A stretch of DNA of 64,000 nt, taken from assembly GCF_014131695.1 (NCBI RefSeq), contig NZ_CP036346.1, forward strand, positions 2,232,001 to 2,296,000, written 5' to 3'. Both the position numbers and the translations under genes were made by a program. How positions within the stretch are numbered: position 1 is the stretch's first letter; the number at the start of each line of letters is the position of its first letter. Below the pieces are notes generated by a model. The model did not search any database. It saw only the letters and a program-made list of their open reading frames with translations, and had not been told where the DNA came from. The DNA is from Thomasclavelia ramosa DSM 1402. Lineage in GTDB: Bacteria; Bacillota_I; Bacilli_A; Erysipelotrichales; Coprobacillaceae. Of the stretch, positions 1 through 64,000 are shown in pieces.

Positions 1-49
1 TAATTCTTCTTGAAAATTCAAATTTAAATTCTTCTTTATTCTTAAACAT
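1..49 (-). CDS. Start of a glycogen operon gene, probably glycogen phosphorylase (partial)
   Basis: Only the first 16 codons are inside the window, reading MFKNKEEFKFEFSRRI and running off the left edge. The ATG at 47-49 is preceded by a good GAGGAG ribosome binding site, and it lies just downstream of glgB on the same strand. A start of the form MFxxKExFxxxF is common in Firmicute glycogen phosphorylases, which usually share an operon with glgB. The identity rests on that short N-terminus and the context, so it is tentative; the sequence to the left would settle it. Confidence 0.5.
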   Translation of the reverse strand, partial: MFKNKEEFKFEFSRRI

Positions 50-73
50 TTTATCTCCTCTTATACCAGTTCA

Positions 74-1936
74 TTATTTAGAGCCTTTATATTCGAAAAT
101 CATGCTGCCAAATGGCGCAATATTTACTGGTATGTAATATTCCTTATTTAAAGTTTGACCCTCTTTAGCTTTTATAGCCCGTTTATTAACGAAATTGCTT
201 CCAGTATAGATATCAGTATCACTATTTAAAATTTCTTTATAACTTCCTGGCTGATTTACTGGAACCATATATCCCTCATGTTTGTTTCCTGTAAAATTCA
301 TAACAGCAATTAAAGAACTTCCATCCGTTCCTTTTCTTTCAATTGCAAATACACTTTGTGCTCGATCATCAACAACTAACCATTCAAAACCATCCATTCC
401 ATAATCCTGTTCATACATACATGGATATGTTTTATAAACTTCATTTAATCTAATCATAAATTTATGAAAGGAATCATGAATAGGATACTTAAGAATATTC
501 CATCCTAAAGCTACCTTTTCATCCCACTCTTTATATTCACCCAATTCATTTCCCATGAAATTTAATTTCTTTCCAGGATGAATCATCATATAAGTATAAA
601 GTGTTTTTAATTGGGCAAATTTTTGTTCATTATTACCCCAAATTTTATCAATGATAGTTCCCTTACTATGAACTACTTCATCATGAGAAAATGGTAAAAT
701 GAAATTTTCACTATAAAAATAAGCCATCGAGAACGTTAGTAAATTATGATCACCTTGACGGTAAACTGGATCTAGTTTCATATATTTTAAAGTATCATTC
801 ATCCATCCCAAATCCCATTTATAATCAAATCCAAGGCCACCAATATCTGGTGCTTTTGTAACGCCATTAAAATCACTTGAATCTTCAGCAATCAACATCA
901 CACCAGGATAATAACCCTTCATATGATTATTCATACGTTTCATGAATTCTAACGCACCATCATTAACTCCAGCTTCTTTATTGCCTTTCCAATAGATCAA
1001 GTTACTTACCGCATCAAAACGTATCCCATCAATGTGGAAATATTCAGCTAAAAAGCCAACACTACTCATTAAAAAGCTTCTAACTTCTTCACGCCCAACA
1101 TCAAAATAAACACTGTCCCATTCAGTATAACGACGATTAATATCTGGATAATCATATACAAATCCACCATCAAACTTATAAAGACCATGTCCATCTTTTA
1201 CATAATGTGCAGGAACAAAATCCATAATGACACCTATTCCCGCCTTATGACAAGCATTGATAAATTTCATTAAACCTTTCGGTTCACCATAACGACTAGT
1301 TATACTAAAATACCCAGTTGCTTGATACCCCCACGAACCATCAAACGGAAATTCTGTCAGTGGCATTAATTCCAAATGAGTATAGTTATTTTCAACTAAA
1401 TATGGAATTAGAAGCTCTATCATCTCTTCATAAGAGTAGAATTCACCGTCTTCTTCTGCCGTAAAATCCTTTTTCATTTTCCAAGAACCAATATTTACTT
1501 CATAAATATTCATTGGTTTATCAAAATTCTTTGTTCGGCTATTAAGCCATTTTTTATCAGCCCAACGAAACCGTTCAATATTGTAAACCCTTGACGCTGT
1601 TCCTGGTCGTAACTCACTATAAAACGCATATGGATCAGCACGATCTACTGTCGCAAAATTTTGTGTTTCAATCCGGTACTTATAAAGAGCAAATTCTTTT
1701 ACCCCAGGAATAAATAAAGTCCAGATTCCTCCATCTGTATACCTTTCCATATAATGGTTTTGCCCATCCCAGTCATTAAAATCACCTACGACTTGTACAC
1801 TTCGTGCATTAGGTGCATAGACGGTGAAGCGGACACCTTTTTTGTGGTCATTTGTTTCTAAATGAGCACCAAATACTTTATACGCTTCTAATGTATTTCC
1901 TTTGTGAAATACGTGAATTAAAAAATCATCGAGCAT
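74..1936 (-). CDS. glgB: 1,4-alpha-glucan (glycogen) branching enzyme, GH13
   Basis: This cytosolic enzyme cuts alpha-1,4 glucan chains and rejoins them as alpha-1,6 branches during glycogen synthesis. The 620-residue protein starts with a carbohydrate-binding beta-sandwich (about 30-115), followed by the GH13 barrel and a C-terminal all-beta domain. The catalytic set is visible: nucleophile D308 in GIRFDAV, acid/base E351 in LIAED, and D419 in FSHDEVVHSKG, the last being typical of branching enzymes rather than amylases. Length fits the family. Its ATG follows AAGGGGGAG, and an extended -10 plus a cre-like site lie upstream, so carbon catabolite control is likely. The next gene downstream probably encodes glycogen phosphorylase. 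Confidence 0.95.
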   Translation of the reverse strand: MLDDFLIHVFHKGNTLEAYKVFGAHLETNDHKKGVRFTVYAPNARSVQVVGDFNDWDGQNHYMERYTDGGIWTLFIPGVKEFALYKYRIETQNFATVDRADPYAFYSELRPGTASRVYNIERFRWADKKWLNSRTKNFDKPMNIYEVNIGSWKMKKDFTAEEDGEFYSYEEMIELLIPYLVENNYTHLELMPLTEFPFDGSWGYQATGYFSITSRYGEPKGLMKFINACHKAGIGVIMDFVPAHYVKDGHGLYKFDGGFVYDYPDINRRYTEWDSVYFDVGREEVRSFLMSSVGFLAEYFHIDGIRFDAVSNLIYWKGNKEAGVNDGALEFMKRMNNHMKGYYPGVMLIAEDSSDFNGVTKAPDIGGLGFDYKWDLGWMNDTLKYMKLDPVYRQGDHNLLTFSMAYFYSENFILPFSHDEVVHSKGTIIDKIWGNNEQKFAQLKTLYTYMMIHPGKKLNFMGNELGEYKEWDEKVALGWNILKYPIHDSFHKFMIRLNEVYKTYPCMYEQDYGMDGFEWLVVDDRAQSVFAIERKGTDGSSLIAVMNFTGNKHEGYMVPVNQPGSYKEILNSDTDIYTGSNFVNKRAIKAKEGQTLNKEYYIPVNIAPFGSMIFEYKGSK

Positions 1937-1966
1937 GTGTCACTCCCCCTTTTCTTAGATATTCCC

Positions 1967-1972
1967 ATTATA
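1967..1972 (-). promoter_or_regulatory. Probable extended -10 of the glgB promoter
   Basis: On the minus strand the sequence reads TGTTATAAT, an extended -10 (TGnTATAAT), about 30 bases before the glgB start codon. No good -35 is visible, which is acceptable for extended -10 promoters. Confidence 0.6.
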
Positions 1973-2000
1973 ACATAATTTATCTGGTATTTCATTAAAA

Positions 2001-2014
2001 AGATAGCGCTTTCA
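2001..2014 (-). promoter_or_regulatory. cre-like CcpA operator upstream of glgB
   Basis: The minus strand reads TGAAAGCGCTATCT, which fits the low-GC Gram-positive cre consensus (TGWAANCGNTNNCW) well. It sits about 30 bases upstream of the glgB -10. The position is consistent with activation or repression by CcpA with HPr-Ser-P; which of these it does cannot be read from sequence. Confidence 0.65.
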
Positions 2015-2063
2015 TTACGCCAATAATTGATAATATAATACTAAATTCAACATTTATTTAAGT

Positions 2064-2111
2064 AAAATAAAAAAAGCGGCCTAATAATCAAACATTCTTG
2101 ATTTTAAGACC
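2064..2111 (-). terminator. Terminator downstream of the LacI-type regulator
   Basis: An imperfect inverted repeat (GGCCTAATAATCAA / TTGATTTTAAGACC, 2078-2111) is followed on the minus strand by a T-run. It lies just past the stop codon of the regulator gene. Confidence 0.6.
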
Positions 2112-2144
2112 ACAGCAGCAAAAACTATCCTAATAACACTAATT

Positions 2145-3149
2145 TTATATAATTTTCTTACATGATTTACGTTCTAGTAACGAGCATGGCAACTGTACTC
2201 GCATCGGAAATAAAGCTTTTTTCTTTAAAATCATTTCATGTAACAGCATCGCACCAAGATTTCCCATCTCCTTTGAAGGCGCATAAACAGTCGTTAATGA
2301 TGGTGTAGTAAAATTACCAGCTTCAATATTATTAAACCCAATAATAGAAACTTGTTCAGGAACTCTTATTCCCTGATCTTGTAATGCCCGCATTGCACCT
2401 ATAGCAATTGGATCGTTGACAGCAAAAATAGCCGTTGGAAGTTCCTTGGTTTTAGCTAAATTATGTATCAAATTATAGCCAGCTTCACTCGTTAATTCAT
2501 TTTCCAGCAGCAATTCAGTATATTTCAAGCCAAAATACTGGCAATATTTAATAAAACTACTCTTTCTAGTACTAATATGAAGTGATAATTCTTCGTACTC
2601 GCCCCGTCCTAAAAAACCAATATGTTTATGACCTAAACGGTTAAAATAATCAACCACCTGAAACATTGCGTTATCAAAATCCAAAGTTACACAACATTCA
2701 GTTACAGGGCTGATATCCATATCCAACAAAACAATATTTTCAGTGTACTCCTTTAATTCTTTTACCACTTCAAATTCAAACTTACCAATACAGATAATTC
2801 CTTGAACATTTTCCAAAACCTTATTTAAATCCATATCGTCTTTTCTAATTCTTTTAGCAATGATTCCATTTGTTTTTAAATAATTTTCAACACCTTGAAT
2901 CAAAGATAAATAATATGTATCGCGCATTTCTTGTTCAAAAGAATACCACTGGATAACTGCCACTGTCAAAGCTTCATCATGATTTCCCTTACGTTTTGAT
3001 TTAGGAATATAGTTTAATTGTTCAGCTGCTTTGATGACTTTTTCTTTCGTTTCTGGTAAAACAGTCAATGAATTATCATCATTTAATATTCGTGATACAG
3101 TTGCGATTGAAACATTCGCAAATTCAGCAACCTCTTTTAATGTAGCCAT
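2145..3149 (-). CDS. LacI/GalR-family transcriptional regulator of the GH35/PTS locus
   Basis: A 334-residue repressor. Residues 1-60 form the DNA-binding region: the helix-turn-helix TLKEVAEFANVSIATVSRIL and a hinge region. The rest is a periplasmic-binding-protein-like effector domain ending in the usual segment IIGFNNIEAGNFTTPSLTTV. I chose the ATG at 3149, which has GGAGGG five bases upstream; longer readings add a tail with no ribosome binding site that crosses the promoter. It follows the GH35 and PTS EIIC genes, separated by a terminator, and has its own promoter. It resembles EbgR/MsmR-like regulators of galactoside use. Control of the adjacent locus is inferred from position. Confidence 0.88.
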   Translation of the reverse strand: MATLKEVAEFANVSIATVSRILNDDNSLTVLPETKEKVIKAAEQLNYIPKSKRKGNHDEALTVAVIQWYSFEQEMRDTYYLSLIQGVENYLKTNGIIAKRIRKDDMDLNKVLENVQGIICIGKFEFEVVKELKEYTENIVLLDMDISPVTECCVTLDFDNAMFQVVDYFNRLGHKHIGFLGRGEYEELSLHISTRKSSFIKYCQYFGLKYTELLLENELTSEAGYNLIHNLAKTKELPTAIFAVNDPIAIGAMRALQDQGIRVPEQVSIIGFNNIEAGNFTTPSLTTVYAPSKEMGNLGAMLLHEMILKKKALFPMRVQLPCSLLERKSCKKII

Positions 3150-3163
3150 ATTAACCCTCCTCA

Positions 3164-3194
3164 ATCGATAAAACAGCTCTTTCATAGTATTATA
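3164..3194 (-). promoter_or_regulatory. Regulator promoter -10 with ATCGAT palindrome
   Basis: The minus strand shows TATAAT (complement of 3189-3194), with a poor -35 17 bases upstream. About 20 bases downstream is TATCGATT (ATCGAT at 3164-3169), a palindrome that also occurs between the promoter and start of the EIIC operon at 6494-6503. It may be the operator of the LacI-type protein. Confidence 0.4.
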
Positions 3195-3256
3195 AGTGAA
3201 TTCTATCATAATTTCTAGATATTCTTTTAATAATCATTTCTCATTAAAATTATTAG

Positions 3257-3299
3257 TAAAAAAAGTTTAAATTCACTTGTCTAGAATTTAAACTTCTTT
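3257..3299 (-). terminator. Terminator after the GH35 gene
   Basis: A perfect 12-bp stem (AAGTTTAAATTC 3263-3274 with GAATTTAAACTT 3284-3295) is followed on the minus strand by seven T. It ends the EIIC-GH35 transcript ahead of the regulator gene. Confidence 0.85.
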
Positions 3300-3320
3300 T
3301 AATCAGAATACTTCTACTGT

Positions 3321-5075
3321 TTATAGATATTTTGGCTGACCAATTAATTCAATCTTGTCACGATAGCAGCCTTCTGTTTCAAAAATAATAATTTGATTAA
3401 TCCCTTTTTTTAAAAACGGACCTGGTATATATAGTGATAGTGTTGGTCCGGCCTCATAGAATCTGCCACAATGATGACCATTTACAAAGACCACACCCTT
3501 TCCAAAGCCTTCCAAATCAATAAAAGTTTCTTTAACTTCATCAGCTTCAAAAATATATTCATGGAAACCTGGGCCTGATTGATAACCATTTTCCCAGTTC
3601 AATAAATCAAGATGCTCAAAATTAAGACAGTAATGTTTCCATTTTTTGGTAAAATGGATATCTAAAATTACCCCATTACGGATTCCTTTTTGTTGCGTCT
3701 CAGCTTGTAACTTAGAACCATAATTGACCCGACCCATATTTTCCATTAATATCTTTAAATCATGAGTATCATTGCTATGTGTCGGTAAATTAATCTCATC
3801 ACCAATTTCTTCTTGATATTGAGTAGCAATCTCTTGATCATCCAGATATATTTTTGCTCGATCACGTCCATCAATAATTCGCATCCGTAAATCATCAGTA
3901 TAACTTTTAAAAGTATGTTGATAGACCACGTAACCATAATAATGATCTAACTCTTCCATCGTTAAAGGCCAATCAGACTGATGACAGGCAGCAATACAAT
4001 CAAGCGTACTAAATAAAGAGACACTTCGATTTTTTATTATTTGACCATAATTTTTAGTTTGACGCCGCTCTGGTAAACGCTCTTTTTTTCCAGTGATTAC
4101 TTCTCTCAATAAATGGTATTTCTCTGTTTTAGCACCATACTCAGTTAGAATCGCATCATAATCATATGAAGTTATTTGGGGCAAATCATGTTCTTTTCGA
4201 GCCGAACAGCCATTCATCCATCCAAAATTTGTCCCGCCTTGAAACATATAAAAATTGACACTGCCCAACGACAACATTTCTTGCGCTGAATTTACAAATT
4301 CTTGGGGATCTCTTTTAATTATTTCTTGATTCCAGCGATTAAACCAGCCATCCCAAAATTCCATACACATTAACGGTGCCGTAATTTGATAGGATTCCAT
4401 GAATTTTTTTAACACCGTAATATTTTCTTTTGCTTGTGATCCAAAGTTTCCTGTAGGAAAAACTTTTTTTTCCAATAAAGAACCCGCATTTAAGGCTTCA
4501 TGCCATGTTCCATCAGCTGTAAAGAGAGGTACTTCAATTCCATATTTTCTCATCATCTGATACACAGCCAATAAATATTCTTTATCTTCACCGTATGAAC
4601 CATATTCATTTTCTAATTGAGCCAATATTATCGGCCCATTTTGAGTAATTTGATACTTACTTAATTTAGGTAATAAAATTGAAAAATATTGATCCAGACA
4701 TTTAAGATATTGTTTATCATTAGTTCGTAAACGAATACGAGGATATTTTAACAACCATGCTGGTAAACCACCCATTTCCCATTCAGCGCATATATAAGGT
4801 GAAGCTCGTAATATAACAAATAATTCCAATTCCTCAGCTAGTTTCAAAAATGTTTCAATGTCTTTAATACCCGAAAAATCATATTTTCCTTGATATGGTT
4901 CATGTAGATTCCATGGTACATATGTTTCAACAGTATTGCATCCCATTGCTTTTAAATCCAAGAGTGTGTCGCGCCAATACTCAGGTACAATTCGAAAATA
5001 ATGCACTGCTCCAGAAATAATCTTAACTTTATTTCCATTGATGAAAAACTCTTTATTTACTTCAATACTACCCAA
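3321..5075 (-). CDS. GH35 beta-galactosidase, cytosolic (BgaC/GnbG-like)
   Basis: A retaining glycosidase that releases terminal beta-galactose. The 584-residue protein begins directly with the GH35 barrel (SGAVHYFRIVPEYW, about 20-34), then QLENEYGSYG with acid/base E157 and CMEFWDGWFNRW with nucleophile E239. C-terminal jelly-roll domains follow. It has no signal peptide, so it should act inside the cell. The start is TTG at 5075, with AGAGG nine bases upstream and no better ATG nearby. It is co-transcribed with a PTS EIIC 19 bases upstream. In streptococci and Lactobacillus casei, GH35 enzymes paired with PTS genes act on Gal-beta-1,3-HexNAc or its phosphate; the substrate here is inferred, not shown. 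Confidence 0.9.
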   Translation of the reverse strand: MGSIEVNKEFFINGNKVKIISGAVHYFRIVPEYWRDTLLDLKAMGCNTVETYVPWNLHEPYQGKYDFSGIKDIETFLKLAEELELFVILRASPYICAEWEMGGLPAWLLKYPRIRLRTNDKQYLKCLDQYFSILLPKLSKYQITQNGPIILAQLENEYGSYGEDKEYLLAVYQMMRKYGIEVPLFTADGTWHEALNAGSLLEKKVFPTGNFGSQAKENITVLKKFMESYQITAPLMCMEFWDGWFNRWNQEIIKRDPQEFVNSAQEMLSLGSVNFYMFQGGTNFGWMNGCSARKEHDLPQITSYDYDAILTEYGAKTEKYHLLREVITGKKERLPERRQTKNYGQIIKNRSVSLFSTLDCIAACHQSDWPLTMEELDHYYGYVVYQHTFKSYTDDLRMRIIDGRDRAKIYLDDQEIATQYQEEIGDEINLPTHSNDTHDLKILMENMGRVNYGSKLQAETQQKGIRNGVILDIHFTKKWKHYCLNFEHLDLLNWENGYQSGPGFHEYIFEADEVKETFIDLEGFGKGVVFVNGHHCGRFYEAGPTLSLYIPGPFLKKGINQIIIFETEGCYRDKIELIGQPKYL

Positions 5076-5094
5076 TATTATTTACCTCTTCCAC

Positions 5095-6456
5095 TTATTT
5101 TTCTTCAAATTTAGGATTGTTTGCCAACTTAACAAACGGTAAATAAATAATTACAGCTAAAGCCAGATTTACAAGTGATAAAATAATTGCTCGCCAATCA
5201 AAACCAGTTGCAAAGAATCCATAAAGAACCGGCGGCATGACCCAAGTAACATTTTGTGTAACTGGTGCAACTAATCCTAATGCTGTTGCCCCATAAGCAA
5301 CTGCTGACAATACAATTGGTGCCAACAGGAAAGGAATGAACATTAACGGATTCAAGACAGTTGGCAGCCCATACATAACAGGTTCACCAATATTAAACAT
5401 TACTGGAGCTATACCTAATTTAGCTACTTCACGATAATGTTTATTTTTAGATTGCCAAAAAATTGCAATTAACAGGCCTAATGTTGCATACCAGACAAAG
5501 GCACCATATGATACACTCGTCCATAAATATGGTATTTCTGTTCCTTTTTGGAAAGCTTCAAGATTCGCCAATAATGCAACACCAAAAACACCTTCCATAA
5601 TCGGTGCCATAACATTCCCACCGTGGATTCCAAAAAACCAAAATAATTGAGTTAAAAAAGCTACTAAAATAATAGAAAGCGGATTTTGAGAGAAGCCCAA
5701 CAATGGTGTCTGTAAAATATCATAGATCCAATCAATAATTAATTGACCTGTCACCAAATTAAATCCATAAGTAATTGCTGCTACAGCATACATAGCAATA
5801 AAAGCCGGAATAATTGAAGTAAATGGCACCGAGATTGCCGGAGGTACAGAATCAGGTAATTTAATCGTCCAATTTTTCTTCATGAATTTACTATAAATCA
5901 CTACCGCTAAAAAACCAATAACAATTGCTGTAAAATAACCACGTGAATTAATTTGGTTTCCTGGTAATAAGCCATTGATCGTTACTGATAAATTTCCATC
6001 ACTAAAATTCAAGCCAGTGACCTGATTAATAATTTTCCCAATATCAGCACTAACACCCTCTAATTGAAATGTTTGAGTAATACTTGTTCCTAAAGAAATA
6101 ACAAATGATGATAAAGCAACTAATCCTCCAGATAATTTATCTGTTTCGTATACTTTAGCGATATTATATCCTAAAGCAAAAATAAAGACTAAGGAAACAA
6201 TTGCTAAACTCCCATTAAAAATCAAATTATTAATACTAATCAACCATTGAAATGCGTCAGTGATTCCTGTCCACCCAAATTCAGCAGGAAAATCTACAAA
6301 AAAAGCATTTAACAATAATGCGATCGATCCCGTCATAACCACAGGCATCGTTGCAATAAATGAATCACGTAATGCGACTAAATGTTTTTGTGAACCAATT
6401 TTAGTTGCAATAGGCAATAATCTTTCAGACATAATATCCATAAGTCTTTGATACAT
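5095..6456 (-). CDS. PTS EIIC permease, lactose/cellobiose family
   Basis: The membrane channel subunit of a lactose/cellobiose-type PTS, which moves a sugar across the membrane while it is phosphorylated. The 453-residue protein has about ten hydrophobic segments. It shows family features such as the N-terminal LLPIATKIGSQKHLVALRDSFI, the GIHGGNVMAPIMEG loop and NIGEPVMYGLP. I chose the ATG at 6456, which has GAGGAG eight bases upstream; longer readings lack this. No EIIA or EIIB of this family lies in the window, so those partners must be encoded elsewhere. It is the first gene of the operon with GH35, behind a strong promoter. Confidence 0.92.
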   Translation of the reverse strand: MYQRLMDIMSERLLPIATKIGSQKHLVALRDSFIATMPVVMTGSIALLLNAFFVDFPAEFGWTGITDAFQWLISINNLIFNGSLAIVSLVFIFALGYNIAKVYETDKLSGGLVALSSFVISLGTSITQTFQLEGVSADIGKIINQVTGLNFSDGNLSVTINGLLPGNQINSRGYFTAIVIGFLAVVIYSKFMKKNWTIKLPDSVPPAISVPFTSIIPAFIAMYAVAAITYGFNLVTGQLIIDWIYDILQTPLLGFSQNPLSIILVAFLTQLFWFFGIHGGNVMAPIMEGVFGVALLANLEAFQKGTEIPYLWTSVSYGAFVWYATLGLLIAIFWQSKNKHYREVAKLGIAPVMFNIGEPVMYGLPTVLNPLMFIPFLLAPIVLSAVAYGATALGLVAPVTQNVTWVMPPVLYGFFATGFDWRAIILSLVNLALAVIIYLPFVKLANNPKFEEK

Positions 6457-6493
6457 TTTCGTTCTCCTCATATATTTATTTTTAGATATTTGT

Positions 6494-6503
6494 TCATCGA
6501 TGT
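6494..6503 (-). promoter_or_regulatory. Candidate LacI-type operator (palindrome around ATCGAT)
   Basis: TTCATCGATGTT contains the perfect palindrome CATCGATG, located between the EIIC promoter and its ribosome binding site. ATCGAT recurs in the leader of the neighbouring LacI-type gene. Repressor binding here is inference. Confidence 0.4.
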
Positions 6504-6519
6504 TTTTATATCTATTTAT

Positions 6520-6548
6520 ATTATATAATTATAATAAAATAATGTAAA
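6520..6548 (-). promoter_or_regulatory. Promoter of the EIIC-GH35 operon
   Basis: On the minus strand, TTTACA (complement of 6543-6548), a 17-base spacer and TATAAT (complement of 6520-6525) make a near-consensus vegetative promoter about 65 bases before the EIIC start. Confidence 0.75.
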
Positions 6549-6552
6549 TATT

Positions 6553-6686
6553 TTTTACTGATTATTTTACTTATTTTTTACTTAATTTTATTATATTTTA
6601 ACTAAAATAATTAAATCTTATTAAAATTATACTAATAAATAAAAGCAAAACAGTAAAATAATAATTTTTTTTACTGTTTTTTACTG
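6553..6686. repeat. TTTTACTG repeats upstream of the EIIC promoter
   Basis: The very AT-rich gap between the EIIC promoter and the phosphoglucomutase terminator holds TTTTACTG three times (6553-6560, 6669-6676, 6679-6686) and its complement CAGTAAAA once (6651-6658). One pair forms a 12-bp inverted repeat, 6647-6658 with 6669-6680. These could be regulator sites or simple AT-rich drift; no coding sequence is present. Confidence 0.4.
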
Positions 6687-6695
6687 ATTTTAAAT

Positions 6696-6761
6696 AAAAA
6701 AGATGGAGCTAAAGAGTTTTTACTCAAATTAGAGCATAAACTCTCTAAAGTCCATCTTTTT
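6696..6761 (-). terminator. Terminator after phosphoglucomutase
   Basis: A long imperfect hairpin (AAAAGATGGAGCTAAAGAG pairing with the complementary stretch ending in CCATCTTTT) lies directly after the stop codon. A and T runs on both sides would let it work in either direction. Confidence 0.75.
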
Positions 6762-6766
6762 ATAAT

Positions 6767-8461
6767 CTATTCACCAATAATACTTAATATATCTTTTTGG
6801 AAAACTTCTGTTTTTACACTCGCATCATCAGCATCATTACCTTTTATTGAAAAATAGAATTTACATTTTGGTTCTGTTCCACTAGGACGAGCCGCAATCC
6901 ATGATCCATCTTCCAAATAGTATTTTAATACATTTGATTTAGGTAGATCAATAACTGTCGTAGTTTCATTTTCAATACGTTGACTACTTTGATAATCTTC
7001 TACTGCTAATACTTTATATCCTCCAATCACACTTGGAGCATCTTTTCTTAAATTATCCATAATTTCTTTAATACGTTTTGCACCTTCAGCTCCGGCTTTG
7101 CTTAAAGCAATTTGCGATTCTTTAAACGTACCATGTTTAGCATATAATTCATTTAAAACATCAATTAGATCTTTTCCTTGATGTTTATAGAAATTACCAG
7201 CTTCTGCTGCCATTACAACCGCTTGAACTGCATCTTTATCACGAACGAAATCCTTAACTACACAACCATAAGATTCTTCATATCCGAAGATAAATTCTTT
7301 TTCTTTTGTTTTTTCATATTTACGAATCTTATCACCGATAAATTTAAATCCTGTCAATGTTTTTTCAACCTCAACACCATAAGATTTAGACACCAATTCA
7401 CCTAAATCACTAGTAACGATCGTATTATACATTACTGCATTAGCTGGTAATTTACCTTGCTTTTTAAGTTCGCTTAAAATATATTCTAAATATACTGCAG
7501 CACTTTGATTTCCAGACATCAATACATATTCACCATCATGTTTAGCAACAACACCTAATCTATCACCATCAGGATCGCAAATTACAACGACATCTGCATC
7601 AACTTCTTTAGCTTTTTTAATTGCTAGATCATATGAGCAGTCAACTTCAGGATTTGGTGATTTAGTATTTGAAAAATCAGGATCTGGTGCACACTGAGCT
7701 AAAACCGGAATAACATTATAGCCTAAACGACTCAAACAATTTCTAACTGGTAGATTTGAAGTACCGTGTTGTGGTGAGAAAACAATTTTGAAATCTTTTT
7801 TATCCATACCGGGATTAATTTCAATTGCCATTACTTCTTGATAATATGCTTCATCTACTTCTTCACCGATCCATGTAATATATGGATAAGCTTCTTCATC
7901 GCTAATTACTTCTACTGCCAATTCATCTTTAACTTCATTTACATATGCAACTACTTGATCTCCCCATTCAGGAATTAATTGGCATCCAGTATCATCATAT
8001 ACTTTATAACCGTTGTATTCTTTAGGGTTATGACTTGCAGTGATCATAATCCCACCAGCACATTTTAAATAACGTACTGCATAAGATAATTCTGGAGTTG
8101 GTCTTAAACTTTCAAAAATATAAGATTTAATTCCATAAGTAGCTAAAACTTTCGCACTTTCAATTGCAAATTTGTAAGACATGTGGCGGTTATCATAACC
8201 AATTGCGACTCCACGTTCTTTTCCTTCTGGTAAACCTAATACATATTTAGCAAAGCCAACATTAGCCTTTCTAATTGTATAGATGTTCATTCGGTTAGTA
8301 CCAGCCCCTAAAATTCCTCGCATTCCTGCAGTTCCAAACTCTAGGTTCATATAGAATGCATCCTCTTTTTCCTTTTCATTCATGCTTGCTAACTCTGCTT
8401 TTAGTGATGGATCTAAATTTTCACAATTTACCCATCTTTGATATTCTTCATTGTAGTTCAT
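6767..8461 (-). CDS. pgcA: Phosphoglucomutase/phosphomannomutase (alpha-D-phosphohexomutase)
   Basis: Interconverts glucose-1-phosphate and glucose-6-phosphate in the cytosol, linking glycogen and galactose metabolism to glycolysis. The 564-residue protein has the phosphoserine loop TASHNPKEYNGYKVY (Ser at about 143), the metal-binding DPDGDR (about 296-301), the sugar-binding loop FGYEESYG and the phosphate-binding RPSGTEPK near the C-terminus. All family landmarks are present and the length is normal. I chose the ATG at 8461 because AAGAGG lies eight bases upstream. It has its own extended -10 (TGTTATAAT) and a terminator, so it is probably transcribed alone. The bacterial gene is variously called pgcA or pgm. 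Confidence 0.93.
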   Translation of the reverse strand: MNYNEEYQRWVNCENLDPSLKAELASMNEKEKEDAFYMNLEFGTAGMRGILGAGTNRMNIYTIRKANVGFAKYVLGLPEGKERGVAIGYDNRHMSYKFAIESAKVLATYGIKSYIFESLRPTPELSYAVRYLKCAGGIMITASHNPKEYNGYKVYDDTGCQLIPEWGDQVVAYVNEVKDELAVEVISDEEAYPYITWIGEEVDEAYYQEVMAIEINPGMDKKDFKIVFSPQHGTSNLPVRNCLSRLGYNVIPVLAQCAPDPDFSNTKSPNPEVDCSYDLAIKKAKEVDADVVVICDPDGDRLGVVAKHDGEYVLMSGNQSAAVYLEYILSELKKQGKLPANAVMYNTIVTSDLGELVSKSYGVEVEKTLTGFKFIGDKIRKYEKTKEKEFIFGYEESYGCVVKDFVRDKDAVQAVVMAAEAGNFYKHQGKDLIDVLNELYAKHGTFKESQIALSKAGAEGAKRIKEIMDNLRKDAPSVIGGYKVLAVEDYQSSQRIENETTTVIDLPKSNVLKYYLEDGSWIAARPSGTEPKCKFYFSIKGNDADDASVKTEVFQKDILSIIGE

Positions 8462-8538
8462 GTTTTTCACCTCTTAATTTAATTATAACAAACCTGTAAA
8501 AAAATAACTACTTGTTTTATAAATGAAATTACTACAAA

Positions 8539-9036
8539 TTAGAACTCAATTCCTTTACGCGCTTTTATTCCTTTATCATATGGATGCTTATGTTTCTTAA
8601 TTTCACTCGAATAATCTAGAATCGGTTTTAATTTATGACTAGGCTGACGCCCTGTTAAAATTACCTCGTGAGTTTCTTTTAAGCTTACCAAGCAATCATA
8701 CACTTTCCCTTCATTTAATAAATTTAAAGCAATTGCATCAAGAATTTCATCTAAAACAATTCCTTCATAACTTTCATCTATTTGTTCAAATAACTCATCT
8801 TCTAAACGACTCACCAATTTTATCATCTCTGGATCATGCATATCAATAAACATCTGAGGCATTTTAGCATACAACACTTTAATTCCACACTTTTTCAGCA
8901 TCTTTATTTCACTGCTGTCACCGTCTTTCAAAAATTGTAGAAATAATACTTTTTTATCTGCCCCAGCCATTCTTAATGCTTGTCCTACTGCAGCAGTAGT
9001 TTTTCCTTTACCATTACCATAATAACATTGAATCAT
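8539..9036 (-). CDS. Corrinoid adenosyltransferase, CobO/BtuR (CobA) family
   Basis: Transfers adenosyl from ATP to cob(I)alamin or corrinoid precursors, giving the coenzyme form of B12. The 165-residue protein opens with the P-loop YYGNGKGKTTAAVGQALRMAG and continues with the VLFLQFLKDG and LDEILDA segments of this family. It is slightly shorter than the Salmonella enzyme, mostly at the N-terminus. It lies two bases after the deacylase gene, so the two are translationally coupled. No B12 synthesis genes are present, but a cobalamin-riboswitch uptake operon lies at 20398-25520, which fits salvage of imported corrinoids. Confidence 0.88.
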   Translation of the reverse strand: MIQCYYGNGKGKTTAAVGQALRMAGADKKVLFLQFLKDGDSSEIKMLKKCGIKVLYAKMPQMFIDMHDPEMIKLVSRLEDELFEQIDESYEGIVLDEILDAIALNLLNEGKVYDCLVSLKETHEVILTGRQPSHKLKPILDYSSEIKKHKHPYDKGIKARKGIEF

Positions 9037-9038
9037 CG

Positions 9039-9518
9039 CTATCTCCTTATCACATCACCAACTACCGCATCTAAATATGCTAGTAACTGCTTTGCTTCTA
9101 CAATCATTTGATATCCTCTTTTTCCAGCACTGAGAGCAATTTTATCACACTCATTAATTGAGCAATCAAAATAAGTATCAAATTTTTTCTTCATTCCCAC
9201 TGGACTACAGCCTCCACGAATATATCCGGTCGTTGCTAATAAATCCTTCATATGAATCATTGCTACACTTTTATTATTAGATAACTTTGCCAATTTTTTT
9301 AAATCTATTTCCTCTAATACCGGTATACAGCATACTAAAAAACCACGGTTTCCTTTTAAAACCAGTGTCTTAAAAATATCTTTAGCCGGTATTTCAACTT
9401 GTGCAACAATATGTTCACCACTTAAATGATCTTCATCATATTCATATTCCTTTATTTCGTAATCAATCTTTGCTTGATCTAATAAACGTAAAGCATTAGT
9501 TTTAATTTTTTTAGCCAT
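9039..9518 (-). CDS. ybaK: Cys-tRNA(Pro)/aminoacyl-tRNA deacylase, YbaK/EbsC family
   Basis: A 159-residue protein of the YbaK/ProX editing family, which hydrolyses mischarged tRNA, mainly Cys-tRNA(Pro). Family features are the conserved lysine segment DIFKTLVLKG (about 47-56), GFLVCCIPV, the GYIRGGCSPVGMKK loop and the C-terminal SAGKRGYQMIV. The ATG has AGGAGG upstream. The adenosyltransferase gene follows after two bases; I know of no functional link between the two and regard the pairing as operon economy. Annotation of the family is firm, the exact tRNA less so. Confidence 0.9.
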   Translation of the reverse strand: MAKKIKTNALRLLDQAKIDYEIKEYEYDEDHLSGEHIVAQVEIPAKDIFKTLVLKGNRGFLVCCIPVLEEIDLKKLAKLSNNKSVAMIHMKDLLATTGYIRGGCSPVGMKKKFDTYFDCSINECDKIALSAGKRGYQMIVEAKQLLAYLDAVVGDVIRR

Positions 9519-9572
9519 AAAAACCTCCTAACAACATTATTATCTTAATCCAAACATAAATTTTAAGCAAAT

Positions 9573-9600
9573 AAAAAGAAGTCCGAGGACTTCTAATTTT
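9573..9600 (-). terminator. Terminator of the HPr gene
   Basis: A perfect 8-bp stem with a two-base centre (AGAAGTCC GA GGACTTCT, 9577-9594) has a T-run on its minus-strand exit and lies just after the ptsH stop codon. Confidence 0.85.
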
Positions 9601-9601
9601 C

Positions 9602-9871
9602 TTATTCAGCTACTTTTTGTTCTTTAATAACTTTTGCAATTGAAGCAATTACATCTTTTTCGTCATCACCTTCAGCTACGATTTCTACTGTAGCTTTAGT
9701 AGGAACACCTAAAGACATAACTCCCATGATTGATTTTAAGTTTACTTCTTTACCATTGTATACTAATTTAATATTGCTTGTAAACTTACTAGCTTGGTTA
9801 ACTAAGATAGTAGCTGGTCTTGCATGTAATCCTACAGGATCAGATACTACGAAAGATAATTTTTCTGCCAT
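9602..9871 (-). CDS. ptsH: Phosphocarrier protein HPr
   Basis: The general PTS phosphocarrier that passes phosphate from enzyme I to the sugar-specific EIIA proteins. The 89-residue protein carries the active-site histidine H16 in GLHARPA and the regulatory serine S47 in LKSIMGVMSLG, the site of HPr kinase. Both catalytic and regulatory roles should therefore be intact, and HPr-Ser-P would be the CcpA partner for the cre-like sites in this window. No ptsI follows it, unlike in many Firmicutes; it has its own promoter, cre-like site and terminator. The ATG follows AAGGAGGAG. Confidence 0.96.
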   Translation of the reverse strand: MAEKLSFVVSDPVGLHARPATILVNQASKFTSNIKLVYNGKEVNLKSIMGVMSLGVPTKATVEIVAEGDDEKDVIASIAKVIKEQKVAE

Positions 9872-9904
9872 TTTATGACTCCTCCTTAAAATTTCTATAA
9901 ATCA

Positions 9905-9910
9905 ATTATA
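9905..9910 (-). promoter_or_regulatory. Probable ptsH promoter -10
   Basis: The minus strand reads GTGTTATAATTG, an extended -10 about 35 bases before the ptsH start. A TTTAAA at the -35 distance is weak. An imperfect dyad AACC-AAGG-GGTT lies in the spacer. Confidence 0.55.
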
Positions 9911-9949
9911 ACACCTAACCCCTTGGTTTTAAAGAACTTTTTACATAAA

Positions 9950-9963
9950 ATTTAGCGCTTACA
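9950..9963 (-). promoter_or_regulatory. cre-like CcpA operator upstream of ptsH
   Basis: The minus strand reads TGTAAGCGCTAAAT, matching the cre consensus core, upstream of the ptsH promoter and downstream of the nahK stop. It would link HPr level to catabolite control; its effect is not readable from sequence. Confidence 0.6.
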
Positions 9964-10007
9964 AATTATTCCCATATATTGCTAAAAATTTACCTTCTTT
10001 AATATAA

Positions 10008-11099
10008 TCACATATATTTTTCAACGATTTTATTCATCATTTCCCATTTTGATTCCATATCTTTAACAAGCTTAAATTGAGTTCTACAACGATCAAGATT
10101 ATGATTCTTGCGATGAATTTTGAAATAAATATCACCCTCCAAATAATCAGTTAAAAAACGTATCCCACATTCAAATGTCATAACCTTAGCCCCGATCGGT
10201 AATGCTTTGATTTCCTCTTTCGTTAATTTACCATCACAACCTTTGATAAAACCTTTAGCATAAATTTCAAACAACGCCATATCACATTCGATTTTATCTA
10301 AATCAATTTCATCCTCTGCCCCTGTACTGGCTCCAAATCGAATCGAATCACCAAAGTCATTGACTGCTAAACCCGGCATAACAGTATCTAAATCAATCAC
10401 ACAAATACCTTTATGAGTTTTATCATCAATCATAACATTATTTAACTTCGTATCATTATGAGTGACCCGTATTGGCAAATTACAATTTGTTAATACATTT
10501 GCCACATCTTCACGAGCTAAAACAAATTCAATCTCTGTTTGAACATCTTTAGCACGATTACAAATATCATTGGCAACTACTTCTTTAAAACGTTCAAAGC
10601 GAGCTTTAGTATCATGAAAACCTTTGATTGTCTCATGAAGTGTTGCTGCCGGATAATCAGCCAAAAGGCTCTGGAAGTGTCCAAAAGCTAATGCACTTTG
10701 ATAAAAATCTTCAGCACTCTCAACTTGATCATAACTAGTTGCACAAGTAATAAATTTGTATGCTCGCCAATATCCACCAGCTGAATCTACATAATATGGT
10801 TTATGATCCAAAGTATAAATAATATTGAGTGTTTCTCTTTCGGGATCACCCTCACTAGCAATAATTTTATCTCGTAAAAATCTTGTTACGTTAGCAATAT
10901 TTTCCATCAATTCAATCGGTTTAGTAAAAACCGCAGTATTCATTCGTTGCAAAATGATATCAATCATTCCCATTCTTTCAATATCAAAAGTCAATAAAAA
11001 TGTATCATTGATATGTCCGCTTCCATAAGGCTTTTTTTTCTTCAACACACCTTCAAATGAAAATGCTTCAACTACTTCGTTTAATAACTCTTCACTCAC
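10008..11099 (-). CDS. nahK: N-acetylhexosamine 1-kinase (APH-fold phosphotransferase)
   Basis: Phosphorylates the anomeric hydroxyl of GlcNAc or GalNAc released from lacto-N-biose or galacto-N-biose. The 363-residue protein matches bifidobacterial NahK along its length as I recall it. The matching segments include PYGSGHINDTFLL near residue 25, IILQRMNTAVF, WRAYKFI, the catalytic loop RVTHNDTKLNNVMID with D216, the metal-binding IDLDTVMPG, DFGDSIRFGAST, and TFECGIRFLTDYLEGDIYF. The start is GTG at 11099, with GGAG eight bases upstream. It is the last gene of the GH112 phosphorylase operon, six bases after the pyrophosphorylase-like gene. General choline/aminoglycoside kinases share the fold, but the context and matches favour NahK strongly. 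Confidence 0.93.
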   Translation of the reverse strand: MSEELLNEVVEAFSFEGVLKKKKPYGSGHINDTFLLTFDIERMGMIDIILQRMNTAVFTKPIELMENIANVTRFLRDKIIASEGDPERETLNIIYTLDHKPYYVDSAGGYWRAYKFITCATSYDQVESAEDFYQSALAFGHFQSLLADYPAATLHETIKGFHDTKARFERFKEVVANDICNRAKDVQTEIEFVLAREDVANVLTNCNLPIRVTHNDTKLNNVMIDDKTHKGICVIDLDTVMPGLAVNDFGDSIRFGASTGAEDEIDLDKIECDMALFEIYAKGFIKGCDGKLTKEEIKALPIGAKVMTFECGIRFLTDYLEGDIYFKIHRKNHNLDRCRTQFKLVKDMESKWEMMNKIVEKYM

Positions 11100-11105
11100 T
11101 ATTGA

Positions 11106-12029
11106 TCACTCCTTCCAAAGATGCTTAGGATAAACACCTGCATCTTTTAATTCTTTAATCGCCATTTGAATTATTGGTTTATCCTCACGATAAGTGACAC
11201 CGTACCAGCGTTCTTGAGACTCTAGAACCGTAACCTCTACCTTATTTTGATCAAGTAATTTACTTACAACTGCAGGAATAAAATACTCACACTTTAACGG
11301 ATTTTCTTTTAAACCGATTTCAAAAAAACTATTTATTCCTTTTTCTATCTCTAATAAGATACTCTTATTATATCCCCAAAGATTCATTGAAACAATTGTT
11401 CCTTTAGGCAGTTCAACCCAACTTTGACCATCATCCTCAGTATACTTTGCACCTGCGCCATTTCGAACAATTTGTGTTCTTTCATGAATATCAACCAGCA
11501 GTTGTTTATCATTTACCTGACAAACACCCCGAGCCACATGACCATTTTCAGTTAATGTATTTTCAATATAATAACCTACCATTGCATAATTATATTTTAC
11601 CCCATCAGGATGATTTAATAGAAAATCATAGATTTGTTTATACGCTGTAACTCCGTAATAATCATCAGCATTAATCACTGCAAATGGCCCATCTATTAAA
11701 TCTTTACAACTCCAAATCGCATGAGCAGTTCCCCATGGTTTCACACGACCAGCTGGTAATGAAAATTCCGCTGGAATATTAGCCAAATCCTGATATACGT
11801 ATTTAACATTCATGATTTGCTCCATTCTATCTCCAATAACTTCTTTAAACTCTTCTTCGTTTTCCTTTTTTATAATAAATATAACAGTTTCAAAACCTGC
11901 TCGTCGAGCATCATAAATCGAAAAATCAATAATTATATGACCATCCTCATCAATTGGATCAATCTGCTTTAATCCGCCATAACGACTCCCCATACCTGCT
12001 GCCATAATTACTAATACTGGTTTATTCAT
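11106..12029 (-). CDS. Nucleotidyltransferase, probable UTP:sugar-1-phosphate uridylyltransferase
   Basis: A 307-residue GT-A fold nucleotidyltransferase. The N-terminal LVIMAAGMGSRYGGLKQIDPI is the nucleotide-binding signature of sugar-1-phosphate pyrophosphorylases. AVINADDYYG carries the metal-binding aspartates, and WGTAHAIW contacts the base in this fold. It sits between GH112 phosphorylase and nahK. In bifidobacteria that position is filled by a GalT-type transferase and an epimerase, so here a UTP-dependent enzyme probably converts HexNAc-1-phosphate (or galactose-1-phosphate) to the UDP-sugar. That substrate is inference. The ATG has AGGAGG upstream. Confidence 0.8.
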   Translation of the reverse strand: MNKPVLVIMAAGMGSRYGGLKQIDPIDEDGHIIIDFSIYDARRAGFETVIFIIKKENEEEFKEVIGDRMEQIMNVKYVYQDLANIPAEFSLPAGRVKPWGTAHAIWSCKDLIDGPFAVINADDYYGVTAYKQIYDFLLNHPDGVKYNYAMVGYYIENTLTENGHVARGVCQVNDKQLLVDIHERTQIVRNGAGAKYTEDDGQSWVELPKGTIVSMNLWGYNKSILLEIEKGINSFFEIGLKENPLKCEYFIPAVVSKLLDQNKVEVTVLESQERWYGVTYREDKPIIQMAIKELKDAGVYPKHLWKE

Positions 12030-12043
12030 TTTTATCCTCCTTT

Positions 12044-12076
12044 TAAAAGACCCACTTTCAAAGAAAATGAGTCTTT
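12044..12076 (-). other. Intercistronic hairpin between GH112 and pyrophosphorylase genes
   Basis: The inverted repeat AAAGACTCA / TGGGTCTTT (one mismatch) lies between the GH112 stop and the next ribosome binding site. It is followed by a short T-run, so it may attenuate transcription or mark an mRNA processing site. Confidence 0.45.
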
Positions 12077-12079
12077 CAA

Positions 12080-14233
12080 TTAAATATCAAGCCAACGCAT
12101 TTCCATTGGTGCTAATCTTAATTTTTCTCGTAAATTTCCTTCTACATATAGATGGGTATCCAGAGCATCTAGTGAGTTATTAATAACTACGATCTTTCCT
12201 ACCGCTTCAAAAGCAGCTACTTCAGCATTGACATTATCTACATAGTATTTTTTCATTTCATCTTCTTTAGCTGCCGCCCAATAGATTGCTCTTAATAATA
12301 AACGACAATTTTGCGGTGAATAAGGAAGTCCAGCTAAATAAACACTACGCCCAGCACCGTAAGTATTTGTAACTAATTGAGCAAACTCTTTATGTTGACG
12401 AATAATTTGATAGTTTTCACCATGTCCATAAATGCTAGCCATTCCTTCACCAAAATCAATTTCTCCTTCAATATCTTCAACAATAAAATGATTAGGATCA
12501 ACTGTATTGTATTTATCATGACTTAATGTAAAGCCAACTTCCTTATCAACACCAAGAACATCACTTAATTGAAAGAATTTTCCCTGATATTGATAAGCGG
12601 TTGGTTCTCCAACCCCGATAAAACCGCCACCATTATCTATCCATTTTCTAATGGTTGTAAGAACCTCTTCATCAATCCAGTTTTCTGCTCCTGACCATGA
12701 TGTGTAAGCCGTACCGGCATTAATAATTACTTTAATATCAGGATTAATTCCTTTTTTTATATCATCAAAATTAATAAACTCAACATCGATCGGCATCCCG
12801 CTTAAACATTCAATTATCCCTACATAAGAATAAATTTCACGATACCAGATAGCATGATGAACCTGATTATTCATCCAACGTCGAATACTTCCCCAACAGT
12901 TTAGTATTGCCACTTTAAATGGAGAGGTATAGGCTTTTGTTTCTTTTGTTAAATCATGAATTTGTCTAAATTCATCAACTACTTGGGTAATTGTATCAAC
13001 AAATCCCGGCCATTCCACTGCCAATTTCAAATATCCTCCATAACCGATTCGATCTAGCGGACTTCTTAAAATAGCTCTTCTTGCTTGTAACCAGTTATCT
13101 TTTGCTTCTTTAATCGGATCACCACCCTCACAGAAAACATCAGGGAAGAAATATGGTAAAAAACGCCCTTCTGTATAACGTACGCCTTTAATATCGGAAA
13201 TCATTCGCATCGTTACACCATTTCCTACAGAACCAACTACAGCATCCAAACCAATTGTTTCAAAATATTTACCATACGGTTCTGTTCCAATCCAATGATC
13301 ACCCAAAAACATCATAGCCTCTTTACCATAACCATGAACAATATCAACTAATTCCTTAGCTAATTTACAAACCTCAATTTGTTGGAACTCAATAAAATCT
13401 TTAAATTGTTTTGATGGTACTCTAAATAATGAATTATGATATCCTTGATCAACAATATATTCAGCGCGCCATTTATAACCTGCCCATTTTTCAAATTGCT
13501 CTAAAATGTAAGGACTAACGCTTGCACTATATCCAAACCATTCTACAAATTTTTCTCTTTTTTGATCATCAAATGTTAAAGTAAATTGATGAAAAAAAGT
13601 GGTGAAACGAATTACATCAACATGTTTATTTTCTTCACAAAATTTCCGTAATTTATCTTTAACAAATTCCTTGGTCTTAGGTTGACGGACATCAAAGGTT
13701 AATTGATGCGGCGCATCTTTCCAATCATTTGTAATAAAATTATACATATGAACAGGATCCCAAATTAAAAATGCCAAAAAACTAACTGTATATTCATGAT
13801 AAGGTATAGTCGAAATTGTTACTGCTCCAACTTCTTTATTAAATTCCCATTGATCAACTGCTACTACTTCACCAGTAGTACGATCAATTACTTCCCACCA
13901 GCGTTTAGGATCATCAATATCATTAACTTTCAGCTGCTGAGTATGAAAACCTTTCATTAACTCAATCGTTAAACTAGTATCACGAGCAGTATAACGGTCC
14001 GTTATCAAATATTCTTGTTGGATCTCGTCTGGATTAGCTTCAGCCCACTCATTATCTTTTCTTGTAGTATAATATGTTGCATATATTTTAGCATCCAAAT
14101 TCATTAATTCTTGAGGCATGTCGGTCCCATCACAATCTCGAATTGCATCAGCCCCAAGTTTATTTTTTAATTCAATCGTTTGGTCAATTACATCTAAATC
14201 AGTAGGTAACGTTAATCTCCCGTATTTTTCCAT
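12080..14233 (-). CDS. 1,3-beta-galactosyl-N-acetylhexosamine phosphorylase, GH112
   Basis: Splits galacto-N-biose and/or lacto-N-biose I with phosphate into galactose-1-phosphate and the free N-acetylhexosamine, an energy-saving route for mucin core-1 sugars and milk oligosaccharides. The 717-residue protein follows the bifidobacterial enzyme closely: GADAIRDCDGTD near 28-38, VDVIRFTTFFHQFTL, the catalytic acid D312 in EAMMFLGDHWIGTEP, GVRYTEGRFLPYFFPD, and RAILRSPLDRIGYGGYL. It lacks a signal peptide and so is cytosolic. It lies two bases downstream of the ABC ATPase gene. Some GH112 members act on galactosyl-rhamnose, but the adjacent nahK argues for the HexNAc type. GNB versus LNB preference cannot be decided here. 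Confidence 0.94.
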   Translation of the reverse strand: MEKYGRLTLPTDLDVIDQTIELKNKLGADAIRDCDGTDMPQELMNLDAKIYATYYTTRKDNEWAEANPDEIQQEYLITDRYTARDTSLTIELMKGFHTQQLKVNDIDDPKRWWEVIDRTTGEVVAVDQWEFNKEVGAVTISTIPYHEYTVSFLAFLIWDPVHMYNFITNDWKDAPHQLTFDVRQPKTKEFVKDKLRKFCEENKHVDVIRFTTFFHQFTLTFDDQKREKFVEWFGYSASVSPYILEQFEKWAGYKWRAEYIVDQGYHNSLFRVPSKQFKDFIEFQQIEVCKLAKELVDIVHGYGKEAMMFLGDHWIGTEPYGKYFETIGLDAVVGSVGNGVTMRMISDIKGVRYTEGRFLPYFFPDVFCEGGDPIKEAKDNWLQARRAILRSPLDRIGYGGYLKLAVEWPGFVDTITQVVDEFRQIHDLTKETKAYTSPFKVAILNCWGSIRRWMNNQVHHAIWYREIYSYVGIIECLSGMPIDVEFINFDDIKKGINPDIKVIINAGTAYTSWSGAENWIDEEVLTTIRKWIDNGGGFIGVGEPTAYQYQGKFFQLSDVLGVDKEVGFTLSHDKYNTVDPNHFIVEDIEGEIDFGEGMASIYGHGENYQIIRQHKEFAQLVTNTYGAGRSVYLAGLPYSPQNCRLLLRAIYWAAAKEDEMKKYYVDNVNAEVAAFEAVGKIVVINNSLDALDTHLYVEGNLREKLRLAPMEMRWLDI

Positions 14234-14235
14234 GT

Positions 14236-15354
14236 CTACTCTCCTTCAATTATAGCTTCTTCACTGTCTATGTCAAAGAAATGCATTTTGTCCATCTTAT
14301 AAGCAAATCTCCCAATTACCCCATTTGTCAGAGTTGTTCCGCCAGGGGCTTTAACAATAAACGGTTTTTCATCTTTAACCATATGGATATAACTTTCAGA
14401 ACCCATAAATTCAACTACTTCTGCTTTCCCCTCAAAACAATCCTCCTGATGCTCATTAATGTAGTCATTATCAACACTGATATCTTCCGGCCTTATTCCC
14501 ATTATTACCGTCTTGCCTAAATATCCTTTTTCTCTAAGCTGCTTAGCTCTAGTTGATTCAACCTTTAAACTAACATCACTCAGTTCAATAATAATAGCAC
14601 CGTCCTTTTCATTAATTTTACCATTTAAAAAATTCATTTGTGGACTCCCAATAAAACCAGCAACAAATTTATTGACGGGATGATTGTATAAATATGCTGG
14701 TGATGCTACTTGTTGAATCCGACCATCTTTCATCACAACAATTCTTGTTCCCATCGTCATCGCTTCAGTTTGATCGTGAGTCACATAAATAAATGTTGTT
14801 CCTAATTGCTGATATAATTTTGAAATCTCTGTTCGCATCTGAACTCTTAATTTAGCATCTAAATTACTCAATGGCTCATCCATTAAAAATACTTTTGGTT
14901 CTCGAACGATTGCTCGCCCTAATGCTACCCGTTGTCTTTGTCCACCGGATAAAGCTTTAGGCTTACGATCTAAATATTGTTCTATATCTAAAGCTTTAGC
15001 TGCTTTACGAACCTTTTGATCAATTTCATCTTTTGGCTTTTTTGCTATTTTTAAACCAAAAGCCATGTTATCATATACACTCATATGAGGATATAATGCA
15101 TATGATTGAAACACCATTGCAATATCTCGATTTTTTGGAGCCACATCATTCATCAATTTTCCATCTATATATAGCTCTCCTGCTGAAATTTCTTCTAATC
15201 CCGCAATCATTCTAAGTGTAGTACTCTTCCCACAACCAGAAGGACCAACAAAAACAATAAATTCCTTATCTGCGATTTCTAGATTAAAATCAAATACAGC
15301 TTGAACATTATTATCATATATCTTATCAATATGTTTTAAGCTTAAATTCGCCAT
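14236..15354 (-). CDS. Sugar ABC transporter ATPase, MsmX/UgpC type
   Basis: The cytosolic ATPase of a class I carbohydrate ABC importer. The 372-residue protein has Walker [10 protein letters not shown] (37-45), the signature LSGGQ (135-139), Walker B FLMDEP (DE at 159-160) and the H-loop [14 protein letters not shown]-terminal OB-type regulatory domain follows (IMGIRPEDI). MsmX-type ATPases often serve several sugar importers; this one lies inside the GNB/LNB operon between the permease and phosphorylase genes and so presumably powers that transporter. The ATG follows AAAGGAG. Sharing with other systems cannot be excluded. Confidence 0.93.
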
Positions 15355-15366
15355 CTTGTTTCTCCT

Positions 15367-15534
15367 TTACTTATAGCCTTTATTATATGTGTAAATTACT
15401 CCGATCAATCCAGCTAAGCCCACCAGTTCAGTCGCTAATCCTGTATAACCAACATTTTTTTGTCCAATAAAAATCAAAGCCATTGAAACTATAAATACAA
15501 CAACCATGATAATTATTTTAGTTTTTCCATCCAT
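15367..15534 (-). CDS. Small 55-residue membrane protein in the sugar ABC operon
   Basis: A short gene with a clear GAGGAG site six bases before its ATG at 15534. The protein begins MDGKTKIIIMVVVFIVSM and has two hydrophobic helices (about 6-24 and 30-49) around a short polar loop, ending YTYNKGYK. It lies 11 bases after a permease gene and 12 before the ATPase gene, in step with the operon. It may belong to the small DUF6903-type family, though I am not sure of that assignment. A role in assembly or stability of the transporter is only a guess. Good ribosome binding and tight packing make it a real gene. Confidence 0.8.
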   Translation of the reverse strand: MDGKTKIIIMVVVFIVSMALIFIGQKNVGYTGLATELVGLAGLIGVIYTYNKGYK

Positions 15535-15545
15535 AGTTTTCTCCT

Positions 15546-16421
15546 CTAATCTTTCAATCCACCCAAGGTCATTCCTTGTGTAAGTTTCTTTTGAACTATA
15601 ATATATAGAATCAACGTTGGCAGCATAACTACTACTAATCCAGCATACATCATACCATACTCAGCCTTCCCCCGGGTTGCCTGCATCAAATTCAACAATC
15701 CTACAGGTAATGTTTTTGAAGTACTTGGTAATAATGTCAAGGCAATAATATATTCATTCCAAAATGCTAAAAAATTAAATAAAATTACAGTAATAATACT
15801 TGGTTTTGCCATGGGAATCATTACTCTAACCATTGTTTTATAATATCCACATCCATCTATTAACGCTGCTTCTTCATAAGCCTTTGGTAAAGTCTTAAAA
15901 TAACCACTTAATAAATAAACGGTAAACGGAATAGCTGTCGCTGCGTATACAACAGCTAAAACAAAAATATTATTTAAAAAGAAATTTCCTCCGAGTAATT
16001 CATAAATAAAATCATCCCAATCTAATAACATTAAAAAGATAGGTACAACAATATAATTTACATTAATAAATAACCCTGCCATAAATAAGGTGTTAAAAAA
16101 TCTTCTTCCCTTAAAATTATAACGCGCCAATACATACGCCGCTGGTAATGAAACGACTAATAAAATCACCAGTGCCATCGCTGTTGTTAAAATAGAATTA
16201 AGTAAATATTCTCCCATATTCGCTTGTTCAAATGCATTAACAAAGTTTTGCAAATAGATTCCTGCCGGAATAGACCAGGGATTTCCATAAAACTCAGAAT
16301 TCTCTTTGATTGAAGCCATAAATACCCATGCTACCGGTACAATAATAGAAACCGCAAGAGTAATCAAAGCTACATAAATAAATATTTTATAAAGTTTATC
16401 ACTGCTAAATAACTTTTTCAT
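15546..16421 (-). CDS. Sugar ABC transporter permease, MalG/LacG type
   Basis: One of two inner permease subunits of the GNB/LNB importer. The 291-residue protein has six hydrophobic segments and the cytoplasmic EAA loop EEAALIDGCGYYKTMVRVMIPMAKP (about 195-220) that docks on the ATPase. The C-terminus GMTLGGLKD is typical of MalG-type subunits. The ATG follows AAAGGAG. It is 14 bases after the MalF-type permease gene. Family assignment is firm; substrate is taken from the operon. Confidence 0.92.
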   Translation of the reverse strand: MKKLFSSDKLYKIFIYVALITLAVSIIVPVAWVFMASIKENSEFYGNPWSIPAGIYLQNFVNAFEQANMGEYLLNSILTTAMALVILLVVSLPAAYVLARYNFKGRRFFNTLFMAGLFINVNYIVVPIFLMLLDWDDFIYELLGGNFFLNNIFVLAVVYAATAIPFTVYLLSGYFKTLPKAYEEAALIDGCGYYKTMVRVMIPMAKPSIITVILFNFLAFWNEYIIALTLLPSTSKTLPVGLLNLMQATRGKAEYGMMYAGLVVVMLPTLILYIIVQKKLTQGMTLGGLKD

Positions 16422-16435
16422 TTTCCTGCTCCTTT

Positions 16436-17332
16436 CTATAACTCTAACGTATCACGCTCTGTAGCACGATTAATAATAAAACTCAAAATAAATGAAAAAA
16501 TAAAAACTACTGCGGCAATCGCCATTCCATATCCATATGATGCGTTGTTATAAGCTTGTTTATATAAATAACTTAAGACCGTTTCACTAGCTCCATCAGG
16601 TCCACCACTAGTCATAACTTTAACAAATAAAAAACTTAAGTTAATCGTCGAAATAATAAAGAAAGTTAAAGTTGTTCGGATATTATCCCAAATCAAAGGT
16701 AGTGTAATTGAAAAAAATTGTTTGATTTTCCCAGCTCCATCAAGTGCTGAAGCTTCATACAAGTGTTCGGGAATCGAACTCATCGAAGCCATGTACATAA
16801 CCATATAATAACCTATAGCTTGCCATATCATTGTTCCTATGATGGCATAAATAACAATACTTTGATCTCCAAGAAACTTAACAGTTTCCCAGCTTTCTGG
16901 TTTAAATAACATTAAAACACTATTGATCATACCATTTTCTGAGGGATCATAGATTGCAGAAAAAATCGAAGAGATAACGACTACTGATAATATATTAGGA
17001 ATATAAAAAATTACCCGAAAGAAATTTTGTCCTTTTATTTTTTCTCTAACTAAAATCGAAGCAAAAAGAATTGCTACAGCCATCGTAATTACAGTTACAA
17101 CCGCAATAATCAAAATGGTATTTTGTAAAGCACGAATAAAATTCATATCTTGCATTAATAACACAAAATTATTAAATCCAACAAAAGTCTTATCGGCTGA
17201 TAGCCCGCCCCATTTTAATGTTGACATCCAAAAGACATTAAGGGTCGGCAAAATCATGAACACTCCAAATAAGATTACCGCTGGGGCAAGGCATAAAATA
17301 ATGAATCTGCGTCTTTCTTTTTTCTTATTCAT
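16436..17332 (-). CDS. Sugar ABC transporter permease, MalF/LacF type
   Basis: Second permease subunit of the same importer. The 298-residue protein starts with a lysine-rich cytosolic tail and has six membrane segments. Its EAA motif, EHLYEASALDGAGKIKQFFSITLPLI, lies at about 190-215. It follows the binding-protein gene after a strong intercistronic hairpin and precedes the MalG-type gene. The ATG follows AGTAGGTG. No truncation is seen. Confidence 0.92.
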   Translation of the reverse strand: MNKKKERRRFIILCLAPAVILFGVFMILPTLNVFWMSTLKWGGLSADKTFVGFNNFVLLMQDMNFIRALQNTILIIAVVTVITMAVAILFASILVREKIKGQNFFRVIFYIPNILSVVVISSIFSAIYDPSENGMINSVLMLFKPESWETVKFLGDQSIVIYAIIGTMIWQAIGYYMVMYMASMSSIPEHLYEASALDGAGKIKQFFSITLPLIWDNIRTTLTFFIISTINLSFLFVKVMTSGGPDGASETVLSYLYKQAYNNASYGYGMAIAAVVFIFSFILSFIINRATERDTLEL

Positions 17333-17351
17333 TGCTGCACCTACTTTCTAA

Positions 17352-17380
17352 AATAGCGGTGGAATGACACCACCGCTATT
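17352..17380 (-). other. Intercistronic stem-loop after the binding-protein gene
   Basis: A perfect 11-bp stem (AATAGCGGTGG / CCACCGCTATT) with a 7-base loop lies between the binding-protein stop and the first permease. Such hairpins commonly protect the upstream mRNA, or partly terminate, so that binding protein outnumbers permeases. No long T-run follows on the minus strand. Confidence 0.75.
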
Positions 17381-17393
17381 ATTTTATCAATTA

Positions 17394-18743
17394 TTATTTG
17401 TCGTATTTTTTAACAGCATCAATCACAGCATTATACCATTCATCAACTGTTTTATCTCCTGTTACAACAGAATTAACTGTTCCATAAAGAATACCTTCAG
17501 CACTAGTTAGATCAACCCCTTCAATTGCATCAACAGATTTAAATCCAACCGTACAACTCTTAGCCCCATTATCATAAATTTGGTAGAATAGTGTTTTTTG
17601 ATTATCAATTTCATTACCATCTTTATCTTTTACTTTTTCTGGTAAATATGATGAAGCAGTTGTAGTTGGTAAAACGCATCCAGATTCTTCAGCAAATAAT
17701 TTTGCAGCTTCGTCACTGTACATAAATGTAATAAATTTTTTAGCCAAATCAGCATTTTTGGCTTTTGAAGGAATATATACTTGTTCAGAGAATGTAGAAG
17801 AATATGAATCTCCTTCTGCACTTACTTTTGGTAATGCCATAAATCCCCATTTGAAACCTTCAGCACGTGGTGCTTCAGACATTTCATCTGGCAACCAAGT
17901 ACCATTTGGACAGAATAATGCTTTATTATCTAAAATTAATTGTTGATTTTTTGTGAAATTATCTTTATTAGCATTTGCAACCGTATTAGCTTCAGTATAT
18001 TGTGCTAATTTTCCGACTATTTCAAATGCTTTTTTAGTTTCAGCAGATTGCCATGTTTTAGTATCATATTCCATTAACTTAGTATAAGCGTCAGCACCTA
18101 CAGTTTCGTTTAATAACGCTGAGAAAAAAGCATCAAAATATCCAGTTGTTGGATAAGTGAATAAAGCAATTCCTTCTGCCTTTGCTTTTTCACCTAATTC
18201 CCACATCTCATCCCAAGTTGTTGGAACTGTCCAACCTTTTTGTTCAAATAAACCAGCATTATAGAATAAGCCGCAAGGATCATAAGTAAATGGTGCTAAA
18301 TATAATTTTCCATCACCATATGGCTTAGTTGCAAATGAATTAGTAAATCCAGGGATAATTTTATCTTTAACTTTTACATCTTCACCATAAACTTTCATAT
18401 CTAAAACATCACTGATTTCAGCGATTGCTTTATCAGAAATCATTGTATCTACTAAACCACCTTCAGATCCTACTGATAAATAAATCAAATCAGGTACATC
18501 TTTTCCTGAAGTAATTACCGGTCTTAAAGTTTCAGCAATATTTTTTTCTAAATTTAATTCAACTTTAACCCCTTCTTTTTTTTCAAAAGCCTTAACTACA
18601 GCTTCCCATCCTTTTGTCCCATAACCACCATTTAGTCCCGAAATTTTTAAAGTATTGGTGTCATCTGATTTCCCGCCACCACAACCAGTCAGCATCCCTG
18701 CTGCTAACGATAATACAAGGGCAGTACTTAAAATTTTCTTCAT
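17394..18743 (-). CDS. Sugar-binding lipoprotein, ABC importer family 1
   Basis: Extracellular solute-binding lipoprotein that captures the disaccharide for the adjacent importer. The 449-residue precursor starts with a signal peptide and lipobox LTGC (Cys at about 21), followed by a GGGKSDD linker and a family-1 binding fold (LKISGLNGGYGTKGWEAVVKAFEKK). It is the first gene of the GNB/LNB operon. The ribosome binding site AAGGAGG is 12 bases from the ATG, somewhat far. A cre-like site overlaps its promoter and an AraC gene is divergent. Ligand specificity is inferred from the GH112 and nahK genes downstream. Confidence 0.92.
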   Translation of the reverse strand: MKKILSTALVLSLAAGMLTGCGGGKSDDTNTLKISGLNGGYGTKGWEAVVKAFEKKEGVKVELNLEKNIAETLRPVITSGKDVPDLIYLSVGSEGGLVDTMISDKAIAEISDVLDMKVYGEDVKVKDKIIPGFTNSFATKPYGDGKLYLAPFTYDPCGLFYNAGLFEQKGWTVPTTWDEMWELGEKAKAEGIALFTYPTTGYFDAFFSALLNETVGADAYTKLMEYDTKTWQSAETKKAFEIVGKLAQYTEANTVANANKDNFTKNQQLILDNKALFCPNGTWLPDEMSEAPRAEGFKWGFMALPKVSAEGDSYSSTFSEQVYIPSKAKNADLAKKFITFMYSDEAAKLFAEESGCVLPTTTASSYLPEKVKDKDGNEIDNQKTLFYQIYDNGAKSCTVGFKSVDAIEGVDLTSAEGILYGTVNSVVTGDKTVDEWYNAVIDAVKKYDK

Positions 18744-18789
18744 AATATTCGTTTTCCTCCTTGTTTATTATGATTAATTACAACTAAAT

Positions 18790-18813
18790 TATATTTTAAT
18801 GTAAGCGCTTTTA
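18790..18813 (-). promoter_or_regulatory. GNB/LNB operon promoter region with cre-like site in the spacer
   Basis: The minus strand carries TGTAAGCGCTTTTA on the complementary reading (18800-18813), an excellent cre match, directly upstream of a TATAAT (about 18790-18795). Binding there would cover the -35 to -10 spacer, so CcpA repression is likely. Confidence 0.75.
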
Positions 18814-18926
18814 CTAGGCGATAATTGCTTACTTTTTTATATATCTTGCTTTATTTTATTATAAAAATATAAAAATTTATATAAATTTGACGTTATATTA
18901 GTTATAATAAACTCGAGGTGAAAATT

Positions 18927-19769
18927 ATGAGCAATGAAAGAATTGAATTTATCGAAAAGCCGGCATTAATTAATAATCAAGCTCGCTTACTATATGTTAG
19001 TAGTTCAAAATATGAAGGTGACTGGCATTCTCAGTTACACTCCCATCACTTTACTGAATTATTTTATGTAACTAAAGGATGCGGTGGCTTTAAAATCGGA
19101 GCAGACGAATTTAATGTTCAAGAAAATGATTTTGTTATTATCAACCCTAACACGATGCATACTGAAGTTTCTCGTGATCGAAATCCATTGGAATATATTG
19201 TAATTGCTATTGATGGGATTAGTTTTGAAATACCTGAGAATAGTTTAAAAGATTATATTAGCTGTAATTATGCTAATTATAAAAATGAGATTCTTTTTTA
19301 CTTAAATTTAATGGTAAAAGAATCACAAGCTAAGAATGAACTATATGATGATATGTGCCAACAACTAATGCAAGTCTTACTAATAAATATTTTAAGATTA
19401 AATCGTATTAATGTATCTTTAACACAAGGTAAGACTATTCGCAAGGAAATCTTTATGATCAAGAACTACATTGATCGTAATTACCATAAAGAAATAACTT
19501 TGGATACTTTAGCTGAAAAAACTCATATGAATAAATTCTATCTTGCTCATGAATTTAAAAATGATGTCGGTGTTTCACCAATCAGCTATCTACTTCAGCG
19601 AAGAATATATGAGAGCAAATATTTACTTAGAGATACCGACCTATCAATTTCACAGATTTCAACAATTCTTGGTTTCTCCTCGCTTTCATATTTTGCTCAA
19701 GCATTTAAAAAAAGTACAAATTTTTCTCCTTTACAATATCGTAAAAACCACCAAAAATATAATAAATAA
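18927..19769 (+). CDS. AraC-family regulator, divergent from the GNB/LNB operon
   Basis: A 280-residue regulator with an N-terminal cupin-like sensor domain (HHFTELFYVTKGCGGFKIG, about 40-60) and a C-terminal double helix-turn-helix (LAEKTHMNKFYLAHEFKN and ISQISTILGFSSLSYFAQAFKK). I chose the ATG at 18927 because GAGGTG lies six bases upstream. Its divergent position makes it the likely activator of the disaccharide operon, with the sugar or a metabolite as ligand; that is inference. Its terminator is interrupted by an IS remnant. Confidence 0.9.
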   Translation: MSNERIEFIEKPALINNQARLLYVSSSKYEGDWHSQLHSHHFTELFYVTKGCGGFKIGADEFNVQENDFVIINPNTMHTEVSRDRNPLEYIVIAIDGISFEIPENSLKDYISCNYANYKNEILFYLNLMVKESQAKNELYDDMCQQLMQVLLINILRLNRINVSLTQGKTIRKEIFMIKNYIDRNYHKEITLDTLAEKTHMNKFYLAHEFKNDVGVSPISYLLQRRIYESKYLLRDTDLSISQISTILGFSSLSYFAQAFKKSTNFSPLQYRKNHQKYNK

Positions 19770-20399
19770 AAAAGTGCTTTTGTAGTGCCCCGAAAAGTTG
19801 GACACGTTAAATTAAAGTTAGATCTTGAAAGGATTGTTGTCTATATACAAGTGGACTCAATCCTTTTCTTTTTGTATTGATTCTCTCGTTATTATAATAT
19901 TCGATATATTCACTCATTGCAGCTTTGAATTGTTCATGCAATTTTCTTTATCACTTAACCATTTTTGATAGGCTTTATGCTGTGACAATGTCATTCTTGA
20001 TCTAAATGAAAGATTAATCCTTTAAGGTTTGAATAATAATTGCAAACTAAGATGTTCAGTTTTTTATTAATACATCGTCCTATACTGGCAGCTAAAGCTA
20101 CTAACCGATAATTTTCTCTGTTTCCAACTCTATTTATCAGTTCCATTTTTTGTTCGATGGATAAAGTCAGCTTATATGTTCTAATTTTATTCCACTCGTT
20201 GAGTCAAAAATCCTTATGACATACACCCGATAGATCTTTTAGATATTCCCATCCTTATATTTTTAAATATATTTTAATTTAAATTTTTTACTATTCCGTA
20301 TAAAAAGTGACCTCCTTTTTGATGTGTACCTTCTTTACTGGACAAACCAGTAAGGAGGGTACATATCATTTTGGGGGTCACTACATTTTACACTTTTTT
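19768..20399. terminator. Bidirectional terminator split by an IS remnant
   Basis: AAAAAAGTG (19768-19776) and CACTTTTTT (20391-20399) are perfect inverted arms at the ends of two convergent genes, now 614 bases apart with an IS3-type relic between them. Removing the insert leaves a short bidirectional terminator. TTT next to both ends of the insert fits a 3-base target duplication. Confidence 0.6.
19781..20385 (-). mobile_element. Decayed IS3-family element remnant
   Basis: The ends TGTAGTGCCCC (19781-19791) and GGGGGTCACTACA (20373-20385) are inverted terminal repeats like those of the copy at 62405-63724. On the minus strand, broken frames still read transposase pieces: GNRENYRLVALAASIGR, GLIFHLDQE and, near the end, YIEYYNNERINTKRKGLSPL, the usual C-terminus of IS3/IS150 OrfB. 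Large internal deletions and stops make it inactive. The orientation is minus. A dyad (TTACTGG/CCAGTAA) near 20335-20360 matches the leader hairpin of the other copy. Confidence 0.85.
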
Positions 20400-21519
20400 A
20401 AGATTCTTTTCTAATAAACAAATACATTCCACCACTAATAATCAATGAAGATACTGTTAGTGCAATGACTGCATCATCACCTGTCTTAACTGATGTAATT
20501 GACTTATCAGCAGGTGTAGATGGTGTAACCGGAGCAGGAGCTGGTGTTGGTTCTGGCTGATCATTTTTAGGATTCAACATCTCATCATATTGAGCTTTAA
20601 TATTGTCAATTAAGGAACCATTTTCATATACCCCAACAGTAAGGGCCGCTTGAACTGTTGCATAAGCATTGCCATAATCTACATCTAAACTAGCGCCAAA
20701 TGAACCATCTTCTTGCATAAATTGTAATAATAGATCATATGGATTGCCTGTACCCTTATTGTAAGTACCATTTTTTACACCTTGAATATCGTATTCTAAA
20801 ATTCCCCATACGGCACAAGCTTGACTATTACAATTAACGCCAAAGCCACTATAACCGCCATTATCAATTTGAATTGATGCTAAATAAGCTAAAGCTTTAT
20901 CAATTGAAGCCTGATATGTATTGTTGCATAATGAAAGAGCAGCTAATGCCCATCCAGTAATATCAGGTCCACCCCAAGCTCCATTATAGCCCCAAGAGCC
21001 ATCACTAAGCTGCATCTCAGTCAAGTTTAATCCTAGTTTATCAAGATTATAACTTTCATCAACAATAGCTAAGGCAAACATTGTATATGCAGTACTTGAT
21101 TCTGGATTTGCTGACCCATAATCAACATTACCATTTTCATCAATTTTTGATTTTAATAAATCAATTAGATTAATCGTTGAACCATCTTTTAGTTTTAACT
21201 TAGCAGGATCTGATTTTATTGCCGCTAAAGCCATAATATTTTTAGCCAAATAACCAGCATCCATTTCTTCATAAGTAATTTCATCACCATAAGAATTTGT
21301 TGGTGCTTCAAAAGAATAGTTTAAAGTAAAATTATTCTTTTCATCTTCAACATCTAATCCTAAAGATTCTACAGCCAAAACGGCATCCAGTCCAGATAAT
21401 TCATTGTTATTCAACCAATAGCTTTGAGCTTTGGCTAAAGTTGAAGATTGCGCATTGATTGGCACAATGCAAGCACAAACAAGCGCTAACGCCACAGTAA
21501 ACCGCATTAATTTTTTCAT
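20398..21519 (-). CDS. Secreted alpha/alpha-barrel (prenyltransferase-repeat) protein, transcobalamin alpha-domain-like, surface anchored
   Basis: A 373-residue exported protein. Residues 1-24 are a signal peptide. The body has repeats of the alpha/alpha-toroid type, with glycine-aromatic turns DGSWGYNG, NGGYSGFG and DGSFGASL, each followed by a helix like ITGWALAAL, as in the squalene-cyclase/cobalamin-binding superfamily. A Pro-rich linker (EPTPAPAPVTPSTP) and the tail VKTGDD + hydrophobic helix + RKES then anchor it at the envelope. It is the last gene of a riboswitch-controlled ECF operon, overlapping the S-component stop by ATGA. With the DUF4430 lipoprotein of the same operon it would supply the two domains of transcobalamin. 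B12 binding is inference. Confidence 0.8.
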   Translation of the reverse strand: MKKLMRFTVALALVCACIVPINAQSSTLAKAQSYWLNNNELSGLDAVLAVESLGLDVEDEKNNFTLNYSFEAPTNSYGDEITYEEMDAGYLAKNIMALAAIKSDPAKLKLKDGSTINLIDLLKSKIDENGNVDYGSANPESSTAYTMFALAIVDESYNLDKLGLNLTEMQLSDGSWGYNGAWGGPDITGWALAALSLCNNTYQASIDKALAYLASIQIDNGGYSGFGVNCNSQACAVWGILEYDIQGVKNGTYNKGTGNPYDLLLQFMQEDGSFGASLDVDYGNAYATVQAALTVGVYENGSLIDNIKAQYDEMLNPKNDQPEPTPAPAPVTPSTPADKSITSVKTGDDAVIALTVSSLIISGGMYLFIRKES

Positions 21520-22205
21520 TCAATTTTTCCCTCCGTTATTCCATATTTTATTTTTACCCTTTGTAAGATCTGAAACATCGTCTTACTAAGTAAAAACATA
21601 AAAATTATATTTGAAACAATATATATTAACGTCGTTGGTAATGAAGTTAATACTATTGCCAAATATCGTGTTAAATTAAAACTTGTTTCAAAAGCAAGAA
21701 CTGACCATAAATCCATTACCATGGAAAAAGCAAGTCCACAAATAGCACTATATCCATATAATAAAAATTTATTTTTAAACAAATTTTTACTAAAAATTCC
21801 AGCTCCATAACCAATTATTCCCCATGCGATCATTTGGAATGGAGTCCATGGTCCTATTCCAAAAACAAAGTCTGATAATGTTGCTGACAACGACCCACAC
21901 ATAAAACCAGATGCCGGACCAAAAACTATCCCACAAATAATAACCATTGCAGTTACAGGTTTAAAACTGGGTGTTAACATAAAAATCGTTCTAGAAACAA
22001 CTGTTAGGGCAATCATTGTTGCCAAAACCACAACTTCCCTTATTTTAGGTTTGCTATTTTCATATTTAAAATAAAATGGTAAACAAGATAATGCGAACGA
22101 AGCAATAATAATTAAATTATATTTTTCACCTTTATATAAAACAGTTCCTAAGATCGTTATTAAAACAATAACCATTAAAATAAAGATACTTTTTTTTATT
22201 TTCAT
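21516..22205 (-). CDS. ECF transporter S component, probably for cobalamin (CbrT-like)
   Basis: A 229-residue integral membrane protein with about six to seven hydrophobic segments. It shows the S-component style FKPVTAMVIICGIVFGPASGFMCGSLSATLSDFVFGIGPWTPFQ (central region), which resembles CbrT-type substrate-binding subunits. It sits directly after the double ATPase gene (ATGA overlap) and before the barrel protein. The upstream cobalamin riboswitch points to B12 or a corrinoid precursor as the substrate. Family assignment is good; substrate is inferred from regulation. Confidence 0.85.
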   Translation of the reverse strand: MKIKKSIFILMVIVLITILGTVLYKGEKYNLIIIASFALSCLPFYFKYENSKPKIREVVVLATMIALTVVSRTIFMLTPSFKPVTAMVIICGIVFGPASGFMCGSLSATLSDFVFGIGPWTPFQMIAWGIIGYGAGIFSKNLFKNKFLLYGYSAICGLAFSMVMDLWSVLAFETSFNLTRYLAIVLTSLPTTLIYIVSNIIFMFLLSKTMFQILQRVKIKYGITEGKIE

Positions 22206-23719
22206 AACCCTAAATCCTCTAATAAAACAACTTCAGAGTTATTATTTCTTACTATTTTATTAATCGTTGTAGTATAAAATAAATTATTACTAAAGAAATT
22301 TCGCATCGAGTCTACTGATTCCATTTGTCCATTAAAAATCATAGCAACTCGATCACTTATTTTAGCGACAAATTCTAAATCATGACTAACAACAATTATC
22401 GTCATATGTTTGCTTAAACTACGAATCAAACTCGCCAAATTATCTTTGCTCACTGCATCTATTCCTTTAGTAGGTTCATCTAATAACAACAATTGCGGTC
22501 TTGTCAGTAAAACTTTTCCTAATGCCAATAATTGCTTTTGACCACCGCTCAAATCAAACGGGTGCATATCTCGTAAATTACTAATTCCAATATTCTCCAT
22601 TTCAATTTCAACTGTTTTTAAATTATTTTCTACTACTAATAATTCATTTATAACTTTATCGGTTATAAACAATGTTGTGGGATCCTGGGGTAAATAACCA
22701 ATTTTTTCTACAACTCCTACTTTAGTTATATTACCTTGATACTTAACTAACCCTGCGATACATTTCAAAAATGATGATTTCCCACTACCGTTAGCTCCTA
22801 CTACTGATAATATCTCATTTTGTCTAACATCTAAATCAAGATTTTCTAAAACCGTACTATCGTAGGCAAAGCTCAAATCACGAATTTTCAATAAAAGTCC
22901 AGTATCGACAACCTCCTGCTCCTTAATATCAAAATCATGATAGTCTTTTAGTGCTTCACGTGCTTGTTTTACAGTTAAACAAAGTGCATTAGCTAATGTT
23001 GAAACTCGTACATAATTAGGTAAAGCAGCTACAAAAACATCCTCTGTTAACATCTTTTTTACTGCCTTTTCAATTTGATCATCAATAACTTTTTGGCCAT
23101 GATCAAGCAAAATCAAACGATTTGCAACATCCAACAAGCCTTCTAATTGATGTTCAACTAAAATAATCGTAATATCAAAATCATCATTTAGCTGTTTTAA
23201 AATTCTAATAAATTCATCACGATTAACTGGATCTAACTGAGCCGTAGCTTCATCAAGTAAGATAACACTAGGATTCATTACCATTACACTAGCTAAATTA
23301 ACAAGTTGTTTTTCTCCGCCAGATAATGATTGTGTATCATTGTTAATAATATTTTGTAAATTAAAATAATTAACAATTTCACCTACTCGACGTTTCATTT
23401 GTTTTAAGGGGATTGCCTGATTTTCAAGTCCAAAAGCAATTTCATGCCAAACCTTATCCATAACAATTTGATCATCAGGGTTTTGAAAAACAAAGCCAAT
23501 CTGAATATCTTTTTTTATTTGTTCGTCTAGTTCAATTGTTCCTTCAAGTGTTCCTGTCGGTTGTAAACTTGATTTTAACAATCTCAACAATGTTGTTTTG
23601 CCACAACCACTCTCGCCACAAATAACAACAAAATCCCCTTTATTTATTTCAAAGGAAAGGTTATCAATCACTTTTTCATTATCAGGATAAGTAAAACATA
23701 CATTTTTTACTTTATACAT
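22202..23719 (-). CDS. ECF transporter ATPase, two ATPase domains fused
   Basis: A 505-residue protein carrying two complete ABC ATPase domains, the equivalents of separate EcfA and EcfA'. Domain 1 has Walker A GESGCGKTT (35-43) and LSGGE (132-136) with LLDEATAQLDP. Domain 2 has GANGSGKSS (308-316) and LSGGQ (390-394) with LLDEPTKGID. The fusion means each complex carries its own dedicated ATPase pair rather than using a shared EcfAA'. It overlaps the T-component stop by eight bases. No catalytic residue appears missing in either half. Confidence 0.93.
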   Translation of the reverse strand: MYKVKNVCFTYPDNEKVIDNLSFEINKGDFVVICGESGCGKTTLLRLLKSSLQPTGTLEGTIELDEQIKKDIQIGFVFQNPDDQIVMDKVWHEIAFGLENQAIPLKQMKRRVGEIVNYFNLQNIINNDTQSLSGGEKQLVNLASVMVMNPSVILLDEATAQLDPVNRDEFIRILKQLNDDFDITIILVEHQLEGLLDVANRLILLDHGQKVIDDQIEKAVKKMLTEDVFVAALPNYVRVSTLANALCLTVKQAREALKDYHDFDIKEQEVVDTGLLLKIRDLSFAYDSTVLENLDLDVRQNEILSVVGANGSGKSSFLKCIAGLVKYQGNITKVGVVEKIGYLPQDPTTLFITDKVINELLVVENNLKTVEIEMENIGISNLRDMHPFDLSGGQKQLLALGKVLLTRPQLLLLDEPTKGIDAVSKDNLASLIRSLSKHMTIIVVSHDLEFVAKISDRVAMIFNGQMESVDSMRNFFSNNLFYTTTINKIVRNNNSEVVLLEDLGL

Positions 23720-24584
23720 TTTTCTTTCCTCCTAAATAAATTGGTAATAACATTAATCCTATATAAACTAGCATAAATAAACCATCTTGCCACTGTAAAC
23801 TAAATTCTTGAATAAGTGGAAAATAATAAAAACTACGATAGCGGATTAAAAATCCTAATAAACTTATCATAAATAGTCCTATTATTACTATTAATTTTAA
23901 AGCATCATCTTTTCTAAAACTATACAGATGAAAACTAGTTCGCTTACCTTGTCCATAACCCCTAGCTTGCATTGAATTCATCATATCAAGCGATGATTCA
24001 AAAGCATATGTAACTAATACAACTATCATATTTCGGTAGTAACCCAACTTATTTTGACTGGGCATATTTATATTAGCCTCTCTAATTTTTTGATATTGAT
24101 TTTTTAATTTACTAATCATATTCAAACACATCGATATAACTAACCCTAAGGTAGGTAATATTGAACCAAATAAATAAACAATATGACTATCTGTTAAGCA
24201 TGTTTTCATTATGCGAAACCACAATAACATGCATGATAACAGCAAGCCAAATACTAATCCATAAAATAGAGCTTGTTTAGTAATCGTGACATAGTCATTT
24301 TGAAACCAAATATCAAATCCTTCCGTTACAAATAAAGGATTTGTAATCATTATAATAACCACCAAAACAACAGTATATTTCATATCTTTAAAAAAAGTTA
24401 GGTAATTAAAATAATAATCAATTATTATCGCACTAACTATCGACAAAATGATTAAATAATAATTTTGTTGAATAATTGTTAGAGTAATAACTGAAAGAAA
24501 ATAAGCAAATAATACTACTGGATGACTATTTTTAAAAGGTTTGATTACTAATTTGTTTTTTATTATATTAATTTTACTGAGCAT
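23712..24584 (-). CDS. ECF transporter T component
   Basis: The 290-residue transmembrane coupling subunit of the ECF importer. It has several hydrophobic segments and the conserved cytoplasmic region with QARGYGQGKRTSFHLYSF (about 210-228), which contains the Ala-Arg-Gly signature that docks on the ATPases. It begins directly after the lipoprotein stop and overlaps the ATPase gene start. Assignment is firm by motif and context. Confidence 0.9.
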   Translation of the reverse strand: MLSKINIIKNKLVIKPFKNSHPVVLFAYFLSVITLTIIQQNYYLIILSIVSAIIIDYYFNYLTFFKDMKYTVVLVVIIMITNPLFVTEGFDIWFQNDYVTITKQALFYGLVFGLLLSCMLLWFRIMKTCLTDSHIVYLFGSILPTLGLVISMCLNMISKLKNQYQKIREANINMPSQNKLGYYRNMIVVLVTYAFESSLDMMNSMQARGYGQGKRTSFHLYSFRKDDALKLIVIIGLFMISLLGFLIRYRSFYYFPLIQEFSLQWQDGLFMLVYIGLMLLPIYLGGKKNV

Positions 24585-25304
24585 TTAAACATCCCCTTGT
24601 TTGCAAGTAAAACGCCATTCTATTTTATCACCATCTTTTAATCGATAAGAACTTGCACCATATTCAGGAAAATTACCATTAACTTTATACATCCAGCCAC
24701 TCGATGAACCGCATATTTTTTCTTCAATTTGACCAATCCCTTTTACATAGAGCCCAAAACCTGAAGAAACAGTAACCAGTTTTATCTCATTTTCACTTGT
24801 TGCTTTCTTTAAAACATCTATTACGGTTGTATTTTTTTTAACTTTAAATTGTTCAGTACTAAGAATCATTCCATTAGTTGGGATAAATTGTTCATAACCA
24901 TCTTTTAGATCATTCATATTATTTAAAATTGTTTTACAATCAATTGAAATGCTAACATTAATCATTTGATTATCATTATCAGCTGGCTTATTATTTGGAG
25001 AATTATCTTTATTACCAGCATCAGTATTAGCACCATCATTAGATGTCTGATTAGAATCTAAAGCAGAACTATTTGTTCCCTTATTATGCTCATCACCAGC
25101 ATCTGTAGCGCTATCTGTCTGACTATTTTCACTTATGACTGTTACATTACCAGCTGCATCAATTGTTGCTGTCACCTCATTAGCCCATTGTTGTTCAGTT
25201 GATTCTGTTTTGGTTTTCACAATATTATTGCCCTTTGTTACTGTTCCACATCCAGTCAATAAAACCAAGATAAATACTAATGAAATTTTTAAATATTTTG
25301 ACAT
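24585..25304 (-). CDS. DUF4430 lipoprotein, transcobalamin beta-domain-like
   Basis: A 239-residue lipoprotein. The signal peptide ends at the lipobox LLTGC (Cys at about 19). Residues 50-110 are a low-complexity Ser/Asn/Asp/Thr linker. Residues 115-235 match the DUF4430 fold, ending SSGWMYKVNGNFPEYGASSYRLKDGDKIEW. That ending recalls the C-terminal domain of transcobalamin and intrinsic factor, where a YW...NG...GI.DY.P.DGE pattern occurs. It is the first gene after a cobalamin riboswitch and abuts the ECF T gene. I infer an external corrinoid-binding role together with the barrel protein at 20398. Confidence 0.85.
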   Translation of the reverse strand: MSKYLKISLVFILVLLTGCGTVTKGNNIVKTKTESTEQQWANEVTATIDAAGNVTVISENSQTDSATDAGDEHNKGTNSSALDSNQTSNDGANTDAGNKDNSPNNKPADNDNQMINVSISIDCKTILNNMNDLKDGYEQFIPTNGMILSTEQFKVKKNTTVIDVLKKATSENEIKLVTVSSGFGLYVKGIGQIEEKICGSSSGWMYKVNGNFPEYGASSYRLKDGDKIEWRFTCKQGDV

Positions 25305-25324
25305 AATAAAAGACCCTTTCTAAA

Positions 25325-25520
25325 AAATGGCGCACAAAAGGATCACGTTTATGTAGAACTACTCTATCGTCCGTAAAGTGTATCCTAAGATAATGGCAAG
25401 TATTCCGGCTTAGATTCATCGTCTTAACACCTTCCCAGTTTTCACCAGTGGTCTATCGTCTTAACTCCTCATTACGGCGGCGGGACCGCTCTTGCTTCTA
25501 ACAAGATTCCTTATTAATGT
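25325..25520 (-). ncRNA. Cobalamin (B12) riboswitch
   Basis: The minus-strand leader of the ECF operon holds the landmarks of the cobalamin aptamer: a GAGCGGTCCCGCCGCC-type helix near 25490, GACCACTGGTGAAA, GGGAAGGTG, GATGAATCTAAGC and the B12 box CGGAATACTTGCC (25395-25407). The aptamer core is 25395-25515. The remaining 70 bases to the start codon hold the expression platform, where pairing could hide the AAAGGG ribosome binding site. A 64-codon open frame overlapping it is not a gene. It would repress the operon when B12 is plentiful. Confidence 0.9.
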
Positions 25521-25575
25521 ACAACAACCATTAAATATGCGTTATTAAATTACTTTAATTATACAATAAAGAATC

Positions 25576-25602
25576 AAAAATGGAAGTTAAACTTCCATTT
25601 TT
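25576..25602. terminator. Terminator hairpin upstream of the riboswitch
   Basis: AAAAATGGAAGT TAA ACTTCCATTTTT is a perfect 12-bp stem with A and T runs on both sides. It insulates the riboswitch operon from the gap to its right. Confidence 0.8.
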
Positions 25603-25610
25603 CGACTAAT

Positions 25611-26400
25611 GATCTGATTTAAAATACTAGATCTTTAATTTTATTATCTCCTGCCAGCATTATTGGATGAATAAAAATAACCTCATCATCTTTATTAACT
25701 ATTTTCTTCAATCTAATTTAAATAATCTCTAAATAACTCATCTTGATAATTTTACCGCATTGTATTAGCTACATAACTTGCATCTTTTGTTTATTGATCA
25801 TACGGTGTGACAAGTGATACTTTTCTTAACCTTGCTTGATATTTGATTTAATTACTGTTTAGCCATGTTACTTCATGAATTTAATGTTGTATATTAAATT
25901 CAATAATATAATATTCTAATTAACAATTCTTTTAGTGTCGAGATTGGAAGTATACCTACCTTATCAGCTCCTAAATCTTTTTAGATTTAAAGCCTTTTTC
26001 TTAACAATCATAAAACCATCTCTTTTTATTCTATCAATACTGTAAAAAATCCTTTAATACAATTTTAAATATGAATTTACGACATTTTTTTAAGCGTTTG
26101 CCCATAATCAGTTACCCATTACTCCTCCGGCAATGAGATTCTAAACAGCTTAATATCCACTTCATAACAGCAGTACATATTATTTCTGATACGTGAACCA
26201 ACATCGTTACAAAAAGCAATAATTTTCTAGTCACAGACTTACATATCTCAATATGATCTTAGACAACCCTGCCAACGTTATAAACACCTTCTGTTCATAG
26301 CGCAGATAAAACTCTCCTAAAAAATTGTCTGGTAGTTTAATTATCATTTTCCGTAATAATTAATTTTTCTCCATAAAAAAAGGTTAAATTGAAAATTTTT
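25611..26400. other. Long gap without intact genes, possibly a decayed gene
   Basis: About 800 bases with no believable open frame on either strand. On the minus strand, short broken frames follow one another: MIIKLPDNFLGEFYLRYEQK after an A/G-rich site near 26360, MIVKKKALNLKRF near 26000 and DDEVIFIHPIMLAGDN near 25660. This pattern looks like a degraded gene whose product I cannot identify. No tRNA, riboswitch or repeat is evident. Confidence 0.4.
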
Positions 26401-26418
26401 TTCAATTTAACCATACTC

Positions 26419-27462
26419 TTATAACTCTTTTTTTCTTGCCACTACCATAAAACGATGAGTCGTTAATTCAAAATATTTCTTATCTTTGATCTGTTTCAAC
26501 ACATGACTATAAAAATTCATAAAACGATCTTGAGTAATATCAGCTTTAGTGATTCCTTTCATGAACTGAATAAATGATGCCAGCGTGTCAAAACGAACAT
26601 ACCCATGTTCTTCCACACTATCAATAATCTCCAAACCAATGTCACTCAATGTCTGACAACTAGCCTCACGATCCCAACGACCATGTAACTTAAAAGGTAA
26701 GAAAATATTGATCAATTCTTTATAATTATCACTACCCATTTGATTAACAATAATATACCCACCTGGTTTTACGACCCGATACAAATCATACTTATCATAA
26801 TTAGATAATTCATTAACAATGACATCGATTCGCTCATCTTTAAATGGTAATTTCCCTTCATTTGTTAATTTTGTTACTTTAACATTGCGATCAGCTAATT
26901 TTTCTTCAGCTTTTTCATATTGAGCTTCTACAACATATGTAAGTGGTGGTAAATGTTCAAAAGCAGCAACATATTCTCCCCCATCAAATGAGATAGTCGC
27001 TAAATGAGTGTCATCATTAAAATAACGGGCGGCAATCTCATGGCTTGAATAAGTTGGTAAACTTTGCTGTACCAGCGCATTAGCTGTTTCATTCATCGCT
27101 TTGGCAATTTCTGATTTCATCAATAAAGCCTCATTGATTTTCTTCCTAAAACGGATTTTATTGTAATAAAATCCAATATACTGGCTAATCCCATCACAAA
27201 TAACTCCAACTGCGATAAATCCTAACATTTCAACAAACCATTCAGTTGTAAACATCGCCTGAACTGACGCAATAGCATAACATATCACACACATAAAGAT
27301 AATACTTTTTGTTCGAGTATACTTAAACGGTTCATTTAATTTAGTATACCAGCTTAAAATACTTTTCTTTTGTGCCGTTCTACCTTCTAACTCACAAAAA
27401 ATCAATTTGATTGCTGTCAACATTACTGCCAACGAAATAAGCATGTAAATATAATATTCCAT
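26419..27462 (-). CDS. Membrane-tethered methyltransferase-like protein
   Basis: A 347-residue protein of unusual build. Residues 1-100 contain three hydrophobic helices (about 3-22, 55-73, 78-100). Residues 130-345 resemble a class I SAM-dependent methyltransferase with LPFKDERIDVIVNELSNYD (motif II/post I type) and LYRVVKPGGYIIVNQMG (motif III type). The glycine-rich SAM loop is altered to ISFDGGEYVAAF, so SAM binding is not certain. It begins four bases after the WG-repeat-like lipoprotein gene and forms an operon with it. Substrate unknown; tethering suggests a membrane-associated target. Confidence 0.7.
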   Translation of the reverse strand: MEYYIYMLISLAVMLTAIKLIFCELEGRTAQKKSILSWYTKLNEPFKYTRTKSIIFMCVICYAIASVQAMFTTEWFVEMLGFIAVGVICDGISQYIGFYYNKIRFRKKINEALLMKSEIAKAMNETANALVQQSLPTYSSHEIAARYFNDDTHLATISFDGGEYVAAFEHLPPLTYVVEAQYEKAEEKLADRNVKVTKLTNEGKLPFKDERIDVIVNELSNYDKYDLYRVVKPGGYIIVNQMGSDNYKELINIFLPFKLHGRWDREASCQTLSDIGLEIIDSVEEHGYVRFDTLASFIQFMKGITKADITQDRFMNFYSHVLKQIKDKKYFELTTHRFMVVARKKEL

Positions 27463-27466
27463 TTCT

Positions 27467-28891
27467 TTACCTCTTATAAATTTTCTCGCCTTTCAATGAA
27501 TAATAAGCATCACCATCAACTGTTACAAAATACCCTTTTTCATTGAATTCTAAATCACCTTCAACTGAGAAAACCACTTCATTTTCATTCATATCATAAA
27601 TATAACTGCTTCCACTCTTGTTGAAGATACCATAAACTACATCATTATACACAAAGGTTGTCCCTTCGTCCATAAAATAGTCATTAATTACTTTATTTCC
27701 TTCTACATCAAATACTTCATACTTACTGCCAGTAGTATATCCAGCATAATATTTTTCACCTAAATACATAATTCGTACATATTGTTCAGATACTTTTTTG
27801 CCTTTATTATTAATTAAATAATATTTATCTTCTTTTTTAGAAACGACAGCAAGATTATTTTCATCAAAAGCTTCAGCACTCTTATAAGATTCCTTTATTG
27901 CTTCCTTACCATCAAAACCATAATATTGGTAACCTTCATCACGCACATACACCGGGAAAATCTTACTCTTTGTAAATGATGCCATTGGGTCTAACTGAAT
28001 CCCATTTACCTCTATTTCTTTACCATCATTAACGAATTTATGTGGTCCGTAAATCATTTCTTTATTCTTTACAACATAATTTTTATAGTTACGATAGTAA
28101 CTGTTTGATGTTACTGTTTCACCATCTTTGTTAAATAAATATGTAGTTTGATTTTTTACTCCAATAATATTTTTTGAATTATCATAATATAAATCATCTA
28201 ATTCAAGTGTTGTAGTAAAAATTATTTTTCCTTCTAAATCCAATGCATTGATCTCATGAGTTTTACGATTATAAAGCAAATAACCTTTTTTACTACTATG
28301 ATCCATCAACTGATTATTGCCACCAATCTTGATTCCTTCAATATGCTTTTCATTAACTAAATTGTAAATAGATGAGGTCTTTTCAAAATTAATAACCGCA
28401 TAATCACTATCAACTGTATATGCACTTATAATCTTCTCCTTACTCTTTTTTAATACCTCACCATCATTATATAAAACAATATATTCTTTACCTTGATGAA
28501 TAACCGGTAACCCGAATAAAGAAATCTCTGTTTTTTTATCTTCCTTGTATAATTCTTTTCCTTCACCATCTAAAATACTAATTTTTTCATTCTTATCATA
28601 ACCAACAATCATATTTCCAATTGATTCTAGTTTATCATATTTTCCTAATTTGATTGCTTCTTCACCATCACGAAGAAGATATCCATACTTTTTATCCTTA
28701 ATTACAATATAACCAGAACTTCCAACTTCTTCATACTTATCATAAATAAATTCAGTCTGCTTATCACCTTCATAATCCATAAGCGCATATTTTTCTTTAT
28801 TATTAGCTACAAACAATGTTTGATCGTTATCTATATTTGAACATCCTGTTAGCATTAAAAATGCTAATAAACCAGCTGTAATTTTTTTCAT
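27467..28891 (-). CDS. WG-repeat/beta-propeller-like lipoprotein
   Basis: A 474-residue lipoprotein with lipobox LMLTGC (Cys at about 17 from the chosen ATG). The rest is an array of beta-rich repeats such as NNKEKYALMDYEGDKQTEFIYDK, DKKYGYLLRDGEEAIKLGKYD and EDKYYLINNKGKKVSEQYVR, in which a short strand, a [DN]-x-[ED]-G-[KD] turn and another strand recur about every 40 residues. This is the style of WG-repeat proteins, which may form solenoids or propellers on the outer face of the membrane. I chose the ATG at 28891, where AGGAG is eight bases upstream. Function unknown. Confidence 0.7.
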   Translation of the reverse strand: MKKITAGLLAFLMLTGCSNIDNDQTLFVANNKEKYALMDYEGDKQTEFIYDKYEEVGSSGYIVIKDKKYGYLLRDGEEAIKLGKYDKLESIGNMIVGYDKNEKISILDGEGKELYKEDKKTEISLFGLPVIHQGKEYIVLYNDGEVLKKSKEKIISAYTVDSDYAVINFEKTSSIYNLVNEKHIEGIKIGGNNQLMDHSSKKGYLLYNRKTHEINALDLEGKIIFTTTLELDDLYYDNSKNIIGVKNQTTYLFNKDGETVTSNSYYRNYKNYVVKNKEMIYGPHKFVNDGKEIEVNGIQLDPMASFTKSKIFPVYVRDEGYQYYGFDGKEAIKESYKSAEAFDENNLAVVSKKEDKYYLINNKGKKVSEQYVRIMYLGEKYYAGYTTGSKYEVFDVEGNKVINDYFMDEGTTFVYNDVVYGIFNKSGSSYIYDMNENEVVFSVEGDLEFNEKGYFVTVDGDAYYSLKGEKIYKR

Positions 28892-28965
28892 TTTTTTCAC
28901 TCCTTCAAAACAAAATAATTATAGCATGTTTTTTGTCGATAAACCACAAACCTTTGATGATAATA

Positions 28966-28996
28966 AAACAAAAAACGATAATCTAAATTATCGTTT
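28966..28996 (-). terminator. Terminator after the DUF6465-like gene
   Basis: The stem AAACGATAAT / ATTATCGTTT (28973-28982, 28987-28996) is followed on the minus strand by a T-run and lies just after the stop at 29033. Confidence 0.8.
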
Positions 28997-29032
28997 CTTG
29001 CTTTGGATATATTTTTGGATATTATATTAAGA

Positions 29033-29251
29033 CTACTCAATAACTAATGGTTCTTCGTTATTTACAGATTTACCATCTTTTGTAGTCGCAACGTAATAAA
29101 CTGATGAAGTTTCTGGTGTATAATATATTTGCAACGTATCAACAGTTGAAATTTTAACTCCCTGTGATTTAACGTCCTCTTTTACCAATTTTTCAATATC
29201 AGTTGCTGTTACGTTTTTCCCATGATATTGTACTTCTACGATTGCTTTCAT
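29033..29251 (-). CDS. Small DUF6465-like protein
   Basis: A 72-residue protein, MKAIVEVQYHGKNVTATD onward, with an alternating strand-helix-strand pattern: an N-terminal strand, a helix about 20-28 and strands VDTLQIYYTPETSSVYYVAT. Proteins of this size and pattern in gut Firmicutes are grouped as DUF6465; function is unknown. It has a GGGGGA ribosome binding site and its own terminator, so it is probably monocistronic. No membrane segment or catalytic motif is seen. Confidence 0.65.
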   Translation of the reverse strand: MKAIVEVQYHGKNVTATDIEKLVKEDVKSQGVKISTVDTLQIYYTPETSSVYYVATTKDGKSVNNEEPLVIE

Positions 29252-29410
29252 CTTTAAATAATTCCCCCGTTTCTTCTTGAATCAATAATATCATATTCAA
29301 GCCAAATATGCAAATTTTATAGTGTTAATCATCATTTTTTAAGAATTAACGATAAAAATATTATCTTTTTTTAGAAAATTCCTACAAAGTTTGTCTAACA
29401 AAATTGAATA

Positions 29411-29441
29411 AAAAAGAAAAAACAGAAAATCGAAATTTCCT
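29411..29441 (-). terminator. Terminator of bipA
   Basis: The hairpin CAGGAAATTTCGATTTTCTG (one mismatched pair) is followed on the minus strand by six T, C and six more T, right after the bipA stop. Confidence 0.8.
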
Positions 29442-29444
29442 GCT

Positions 29445-31268
29445 TTATGAATTATTTTGTTTTAAACGGTTTTGTTGTTTACGTGCTTGTTCTGTTAAAT
29501 AACGTTTTCTCAAACGAATGTTTTCAGGTGTTACTTCAACTAATTCATCATCATTAATATAATCTAAGCAAGCTTCTAAGTTAAATGTCCGAGGTCTTTT
29601 TAAAACAACTGTTGAGTCTTTTGATGAAGAACGGGTATTTGTTAGTTGTTTACCTTTTGTAACATTAACTACTAAATCATTGTCACGACTATGTTCACCA
29701 ACGATCATCCCTTCATAAACATCAACACCAGGACCAATAAACATAACTCCACGATCTTCAACCCCACCTAAAGCATAGGCTGTAGTTTGACCATTATCTA
29801 TCGAAACTAAAACACCAAGTGATCTTTCTCCAACTGATTCACCTTCCATTGGGCGATATTCTAAGAATGAATGAGAAATAATTCCATAACCTTTTGTCAT
29901 TGTTAAAAAGTTTGTCATAAAACCAATCATCCCTCTTGAAGGAATTGTATATGTGACACTTGTTTGTCCTTCATTACTAACCATATTTTCAAGTACACCT
30001 CGACGATATCCTAATGATTCTATAACATTACCAATACAGTCATCGGGTGCTTCAATATTAACTTCTTCATATGGTTCACAAAGTACACCGTCAATCTCTT
30101 TAATAATTACTTTTGGTTTAGAAACTTGAAGTTCATATCCTTCGCGACGCATATTTTCAATTAATATCGACAAATGCAACTCTCCCCGTCCAGAAACGAT
30201 CCATTCTTCACTGTTAGGAATTCTTTCAATCTTTAAAGATACATCACGGTTAGTTTCTTTAAATAAACGTTCTTCAATTTGACGAGCTGTTACAAATTTT
30301 CCATCTTGACCTGCAAATGGCGAAGTATTAGTACCAAAAACCATTTGAATAGTTGGTTCATCTACTTTTAATAATGGTAAAGCTTCTTCTTTTCCCGTAG
30401 TACATACAGTCTCACCAACACCGATATCAGCTAAACCAGCAATCGCCACAATATCTCCAGCCCCTGCTTCTTCAATTTCAATTCGATGCAAGCCAATAAA
30501 ACCAAATAATTTTTGGATTCTAAATTGACTGTGTGAACCATCAGCACGAACACAAGTTACGCTTTCATTAACTCGTATTTTACCACGTTGAATTCGTCCA
30601 ACACCGATTCTTCCCACATAATCATTATAATCTAATAAAGCCGGCTGGAATTGTAATGGTCCTTCTTCATCAACTAATGGTTCTGGAATCTCATCAATGA
30701 TCATATCAAACAAACAGTCCATACTTGGTTCTTGAGTTGATAAATCAGGGTCCAAACTAGAAGTTCCTTGTAATGCTGAAGCATAGACAGTCGGGAATTC
30801 TAACTGATCATCATCAGCTCCTAATTCCATAAATAATTCTAATACTTCATCCATTACTTCCTGAATTCTTACTACTGGACGATCTACTTTATTAATTACT
30901 ACGATTGGTTTTACTTTAGCTGCTAATGCTTTCTTTAAAACAAAACGTGTTTGAGGCATTGTTCCCTCATAAGCATCGACCACTAATAATACCCCATCAA
31001 CCATATTCATGATTCTTTCAACTTCACCACCGAAATCGGCATGACCAGGAGTATCCATAATATTGATGCGATAATCCTTATAATTGATGGCTGTATTTTT
31101 AGCCAATATAGTAATTCCACGCTCACGTTCAATGGCATTACTATCCATTGCACGTTCTGCTATTTGTTCATTATCTCTAAATGTACCCGATAATTTTAAT
31201 AATTGATCTACAAGTGTTGTTTTACCGTGATCGACATGGGCAATAATCGCAATATTTCTTATCTTCAT
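29445..31268 (-). CDS. bipA: Ribosome-associated GTPase BipA/TypA
   Basis: A translation-factor GTPase of the EF-G superfamily that assists large-subunit assembly and stress growth. The 607-residue protein has G1 AHVDHGKTTL (10-19), switch region ERERGITILAKN, G3 DTPGHADFGGEV and G4 NKVDRP, then the EF-G-like domains and a BipA-specific C-terminal domain with KGKQLTNTRSSSKDSTVVLKRP. Length fits the family. The ATG follows AGAGAGG. It is flanked by terminators and so is likely transcribed alone. Confidence 0.96.
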   Translation of the reverse strand: MKIRNIAIIAHVDHGKTTLVDQLLKLSGTFRDNEQIAERAMDSNAIERERGITILAKNTAINYKDYRINIMDTPGHADFGGEVERIMNMVDGVLLVVDAYEGTMPQTRFVLKKALAAKVKPIVVINKVDRPVVRIQEVMDEVLELFMELGADDDQLEFPTVYASALQGTSSLDPDLSTQEPSMDCLFDMIIDEIPEPLVDEEGPLQFQPALLDYNDYVGRIGVGRIQRGKIRVNESVTCVRADGSHSQFRIQKLFGFIGLHRIEIEEAGAGDIVAIAGLADIGVGETVCTTGKEEALPLLKVDEPTIQMVFGTNTSPFAGQDGKFVTARQIEERLFKETNRDVSLKIERIPNSEEWIVSGRGELHLSILIENMRREGYELQVSKPKVIIKEIDGVLCEPYEEVNIEAPDDCIGNVIESLGYRRGVLENMVSNEGQTSVTYTIPSRGMIGFMTNFLTMTKGYGIISHSFLEYRPMEGESVGERSLGVLVSIDNGQTTAYALGGVEDRGVMFIGPGVDVYEGMIVGEHSRDNDLVVNVTKGKQLTNTRSSSKDSTVVLKRPRTFNLEACLDYINDDELVEVTPENIRLRKRYLTEQARKQQNRLKQNNS

Positions 31269-31340
31269 TTACTCAACCTCTCTTATAACTTCATCATTAT
31301 ATCACAGAATTGTATTTTGTCATTATTTTTTTTAATTGAT

Positions 31341-31363
31341 ATAAAAATGGGCTTAAATAGCCC
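31341..31363 (-). terminator. Short terminator after the pentapeptide-like gene
   Basis: The stem GGGCT / AGCCC (31349-31363) with a 5-base loop is followed on the minus strand by ATTTTTAT, between this gene and bipA. Confidence 0.6.
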
Positions 31364-31388
31364 TTAATTTCATTTTTTGTCATTGAAT

Positions 31389-32006
31389 TCAATCAACGAT
31401 GATTCCCAATAAACTAGCTAAAGCGATTGCCTGATACATATCAACATGGATTCCTTTTAAACTATAATCATCGATTCTAATTCCCTCAATATTAGTGGTC
31501 TTAAAGTCCATCCCTTTTAAGCTTGTTTTAAATACCTCTCCAGCAATAAAACTAACTTGTTTAAAAACAAGATTTTTAACATTCACTTCCATAAAACTAC
31601 TTTCATCTAATGTACTATCATTAAACTCAACACAACGAATATTTCCAAGACTAATATTCATATAGCGTCCTTGTACTCCCTCAAATAAAAGATCTTGTAA
31701 AGAACAGTCAATAAAATTTAGCCCTGTCATCTTACAGTTAATAAAGTGACAACGATGGATACTAACCTTATTAAATTCTAAATTTGATAAATCACAGTTT
31801 TCAAAAATACAATCTGTTATATGAGTATTAACTAATTCGATCATATTAAAATCAATCTTAATAAATTTACATTCCTCAATCGTTAAATTTTTAATTGGAA
31901 TAACTTGTTGAGGATTTTCATTAAATAAACACTGATAATAATTATCTTCTATTTCATGAAATGAACACTTATTTAAATCATGAATTACCGGCTCTCTTCT
32001 TTTCAT
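31389..32006 (-). CDS. Pentapeptide-repeat-like protein
   Basis: A 205-residue protein built of five-residue steps: TIEECKFIKIDFNMIELVNTHITDCIFENCDLSNLEF, CHFINCKMTGLNFIDCSLQDLLF and so on, with hydrophobic or cysteine residues at every fifth position. This indicates a right-handed quadrilateral beta-helix as in pentapeptide proteins. Cys is frequent at the central position. I chose the ATG at 32006 with AGGTG upstream; a GTG four codons earlier overlaps that site. No signal peptide, so cytosolic. Some pentapeptide proteins protect DNA gyrase, but nothing here shows that. It is divergent from the 494-residue gene. Confidence 0.7.
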   Translation of the reverse strand: MKRREPVIHDLNKCSFHEIEDNYYQCLFNENPQQVIPIKNLTIEECKFIKIDFNMIELVNTHITDCIFENCDLSNLEFNKVSIHRCHFINCKMTGLNFIDCSLQDLLFEGVQGRYMNISLGNIRCVEFNDSTLDESSFMEVNVKNLVFKQVSFIAGEVFKTSLKGMDFKTTNIEGIRIDDYSLKGIHVDMYQAIALASLLGIIVD

Positions 32007-32122
32007 CTTACACCTCACCTGATTATTATAAGCATAGCTTATCTTTATTGTAAAGATTCTTTGTATATCATTTTAAACTCCCAGCAAATTGTAGTATCCT
32101 ATAAGTATAAGGAGGTGGTTTA

Positions 32123-33607
32123 ATGAAACTAGTTGAATTAATTACAACACCTGAATGTCAGCATATTTACCAGCGTTATTTTAAGATTGTTGCCACCCCT
32201 AAACCACCGCATCAAATTACCTCAAAACAGATTTATCAAGAGATCGTAGCATACTACAATGGCAGTATTCAAAATGTTTTAGATATTTTATGTTATGACG
32301 AAATCGTTTTCTTACAAAATTTTGAAAAAACCAAAAGTTATCGTAAAGATATCCCTACAATCAATACATTGATCAACAAATGCTTACTAATTAAAAATCC
32401 TAATAATAATAACTATTTAGAAATCCCTGAAGACATAAAGATAAATGTTATTAATGCTGTAGAACAAGCGGATATTGACAAGGTCATTCAAATAGATCAA
32501 ATCAATGAATTATTGATTGGTATTCTAGCCATTAGAGGTATTATTGAACCACAAGAATTAGTAAATATTTATCATAGTTATGATCCTTCACTTTCACGTA
32601 ATGAAGTAAACACTCATTTAGATACAAATCACTATCTATTTCAGCATTACTTTATTTATCAAGGGGAAACTGAATTATTATTAGCTTATGAGCCATATCG
32701 GCCGATTATCCAAAAAATTGAACAGCTCCAAACATTAGTAAAAAAAACTCCTGCGGCTTATACCGCCAAACAATTAAGAACGATCGCTAAATATGGCTTT
32801 GACTTAAGTGAACCAGCCATCACTAACCTCTATGAAGCAGTCGAACAAATTGATAATCTTTTTGTAAGAGAATTATTTAGAGATAGTATTATGCTTTTTT
32901 GTCAAATTCATGGTGACCTTAACGATTTGATTTATATGATTAATGAATTAAAAATTACAAATAATCAAGTTATTGAACATCTTGAAAAGAATTTACGTGC
33001 TGCAGTTCCTTTAATTCATAGTGCTGCTTTTTATGGATTATCCCCGTATGATTACTATTTGACAATCAACAAAGATTCTTATTTCAGTGAGCAAGAGAGT
33101 TCTACCTTTTATCAGCTGTATTTAAGTTTATTAGAGTATACTAACCAAGTTTTTAAAATTACAGATATTTCAATGAAAAATCTTGATTATATTGAGCAAG
33201 ATGATTTTTCTCAAATTCGAACCTTACTATTTGATAATCCAAATATAATCGACCACTATATCAGTGAAAATCCTGAGCACCTAACCAATTATGAACTGAC
33301 TATTATTAATGATTTTAAAGCTGGCTTTATTGATGACTTTTTAATTTTAACAAATCTTGATGACTATACGCTCGTTAGTAATGAAACTGGTGTTTATGCT
33401 ATTTATGGGCTTGTTAATCATCTTAAAGAAATTTATCCTAATTCAACTTTGCCCCAGGTCTGTAATTTAGCACTGCTCCCCTATCGACACAAGATTGTAT
33501 TTGATGGATTGTTAGAAGATCGCCAGTCTATTTTACCTCATAAACAAATTCGTACATACAGCCATGACGATATAATCTACGAACTTCCGCATACGCTCTT
33601 AAACTAA
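32123..33607 (+). CDS. Unknown 494-residue cytosolic protein
   Basis: I do not recognise this protein. It has no signal peptide or membrane helix and is predicted to be largely helical, acidic and rich in Ile, Asn and Tyr. The start MKLVELITTPECQHIYQRYF is supported by AAGGAGG. Segments such as NVLDILCYDEIVFLQNF and YTAKQLRTIAKYGFDLSEPAI look like winged-helix or helical-hairpin units, and the tail LPHKQIRTYSHDDIIYELPHTLLN is compact. Several helical repeats may be present. It stands alone on the plus strand, convergent with a Bce-type permease and divergent from a pentapeptide-like gene. Confidence 0.75.
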   Translation: MKLVELITTPECQHIYQRYFKIVATPKPPHQITSKQIYQEIVAYYNGSIQNVLDILCYDEIVFLQNFEKTKSYRKDIPTINTLINKCLLIKNPNNNNYLEIPEDIKINVINAVEQADIDKVIQIDQINELLIGILAIRGIIEPQELVNIYHSYDPSLSRNEVNTHLDTNHYLFQHYFIYQGETELLLAYEPYRPIIQKIEQLQTLVKKTPAAYTAKQLRTIAKYGFDLSEPAITNLYEAVEQIDNLFVRELFRDSIMLFCQIHGDLNDLIYMINELKITNNQVIEHLEKNLRAAVPLIHSAAFYGLSPYDYYLTINKDSYFSEQESSTFYQLYLSLLEYTNQVFKITDISMKNLDYIEQDDFSQIRTLLFDNPNIIDHYISENPEHLTNYELTIINDFKAGFIDDFLILTNLDDYTLVSNETGVYAIYGLVNHLKEIYPNSTLPQVCNLALLPYRHKIVFDGLLEDRQSILPHKQIRTYSHDDIIYELPHTLLN

Positions 33608-33628
33608 AAAACCCATAACGGGTTTTTT
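33606..33628. terminator. Bidirectional terminator between convergent genes
   Basis: AAAAAACCC ATAA CGGGTTTTTT gives a GC-topped stem with A and T runs, overlapping the stops of the 494-residue gene and of the Bce-type permease. Confidence 0.85.
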
Positions 33629-35627
33629 ATTCATTAATGATTCGATTACTAGCTAAATAAGTCGCTAAATAATAACCTCCATATACAATTACAATAAAGA
33701 TCGTCGTAACCAAGATGTTATCAGCGATATTAATGCTGACCATCAAACTAATAATATAATTTATTTCTTTTAGTGCAACAAAACTATGAATTAAAGCTAC
33801 GATTAATGGAAACATAAATGTGATTCCAATTTGAACTAAAAGGCTTCTATTTACCATTGGTTTACTTGCACCTAACTGTCCTAAGATACGATAACGTTCT
33901 TTATTATCAGAAGATTCTGATAATTGTTCAATTGCTAACACAGTACCACTTGCAAGTGCAAATACAATTCCTAAATACAGTCCAACAAAAGTAAACAAAG
34001 CACTCGTTCCAATTCCCGATTGCCCTAATCCAATCCGGGTAAAACTAATAACTGTTGGACTGCTTTCAGTCCTTAACTGTTCATTAAAAGATTTAAGCAA
34101 ATCTTGGAATTGTTCCTCACATTCTTCCTTATCACCTTGATAGTCTGCCACTAGATAAGTTAAATAACTTTCTTGTTCTTCCACATATTTATTTGCAATC
34201 TGGTCATTTACAACAACAAACCCTTCATTGCCGCTATCGTTAGTAATTGCCAATTCTACTGCTTGATCCGTATTACTTTGAAGCGTAGTATCTCCTATTT
34301 TGATTGTACTATCGCCAGCTAGAAACTTATTATAATATTCAAGTGCTACAGGATAAGTTGCTACTAATTCATATTGATTATTAGCCAATTGTATTTTTTG
34401 ATCTTCTTTACCATTTAATTCCATGATTTTATTAAAATCACTTTCTTTGATTACACGCATCGGTTGATTTTTTACTGCTTCTATATTAGTATAAGCATTA
34501 TCTTTTGAATCAATAAAAATACCTTGTTTTAATCCTTGTAAATTAAGATAATTGAACTGATAATCCTCTTTGATGATTTGTTGATACACCGGTTCCTGTT
34601 TAAATCTTTCAATAATTTCAGTATTACTAGAAAATACAGTAACATCACTTGGGCTATTTCCCTCATAAGTAGTGTTCATTGCTGAGGCCATCGCTAAAGA
34701 CGATGATAATATCCCGATCGTTAACAATAACATTAAGGAAATAACTGTTGTAGAAATAACATGTGTATTAATCTTATTATTTACTTGTTTTAATACAAAC
34801 ATATTCAGACCATTATAATAAGTCTTTTTGCGCATTTGAACAACTTTTAATAAAAAACCTGATACTGATAAGAAAAACAAGAAAGTTCCAATCGTCCCCA
34901 GAATAATCATGATCAAAAAATCAGAACCCACAACATATAAAGCGCCATCATACAATAACTTATATGCGTACCCAATCAAAACAATAGAGATAATAAAAAT
35001 AATAAAAATTAACCAGCCATTTTTTATTTTAACCTTTTCATTTTTGCGATTTGCATATAATAAATCAATCAACTTAAATCGATTTAGTGTGATAATATTG
35101 AAAATCATTACAATAATATAAATAAATCCAAAATTAATAATCGCTGATAAAAGTGCTCCACTAGAAAAAACAAATGTAAATTTGGTCATATCAGCTTCAA
35201 ACAATTTTGCAGTAAAAATTGATAACAATTGAGATAAGCCAATTCCTAAGAGTAAACCGATTCCTAATGAAATCACTCCAACAATAACTGTTTCAAGTAC
35301 TAAAATCGTAGATACTTTTAACTTTGACATTCCTAAAGTCATATAAATACCGATTTCTTTTTTTCGGCGTTTAATTAAGAAATTATTTGCATAAACAATT
35401 AAAAATCCTAAAACTACCGAAACAAAAACCGAAATATATGATAAAACATTTACTAAAGACTGCACAATTTCCATTGTTGATTTGCTAATTGACATCATTG
35501 CTGTTTGACTATCAATCGAATTAAAGATATAAAATATAGCAACAGCAATAACTAGTGTAATAAAATAAATTGAGTAATCTTTTATACTCTTTTTAATATT
35601 TCTAAGTGCTAAACTAAATAACTTCAT
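33627..35627 (-). CDS. Bce-type ABC transporter permease (FtsX domain)
   Basis: A 666-residue permease of the peptide-antibiotic resistance (Bce/Vra) family, which frees lipid II cycle targets from bacitracin-like peptides. The plan is diagnostic: an N-terminal helix, FtsX domain with three helices, a further helix pair, a large external domain (about 320-535) and three C-terminal helices. The segment VYANNFLIKRRKKEIGIYMTLGMSK is typical. It overlaps its ATPase gene by 14 bases and lies downstream of a kinase and regulator of the matching type. Length is near the family norm. The recognised antibiotic is not readable. Confidence 0.9.
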   Translation of the reverse strand: MKLFSLALRNIKKSIKDYSIYFITLVIAVAIFYIFNSIDSQTAMMSISKSTMEIVQSLVNVLSYISVFVSVVLGFLIVYANNFLIKRRKKEIGIYMTLGMSKLKVSTILVLETVIVGVISLGIGLLLGIGLSQLLSIFTAKLFEADMTKFTFVFSSGALLSAIINFGFIYIIVMIFNIITLNRFKLIDLLYANRKNEKVKIKNGWLIFIIFIISIVLIGYAYKLLYDGALYVVGSDFLIMIILGTIGTFLFFLSVSGFLLKVVQMRKKTYYNGLNMFVLKQVNNKINTHVISTTVISLMLLLTIGILSSSLAMASAMNTTYEGNSPSDVTVFSSNTEIIERFKQEPVYQQIIKEDYQFNYLNLQGLKQGIFIDSKDNAYTNIEAVKNQPMRVIKESDFNKIMELNGKEDQKIQLANNQYELVATYPVALEYYNKFLAGDSTIKIGDTTLQSNTDQAVELAITNDSGNEGFVVVNDQIANKYVEEQESYLTYLVADYQGDKEECEEQFQDLLKSFNEQLRTESSPTVISFTRIGLGQSGIGTSALFTFVGLYLGIVFALASGTVLAIEQLSESSDNKERYRILGQLGASKPMVNRSLLVQIGITFMFPLIVALIHSFVALKEINYIISLMVSINIADNILVTTIFIVIVYGGYYLATYLASNRIINE

Positions 35628-36381
35628 TTAGTTCACCACCTAATAATGTTTGAACATCCATAATACTATTAAAGAACATTTTACGAGAATTATCACCTTT
35701 AACAATTTCGTTAAAGATTTTACCATCTTTGATAAAGATTACTCGATCAGCATAACTAGCTGTAAATGAATCATGAGTAACCATCAAAATTGTTGCATTC
35801 AATTTTTCATTTAACGCATTCAAACTATCTAATAACATTCTTGCTGATTTACTATCAAGAGCTCCAGTTGGTTCATCCGCTAAAATCAAATCAGGATTAG
35901 TAACGATAGCTCTAGCACAAGCAACTCTTTGTTTTTGACCACCAGATAATTCATATGGATACTTTGATAAAATTTCTTTGATTCCTAAAGCTGCTGCAAC
36001 CTTGTTTACTTTCTCATCTACTTTTTTATAATCTGATTTTTGAATCGTTAAAGCCAAAGCAATATTTTCAAATGAAGTCAATGTATCTAAAAGATTAAAA
36101 TCTTGAAAGATAAAGCCTAACGAATCCCTTCTAAACTTTGTTAATTTATATCCCTTTAGTTTAGTAATGTCAGCATCCTTTAAATAAATATGACCACTAG
36201 TAACTTTATCAATCGTTGAAATACAATTTAGTAAAGTACTTTTCCCACTACCACTAGCCCCCATAATGGCTACAAACTCACCACCGTTAACATCGAAACT
36301 AATATTATCGACAGCCTTTGTAATGTTGTTTTTATTTCCATAATATTTTTCAATTTTTTCAATTCTTAAAATTTTTTCCAT
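35614..36381 (-). CDS. Bce-type ABC transporter ATPase
   Basis: A 255-residue MacB-like ATPase, partner of the permease. Walker A GASGSGKST lies at about 40-48, the signature LSGGQKQRVACARAIV at about 145-160, and Walker B ILADEPTGALD follows. It overlaps the permease start by 14 bases, so the two are translated as a pair. The ATG follows GAGGTGAAGAG. A promoter-like TATAAT lies upstream, just past the inverted repeat that ends the kinase gene. Confidence 0.92.
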   Translation of the reverse strand: MEKILRIEKIEKYYGNKNNITKAVDNISFDVNGGEFVAIMGASGSGKSTLLNCISTIDKVTSGHIYLKDADITKLKGYKLTKFRRDSLGFIFQDFNLLDTLTSFENIALALTIQKSDYKKVDEKVNKVAAALGIKEILSKYPYELSGGQKQRVACARAIVTNPDLILADEPTGALDSKSARMLLDSLNALNEKLNATILMVTHDSFTASYADRVIFIKDGKIFNEIVKGDNSRKMFFNSIMDVQTLLGGELNEVI

Positions 36382-36441
36382 TTCTCTTCACCTCAACAAC
36401 TATTATAGCCGTCATAATAATTTCTACCATCGAATAAAATA

Positions 36442-36471
36442 ACATAACCTTACATTATTGTAAGGTTATGT
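36442..36471 (-). promoter_or_regulatory. Perfect inverted repeat at the kinase stop, before the Bce transporter genes
   Basis: ACATAACCTTACA / TGTAAGGTTATGT is a perfect 13-bp repeat with a 4-base centre that overlaps the kinase stop codon. On the minus strand it is followed by TTATTTTATT. It could be a terminator separating the sensor genes from the transporter genes, or a binding site of the response regulator upstream of the transporter promoter. Confidence 0.6.
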
Positions 36472-37462
36472 GTGAGCTGTACGGAAAAACCAAAGTTACT
36501 ACCGTACCATGTGAATTTGAATCTATTTTAATTTCATGATTTAATCGATAACATAATTTTTTACATAAATATAAACCAATTCCCGTACTCTTTTGTTTAG
36601 TTCGTCCCGTTGTTCCCGTAAATCCTTTATCAAAAACACGATTCAATTCATTTTCTAAGATTCCAATTCCATTATCTTTTATCATTAATTCAACACGATC
36701 TTTATATTGTTTTGCAAATAGTTTAATTATTGGTGTTTCATCAACATATTTAATTGCATTATTAATAATCTGATTTAAAATGAACTCTAACCATTTTTTA
36801 TCACTAGCAACATCTATTTCAAGATTCTCTAATTCAATTTTAACATGTTTATTGATTAAATCTTTTTTATTACGTTTAATTACTGAATTAACTAATTCAC
36901 TAAGTTTAACATCTTTAATTAAATAGTCTTTTTCAACATTCTCACTTCGAGCATAAAAGAGTACTTGTTCAACATAATTATCTATCTTTATGAGTTCTTC
37001 TTTAATACTCTCATTAACTGGATTTAGATTATTTTCAATAATCATTTGACTTGTAGCTACAGGTGTTTTTACTTCATGACACCACATCTCAATATACTCT
37101 TTGAGTTCACTTTGTCGATAAATTGCATCATTTAAATGTTCTTTCATTGATTTATCAATTTCATAAATACAGTTAACCATAATTTTACCATCTAGAAAAT
37201 GAGGATTTCCAATCAATTCAGTAATAAGATACTTTTCATCAAGATGATCTAAGATTCCTATCAAATTATTATAAAAATTTCTACGCCGAAAAAAATTATA
37301 CATTAATACTACTACAAATGAGCTAATGAGCAGAAGTGGAATGTAGACTACTAAAAAAGTTGGACAATTAAAAACTGCCAAAATCAACATTACCAAACAA
37401 GTCACAGAAATCATTACTGTAACCGTAATGATTTCATCTTTTAAATAATCAAATAATCTCAT
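36455..37462 (-). CDS. Sensor histidine kinase, BceS (intramembrane-sensing) type
   Basis: A 335-residue kinase with two closely spaced N-terminal helices (about 14-57) and almost no external loop, the hallmark of kinases that sense through a partner Bce transporter. The phospho-acceptor lies in MWCHEVKTPVA (His at about 129). The ATPase part shows NQIINNAIKY (N box), KDNGIGI (G1) and GTTGRTKQKSTGIGLYLCKKL (G2). It overlaps the regulator stop by ATGA. Together with the following ABC pair it forms a complete detoxification module. Confidence 0.92.
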   Translation of the reverse strand: MRLFDYLKDEIITVTVMISVTCLVMLILAVFNCPTFLVVYIPLLLISSFVVVLMYNFFRRRNFYNNLIGILDHLDEKYLITELIGNPHFLDGKIMVNCIYEIDKSMKEHLNDAIYRQSELKEYIEMWCHEVKTPVATSQMIIENNLNPVNESIKEELIKIDNYVEQVLFYARSENVEKDYLIKDVKLSELVNSVIKRNKKDLINKHVKIELENLEIDVASDKKWLEFILNQIINNAIKYVDETPIIKLFAKQYKDRVELMIKDNGIGILENELNRVFDKGFTGTTGRTKQKSTGIGLYLCKKLCYRLNHEIKIDSNSHGTVVTLVFPYSSHITLQ

Positions 37463-38124
37463 AAAATGATATACCCCTGACCACGTCTAGTATGAATTAC
37501 ATCATTTAAACCAATATCCTCTAACTTTTTACGTAAGCGATTAATATTAACAGTCAATGTATTATCATCCACAAACATATCACTATCCCATAAATATGCC
37601 ATTAATTCTTCTCGAGATTTAATTTTCCCACGGTGCAGTAATAAAAAGTAAAATATTTTTAACTCATTTTTTGATAATTCAATCACTTTATTTTTATCAA
37701 TAATACTACTTTTAGATACATCTAATTTTATCTTTTCATAACTAATCAAAACATCACTTGTAGGCTGTGTTCGTTTTAAGACCGCTTCGATTCGGGCCAA
37801 TAAAATTAATGGATTATACGGTTTCGTGACAAAATCATCAGCACCATAATTAATACACATCAATTCATCCATCTCATTGTTGCGACTAGTTACAATAATA
37901 ATTGGTTTACTTGAATTCTTACGATATTCTTTGCATAAAAACTGTCCATTTACATTGGGAAGATTAATATCCAATAAAATTAAATCCCCATCAAACTGAT
38001 TCATTTGTTCTAAAGTATTTTCAAAAGACTCAATTACTTTAGTCAAATATCCATTATTATTTAAATATACTTCCAGTTCTTGGCGCAATTTAACTTCGTC
38101 TTCAATAATCAATATTTCTGCCAT
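37459..38124 (-). CDS. OmpR-family response regulator, BceR type
   Basis: A 221-residue regulator with receiver domain (acidic pocket E8-D9, phospho-site D52 in LILLDINLPNVNG, K101-type lysine in FVTKPY) and a C-terminal winged helix (ELSKNELKIFYFLLLHRGK ... LTVNINRLRKKLEDIG). It is the first gene of the module, with an AGGAGGTC ribosome binding site. It should activate the transporter genes when its kinase is stimulated by the Bce transporter. Confidence 0.93.
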   Translation of the reverse strand: MAEILIIEDEVKLRQELEVYLNNNGYLTKVIESFENTLEQMNQFDGDLILLDINLPNVNGQFLCKEYRKNSSKPIIIVTSRNNEMDELMCINYGADDFVTKPYNPLILLARIEAVLKRTQPTSDVLISYEKIKLDVSKSSIIDKNKVIELSKNELKIFYFLLLHRGKIKSREELMAYLWDSDMFVDDNTLTVNINRLRKKLEDIGLNDVIHTRRGQGYIIL

Positions 38125-38173
38125 TATTATGACCTCCTAGATACAATTATACACAAGTATAAAATAATAGCAC

Positions 38174-41131
38174 TTAAGTGCACTGTTTCGTAGTAATGCT
38201 AATAATTACCAATTTACCATTTTCTTTAACTGGCGAAAGATTATAAATAGTTTTAGCCTTAATAATCTGCTTTTCACAAGTTTTAAGTGGATGATAAAGC
38301 GTCTGTTCTTCCCCAGTTTCAACACACTTTTCAATTGCCTGATGAATTTGCTTTTGAACATCCAAATCGACGCTCCGATAGTACGTACTAAGAAAATTAG
38401 TAACATTTATATCATCAATATTTAATATCTTACGGTATGCTTCATTAATAAATAGCAGCTGGGGCTGAGACTCATATGTAAACATCAATATTCCATCATT
38501 CAATTTTTCCATAACACGATTATATGTTAATAATATGCTATCTAAACGATTAAAAATTTTCTCTTTATTTAAATAGACATTTATCCCCTTTACTAATTCT
38601 TGTAATGCCCAAAGTTCATCATCGCGCCATTGTCGATAATCATTTATCATTGTAAAAACAATACACCCGATAAATTCACCAATATCATCGTTTAGACTAA
38701 TGATAACAAGTGTCTTTACTTGATTATCAAAGAAATTTTTATTAATTTGTTTACTAAATTGATTACCTTCATTTTTATTAACAACAATTATTTGATGCTC
38801 CTTAAAATATGTGACTATTTCTTGAAGCTCTGTCCTCACTATTGAGAAAGTATCACTAATCTCAAGCTCAATCGACTCATCTTGCCATGCATAGACAGAA
38901 CGATAATTGTTTCCTTCTTCTAGTAATAACGTAATCCGATCAAGTAAAAAATCATCCCCGATCTCTGCCAAAATATGGTTGATTGATGAATCAAAATCAG
39001 TTGACTGCTCCATTACTGATAAAACATTCATCATTTGTTCATTAAGCTTTTCATCTGAAATAACACGACTTACACCAATACATATTTTTGGTTTGTTATC
39101 TTCATCATAAATTATTCTTCCTGTATCTTTAACCCAAGTATAACCAGAACCATGGTTAATCATAAAACGTCGATAGATAACCTTAAATTCCTGATTACCA
39201 TTGAAAACAGTCTGATATCTTTTTACATCTTTTGAATGTACGATTCTACCAATACTTACATTGTAAAGATAATTGGGAATTTCCATCTTAGCTAAATTAG
39301 AACCATTTTCCTTTGTTGGAGTATCAAAAACAATCATATTATCACGCTTAAAATCATATTCGAAAACTTGAGCATTTAATTCTAATAGTGCCTGTCGATA
39401 CCAATCTACTTCCCCTTGCTGATAAACAGTCGTTAAAATATCATCAATATTAACTATTGCACTATCCTCATCTTTAGTATCACCTACTCCGATGACACCA
39501 TTTTCAACCATATAAGCAATTTTTGAAGCACTAGCTGGTTTAGCAAAACGATACCCTTGAGCACGATTACAACCTAGTTCTACTAAAAAATCTTCTTGGC
39601 GTTTGGTTTCTACTCCTTCAGCAATTACTTCCATATTAAGGCGTTTCGCCATTTGAATCACTGATTTTAAAATCTTTTCAGCTTTATTATTTTTATCAAA
39701 ATGTTCCAAAAACGCCAAATCAATTTTAATTATATCAAACGGCAATTCCTTTAAGATATTCAACGATGAAAAACCACTACCAAAATCATCCATTAAAATA
39801 GTGAAGCCAAGTTCCTTTAACTTTACTACAGCCTCAATCATTTGATTACTATCCTGCATATATGCCGTTTCAGTAATTTCTAATTGAAATAACTCAATCG
39901 ACAGCTCATATTCCGCTAAAAGTTTTAAGATAGTATTTCCTAATTCCGGATCATATAATTCAATTCGAGAAACATTTACAGATACAGGTAATAAGACATG
40001 TCCTTTTTGGCGGGCAATAACCATATCTTGACATACTTTACGCCAAATTACCCGATCTGCTTTAGAAATAAAACCATTCTTTTCAAAAACTGGAATAAAG
40101 GTACTTGGTAACACCATTCCTCGAGTCGGACTCTGCCAACGCATCAATGCCTCATAACCAATATATGTCCTCGTTACCATATTAAATTTGGGTTGATAAT
40201 AAGGAATAAATTCATCATTTTCAAATGCACGATCCATTTCATCAATAATTCTCTGTTCTTCTAAAACTTGATCTCGAAGTTCATCATCATAAGTTGCATA
40301 GCTGGTATTGTATTTATCTTTTACTTTTTTTATCGCCATCATTGCCCGATCACACATATTATTGACTGGTAATGATAGATCATCAATATTATAATAACCA
40401 AAACTGACTACAACCTTGATTCCAAGATCAAAGTTACCAATGTCTTCATTCATTTGTTGAAGCAACAGGTCTTCAATATTCGCTTGATGAGGAACTACGA
40501 TTGCAAATAAATCCCCACTTAAACGTCCAATTAATCCGCCAAGTTTCTTCATCCGCTTAACTCCCGTGTTAGCAATATAAATCAATAGTTCATCACCGAC
40601 ACTACTACCATAAATATCATTAATAATCTTAAATCGATCAATATCAAAACAAGCAAGATCATAATTAATATCTTGGTTTTGCGTAATTAATTTTTTAGCT
40701 TCGCGATAAAAAGCAGTACGGTTATAGATCTTGGTTAAAGTATCAAAATCAGCCATTATTCTATATTCATTATCTTCGGCCCGACGAATTGCATTATTGA
40801 TTCGTAATTTAATAATTGCTTCATTATAAGGCTTAACAATTACCTCACTAACTCCTAAATTTAATAAATTAAGAAGATTTCCCGTAAAGTTCCCACCTAC
40901 GATTAAAGGGATTTGAATATTATCAATATTTTTATAACTAGAATACTTTGCGACATTAACTTCAGTCGCATCATCTAAGTCCATAATAATAGCAACGATT
41001 CGATTATCATTAAGGTTATCAATAATATTTTCAAGTTCACTACATATAACAATATGATAGTCACTACTTAAAAACTCCTTTAATCTTAAACAATCATCAC
41101 TATCTTTTATAACGATGATAATTGTATCCAT
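38174..41131 (-). CDS. Cyclic-di-GMP phosphodiesterase: REC-like, degenerate GGDEF, EAL, PAS, GAF, PAS
   Basis: A 985-residue cytosolic multidomain protein. Residues 1-120 resemble a receiver (MDLDD near 50, VKPY near 99-102). Residues 130-290 are a GGDEF fold whose signature is SGDLF (205-209), so cyclase activity is unlikely. Residues 305-545 are an EAL domain with YEALMRW (EAL 327-329), SVNVSR, EITE, DDFGSGFSSL, IKIDLAFLE and AEGVET all present, consistent with an active phosphodiesterase. Then come a PAS domain (about 590-690), a GAF-like domain (700-850) and a last PAS (865-980). No membrane helix. It appears to be a single-gene unit. Sensory domains placed after the EAL domain are unusual. 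Confidence 0.88.
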   Translation of the reverse strand: MDTIIIVIKDSDDCLRLKEFLSSDYHIVICSELENIIDNLNDNRIVAIIMDLDDATEVNVAKYSSYKNIDNIQIPLIVGGNFTGNLLNLLNLGVSEVIVKPYNEAIIKLRINNAIRRAEDNEYRIMADFDTLTKIYNRTAFYREAKKLITQNQDINYDLACFDIDRFKIINDIYGSSVGDELLIYIANTGVKRMKKLGGLIGRLSGDLFAIVVPHQANIEDLLLQQMNEDIGNFDLGIKVVVSFGYYNIDDLSLPVNNMCDRAMMAIKKVKDKYNTSYATYDDELRDQVLEEQRIIDEMDRAFENDEFIPYYQPKFNMVTRTYIGYEALMRWQSPTRGMVLPSTFIPVFEKNGFISKADRVIWRKVCQDMVIARQKGHVLLPVSVNVSRIELYDPELGNTILKLLAEYELSIELFQLEITETAYMQDSNQMIEAVVKLKELGFTILMDDFGSGFSSLNILKELPFDIIKIDLAFLEHFDKNNKAEKILKSVIQMAKRLNMEVIAEGVETKRQEDFLVELGCNRAQGYRFAKPASASKIAYMVENGVIGVGDTKDEDSAIVNIDDILTTVYQQGEVDWYRQALLELNAQVFEYDFKRDNMIVFDTPTKENGSNLAKMEIPNYLYNVSIGRIVHSKDVKRYQTVFNGNQEFKVIYRRFMINHGSGYTWVKDTGRIIYDEDNKPKICIGVSRVISDEKLNEQMMNVLSVMEQSTDFDSSINHILAEIGDDFLLDRITLLLEEGNNYRSVYAWQDESIELEISDTFSIVRTELQEIVTYFKEHQIIVVNKNEGNQFSKQINKNFFDNQVKTLVIISLNDDIGEFIGCIVFTMINDYRQWRDDELWALQELVKGINVYLNKEKIFNRLDSILLTYNRVMEKLNDGILMFTYESQPQLLFINEAYRKILNIDDINVTNFLSTYYRSVDLDVQKQIHQAIEKCVETGEEQTLYHPLKTCEKQIIKAKTIYNLSPVKENGKLVIISITTKQCT

Positions 41132-41219
41132 AATATCTTCCTCCCCAAATCAACCATTAGTAGTATTCTAGCATCATTGTTGTAATTAAACAATCTATTA
41201 GCTATCCCCATTTTCTAAT

Positions 41220-41876
41220 TCAATCTATCAGTTTTTCTTTGATTACCCCTGTATAGGCCCGATATCCATCATCATTAATGTGAAGACCATCAAGATAATA
41301 ATTTTCAACTGGTTGGCCCTTTTTATTGCAAAGTGCCATAAAAGGATTAATCAAAGTAACATAATCATACGGAATAATATTTTTATACTCTTTAAAGACC
41401 ATCTTTAAGGTATCATTACTGCGTAATCCTTGCTTTGTTGCTTTATAACCATGAAGCATTTCTAAACATGGTAATGGTGCTACAAGATAAATTTTAGTAT
41501 CCAAACAATTATAATGAATAATTTCGATTGTTTCTTTAACATTTAAAGCAATATCACGGGGGCTCTCCATGACCGTATTACCAAGATCATTTGTTCCAAT
41601 CATCAAAACCACGTTTTTAGGTTGATATTTGATAACCCCTTCGTCGATGAAATTTAAAAGCATTCCTGAAGTAATCCCCGCTATTCCACAATTATATTTA
41701 GTCTCTATCTCAGGATAATACTTGTCCAGATCACAATACTCAGTAATTGAATCCCCATAAAAAACAGTTCCTCCAGGAGTTATATTTTTATTTTGATTAA
41801 TAATTTCTAACATTCTTATTAAAGTAAATTCTCTTAACTGATAATGGTTAGTTAAATATTTCATATTTTCTTTCAC
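41220..41876 (-). CDS. SGNH/GDSL-family esterase
   Basis: A 218-residue hydrolase of the SGNH fold. Block I is GGTVFYGDSITEY (catalytic Ser), block II has the Gly in NCGIAGITSG, block III is MIGTNDLGN (Asn) and block V DGLHINDDGY (Asp and His). It lacks a signal peptide, so a cytosolic acetyl-ester or acylhydrolase role is likely. The start is a GTG at 41876, with GGAGG eight bases upstream; the longer frame would run through this site. It is the last gene before the phosphodiesterase and independent of it. Substrate unknown. Confidence 0.88.
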   Translation of the reverse strand: MKENMKYLTNHYQLREFTLIRMLEIINQNKNITPGGTVFYGDSITEYCDLDKYYPEIETKYNCGIAGITSGMLLNFIDEGVIKYQPKNVVLMIGTNDLGNTVMESPRDIALNVKETIEIIHYNCLDTKIYLVAPLPCLEMLHGYKATKQGLRSNDTLKMVFKEYKNIIPYDYVTLINPFMALCNKKGQPVENYYLDGLHINDDGYRAYTGVIKEKLID

Positions 41877-41923
41877 ACTTATTTCCTCCTGAACATATTT
41901 TAGCATATAAAAAAAGAAAAGCC

Positions 41924-43612
41924 TTAAGCTTTTCCTCCTAATTCATAAATTTGTTTATTTTCTAATTTAATCACCCGATCACATCCCGTCAATGAAGAAG
42001 GTCGATGTGACACAATTAACCATGTCTTATTTTCAAATTGTTCAGCCAATGTCTTCAATAAACCTTTTTCATTAATAACATCTAAACTACTTGTTGGTTC
42101 ATCCATAACTAAAAAATCAGGATCAACTAATAAAACCCGTGCAATTCCAATTCTTTGCTTCTCACCACCTGACAATCGATTCTGAAGTTCTCCCATCATA
42201 GTATCGTATTGTTCTGGTAAACTAATGATCAATTCATGAATTCCTGCCATTTGAGCAGCCTTTACGATTTCTTCTTTTGTCGCCTTTGGTTTTCCTAAAG
42301 CAATATTAGCAGCAATAGAATCATTAAAAAGAAAAGTGTCTTGTTCAAGTGTTCCAATTCGTTGACGTAAATCTTGCAAAGAGTATTCTTTGATATCTAT
42401 ACCATTAATTAAAATTTGACCACTTGTAACATCATAAAAACGTAATAACAATCTAATCAAAGTTGATTTGCCAATTCCACTTTCTCCAACAAGACCAATT
42501 TTATCTTTAAAATTAATGGTAAGATTCATATTTTCAATAATTTTTCTATTAATTTCAGGATAGCTAAAACTTACATTAATAAATTCAATTTTGTCGATAT
42601 TTTTCAATTCTTTAGGCTCAACAATTTCATTTACGACGGGAACCATATCTTCCAAATCAAAATAGCGTTGTGCCGCCGCATAAGTTTCAAGTAAACTTGA
42701 AACTACAGTCGTTAATGATTGCGTCGATGAAAATGAAGCCGAAACTAAAAATGATAAGATAATAATTCCGGTTGTATCAATATTTCCTTTTAAAGCAAGA
42801 TATGAAGCTACTGCAATTACAGCAATTCGAGCAAGATAAATGAAAAACGTTGGCGTGGAAACAACTAATTGGCGGTGATAAGCAAGTTGATGAATTGAAC
42901 GATTTATATTGCGATTAACAGCTTCTAATTCTTCATTACGACGTTTTCCATAATCAAAAATTTGAATTTCTGATAATCCATATACACTATCTAATAAAAA
43001 TATTTTTAATTCTCCTAACTTTTGACGATAACCAATTCCTATATTACGACCCAGTTTAATGGCTAAAATAGGAATAATAACACTAATAATTAAATAGATT
43101 GGTAACAGTGCATAGACAAAGAGCATATCAATACTTCCTGCAATAATCAAAGTCACTAACGGAAGTAAAATAACGGTAAATAATGGCCCAATCGTATGTG
43201 CAAAGAAAAATTCAATACTTTCGATATCAGCAATTGCAATTGCCATGATATCGCCATTATTCCGTCCGATCAAACTCCCTGGTGCCAACTTGCGTAAAGT
43301 TCCAAACATGTCAACTCGCATTTTAGCTAATAATTCATACGAACCAGCATGTGAAAAATATCCTTCAAGATAACGACAAGTAACAATTAAAATTCCACTT
43401 ATAATCATTAAAATACAATATGTGACGCTATTGGCATATTTTAACTTTCCGGCAACACTCAAAATAAAAGCAGCTCCAAATCCCATTAGCCCCATTTGAG
43501 AAATATTTCCAATTATACTGACAATTGTAGAAATAACAAAGAATTTTTTTAATGTGGCAGCAATTTTCAATAATCGTTTGGTTAAGGTTAATAATGATTG
43601 TTTATGTTCCAT
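41924..43612 (-). CDS. cydC: ABC exporter half-transporter, CydC-like
   Basis: A 562-residue protein with a six-helix exporter membrane domain (about 20-310) and a C-terminal ATPase: Walker A GESGIGKST, signature LSGGEKQRIGIARVLL, Walker B FLVMDEPTSSLD. The N-terminal region matches CydC-type subunits of glutathione/cysteine exporters. It lies three bases after the CydD-like gene and pairs with it. No cytochrome bd genes are nearby, so in this probable anaerobe the pair may export cysteine-like thiols or another substrate. The specific symbol is tentative. Confidence 0.8.
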   Translation of the reverse strand: MEHKQSLLTLTKRLLKIAATLKKFFVISTIVSIIGNISQMGLMGFGAAFILSVAGKLKYANSVTYCILMIISGILIVTCRYLEGYFSHAGSYELLAKMRVDMFGTLRKLAPGSLIGRNNGDIMAIAIADIESIEFFFAHTIGPLFTVILLPLVTLIIAGSIDMLFVYALLPIYLIISVIIPILAIKLGRNIGIGYRQKLGELKIFLLDSVYGLSEIQIFDYGKRRNEELEAVNRNINRSIHQLAYHRQLVVSTPTFFIYLARIAVIAVASYLALKGNIDTTGIIILSFLVSASFSSTQSLTTVVSSLLETYAAAQRYFDLEDMVPVVNEIVEPKELKNIDKIEFINVSFSYPEINRKIIENMNLTINFKDKIGLVGESGIGKSTLIRLLLRFYDVTSGQILINGIDIKEYSLQDLRQRIGTLEQDTFLFNDSIAANIALGKPKATKEEIVKAAQMAGIHELIISLPEQYDTMMGELQNRLSGGEKQRIGIARVLLVDPDFLVMDEPTSSLDVINEKGLLKTLAEQFENKTWLIVSHRPSSLTGCDRVIKLENKQIYELGGKA

Positions 43613-43615
43613 AAT

Positions 43616-45406
43616 CTATCCTACCTTTCCCGCTGCTTCTAAAGCTTCTTGTTCTTTTACCAACTGATAATATTCACCATGATATTTTAATAATGCTTGA
43701 TGATTCCCTTGTTCAACTAATCTTCCTTGATTTAACACAATGATATTATCAGCACGTTGAATTGTCGATAAGCGGTGAGAAATAATAATTAATGTTCTAG
43801 TTAAACCAAGCTCATTAATACATTGCCAAATCTCATCTTCACTATCACGATCAACACTTGAAGTTGCTTCATCAAAAATTAAATATGGAGCACCACTTAA
43901 TAGAGCTCTGGCGATTCCAATCTTTTGACGCTGCCCGCCAGATAATTTAGCACCACTATCACCCAAATCTGTCGATAAGCCTTCTGGCAAACTTTGCAAC
44001 CATTGATATAAATGCACTTGTTTTAAAACGTTTAATAATTCACTTGTTGAAGCATTTGGTGCAGCCAGTTTCAAATTTTCTTCTAATGAACCACTAAAAA
44101 TACTAACCCGTTGTGGTACCATAACAATATTTTTTCTAACTTCTTCAGGCGTTAAACTAAAATAACTTTGACCATCAAGAAATAAATAGCCTTGATCTGG
44201 GTCAATAAAACGCATTAGCATACTTGCCAACGTACTTTTTCCACAACCACTCTTACCTACAATTGCAGTTGTTTTACCTTTTGGTATTTCAATACTTAAC
44301 TGCTTTAAAACTTGGCGCCTTTGATGATAATTAAAAACAATATCTTTTACTATGATCCCCGAATAATCCTGCAAATAAGCTAAAGTATCCTGACTGTATT
44401 TAACCGCTATTTCGTGAGCTGTTTCAGCCTCACTCTTATGAATTCTTGAAGCATCTAAATTTAATATTTCATCTACTTTTATTGTTGCCGCAATCCCTGA
44501 TAAAGCATCATGAGTCGCAGACATCAATTGTCTAATTGAACTAAAAAAACTATATGACAACATTAACAATAAAACTGCCTGTGCTAAATCAATCGTTCCT
44601 TTAGCCAATTGTGAACAGCCAATTACTACTGCCAGAATAACACCTAAATAAATTAATCCATCTGAAACCAAAAATGATGAAAAGTTCATTTTCATAATCG
44701 ACATTGTACTTTGATTAAATGTATCCGCTTTTCGCCTCAAATTATCATGTCTACGTCGATCTTGATTAAATAATTTCAAAGTAACCAAACTTTTTAAGCT
44801 TTCTAAATAATAACTTGTTAAATCTTGAAAACTAGTCCAATATTCTTTCTTTAATTGATCAATCATTTTTCTAAAATAATTATTTACTAACGGTAAACTT
44901 AATGAAATAATCAGTAGTATTGTCGCTACTAGCAGCGAAGTATCTTTTAACTGAAAAAATAAATAAACTGGCGCAAAGAAACAATACAGCAAACTTGGTA
45001 AATACTTAGTGTAATAAACCTGCATTAGCTCCACTCCATCGCCAACACTACTAATTGTATTACTTGCTCCAATCCTTTCAATTTTACCAACATCTAATTG
45101 AAGCATTTTTTCAAAAATCTCTTTACGCAAATTAATCCGTGCTTTGGCCCCACAGCGATATTCGGCTTCTCCAGTTAATAGATCAGCTATTAAAATCAAA
45201 CATGAAGCAATCAATGCACTGATTATTGCTGCCAGCAACTGCTCTTGTGACATTTTCGGATGATATAAATCACTTAAAAAGGATGAAATAGTTTTAGCAA
45301 ACATTACTGTTCCTACTAATGTTAATATTTTAAGTCCGGTAATTATTGCAATCCAACCTCTAATTCCTTCGGACATTCTAATTAATGTTTTATTTATTAA
45401 CAGCAT
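43616..45406 (-). CDS. cydD: ABC exporter half-transporter, CydD-like
   Basis: A 596-residue exporter subunit: six helices (about 15-310), then an ATPase with GKSGCGKST, LSGGQRQKIGIARALL and LIFDEATSSVD. The region GAKARINLRKEIFEKMLQLDVGKIERIGASNTISSVGDGVE is typical of CydD. The ATG follows TTGGAGG. Together with the CydC-like gene it makes a heterodimeric exporter; substrate is known only by family (reduced thiols). Confidence 0.82.
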   Translation of the reverse strand: MLLINKTLIRMSEGIRGWIAIITGLKILTLVGTVMFAKTISSFLSDLYHPKMSQEQLLAAIISALIASCLILIADLLTGEAEYRCGAKARINLRKEIFEKMLQLDVGKIERIGASNTISSVGDGVELMQVYYTKYLPSLLYCFFAPVYLFFQLKDTSLLVATILLIISLSLPLVNNYFRKMIDQLKKEYWTSFQDLTSYYLESLKSLVTLKLFNQDRRRHDNLRRKADTFNQSTMSIMKMNFSSFLVSDGLIYLGVILAVVIGCSQLAKGTIDLAQAVLLLMLSYSFFSSIRQLMSATHDALSGIAATIKVDEILNLDASRIHKSEAETAHEIAVKYSQDTLAYLQDYSGIIVKDIVFNYHQRRQVLKQLSIEIPKGKTTAIVGKSGCGKSTLASMLMRFIDPDQGYLFLDGQSYFSLTPEEVRKNIVMVPQRVSIFSGSLEENLKLAAPNASTSELLNVLKQVHLYQWLQSLPEGLSTDLGDSGAKLSGGQRQKIGIARALLSGAPYLIFDEATSSVDRDSEDEIWQCINELGLTRTLIIISHRLSTIQRADNIIVLNQGRLVEQGNHQALLKYHGEYYQLVKEQEALEAAGKVG

Positions 45407-45478
45407 AGTACACCTCCAATGTACTTATGTTACTCAAGATTTAATAGTGTGTCAAACTAAAAACAAATGTTTCGAAAA

Positions 45479-45508
45479 AAACTAGGAAATTTTAAAATTT
45501 CCTAGTTT
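45479..45508 (-). terminator. Palindromic terminator of the mannose-family PTS operon
   Basis: A perfect 30-base palindrome starting AAACTAGGAAATTTT is followed on the minus strand by a T-run. A second, weaker dyad (AGCCCCT 45541-45547 with AGGGGCT 45575-45581) lies between it and the last gene. Confidence 0.75.
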
Positions 45509-45592
45509 CCAGCTAATATAAGCTCTATTAAAATCATCAGAGCCCCTTTTTTACTAAACCATAAATACTCCTTTAGGGGCTTGTTTAATTTA

Positions 45593-45868
45593 TTATTTAA
45601 TATGTTCCATTTTAATAATAATATTGTTTACATTCATTGAACCATTACGAATCGCCAAGTTAATAATAATCAAAGAAATTATGATTATTATTAAAGCAAT
45701 GTATGAAATCACAGTAATAATCATACTTATTTTATCTACAAAAAATATGATAGCTATAATAAGAGAGGAAATAATTAATAAATTTTTTAGCCATATTTTT
45801 AATCGATTAATTTGTTTAGTCTGATATTCTATTTCTTCAAAATATGCTTTTTTTACTCTTTGATCCAT
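45593..45868 (-). CDS. Small two-helix membrane protein at the end of the PTS operon
   Basis: A 91-residue protein, unrecognised. It has a charged N-terminal stretch (MDQRVKKAYFEEIEYQTKQ) that may form a coiled coil, then two strongly hydrophobic segments (about 28-46 and 50-70) and a short polar tail. It lies 15 bases after the EIID stop with an AAAGGAG site, so it belongs to the operon. It may be an accessory to the permease complex; that is a guess. An open frame on the other strand is a shadow. Confidence 0.7.
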   Translation of the reverse strand: MDQRVKKAYFEEIEYQTKQINRLKIWLKNLLIISSLIIAIIFFVDKISMIITVISYIALIIIIISLIIINLAIRNGSMNVNNIIIKMEHIK

Positions 45869-45883
45869 TTTAAGTTCTCCTTT

Positions 45884-46720
45884 TTAATATGTTAATCCCG
45901 GGTTAAAGAATCCAACCAATACTCCAATAAGAGCAATAACCACTAATAATAACATTACTTTGATTGGTGACATTTTCTTTTTAGACAATAAATACCAACA
46001 TAATAACACGAATAAAGCAGTTAAAAATCCAGGATAAACACCATCTAACGTCTTTTGTAAATCTAAAAACGGTTCTTTAGCTCCAGCAGCAGTCATCGAA
46101 AAACTTGTTTTTACACTAACCCATGTAGCTGCTACTGCCCCAATCACAATACCACCTAACATTGTAATTGATTCTCGTAAAGCTTCTCCTTGAGGTCCAA
46201 CTAGAAAATCTACAGCTTTACCACCCAATTCATAACCTTTAAAATATAATAACTTCATTCCAAAATAAGCAAATAAATTCCAAACAATAATATAGAAAAT
46301 AGCCCCTAATGGTGAACCACCTGTAGACATTCCCATTGCAACCCCTAATAAAATAGGAATTATCGTTCCAACTACTAAAGAATCTCCTATTCCTGCTAAC
46401 GGTCCCATCAATCCTGCACGTAATCCATTTATTGTTTCATCATCTACATCTTCAGCACCATTAGCACGAGCCTCCTCTAACCCCGCTGTCATTCCAACGA
46501 TCACGGAACCTACTTGCGGTTCGGTGTTAAAAAAGGCAGTATACGTTTTAATGGCTTTTGCCCGAGCATCTTTTTTATCATACAATTCTTCAACAATTGG
46601 TAACATTGAACACAAATAGCCAAATGTTTGCATATGTTCTTGAGAAAAACATGTTAAATTCCCATAATACCAATTATGAAAAGATTTGGTTAGGGTCTTT
46701 TTTGATAATTTCTTTTCCAT
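45884..46720 (-). CDS. PTS EIID, mannose/fructose/sorbose family
   Basis: Membrane subunit that completes the mannose-family PTS channel. The 278-residue protein shows NWYYGNLTCFSQEHMQTFGYLCSMLP near residue 20, GLRAGLMGPLAGIGDSLVVGTIIPIL in the middle and a C-terminal hydrophobic helix. I chose the ATG at 46720 with GAGGAGG eight bases upstream, one base after the EIIC stop. Assignment is firm; the sugar is not determined by sequence. Confidence 0.94.
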   Translation of the reverse strand: MEKKLSKKTLTKSFHNWYYGNLTCFSQEHMQTFGYLCSMLPIVEELYDKKDARAKAIKTYTAFFNTEPQVGSVIVGMTAGLEEARANGAEDVDDETINGLRAGLMGPLAGIGDSLVVGTIIPILLGVAMGMSTGGSPLGAIFYIIVWNLFAYFGMKLLYFKGYELGGKAVDFLVGPQGEALRESITMLGGIVIGAVAATWVSVKTSFSMTAAGAKEPFLDLQKTLDGVYPGFLTALFVLLCWYLLSKKKMSPIKVMLLLVVIALIGVLVGFFNPGLTY

Positions 46721-46721
46721 C

Positions 46722-47558
46722 TTATATATCCTCCTCGTCATCATCAACTACAGCAACTGCGACTTTACCAAGTGTCAACATTTTAATTCGATAATTGATC
46801 AATGCGAACATTCCCGCAACAACAGTTGCAGAAACTAAGTTAATTCCTAAAGCAGCTGCTAAAGTAAAACCAAAGAAAAATGGAATAAAATCAATTGCTT
46901 TAGTAACGATTTGTTTTAATAAGATTGCAATTCCGACACATGGTAATAATGAACCGACTGTAAATAATGTTTTCATTGCAACCCCATCCATTGGTAAATA
47001 GGTTTTTATCAAGTCAACCATCGGAGCTCCCATTTTACACATGATCATCGCAGGAATAAATGAACATAAAATATGAGAAATCCAAGGTAATACCATATCT
47101 ACTATATATAATTTTTTATAATCTCCATTTTCTACTGCCCGCCAGCCAATATGCTGCCATGCTAGATTAATCGTTGCAGTACCATAGAATAAAACTGTTC
47201 CTAAAGTTCCAACCATTGTTCCAAATGATGTTGCAAGTGCAGCTCCGTCACTTGAGGCAGCATCTAGACCATAGCTTTTAATTGCAATCATAGCAAGTGG
47301 AATCCCTATATAACTTACTGCCCGTACATCAGCCGAAACTGTTCCCCCTGGAGTAACAAGAGCGATATAAACTACTTGCATTGCAATCCCTACTAAAATT
47401 CCAGTTTGAATATCACCTAAAATAATTCCACAAACTAAACCACCAACTAAAGGTCGACCTAATGTGTAGTTACCAAATGATGTTCCCCCTAAACCTGGCA
47501 TACTTGATAAGCAAGCAAATAATCCAAGTAAGGCGGCTTGAATCCAACTTATTTCCAT
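46722..47558 (-). CDS. PTS EIIC, mannose/fructose/sorbose family
   Basis: A 278-residue channel subunit with repeated hydrophobic segments and the family's GGLVCGIILGDIQTGILVGIAMQVVYIA (about 38-65). It ends in an acidic tail VVDDDEEDI. An AAAGGGG site precedes the ATG. It sits between EIIB and EIID in the usual order. Substrate could be mannose, glucosamine, fructose, sorbose or a disaccharide. Confidence 0.94.
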   Translation of the reverse strand: MEISWIQAALLGLFACLSSMPGLGGTSFGNYTLGRPLVGGLVCGIILGDIQTGILVGIAMQVVYIALVTPGGTVSADVRAVSYIGIPLAMIAIKSYGLDAASSDGAALATSFGTMVGTLGTVLFYGTATINLAWQHIGWRAVENGDYKKLYIVDMVLPWISHILCSFIPAMIMCKMGAPMVDLIKTYLPMDGVAMKTLFTVGSLLPCVGIAILLKQIVTKAIDFIPFFFGFTLAAALGINLVSATVVAGMFALINYRIKMLTLGKVAVAVVDDDEEDI

Positions 47559-47585
47559 AATAAAAATCCCCTTTACATTTATATT

Positions 47586-48077
47586 TTAATAACCAAATTT
47601 ACTTTTGAAATCATCCCATGTCCCAATCGAAACGTCTGGTAATAAAGCAAATTTTATTGTATAACCAGCTTTATGGATACGTTCAAACGCATCAGCCTCC
47701 GCTTGAGTAATTGACTGGTTATTACCTAATTTAGTAGCCCCTTCACGATCATTACAAGGTCCTACAATAACAGTTTTAACACCAGGATCAAATCCCTGAT
47801 CTACTAAAATCGTACACATATCAATTGGATTTTTAGCAATCAAGAAATATTTTGTGTCACTATCTAAAACTTTTTGTGATTTTTTTGCGAAATCTGCTAA
47901 TGTCCAAACAAATGTTTTCTTACCACTTGCTGCTTTATAGGCAGCTTTTAAAACATCATTAGTTGCTGCTTTATCATTTACAGCAATTAATCCATCACAA
48001 GGATATTCTCTAGCCCAACGCGTACAAGTTTGACCATGAATCATCCGATCATCAATTCTTACAAATGAAACTGACAT
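47586..48077 (-). CDS. PTS EIIB, mannose/fructose/sorbose family
   Basis: A 163-residue cytosolic phosphotransfer protein. The phospho-histidine is H14 in RIDDRMIHGQ, the signature of this family. The C-terminus LPDVSIGTWDDFKSKFGY is typical. It lies 12 bases after EIIA. All key residues are present. Confidence 0.94.
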   Translation of the reverse strand: MSVSFVRIDDRMIHGQTCTRWAREYPCDGLIAVNDKAATNDVLKAAYKAASGKKTFVWTLADFAKKSQKVLDSDTKYFLIAKNPIDMCTILVDQGFDPGVKTVIVGPCNDREGATKLGNNQSITQAEADAFERIHKAGYTIKFALLPDVSIGTWDDFKSKFGY

Positions 48078-48089
48078 AATCTTCTCCTC

Positions 48090-48515
48090 CTAAATATCAT
48101 CATCTTCATCATTTGTTTCTAAAACAAATTGTTTAATTGCACCTGTTGCCTCACTCGTCACATTTGTAATTAAAGCATCAGTATCTAAAACATCTTTCAT
48201 TAATATTGTTGTTAAAGCTAATGGTAAATTCATTCCCCCAAGTACTGTCGTTTTATCAATCAATCCTGATTGTGCCAATACATTCATTGCAGTTGATAAA
48301 GGTGAACCACCTATGATATCAGCTAAAACAATAATTTCACTTTCTTTAGGAATTTTAGTGATTATCTCAGTAAAGTCTATAGCAAACTGATCAGCTGTAA
48401 TTCCATCTTTTAATCCTATTGCAATTACATCATCATGATTACCTGTAAGCATTTTTAAAGAATCTAGTAACCCTTCAGCGAAGTTCCCATGACTAACTAA
48501 TATTACATATTTCAT
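48090..48515 (-). CDS. PTS EIIA, mannose family
   Basis: A 141-residue protein that takes phosphate from HPr. The active histidine is H9 in ILVSHGNFAEGLL, and LADIIGGSPLSTAMNVL is the family's second landmark. I chose the ATG at 48515 (GGGAG upstream); the open frame extends further upstream but crosses the promoter. It is a separate EIIA rather than an EIIAB fusion. First gene of the operon, with a promoter and TGACA repeats in front. Confidence 0.92.
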   Translation of the reverse strand: MKYVILVSHGNFAEGLLDSLKMLTGNHDDVIAIGLKDGITADQFAIDFTEIITKIPKESEIIVLADIIGGSPLSTAMNVLAQSGLIDKTTVLGGMNLPLALTTILMKDVLDTDALITNVTSEATGAIKQFVLETNDEDDDI

Positions 48516-48539
48516 TTTTAATCTCCCTTTCTTTTGACA

Positions 48540-48568
48540 TCTATATCTTATCAAGTAACCCCTTTCAA
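48540..48568 (-). promoter_or_regulatory. Promoter of the mannose-family PTS operon
   Basis: On the minus strand TTGAAA (complement of 48563-48568), a 17-base spacer and TATAGA (complement of 48540-48545) form a good promoter about 25 bases from the EIIA start. Confidence 0.7.
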
Positions 48569-48581
48569 TACATCTGAGCAT

Positions 48582-48630
48582 TGTCATTTCTTTTCATAAA
48601 CAAATGTCATTTTTTTAATGACATTTGTCA
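48582..48630 (-). promoter_or_regulatory. TGACA-repeat cluster with palindrome TGACATTTGTCA
   Basis: Directly upstream of the PTS -35 lie TGTCA at 48582-48586 and 48605-48609, and the palindrome TGACATTTGTCA at 48619-48630. CAAATGTCATT (48601-48611) and AATGACATTTG (48617-48627) also form an 11-bp inverted repeat. The same 12-base palindrome occurs at 52958-52969 before the sensory operon. This is the arrangement expected for an activator, probably the NarL-type regulator at 49945. A terminator role for the inverted repeat is possible but lacks GC. Confidence 0.65.
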
Positions 48631-48656
48631 TAATAAAAAACGAATAGTCATACTTG

Positions 48657-49952
48657 CTACTCGTTTAAATAATTAGTTATTTCTTTTTGTAAAGCAGTTA
48701 ATGAAGTATCTAAATCCAGATTGTTTTGAAGTGCTTGATTAATCTGATTATCAGCAATCTTCATTGCTGCCTCATATTTTCTAAATCGCGTATTTGTGGT
48801 TGGATACTCCATTACCTGGCTTAATACCCGCATATCAATTTTACTATCACCAAGCGTATCTTCCTCTAACAATTTCAAAACCTGTTTAGATTCGGTCACC
48901 TCTTTTAATGGAGATACCCCTTGACTATATTCATAAATATCCTGCTGTGAAGCTTGACTATAAGTAAATTCTTTTAATAGTTGCCAAGCTAACTCAGGAG
49001 CACTAGTTCGCATCGACATCCCCATCATTAAAGATGATAATTGTGTTAAATGTTGCTCAGAACTTTGAGGCATTTCAATCACATCCCATTCAAATGTAGA
49101 ATATTTACTTACTCGATAAGGATAAGGCTTATATGTTCGATATTGAGAAAACTGCATTGGTGCAAAAGCTACTTTGCCTTGATCGAAATCATTGGAAGTA
49201 ATATTAAAGCCGCGATTTAAAGCATTCAGTTTTTCAATAAATTGAATAGCACTTTTTACTTCGTGATTATTAAAATCACAGGTCGTTCCAGTTTCATTAA
49301 ATAACTCTATTCCACTAGCATAAATAGCGTTGATCCATTCATAATTATAACAGCCGTATTGATCGATAATTCCGTCATTATTACTATCTTTAGTCAATTG
49401 TCGACAGACATTATAAAATTCTTCTAGCGACCAATTGTCCTTTGGAAGACTGATTCCTTCTTGTTGTAGCAAAGTTTTATTTACAAACATTAAAGTAGGA
49501 TTTACTTCATAAGGCAAAGCATATTGTTTACCTTGATACTGTCCTGCCTGATAAGTACTTTGATAAAATTCATCACTATTAAAATCTTGATCATCAGTAA
49601 TGATCGAGTCTAAATTTTTTAATGCGCCTAATGCTGATAGGGAATTAAAATCTTCATTTAAAATCATGTATAAATCAGGCTCAGCACCAATTAATAACTG
49701 ATTTGATAACCATAAAGAATAATCTTCCTTAAGAATTCCACTTTTATATTGAACTTCAACATTGGGATGCTCTTTTTCAAAACGGACAATTATTTTATCA
49801 ATCATTTCATAATAATCGAACGTAGGAACATCCCAATTACTTCCCGCAAATATTCCGATTGTTAGAACTTTCTTTTGATTGTGGTAATATATTAACCCGA
49901 TTCCCATAACTAAAACTAAGACAATAATCATTATTTTATTCTTTTTAATCAT
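48657..49952 (-). CDS. Membrane-anchored solute-binding protein of the sensory operon
   Basis: A 431-residue protein with one N-terminal hydrophobic helix (about 5-23) and a family-1 solute-binding domain outside: LTIGIFAGSNWDVPTF, FEKEHPNVEVQYKSG, GAEPDLYMILN and WLLKEF-type helices. There is no lipobox cysteine, so it stays anchored by its helix. It overlaps the response-regulator stop (ATGATTAA) and has no ABC permease partner nearby. I infer a sensor accessory function: it would present sugar to the kinase or capture substrate for the PTS. Start ATG chosen at the overlap. Confidence 0.8.
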   Translation of the reverse strand: MIKKNKIMIIVLVLVMGIGLIYYHNQKKVLTIGIFAGSNWDVPTFDYYEMIDKIIVRFEKEHPNVEVQYKSGILKEDYSLWLSNQLLIGAEPDLYMILNEDFNSLSALGALKNLDSIITDDQDFNSDEFYQSTYQAGQYQGKQYALPYEVNPTLMFVNKTLLQQEGISLPKDNWSLEEFYNVCRQLTKDSNNDGIIDQYGCYNYEWINAIYASGIELFNETGTTCDFNNHEVKSAIQFIEKLNALNRGFNITSNDFDQGKVAFAPMQFSQYRTYKPYPYRVSKYSTFEWDVIEMPQSSEQHLTQLSSLMMGMSMRTSAPELAWQLLKEFTYSQASQQDIYEYSQGVSPLKEVTESKQVLKLLEEDTLGDSKIDMRVLSQVMEYPTTNTRFRKYEAAMKIADNQINQALQNNLDLDTSLTALQKEITNYLNE

Positions 49953-50619
49953 CGTCAAGATCCTTTGTTGTTTGACCTGTTTGGACTGCCCAGATAGCTA
50001 ACTGAGTACGATCACGAAGTTCTAGCTTTGATAAAATAGAGCTTAAATAATTTCGAACGGTTCCTTCAGATAAAAATAATTTTTGAGCAATTTCCTTATT
50101 TGATAAACCAAAACCAACTTGTTGAATTACTTTCCATTCTGGTTTATTTAATTCCCTAACATTATCATCATTAACATTGATTGCATAATTAGTATTTGCC
50201 ATCTTCGAAAAAAGTCTAAATACTTTTGTCGCAATATCCGGATTGATCATTGCACCTCCAGAAACAACAGTTAAAATAGCCTGATACAATCCATCCATTG
50301 ATACTCCTTTTAAAAGGTATCCACTAGCTCCAAATTTTAATGCACTAAAAACAAAATCATCATCATCAAATGTTGTCAAAATAATTATTTTAACATCCGG
50401 ATAGGCTTCTTTAACCATCTTTGTGCAATATACCCCATCCATTCTTGGCATTCTAATATCCATTAGAATAACATCTGGAATATTTCGTTTTAGACTGTCT
50501 AATACACCAAAACCATCTTCTACTGTATCGATCACTTGTAAATCTTCGTGTGTATTTAAAACAATTTTCAATGATTCCCTAATTAATTCTTGATCATCAG
50601 CGATTAATACCTTAATCAT
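49945..50619 (-). CDS. NarL/LuxR-family response regulator
   Basis: A 224-residue regulator with receiver domain (D8-D9 acidic pocket, phospho-site D54 in VILMDIRMPRMDG, T84-type threonine in IILTTFDDDD, KGVS lysine) and a C-terminal LuxR helix-turn-helix (GLSNKEIAQKLFLSEGTVRNYLSSILSKLEL). Its start overlaps the kinase stop by eight bases, and its stop overlaps the next gene in the same way. Likely binds the TGACAWWTGTCA sites before this operon and the PTS operon; that link is inference. Confidence 0.92.
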   Translation of the reverse strand: MIKVLIADDQELIRESLKIVLNTHEDLQVIDTVEDGFGVLDSLKRNIPDVILMDIRMPRMDGVYCTKMVKEAYPDVKIIILTTFDDDDFVFSALKFGASGYLLKGVSMDGLYQAILTVVSGGAMINPDIATKVFRLFSKMANTNYAINVNDDNVRELNKPEWKVIQQVGFGLSNKEIAQKLFLSEGTVRNYLSSILSKLELRDRTQLAIWAVQTGQTTKDLDDD

Positions 50620-51925
50620 ATCGTTCCCCCTCTTTCATTGGAATTGTAACCTTAACTGTAAAACCTTCTTTACTATAGTATTCTAAACGTCCATTTAAAA
50701 TAGCAGCCCGTTCTTGCATTTGTTTTAACCCATAACCTAATTTTAGATCATCGCAGCCAACTCCATTATCTGCAATAACAATTTCTAAATCAGATACCCT
50801 TTGGTAAATATTGATTTCAACCTTTTTAGCTCGTCCATGTCTTAATGCATTTGTAATACTTTCTTGAACAATTCTAAAAATAATATCTTCTTTAGTATTT
50901 TCAAAATCAACTTTATCTAACTGATAATCAAGCATAATCTCAACCTCTGAAACATCGCTAAATTCTTTAATCATTTTTTGAATTGCTTCTTTTAATGTGT
51001 GCTCTTCTAAAGCTCCGGGCCGCAATTTATTAAGTGACCGCCGGACATCACTAATCCCCTCACGGACAACCTTAGAAACAACTAAAAGCTGTTGTTTAGT
51101 TACATTAGGATCGATATCAATCATTGCAATACATGCATCAATTCCAGCTGCAATTCCTGTCAAAGCATGACCGAGTGTATCATGAATTTCTCGTGCCAGT
51201 CGTTTTCTTTCATTACTCTCGCCAATTTTTTCTGTCACCGCAGCATAATCCTTCAATTGTTTATTAACTTCGTTGATCATAGAAAGTTCTTTTGAAATAT
51301 TCTCATTTTCTCTAATTTGATTTGCAATATAGACAATTAAAAACATAATAAACAAGACTAGGTTTGTTGATTCAAGAATATTTTTAGCTATTAAAATCGC
51401 AGTTTTCGTCGCGGCATCATAAACCTGTATATAGCTGTCTAAAGAAACCATTGGAATTATATTAGAAATAATGTCATAGTTAGATAACAAAAAAATAATT
51501 AAAATAAACCCGATAATAACCATTGTATTGCGCCCATTTTTGGTATTAAAAATTATATCTGCAAACACTAATAAAGCTATTCCATTATAGCCCATATAAA
51601 GATTATAAATAATCCAGAAACATAAAATTATTTCTAATCCATTACAAATGACTCGTCCATTTCGAACTTGAAAATTCTCAGATTTTCTAATGAACATAAT
51701 CATTACCAACAATGCAAATCCTATAATTGAATAAATAAATACTTTAGTCGGATTCTTTGGTAAATATGCTAATGTATCTAAAAAATCGCGCCCCATCAAA
51801 TTATTACAAACATATTTTGTTGAAAATAAAATAATACTAGCTTCAAATAAAATAATAATAAAATTGATTATGATCATCATATTTTTAATTGACGATACAG
51901 AGCGATACTCACTGTATTGCATCAT
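50612..51925 (-). CDS. Sensor histidine kinase, HisKA_3 (NarX/LiaS/DegS) type
   Basis: A 437-residue kinase with about six N-terminal membrane helices (15-205), a linker helix and the HisKA_3 dimerisation domain with RLAREIHDTLGHALTGI, where the His is phosphorylated. The ATPase domain holds QESITNALRHGRAKKV and IADNGVGCD. The ATG at 51925 overlaps the preceding stop (ATGA). It lacks its own large external sensor domain, so the two anchored binding proteins in the operon probably deliver the signal. Confidence 0.9.
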   Translation of the reverse strand: MMQYSEYRSVSSIKNMMIIINFIIILFEASIILFSTKYVCNNLMGRDFLDTLAYLPKNPTKVFIYSIIGFALLVMIMFIRKSENFQVRNGRVICNGLEIILCFWIIYNLYMGYNGIALLVFADIIFNTKNGRNTMVIIGFILIIFLLSNYDIISNIIPMVSLDSYIQVYDAATKTAILIAKNILESTNLVLFIMFLIVYIANQIRENENISKELSMINEVNKQLKDYAAVTEKIGESNERKRLAREIHDTLGHALTGIAAGIDACIAMIDIDPNVTKQQLLVVSKVVREGISDVRRSLNKLRPGALEEHTLKEAIQKMIKEFSDVSEVEIMLDYQLDKVDFENTKEDIIFRIVQESITNALRHGRAKKVEINIYQRVSDLEIVIADNGVGCDDLKLGYGLKQMQERAAILNGRLEYYSKEGFTVKVTIPMKEGERYD

Positions 51926-52887
51926 TGCCACCCCGTTAACTCAAAGTTAGAAATATTATCACGGCTAATCAACTCTACTGGTACTTCTATTTTCTTTTCA
52001 ATCTTCTTATTTTCTAATAACGCTTTCGCTTTTTGATAAGCTAACTGTCCCATTTTGACAGGTGATTGAGCTGCTGTTGCCTGAATCAGTCCAGTATTGA
52101 TCAATTCTTTAACATCAGGCGAACCATCGACTCCATAAACTAAAACATTATCTATTTCCATTGATTCAATCGCTGCCAATGCTCCTAAAGCACTACGATC
52201 ATTTAATGCCATAACAACATCTACAGCAGGAGTTTCTTTTAGCATCTGTTTCATCGTTGGCATTGCAATCTCAATTTGACCATCACAGTCAGCACGATTT
52301 ATAACTTGATAATTAGCATTACTAGCAATAGTATCAAGAAATCCCTGAATACGTTCTACCGCAGACTTTGCAGTAGCATGCTCTAATAAAATAATCTTAG
52401 CATGATCTCGTTTACTCATCATATCTTTTGCACATAAAACACCTGCATCATAATTGTTAGAAGCAATTGAACAATTTACTAATGACTCATCATAAATAGG
52501 GGCATCAACTACAATAACCGGAATCTTAGCTTTTTTTGCTGCTTTTAATCCAATTTCTATTTTTTTAGCATCAATCGGATTAACAAAAATCGCATCAACA
52601 CGCTGGTCAATCAAATCTAATATTTGTTCATTCTGCTTATCAACATCTAAAATTGGATCAAGTGTAATCAAGACATCTCCATTCGCTTCAACCGCTTTTT
52701 TTATCTCATTATTAATCACTTCAAAAAATGGATTATTCATCGTCATATAGGTTGCCCCAAAACGCTGTTGTCCTACTGTTGCTTTAAAATCTGGATAACT
52801 ATAAAATCCAAAAATCATCAACGTAATACAGAGGCAAAGAAATACCATCATTTTAACAATTGTTTTTTGATTATTTTTGATTTCCAT
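51922..52887 (-). CDS. Membrane-anchored RbsB-like sugar-binding protein
   Basis: A 321-residue protein with an N-terminal signal-anchor helix (about 10-28, no lipobox) and a periplasmic-binding fold of the ribose/galactose type: GATYMTMNNPFFEVINNEIKKAV, VDAIFVNPIDAK, IPVIVVDAPIYDE, MALNDRSALGALAAIES and VYGVDGSPDVKELINTG. No helix-turn-helix is present, so it is not a LacI repressor. It is the first gene of a coupled operon with a kinase and a regulator and has no ABC transporter beside it. The arrangement resembles sugar-sensing systems such as XylFII-LytS. Ligand unknown. Confidence 0.85.
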   Translation of the reverse strand: MEIKNNQKTIVKMMVFLCLCITLMIFGFYSYPDFKATVGQQRFGATYMTMNNPFFEVINNEIKKAVEANGDVLITLDPILDVDKQNEQILDLIDQRVDAIFVNPIDAKKIEIGLKAAKKAKIPVIVVDAPIYDESLVNCSIASNNYDAGVLCAKDMMSKRDHAKIILLEHATAKSAVERIQGFLDTIASNANYQVINRADCDGQIEIAMPTMKQMLKETPAVDVVMALNDRSALGALAAIESMEIDNVLVYGVDGSPDVKELINTGLIQATAAQSPVKMGQLAYQKAKALLENKKIEKKIEVPVELISRDNISNFELTGWQ

Positions 52888-52922
52888 AAATTCCCCCTAT
52901 TTCTTTATACATTACATTTGTA

Positions 52923-52969
52923 ATTATATAGTAACTGCTTTCATCACAATTTTAAAGTGACAAATGTCA
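52923..52969 (-). promoter_or_regulatory. Promoter region and TGACAAATGTCA palindrome of the sensory operon
   Basis: TATAAT (complement of 52923-52928) lies about 35 bases before the RbsB-like gene, with no strong -35. About 30 bases further upstream is the palindrome TGACAAATGTCA (52958-52969), identical in arms to the one before the PTS operon. A weak -35 and a nearby palindrome fit an activated, autoregulated promoter. Confidence 0.6.
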
Positions 52970-53018
52970 TACTAAGAAAATAAAAAAGTCGTAACCTGGT
53001 CACGACCTCTTCAGATAC

Positions 53019-54419
53019 CTAAACTATCTGATAACTATTTAGCTCATAGTAAGTACATTGAATTTCTGTGTCAATAGATATTTCAAGGTTGCTACTATGA
53101 TCATATATACGTGTTGTAAGTGCATATTCTCCATCATTGAAAAATATTTCTAATGATGAAGTATCACTATAAATCGTCATATTTGATAGATCATCAATAA
53201 CGATATGTCGTGAATCACGACCATAACCACTTGCACCCATTGAAAATGTCAACAAATTACTGTGATAATCAATAACTGCATCATTTCGTAATGTTAGAGT
53301 AAAATCACGATTATTTATCGGTAAATATAACTCATATATATTGCCTTTACAAGATATTTTTTCATGATTAGACAAATTAATTATTTCTTTAGCTTTTCTC
53401 AACGATTTAGTTTCACTTATTGGTAATTGATATACTTTATTATTTTTAAAGGTTAGCTCACGTGGAAGCGTAAAAGCGTGTTGCCAATTATATTTGGTTG
53501 TTGGATTCGTATAAGGGACATCGGGCATCCCCATCCAGCCAATAATAATAGTTCTTCCTTGCTCATCAATAAATAATTGTGGAGCATAATAATCAAAGCC
53601 ATGATCAAATTCAATAAATTCACTTAATCTATAATCTTTTTCAAGATCACCGTTGATTAAATAATAACCGTTCTGATATAGATTCTCATAATCATAACCT
53701 GCTGTTTCTACTCCTTGCGGACAGCAAAATAAAATCATCTGCTCATCAAATTTAACTAGATTAGGGCATTCCCACATATAGCCAAATGGTTCATTAGAAA
53801 TAATGCGATTAACTAGTTTGTAATTAACCAGATCATCACTTCGATATAATAAACAACAGCCAACATCTTGATTTGTTCTAGCTCCTAAAATCATATAATA
53901 ATGATCACCATTTTTAATAATTTGCGGATCTCGAACATGCAAAGTCAAGTCATCTGGATAATCGTCATTTTTCATTAGACATACTTTTTCACCAAAATTA
54001 ATTCCATCATCACTTATAACCATAATTGTATTATGGTCACGACCAGTATGAATATAATCATGTTTCCCAGGATATTTTACGTTACCGGTATAGTAAACAT
54101 ACATTTTATTATCCTTGATTATTGTTGAGCCAGAATAAGCACCTCCAGCATCTAAAGAACAATCAGGAAACAGGGCAACAGGTTCATTTTTAAAAGTAAT
54201 AAAATCCTTTGTACTATAATGTCCCCAATATTTATCACCTCCAAAGCAATCGTCTGGTGCATATTGATAGTAAAGATGATAAATCCCTTCAAACTGACAT
54301 AATCCATTAGGATCATTTAACCATCCAGTAGGTGGCATTAAATGATAATTAAGGCGATATTCATCATTACTTGCTTGTTTTTCTAATTTTTTGATTTGTT
54401 CATTATTTAAACAGGTCAT
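53019..54419 (-). CDS. scrB: Sucrose-6-phosphate hydrolase, GH32
   Basis: Splits sucrose-6-phosphate from the PTS into glucose-6-phosphate and fructose. The 466-residue cytosolic protein shows the GH32 triad: nucleophile D36 in GWLNDPNG, transition-state D164 in HVRDPQI and acid/base E217 in MWECPNL. A C-terminal beta-sandwich ends the protein. The ATG follows AGGAG. It lies 11 bases after the sucrose EIIBCA gene, with its regulator upstream, a standard scr locus. Confidence 0.94.
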   Translation of the reverse strand: MTCLNNEQIKKLEKQASNDEYRLNYHLMPPTGWLNDPNGLCQFEGIYHLYYQYAPDDCFGGDKYWGHYSTKDFITFKNEPVALFPDCSLDAGGAYSGSTIIKDNKMYVYYTGNVKYPGKHDYIHTGRDHNTIMVISDDGINFGEKVCLMKNDDYPDDLTLHVRDPQIIKNGDHYYMILGARTNQDVGCCLLYRSDDLVNYKLVNRIISNEPFGYMWECPNLVKFDEQMILFCCPQGVETAGYDYENLYQNGYYLINGDLEKDYRLSEFIEFDHGFDYYAPQLFIDEQGRTIIIGWMGMPDVPYTNPTTKYNWQHAFTLPRELTFKNNKVYQLPISETKSLRKAKEIINLSNHEKISCKGNIYELYLPINNRDFTLTLRNDAVIDYHSNLLTFSMGASGYGRDSRHIVIDDLSNMTIYSDTSSLEIFFNDGEYALTTRIYDHSSNLEISIDTEIQCTYYELNSYQIV

Positions 54420-54430
54420 AACTATTTCTC

Positions 54431-56326
54431 CTAGTCTAATTTGATTATATCTTGATTTAAACTACATGTTCCAAGATTAATAATTTCAAATTGATTTTGA
54501 CTTGTAATAACTAATGGTGTCGCAATTGGACATCCTGCTGCTTCAACCATCGCAAAATCAATTTCCATTAATTTATCACCTTGTTTTACTTTTTGACCTT
54601 CAGTAACAAATAAATTAAATGGTTTTCCTTCAAGTTTTACAGTATCCAAACCTACATGAATAAGAATTTCAATTCCATCATTACTTTTAATTCCTAAAGC
54701 ATGCTTTGTAGGAAAGATCATTGTAATTTCACCATCAATCGGAGCTGCTAAAATATTTTCTGTAGGAAAGATAACTACCCCATCACCCATCATTTTTTGT
54801 GCAAAAATCTCATCTGGTGCTTCCGTTATTGAAGCTACTTTCCCAGCTAGCGGTGCAGTGATAATGTTTGTTTTTACTTCTTTAGCTTCAGTTGGCAGTT
54901 CACTATCTTGAGTAGGTTGTTTAGCCATATCACGTTTATATAATATAATTGTTAAAACAAATGACACTGCAATACTTAAGACCATCCCAATTGCAAAATT
55001 CAAATAATTCTTAGGATCGATTGATAAGAAACCTGGTATACCTGCTGCCCCTAAAGCATTAGCAAGTGTTTTTGTTGCCGCTAAATAAGCACTTCCAACT
55101 GCTGAACCTACCATAGCTGCAATAAATGGATATTTAAGTTTTAAAGTTACTCCAAACATTGCAGGCTCAGTAATTCCTAATAACGCTGAAATACCTGAAG
55201 CTGAACAAATACTTTTTAATTTTTTGTCTTTAGTTACTAATAAAATTGCAATAACTGCTGCCCCTTGAGCAACATTTGACATTGATGCAGTTGGAAAAAT
55301 GAATGATCCACCTGTTGTCTTGATCGATGCCAATAATTGTGTTTCAACTGCAATAAAACTATGATGCATTCCTGTTAAACAAATTGGTGCATAGAAAAAT
55401 CCAAAGATTGCACCTCCGAATAATCCTAGCGTATTATACATCCATGATATTCCATCAGATAATAAGACCCCGGCTTCTCTTAATAATGGGCCAACTAAAA
55501 TAAAAGTAATAAAACCAGTAATTAACGTTGCTAATAATGGTGTTGTAAGATTGTCCAGCCAAGTTGGTGTCACTTTGTGTAAACGTTTTTCAATGTTAGC
55601 TAAGATCCAAGATACCCCTAATACAGGTAAAACCGTTCCTTGATACCCTACTGCTTCAATTGATAGTCCAAAAATATTCCATACTGGTACTTCTACTCCT
55701 GCTTTACCATACGAATAAGCATTTAGTAGATCCGGATGAACCATGATCATTCCTAAAGCTGCACCTAAATATGGATTCCCACCAAACTTTTTAGTAGCAC
55801 TAAATCCAATTAACACTGGTAAAAAAGTAAATGCAGCGTTTGAAAATAAATTAATCATTGATGCTAAATCAGCCCATTGCGGATATGCTTCAATCAAACT
55901 TTTATTAGCAAAAAATAGTCCTTGAGCTGTTAAAATATTATTAATTCCCATTAACAATCCGCCAGCAACGATGGCAGGAATAATTGGAACAAAAATATCA
56001 CTTAATAACTGAACTGCACGTTGTAATAAGTTTCCTTTTTCTTCTACTTTTTCTACTTGGAGCGTACTATCAGTTTTAATTCCTAAAATATTTGTTACTT
56101 CGTCACATACCAAATTAACTAGACCTGGTCCTAAAATAATTTGATATTGCCCTTTAGCTAAAAAAGTTCCCTTCACAACATCAATATCAGTTAATGATTC
56201 TTCATCAACCTTGCTTTCATCAACTAGATTTAAACGTAGCCTAGTTGCACAATGCATTGCCCCCGTAATGTTTTCTTTACCACCAACACAATTAATTATT
56301 TCTTTGGCAATTTTGTTATAATCCAT
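54431..56326 (-). CDS. scrA: Sucrose-family PTS EIIBCA
   Basis: A 631-residue membrane permease that imports and phosphorylates sucrose. EIIB (1-85) has the phospho-cysteine C26 in AMHCATRLRLNL. EIIC (about 105-455) includes GLLMGINNILTAQGLFF and GITEPAMFGVTLKLKYPF. The C-terminal EIIA (about 485-631) has H557 in EILIHVGLDTVKLEGKPF. The complete B-C-A fusion takes phosphate straight from HPr. Promoter and two operators lie upstream. Beta-glucoside permeases share this layout; scrB next door decides for sucrose. Confidence 0.92.
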   Translation of the reverse strand: MDYNKIAKEIINCVGGKENITGAMHCATRLRLNLVDESKVDEESLTDIDVVKGTFLAKGQYQIILGPGLVNLVCDEVTNILGIKTDSTLQVEKVEEKGNLLQRAVQLLSDIFVPIIPAIVAGGLLMGINNILTAQGLFFANKSLIEAYPQWADLASMINLFSNAAFTFLPVLIGFSATKKFGGNPYLGAALGMIMVHPDLLNAYSYGKAGVEVPVWNIFGLSIEAVGYQGTVLPVLGVSWILANIEKRLHKVTPTWLDNLTTPLLATLITGFITFILVGPLLREAGVLLSDGISWMYNTLGLFGGAIFGFFYAPICLTGMHHSFIAVETQLLASIKTTGGSFIFPTASMSNVAQGAAVIAILLVTKDKKLKSICSASGISALLGITEPAMFGVTLKLKYPFIAAMVGSAVGSAYLAATKTLANALGAAGIPGFLSIDPKNYLNFAIGMVLSIAVSFVLTIILYKRDMAKQPTQDSELPTEAKEVKTNIITAPLAGKVASITEAPDEIFAQKMMGDGVVIFPTENILAAPIDGEITMIFPTKHALGIKSNDGIEILIHVGLDTVKLEGKPFNLFVTEGQKVKQGDKLMEIDFAMVEAAGCPIATPLVITSQNQFEIINLGTCSLNQDIIKLD

Positions 56327-56343
56327 GTTTTATCCTCCTCTAT

Positions 56344-56355
56344 GGTATCGGTTCC
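56344..56355. promoter_or_regulatory. ScrR operator, downstream copy
   Basis: GGTATCGGTTCC lies between the scrA promoter and its ribosome binding site. The inverted copy is at 56412-56423. A LacI-type CG centre is visible. Confidence 0.7.
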
Positions 56356-56363
56356 ACAAATAT

Positions 56364-56392
56364 ACTATAAGCGATTGTTGTGACCCTGTCAA
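56364..56392 (-). promoter_or_regulatory. Promoter of scrAB
   Basis: On the minus strand TTGACA (complement of 56387-56392), 17 bases, TATAGT (complement of 56364-56369): a strong promoter framed by two operators. Confidence 0.85.
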
Positions 56393-56411
56393 TACTTTTT
56401 AACAAAAAACT

Positions 56412-56423
56412 GAAACCGATACC
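56412..56423. promoter_or_regulatory. ScrR operator, upstream copy
   Basis: GAAACCGATACC, the inverse of GGTATCGGTTTC, lies about 20 bases upstream of the scrA -35. Two operators about 68 bases apart suggest looping or cooperative repression. Confidence 0.7.
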
Positions 56424-56433
56424 ACATTTTTAA

Positions 56434-56462
56434 TAAAAAAAGATGTTTTTTATTAAAACATC
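56434..56462 (-). terminator. Terminator of scrR
   Basis: GATGTTTT / AAAACATC stem (56442-56462) followed on the minus strand by a T-run, right after the scrR stop. Confidence 0.8.
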
Positions 56463-56469
56463 ATCACTT

Positions 56470-57468
56470 TTATTTATTTAAATCTTTGACACTTTGTCCC
56501 TTAATTAAGGTATATCCAATTAACTGTAAATTATCAACAACATTCCCTTCAATTAAATCAATGATTGTTTGACCTGCTTTAATTCCAGTTTCTTCATTAT
56601 TAAATCTAACTGTCGAAAGACTGGGATTAATAAATTGAGAAGTCTCATAACCCCCAAAACCAATTAAAGAAATGTCATCAGGCATCTTTAATTTTAACTC
56701 ATTAATTGCTTTTAAACACCCCAAAGCGATATTATCAGTTGCTCCGATAAATAGAGTTGGCTGTTTCTTTTTTAGATAATCAAGAGCAATAAGATGAGCC
56801 TTTTCTAATGAAAAATCAGTTTCTAATAAATCAACGCTGCTTACTCCGTTGTCCCTTAAACCATTGATCACACCATCTTTACGATAAATTCCTACAGCCT
56901 CATCCTTACCACTTACACCGATATAACAAATCTTACGATGCCCCATATATGCTGCATATTTTCCAACTTCATATCCAGCACTATAATCATCATTAATGAT
57001 AGAGACTCCTGCTCCATAACGCTGTGCCACAAATAATAGTGGAATATCTAATTTTGCAGCAATATTTTGATGTGCCATCGTTACTGCCGTTGCCATTAAA
57101 ATAATTCCATCAACATTCATTCGCCATAGCTGTTCAATCGAAGTTAATTCTCGCATTTCATCATGATTGGTATTTATTATTAAAGTTGTATAACCATGAT
57201 CTTTTAAATACTGATCCATCGTCATCAAAACACGAGATGTTGTAATTGAATCAAGACAAGGTACTACAATACCAATTACCTTAGTATATTTTGCTTTCAA
57301 TGATTGCGCTAATGTGCTCGGTTCATAATTATTTTCATCAATTACTTTTTTTAATTTTAAACGCGTTTCTTCTTTGATATAACCACCATTAAAATACCGT
57401 GATACTGTACTCTTGCCAACACCAGCCATTTTTGCAATATCACTCATTGTTAATTTTTTATCTTTCAT
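56470..57468 (-). CDS. scrR: LacI-family sucrose operon repressor
   Basis: A 332-residue repressor. The N-terminal SDIAKMAGVGKSTVSRYFNGGYI is the helix-turn-helix, with a hinge to about residue 60, then a sugar-binding domain with LFIGATDNIALGCLKAI and SLIGFGGYETSQFINPSLSTVRF. I chose the ATG at 57468 with AGAGG upstream; the open frame extends 33 codons further without a ribosome site. It is upstream of scrAB on the same strand, with its own terminator. The operators GGTATCGGTTCC and GGTATCGGTTTC at scrA are its likely targets. Confidence 0.88.
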   Translation of the reverse strand: MKDKKLTMSDIAKMAGVGKSTVSRYFNGGYIKEETRLKLKKVIDENNYEPSTLAQSLKAKYTKVIGIVVPCLDSITTSRVLMTMDQYLKDHGYTTLIINTNHDEMRELTSIEQLWRMNVDGIILMATAVTMAHQNIAAKLDIPLLFVAQRYGAGVSIINDDYSAGYEVGKYAAYMGHRKICYIGVSGKDEAVGIYRKDGVINGLRDNGVSSVDLLETDFSLEKAHLIALDYLKKKQPTLFIGATDNIALGCLKAINELKLKMPDDISLIGFGGYETSQFINPSLSTVRFNNEETGIKAGQTIIDLIEGNVVDNLQLIGYTLIKGQSVKDLNK

Positions 57469-57602
57469 AATTATAACCTCTAACCTAAAGAAAATGACGG
57501 GCAGTTCCCGTCTTATTAATATAATCTTACAATATTTTAAGATTACGGTCAAACAAATATTATTCAATAAATAAAACTTAATTCCATTATCATTGATATA
57601 CT

Positions 57603-57633
57603 AAAAAAAGCTGAATCATTTTGCGATTCAGCT
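57603..57633 (-). terminator. Terminator of the DUF218 surface protein gene
   Basis: AGCTGAATC / GATTCAGCT stem (57609-57617, 57625-57633) with a T-run on the minus-strand exit. Confidence 0.85.
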
Positions 57634-57646
57634 TTCACTATAGCTA

Positions 57647-58867
57647 TTAATTTTCTTTTCTTTTTGCTAAAAACATTCCAGCAGCTGCTAACCCTGCTAC
57701 CATCGTCATTATTGCCAATGGGCTGTTATCTCCAGTATTTACTGCATTTACAGGTTTATCTGGGGTTGGCTGTGGGTTTACTGGAACTGTAATTGGAGCA
57801 GTTTTTACCTCAACTTCAAATTCAGCTGTCATAGTTACATCTTCAGAACTACTTGTAGAATGATGTAAAGTTTCCGTATAAACTACAACTACATTTTGTT
57901 TACCGACTTTATTAGCATCAAATCCAATAATTTTAGCAAGACCTGTAACATCACGACTATATTCAGTATCATAAGTTGAAGTAACTATGATATCTAATGC
58001 ATCTCCAACAGTATAAGTATTTTTACCAGTAACTTCAATTCCTGTTAATTTAGATTTTGGTAATTTTTCACCATAAGGAATAGAAACTCCAGCAATTTGT
58101 GATAAACTGCTAGCTTTTTGTGATAATGTTTCACTAGTTTTATCTTCCCGGTACCATCCTGCATTACCATTTAATTTAATTGGCGTCTTCCCTAACTCAC
58201 GTGCTCGAATTAATGATTCCGCATAGTATAAGATTGTTCCACGTTTTAAATGATATTGGCTAGTAATCATAGAAATACTCTTAATTGTTGGATGATTATA
58301 AAGAATATCAAAACTAAATTCAGCATTCTGTGCTGTATTAGCTGATTTATTTTCAACTAGAATTCGATTATCTGCTACACCATGTTCAACTAACCAGTCG
58401 TGCATCCGGTCCCCTTCAGTCCAACCGTTTTTCTTTACACCACCAGTTACTAAAATATATGAATTAGGATATTTTTGAGCACTGGCCAAAGCAGTCTCTA
58501 ATCGTCCTACTAATTCTGGCTGCATTGTTCCATCACTCTTTAATGCAAAACCTAGTACAACAAAAGCATGGGTATTATCATTTGGTAGACCATCAGGAGC
58601 TACACCAATATTTTCGACCATATCGTTTTCAATCCAGTCCCAATAATCAATGATTGATTGCCATTGATCATAATCATCTTTAGAAACCTCTTTTAAAGTA
58701 TCCAAAGTTCTCAAAACGTCTGTTCTAGCACCATCTCGATAATAACCGATTAAACTGCCAACTAGTGTATCTACTGTTTCCCCTTCAGCATACACTGGAA
58801 TGAACATACTAAAGCACATCGACAGTGCTAAAGCTAAGCCAAGTATCGCTTTCCCTAACTTCTTCAT
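57647..58867 (-). CDS. Secreted DUF218 (YdcF/SanA-like) protein with Ig-like domain and VNTGD tail
   Basis: A 406-residue exported protein. Residues 1-26 are a signal peptide. Residues 95-240 are the DUF218 domain: HAFVVLGFALKSDGTM, YILVTGGVKKNGWTEGDRMHDWLVEHGV and SANTAQNAEFSFDIL, then MITSQYHLKRG. About 265-355 is a bacterial Ig-like domain (LTGIEVTGKNTYTVGDALDI). A linker leads to VNTGDNSPLAI, a helix and KRKEN, an anchor like that of the barrel protein at 20398. DUF218 proteins are linked to envelope functions, such as vancomycin exclusion for SanA, but the enzyme activity is not known. Monocistronic. Confidence 0.85.
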   Translation of the reverse strand: MKKLGKAILGLALALSMCFSMFIPVYAEGETVDTLVGSLIGYYRDGARTDVLRTLDTLKEVSKDDYDQWQSIIDYWDWIENDMVENIGVAPDGLPNDNTHAFVVLGFALKSDGTMQPELVGRLETALASAQKYPNSYILVTGGVKKNGWTEGDRMHDWLVEHGVADNRILVENKSANTAQNAEFSFDILYNHPTIKSISMITSQYHLKRGTILYYAESLIRARELGKTPIKLNGNAGWYREDKTSETLSQKASSLSQIAGVSIPYGEKLPKSKLTGIEVTGKNTYTVGDALDIIVTSTYDTEYSRDVTGLAKIIGFDANKVGKQNVVVVYTETLHHSTSSSEDVTMTAEFEVEVKTAPITVPVNPQPTPDKPVNAVNTGDNSPLAIMTMVAGLAAAGMFLAKRKEN

Positions 58868-59019
58868 AACTTTTTATCCTCCTTATGTTATGACTTCTTT
58901 ATTAATATCATACCACTTTTGTCTATACAAAAAATATTTTTTGCACAAAAAGAAAACATTAAATATTTAATGTTTTTGTTTGCCGAATATGTTAAAATAT
59001 AAAAGTAGCCAAAAATACT

Positions 59020-59062
59020 AAAAGGGAATGATAATGAAATATAATCATTATCATTCCCTTTT
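59020..59062. other. Long perfect hairpin with Fur-box-like halves
   Basis: AAAAGGGAATGATAATGA (59020-59037) and TCATTATCATTCCCTTTT (59045-59062) form a perfect 18-bp stem with a 7-base loop. The arms contain GATAATGA / TCATTATC, the half-sites of the Fur consensus but set four bases further apart. A promoter-like TTGTTT-16-TATAAA (about 58978-59005, plus strand) lies just before it, so a tiny terminated transcript is possible. No gene lies directly downstream on the plus strand. Confidence 0.5.
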
Positions 59063-59064
59063 AT

Positions 59065-59327
59065 TTATATAAGTCAATTGTAAAGAATATTTTTTGATTA
59101 AGGATAGAAGTTACCTCTATTTCATCACTATACTAGGTGTTTCAATACATTTTTTGGGCAATCCCGGTATCCAATAATCCTACATAGAAGACATCAGTGC
59201 TTTTAAATTATGAACAGCATAATTAATATAGCTTTTAAATCACCCTCATAATTTTATAACTATAATAAATTCCAATCTGCTCATTTATTATTTATCATTT
59301 TAAATGAAAAATTAATTTTAAAAAATC
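59065..59327. other. Gap without genes
   Basis: AT-rich stretch after the hairpin and before the GH1 terminator. I see no coding frame, RNA or repeat in it. Confidence 0.5.
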
Positions 59328-59362
59328 CTTGGTATATGTTACAAATGTAACACAATACCAAG
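59328..59362 (-). terminator. Terminator of the GH1 gene
   Basis: CTTGGTAT-TGTTACA pairs with TGTAACA-ATACCAAG, with small bulges, and is followed on the minus strand by GGATTTTTTAAAA. Confidence 0.8.
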
Positions 59363-59372
59363 AATTATTAAA

Positions 59373-60857
<1,485 letters not shown>

Positions 60858-61054
60858 TTATTCCTCCTTAATATATTTATCATTATACCGTATCATCCTT
60901 ATCTCTAATTAGTCCTTTCATCATCTGAAAAATATTTCAATTCATGAAAATACTTTGACAAGTTCATTTATTTTATCATTTTCTTAAATATTTCTTGATG
61001 TAACCACTAAAAAATGGTATTTTTTTATTAAACATTTATATAAAGGGGAACAGT

Positions 61055-62377
61055 ATGAATAAAATTGTTAAATTTGGGGGTTCATCTTTAGCTGATGCAA
61101 CTCAATTTAAAAAAGTAGCTAATATTATCAAAAGTGATAAATCTCGTCGTTTCGTGGTACCATCCGCACCGGGAAAAAGATTTAAAGATGATATCAAAGT
61201 GACTGACCTATTATATCAAGCTTATAATGCTAAAGATAATAAGACTTTTGAAGAAACATTTAAATTAATTAAAGCTCGTTATCAAGATATTATTGACGAA
61301 TTAAAATTAAATTGTTCTTTAGAAAAAGAATTTGAAATTATTAAGAAAGCTTTTCAAGATAAAATTGGAATTGATTATGCCGCTAGCCGTGGGGAATACT
61401 TAAATGGAATTGTATTAGCTAACTATCTTGGTTTTGAATTTATTGATGCTAGTGAAGTTATCTTTATTGATGAACATGGTAATTATGATCAAGAAATGAC
61501 TGATCCAGTTTTATCTAAACGTTTAAGTAACGTTAAAAATGCCGTTATTCCAGGTTTTTATGGTTCTGCTAATGATGGCAGCAAAACAATCAAAACATTT
61601 TCCCGTGGAGGAAGTGATGTAACTGGTTCAATCGTTGCAAGAAATGGTCATGTTGATTTATATGAAAACTGGACTGATGTTTCTGGTTTCTTGATTGCTG
61701 ATCCGCGAATTGTTAAAGATCCTGATACTATTGGTACAATTACATACAAAGAATTACGTGAATTATCTTATATGGGAGCAAGTGTTCTTCATGAGAATTC
61801 TATTTTCCCAATTCGTAATGAAGGAATTCCAATTCAAATAAAAAATACTAATCGTCCTGAAGATGAAGGAACATTGATCGTTGAAACAACTTGTCATAAA
61901 CCAGATCATGTTATTACCGGAATCGCCGGTAAAAAGGGATTTGCTACAATCATGATTGAAAAAGATATGATGAATAGTGAAATTGGTTTTGGTCGTAAAG
62001 TACTACAAGTATTAGAAGATAATGATTTATCATTTGAACATACTCCTTCAGGAATTGATACAATGACAATTGTCGTTGAGACTGAATCTTTTATTGATAA
62101 AGAGCAGGAAATTTTAGCCGGTATTCATCGTGCAGTTCAACCAGATTCAATTGAATTAGAATCTGATCTAGCATTAATTGCAATTGTTGGGCGCGGAATG
62201 AAAGATGGTCGTGGAACTGCTGCTAAAATCTTCACAGCCCTGGCTCAAGAAAATATTAACATAAAAATGATTGATCAAGGTTCATCAGAATTAAATATTA
62301 TTGTTGGTGTAAAAAATATTCATTTCAAAAATGCAATTCGTGCTATTTACAAAATGTTTATTACTGAAGAAAAATAA
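61055..62377 (+). CDS. lysC: Aspartate kinase
   Basis: First step of the aspartate family of amino acids (lysine, threonine, methionine, diaminopimelate). The 440-residue protein starts NKIVKFGGSSLAD (substrate loop), has FSRGGSDVTGSIVA (about 186-199), and two C-terminal ACT domains (about 290-440, e.g. LIAIVGRGMKDGRGTAAKIFTALAQENINIKMIDQG), which usually bind lysine or threonine for feedback control. It is a single gene on the plus strand with AAAGGGGA upstream. No lysine riboswitch or T-box is evident in the 200-base leader. The isoform (lysC or thrA type) is not decided. Confidence 0.93.
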   Translation: MNKIVKFGGSSLADATQFKKVANIIKSDKSRRFVVPSAPGKRFKDDIKVTDLLYQAYNAKDNKTFEETFKLIKARYQDIIDELKLNCSLEKEFEIIKKAFQDKIGIDYAASRGEYLNGIVLANYLGFEFIDASEVIFIDEHGNYDQEMTDPVLSKRLSNVKNAVIPGFYGSANDGSKTIKTFSRGGSDVTGSIVARNGHVDLYENWTDVSGFLIADPRIVKDPDTIGTITYKELRELSYMGASVLHENSIFPIRNEGIPIQIKNTNRPEDEGTLIVETTCHKPDHVITGIAGKKGFATIMIEKDMMNSEIGFGRKVLQVLEDNDLSFEHTPSGIDTMTIVVETESFIDKEQEILAGIHRAVQPDSIELESDLALIAIVGRGMKDGRGTAAKIFTALAQENINIKMIDQGSSELNIIVGVKNIHFKNAIRAIYKMFITEEK

Positions 62378-62478
62378 AATTAATATAAAAACATCCTCCT
62401 AATATGTAGTGAACCCCTCTGTTTGGGCAATGATGCGTACCCTCTTTACTGGGCAAACCAGTAAGGAGGGTTTTTATA

Positions 62479-62964
62479 TGAAATATGATTATGGATTTAA
62501 GTTGAAGTGTGTTGAACTATATAAAAATGGTCGATGGCATGAAACACCAGAAGGAATTGGACAAAAAAACTTTAGAAAAGGAATTACTACATGGGTCAAA
62601 ATCGCTGACTTACATGGAATAGATGCTTTAAAACATCCTACCACCTGCACTGAGTATACTGTGGAAGAAAGATACGCTTTAGTTGCCAGGGTTCTAGCTG
62701 GAGAATCTCAAAAAAAGTGTTGCAATAAGTGCTAATATTAATCACAGTCAATTGTCAAACTGGGTAAAACGATATAAAATATATGGATATAATGGTCTCG
62801 ATTTAAAGAAGGGACGACATAGTAAGGAGCAGCCTCTGAAAAAATCTATAATATCAAGTGAACTTACTCCTCCTGAGAAAGAAGAACTAATACGTTTAAG
62901 AGCAGCAATCGTTAAAGAAATTCGCGAAAAAGGATATCGATTAAAGCATCTTCTAAAGGCATGA
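62479..62964 (+). pseudogene. IS3 OrfA (transposase helix-turn-helix), frameshifted
   Basis: The first frame (62479-62735) reads MKYDYGFKLKCVELYKNG after AAGGAGG and includes ERYALVARVLAGESQKK. It then breaks, and the continuation SNWVKRYKIYGYNGLDLKKGRHSK is in another frame (to 62964). Together they rebuild the usual OrfA helix-turn-helix plus leucine-zipper region. One base change near 62715-62735 explains the break. Confidence 0.8.
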
Positions 62965-62965
62965 G

Positions 62966-63724
62966 ATGATGAAACTGATAAAAGAAATCTTTGACCAAAA
63001 TAAGGGGACGCTATGGAATTCGTCAAGTTCATAGAGAGCTTCTAAATCGCGGTTATCTGGTAAATCATAAGAGAGTGCAACGACTTATGCATAATATGGG
63101 ATTATTAGGTAAACGTCCTAAAGAGAGATACCATTCTTATAAAGGGAATGTAGCAGATAATATTATTAATAGAATTTTAATGCGAGTAGACCATTACAAA
63201 AATGGACTACTGATGTATCTCAATTCAATTTTGCATGGGGAAAATGTTATATTTCTCCAATATTAGATAGGTTTACAAATGAGATTATTTCCTATGATTT
63301 ATCACCGCATCCTAATCTTAAACAAATTACAGATATGCTGACTCAGGCATATGAAAAGTTTCCCATCCTTGAAGGATTGATTTTCCACTCAGATCAGGGA
63401 TGGAAATATCAACATGCTCATTATATCAATTCATTAAAAGAACACAGTATAATACAATCAATGTCTAGAAAAGGAAACTGTTATGATAATTCGGTAATGG
63501 AAACTTTCTTTGGCCGATTAAAAAATGAAGTCTATTATGGGTATGAAAATGAATACAATTCATTTTCAGAGTTTTCTACTGCAATAAAAGAATACAGAAA
63601 AAACAAAATGGATGCCACCTGTTTTGTACAGATTAGCATCCATGGCATAATTTTTTTAAAACTAAATTTAAACGTGTCCAGAAAACTGGGTACACATCAC
63701 AACCAACTAGAAGGGTTCACTACA
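62966..63724 (+). pseudogene. IS3 OrfB transposase (DDE), multiply frameshifted
   Basis: Frame 1 begins MMKLIKEIFDQNKG, frame 2 continues GRYGIRQVHRELLNRGYLVNHKRVQRLMHNMGLLGKRPK (to 63266), and a third frame gives ISPILDRFTNEIISYDLS and GLIFHSDQGWKYQHAHYINSLKEHSIIQSMSRKGNCYDNSVMETFFGRLKNEVYYG (to about 63600). The DDE residues in HSDQG and METFFGRLK remain, but the first Asp region and the C-terminal YYNNxRI motif are lost or out of frame. Inactive. Confidence 0.85.
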
Positions 63725-63879
63725 TTTAATGGGGCTGTCTTTATATTATCAATAATCTATATCTACCCTTATAAGTTTTAGAACATCATAATAGAGATAA
63801 ATCAATTTTAATCTAATAAATATAAATATTTATCAATTTAGCGTATTTTTAAATCTTGCTAATACTAGATGGCTAATTT

Positions 63880-63904
63880 AAAAAATATTAATTTTTTTAA
63901 TATT
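63880..63904 (-). terminator. AT-only possible terminator
   Basis: AATATTAA / TTAATATT around 63883-63900 with T-runs, directly after the stop of the partial gene at the right edge. Weak, as the stem has no GC pairs. Confidence 0.35.
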
Positions 63905-64000
63905 TTATTTTTCGCTTAGACTATTAGCCTTACTTTTCTTTCTGTTACATCCTATTACGATACTTCCTGACATCATAAGTGTGACCGCTAAGACACCTAT
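63905..64000 (-). CDS. C-terminal end of a possible surface-anchored protein (partial)
   Basis: The last 31 codons of a minus-strand gene that enters from the right edge. They read IGVLAVTLMMSGSIVIGC, then NRKKSKANSLSEK and a stop: a hydrophobic helix followed by a lysine/arginine tail. This is the layout of a C-terminal membrane anchor or sorting tail, but the sorting motif would lie outside the window. No homology can be claimed. Confidence 0.45.
   Translation of the reverse strand: MGVLAVTLMMSGSIVIGCNRKKSKANSLSEK

Follow-up and report, generated by a model that had tools for sequence, protein, structure and literature searches.

The vertebrate B12 carriers transcobalamin (TC), intrinsic factor (IF) and haptocorrin combine a toroid fold with a transcobalamin-type beta domain in one soluble chain. 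Transcobalamin-like SLBB proteins of Gram-positive bacteria have been proposed as B12 scavengers and as the source of these animal carriers (Burroughs et al., 2007; PMC1796856), although we found no experimental test of the system predicted in 2007 in the literature. In the clade described there the toroid is fused to the extracellular SLBB domain and the genes form operons with a CbiO/CbiQ-type transporter in hosts without B12 synthesis genes. As we read that study, its operons are linked with CbiO/CbiQ but with neither a riboswitch nor a CbrT-type S component, and it mentions an SLBB-propeller fusion but reports no propeller in the slot of the toroid. At the membrane, CbrT of Lactobacillus delbrueckii is a proven B12 transporter, an S component that uses the common ECF module (group II; PMC5997447, PDB 6FNP). 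In Bacteroides, B12 is captured prior to import by BtuG, a surface lipoprotein that feeds the outer-membrane transporter BtuB (PMC6143338). B12 transport in many gut genomes was described as an open problem in a 2019 survey (PMC6593275).

The locus analysed here lies in a window of 64,000 nucleotides, the whole stretch of Thomasclavelia ramosa DNA under study, and with its split pair of surface proteins, riboswitch and CbrT-type S component it is a variant of the 2007 proposal (PMC1796856). It shares with that clade the extracellular SLBB/DUF4430 domain, the toroid, the CbiO/CbiQ-type transporter operon and the lack of B12 synthesis genes in the host, while the toroid and the DUF4430 domain are encoded by separate genes. 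Five abutting genes, all on the minus strand, follow the riboswitch in the order DUF4430 lipoprotein, T component, double ATPase, S component and toroid, with junction gaps of 0, -8, -4 and -4 nt; the first ATG lies 74 nt behind the riboswitch end. The riboswitch matches the RF00174 covariance model over its full length (1-189, E 1.6e-21), far above the gathering score of 31.5 bits, and is the sole such match in the entire 3.25-Mb genome. The riboswitch-led five-gene operon described in the first-pass annotation thus stands in the covariance search, the gene calls and the junctions; only its right border, at 25520, needs to be moved, since it falls within the riboswitch and cuts off 27 nt. The operon order is identical in four genomes of the same genus, so that the arrangement is not due to chance.

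Features of the operon and of the linked adenosyltransferase gene in the window
Feature	Coordinates	Strand	Evidence
cobA/btuR corrinoid adenosyltransferase, functionally linked	8539..9036	-	PF02572 E 5.3e-47
Exported alpha/alpha-toroid protein, Pro-rich linker, sortase-type VKTGD tail (predicted)	20398..21519	-	Prenyltrans E 2.2e-5, just under cut-off
ECF S component, predicted cobalamin-specific (CbrT-like)	21516..22205	-	PF07155 (ECF-ribofla_trS) E 5.4e-18
Double ECF ATPase, A + A' fused	22202..23719	-	two ABC_tran stretches, E 1.3e-51
ECF T component (EcfT/CbiQ-like)	23712..24584	-	PF02361 (CbiQ) E 7.2e-5, just under cut-off
DUF4430 (transcobalamin beta / SLBB-type) lipoprotein	24585..25304	-	PF14478 E 4.9e-19
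Cobalamin riboswitch, operon leader	25378..25547	-	RF00174, 92 bits, full model

With an S component, a T component and two ATPase domains the operon encodes an ECF transporter with its own module (group I). This sets it apart from ECF-CbrT, as do the two surface proteins that are added here (PMC5997447). The double ATPase matches TIGR04520 with E 1.8e-93, just under the cut-off, and homologues of the T component, 53-65% identical, occupy the same operon slot. Judged by sequence, the S component is closer to CbrT than to other S components: among solved chains the nearest is 6fnp_A (E 1.1e-4), which belongs to the ECF-CbrT structure, followed by another S component at 0.18, and the S component of a sister operon matches the same CbrT chain with E 3.5e-24. 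The genome also encodes MetH, other B12-binding proteins and CobA, while CbiD and CobS were not found in it, and so this gut-type bacterium must import B12. In genomes of the same genus the toroid gene is directly followed by ybaK and then cobA. Together, the riboswitch, the CbrT-like S component, CobA, MetH and the missing CbiD and CobS support the suggestion that B12 is imported by the ECF transporter.

The DUF4430 lipoprotein, which is the genome's only DUF4430 protein and hence the sole candidate partner for the toroid, carries a lipobox (LLTGC), an Asn/Ser-rich spacer of ~90 aa and the domain itself at aa ~113-239. The predicted model of the domain (pLDDT 92.7) superimposes on haptocorrin (Z 14.9), IF (14.3) and TC (13-14) with an rmsd of 1.6-2.1 over 99-106 residues. 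The top matches, at Z 12.6-14.9, are confined to these three carriers and 3u7z, a DUF4430-like bacterial protein of solved structure; the closest unrelated fold scores 8.5. The overall beta-grasp fold of the model therefore supports a transcobalamin beta-type domain, as had been suspected from the sequence. In sequence comparisons with the PDB, the best phmmer match of the lipoprotein is the TC beta domain at a weak E of 0.038, and a profile of 22 DUF4430 domains matches nothing up to E 1.

For the toroid protein, Foldseek with the predicted model (pLDDT 65.7, moderate confidence) places transcobalamin at ranks 1-3 (best E 9.5e-4), while a second aligner (VIA) ranks squalene-hopene cyclase 1sqc first (Z 18.3), with haptocorrin (17.0) and IF (16.5) below it. 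The toroid profile also finds squalene-hopene cyclases as its best PDB matches, with E 5e-18. PF01122, the model of eukaryotic cobalamin-binding proteins, does not match the toroid of the window up to E 1; it matches the toroid of one relative (L032) weakly, at E 0.0021, and no B12 binder was found when that toroid was compared with PDB sequences. The model thus supports an alpha6/alpha6 toroid with the fold of the transcobalamin alpha domain. Of the claim that this protein is a counterpart of that domain the fold holds, but the protein may be a generic alpha/alpha toroid, as cyclases score level with or above the B12 binders. The C-terminus (...SVKTGDD, a hydrophobic stretch and RKES) has the motif, hydrophobic stretch and basic tail of a predicted sortase-anchored surface protein, and the genome holds two sortases. 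The VKTGD tail is conserved with variation and also ends other large proteins of this genome.

How tightly are the two surface proteins linked in relatives? Among 196 genomes of the order, DUF4430 is present in 27 of the 28 with a toroid and in 41 of the 168 without one (Fisher p 1e-13, with the relatedness of the genomes ignored). Toroid genomes were counted by matches that span the toroid (26, plus G046 and G053); the weak matches that the toroid profile gave in this search mostly cover just the shared C-terminal anchor. The riboswitch was found in 18 of the 28, where it adjoins the toroid operon, and operons of the same family run riboswitch, toroid, DUF4430, S, with abutting genes. In other lineages the two domains are fused, which links them as partners: lipoproteins with both (L122, L124-L126, L131) are led by the riboswitch and followed by a small DUF4430 protein and a predicted S component, and in L031 and L033 both domains share a single chain with SLH repeats. 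On visual inspection L031 seemed to hold an additional DUF4430 domain (aa 335-475), but this was dropped, as hhalign gave no support. Elsewhere the slot of the toroid is filled by a PQQ/BamB-like beta-propeller (L067, L068, L070, L075-L077, L082) that shares the VKTGD-type anchor; these propellers match BamB/PQQ proteins, and BtuG is not among their matches. Still other loci (L083, L084, L090-L095) have the riboswitch, DUF4430 and a predicted S component but lack the toroid. Some S candidates are short; those of L083, L084, L093 and L099 match no Pfam model, the one of L122 matches nothing in the PDB, and all are assigned by position and resemblance only. Since relatives swap the toroid for a propeller or have none, DUF4430 and S look like the core and the toroid like an exchangeable outer part. 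Searches of viral contigs gave no relatives.

We propose that the operon probably encodes a dedicated ECF importer of intact B12 (cobamide), in which the toroid and the DUF4430 domain act as a two-half, transcobalamin-like capture device. The genes, riboswitch, folds, linkage, auxotrophy markers and fused versions elsewhere on which this model is built are all tool results. At low intracellular cobalamin the riboswitch, with a polarity that we infer, would permit expression of the operon. Outside the membrane the wall- or membrane-anchored toroid, a putative B12 binder, would hold the corrin, and the lipid-anchored DUF4430 domain, also a putative binder, would close over it in direct contact with the toroid, or take it over, and then hand B12 to the CbrT-type S component. 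The T/AA' module would drive the S-bound B12 across the membrane, where CobA would adenosylate it for use by MetH and other B12 enzymes. That the two domains are on separate chains is clear, as their genes are separated by those for T, A and S. The clamp need not be obligatory: the two chains are anchored differently and so need not touch, and relatives that share the riboswitch, the DUF4430 gene and the ECF genes bear a propeller or no toroid.

The latter point leads to a reading that we consider rather unlikely, in which DUF4430 alone works with S, either as a lid on a tether or to deliver B12, and the toroid is an exchangeable outer module that collects corrinoid, or protein loaded with it, at the wall, with no closed complex being formed. 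It would account for the constancy of the riboswitch-DUF4430-S unit across the order and class, for the varying content of the last slot (toroid, anchored propeller or nothing), for the second, stand-alone DUF4430 that sits beside S even in the fused loci and for the difference between the lipid and sortase-type anchors. However, the repeated fusion of toroid and DUF4430, together with the animal carriers, argues for cooperation on one ligand, and the window genome encodes a single DUF4430 protein.

Import of something other than a cobamide (cobalt, cobinamide or another nutrient) by an operon merely regulated by B12 appears very improbable. The T component is indeed CbiQ-like, the S component matches a riboflavin-family model, and a role in scavenging other metabolites has been suggested for SLBB proteins of archaea (PMC1796856), but the operon lacks the cobalt S component CbiM, its S is nearest to CbrT, cobalt or cobinamide could not be readily converted to B12 without CobS and CbiD, and MetH adjoins the sister loci L023, L024 and L026. 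We give hardly any credence to the toroid being an enzyme, for instance terpene cyclase-like, unconnected with B12 handling. The cyclase matches in both the profile and VIA searches would suit such an enzyme, yet the protein is secreted, wall-anchored and always found in this operon, and the DXDD motif is not kept: its first Asp is variable among the 26 toroid sequences, and every one of them has T, I, V or M in place of the last Asp, directly behind the conserved one.

Compared with the vertebrate carriers, the capture device proposed here would thus consist of the same two folds on two separately anchored chains, 13-25% identical to the carriers over the aligned parts and with putative B12 binding. 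By analogy it may also resemble BtuG, as a surface protein capturing B12 before import, and the propeller in the toroid's slot in relatives provides a further parallel (PMC6143338). The idea that such bacterial systems are B12 scavengers and ancestral to the animal carriers is in the literature and so is not new (Burroughs et al., 2007; PMC1796856). We tentatively extend it, as a possibility short of an even chance, to a modular system of Gram-positive bacteria with a constant DUF4430 protein and CbrT-type S and exchangeable wall-anchored collectors, either an intrinsic-factor-like toroid or a BamB-type propeller; the animal carriers would then be such a bacterial two-part receptor frozen into one chain. 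For extracellular B12 capture by Gram-positive gut bacteria this locus offers a compact, riboswitch-marked and testable set. Which half is the essential one would become apparent from the swap between toroid and propeller at a single operon position, and should both proteins prove to close jointly on B12, the proposed descent of the animal carriers from Gram-positive B12 receptors would gain a living two-chain counterpart.

Cobalamin is almost certainly the substrate of this operon, because the evidence converges from four independent sides: riboswitch, S component, genome content and gene linkage. A covariance search bears out the riboswitch call of the first-pass annotation, and the operon anatomy and coordinates described there are correct except for the riboswitch end, which lies 27 nt further on. 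The five genes behind the riboswitch lie, like it, on the minus strand and overlap or abut at their junctions (gaps of 0, -8, -4 and -4 nt). In order they encode a lipoprotein with a DUF4430 domain, the ECF T component, a double ECF ATPase (AA'), the S component and, last, an exported alpha/alpha-toroid protein that has a Pro-rich linker and ends in SVKTGDD, a hydrophobic stretch and RKES. This riboswitch is the only cobalamin riboswitch in the whole 3.25-Mb genome, and the lipoprotein is its single DUF4430 protein. Among solved chains the S component comes closest to 6fnp_A of the ECF-CbrT structure (E 1.1e-4, against 0.18 for the next S component), a chain that its counterpart in a sister operon (L101, with the order riboswitch-toroid-DUF4430-S) matches at 3.5e-24; transport of cobalamin and cobinamide is demonstrated for ECF-CbrT (PMC5997447). 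Besides CobA, the genome encodes a MetH-type protein together with a corrinoid protein and a B12-binding radical SAM protein. Neither CbiD nor CobS was found in it, so that cobinamide completion is hardly possible and the nutrient required is likely an intact cobamide. Downstream of the toroid gene, same-genus genomes carry ybaK and then cobA, and in three sister-genera loci (L023, L024, L026) methionine synthase lies directly upstream of it.

Coordinates of features in the window and, where a locus handle is given, in loci of related genomes
Feature	Position	Strand	Observation
Cobalamin riboswitch	25547-25378	minus	full-length, 92 bits vs gathering 31.5
Block between toroid gene and ybaK-cobA	9519-20397		10.9 kb
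Frame-broken pieces	19800-20390	minus	e.g. EYIEYYNNERINTKRKGLSPLVYRQQSFQ; at edge of the block
892-aa ORF	L031:11810-14488		double ECF ATPase and S component in one frame; real fusion or sequencing artefact
Group II intron fragments	L070:2539-2833 (genome G003)		RF01998, RF02001; directly 3' of propeller gene
PI-PLC-X domain protein	L132:6836-9001		with ricin-type lectin stretch; just behind DUF4430-T-A-S operon

In same-genus genomes ybaK-cobA lies within ~0.5 kb after the toroid gene. The intervening block in the window encodes a lacto-N-biose phosphorylase, an APH-fold sugar kinase, a nucleotidyltransferase, a sugar ABC importer and an AraC regulator, and is apparently an inserted host-glycan (mucin or milk sugar) operon; the broken frames at its edge look, by eye, like a decayed IS3-type transposase.

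The proposed kinship of DUF4430 with the transcobalamin beta domain holds up well. The domain model is confident (pLDDT 92.7, pTM 0.86), and all its Foldseek matches at E < 0.001 are transcobalamin, intrinsic factor, haptocorrin or 3u7z, a solved R. gnavus protein; in VIA-align the B12 carriers reach Z 13–15 at ~1.7 A, 3u7z 12.6 and unrelated beta-grasp proteins 8.5. The toroid model is moderate (pLDDT 65.7, pTM 0.67, core 80–90), being built from six distant sequences only, and the expected match to the transcobalamin alpha domain stands in part: transcobalamin occupies Foldseek ranks 1–3, but in VIA-align squalene-hopene cyclase (18.3) scores above haptocorrin (17.0) and intrinsic factor (16.5). 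The protein is thus modelled as an alpha/alpha toroid, a predicted fold that by itself does not single out B12 carriers, since cyclases score so high and also lead the profile search. That it is a cyclase is nevertheless unlikely, because the DXDD motif is broken in 26/26 aligned sequences and the protein is exported and anchored.

Among 196 genomes of the order, the toroid is found in 28 (26 plus the more distant G046 and G053). The suggested co-occurrence is clear: DUF4430 is present in 27 of these 28 and in 41 of the 168 others (Fisher p 1e-13, with genomes treated as independent despite relatedness), and the one exception, G067, has a locus (L025) that stops at a contig edge. By coordinate comparison the riboswitch adjoins the operon in 18/18 toroid genomes with a detected riboswitch. 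The window's genus has the arrangement DUF4430-T-AA'-S-toroid and sister genera have toroid-DUF4430-S, where an N-terminal membrane helix anchors the DUF4430 protein and the ECF module serving the S is presumably a shared one.

We lean towards the toroid and DUF4430 domain acting together as a two-part, transcobalamin-like device that would capture B12 ahead of the ECF importer. The best available evidence for such joint work comes from natural fusions, which suggest it at the level of domain architecture. Five loci of distant class members (L122, L124, L125, L126, L131) encode a riboswitch-led lipoprotein of ~385–445 aa with DUF4430 and then toroid, and behind it a small DUF4430 protein on its own chain, then a predicted S; in several the DUF4430 match is just below the Pfam cut-off. 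DUF4430, toroid and SLH repeats also share one chain in a 1218-aa protein of a sheep-gut Clostridia locus (L031), encoded upstream of CobA, T and an A-S fusion, and in a 949-aa Moorella protein (L033). Within L122-L131, N-terminal spacers resembling coiled coils occur in some of the fusion lipoproteins; DUF4430 is repeated three times in L130, and in L129 a cobalamin riboswitch precedes a protein with three DUF4430 domains.

These fusions speak against the less likely alternative that DUF4430 and S form the working unit and the toroid acts independently, which draws on relatives that keep riboswitch, DUF4430 and S while the toroid slot holds a propeller or nothing. In three same-genus genomes (L067, L068, L070), and likewise in L075-L077 and L082, otherwise identical operons carry a PQQ/BamB-type beta-propeller protein after S, ending in a VKTGD-like anchor (VKTGD/VETGD or IPNTGD-type); in L075-L077 it has an additional DUF4430-like N-terminal stretch. 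The propeller profile matches BamB and designed propellers, and BtuG was absent among its matches. A second family of the order has riboswitch, short DUF4430 protein and predicted S with no toroid, followed in L093 by methionine synthase. Propeller swap and toroid-less operons weaken the case for joint capture by toroid and DUF4430; together they suggest, from gene content, that the DUF4430-S pair is the part that stays constant, with the toroid as one of two or more interchangeable outer modules.

The main idea of the first-pass annotation is already in print: Burroughs et al. 2007 (PMC1796856) defined a transcobalamin-like SLBB clade, described its bacterial fusions to alpha/alpha toroids, placed such genes in CbiO/CbiQ-like transporter operons of hosts without B12 synthesis, and proposed that such proteins scavenge B12 and that animals acquired the toroid-SLBB form by transfer. 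In the open literature, with few subscription journals covered, we found no description of toroid and DUF4430 as products of distinct genes with different anchors, of a cobalamin riboswitch for their genes, of a CbrT-type S in the same operon or of toroid/propeller exchange. Since its two domains are on separate chains and its toroid gives no match to PF01122, the eukaryotic cobalamin-binding protein family, we do not place the system within the transcobalamin family; by analogy, it would act as a transcobalamin in two pieces that supplies an ECF importer.
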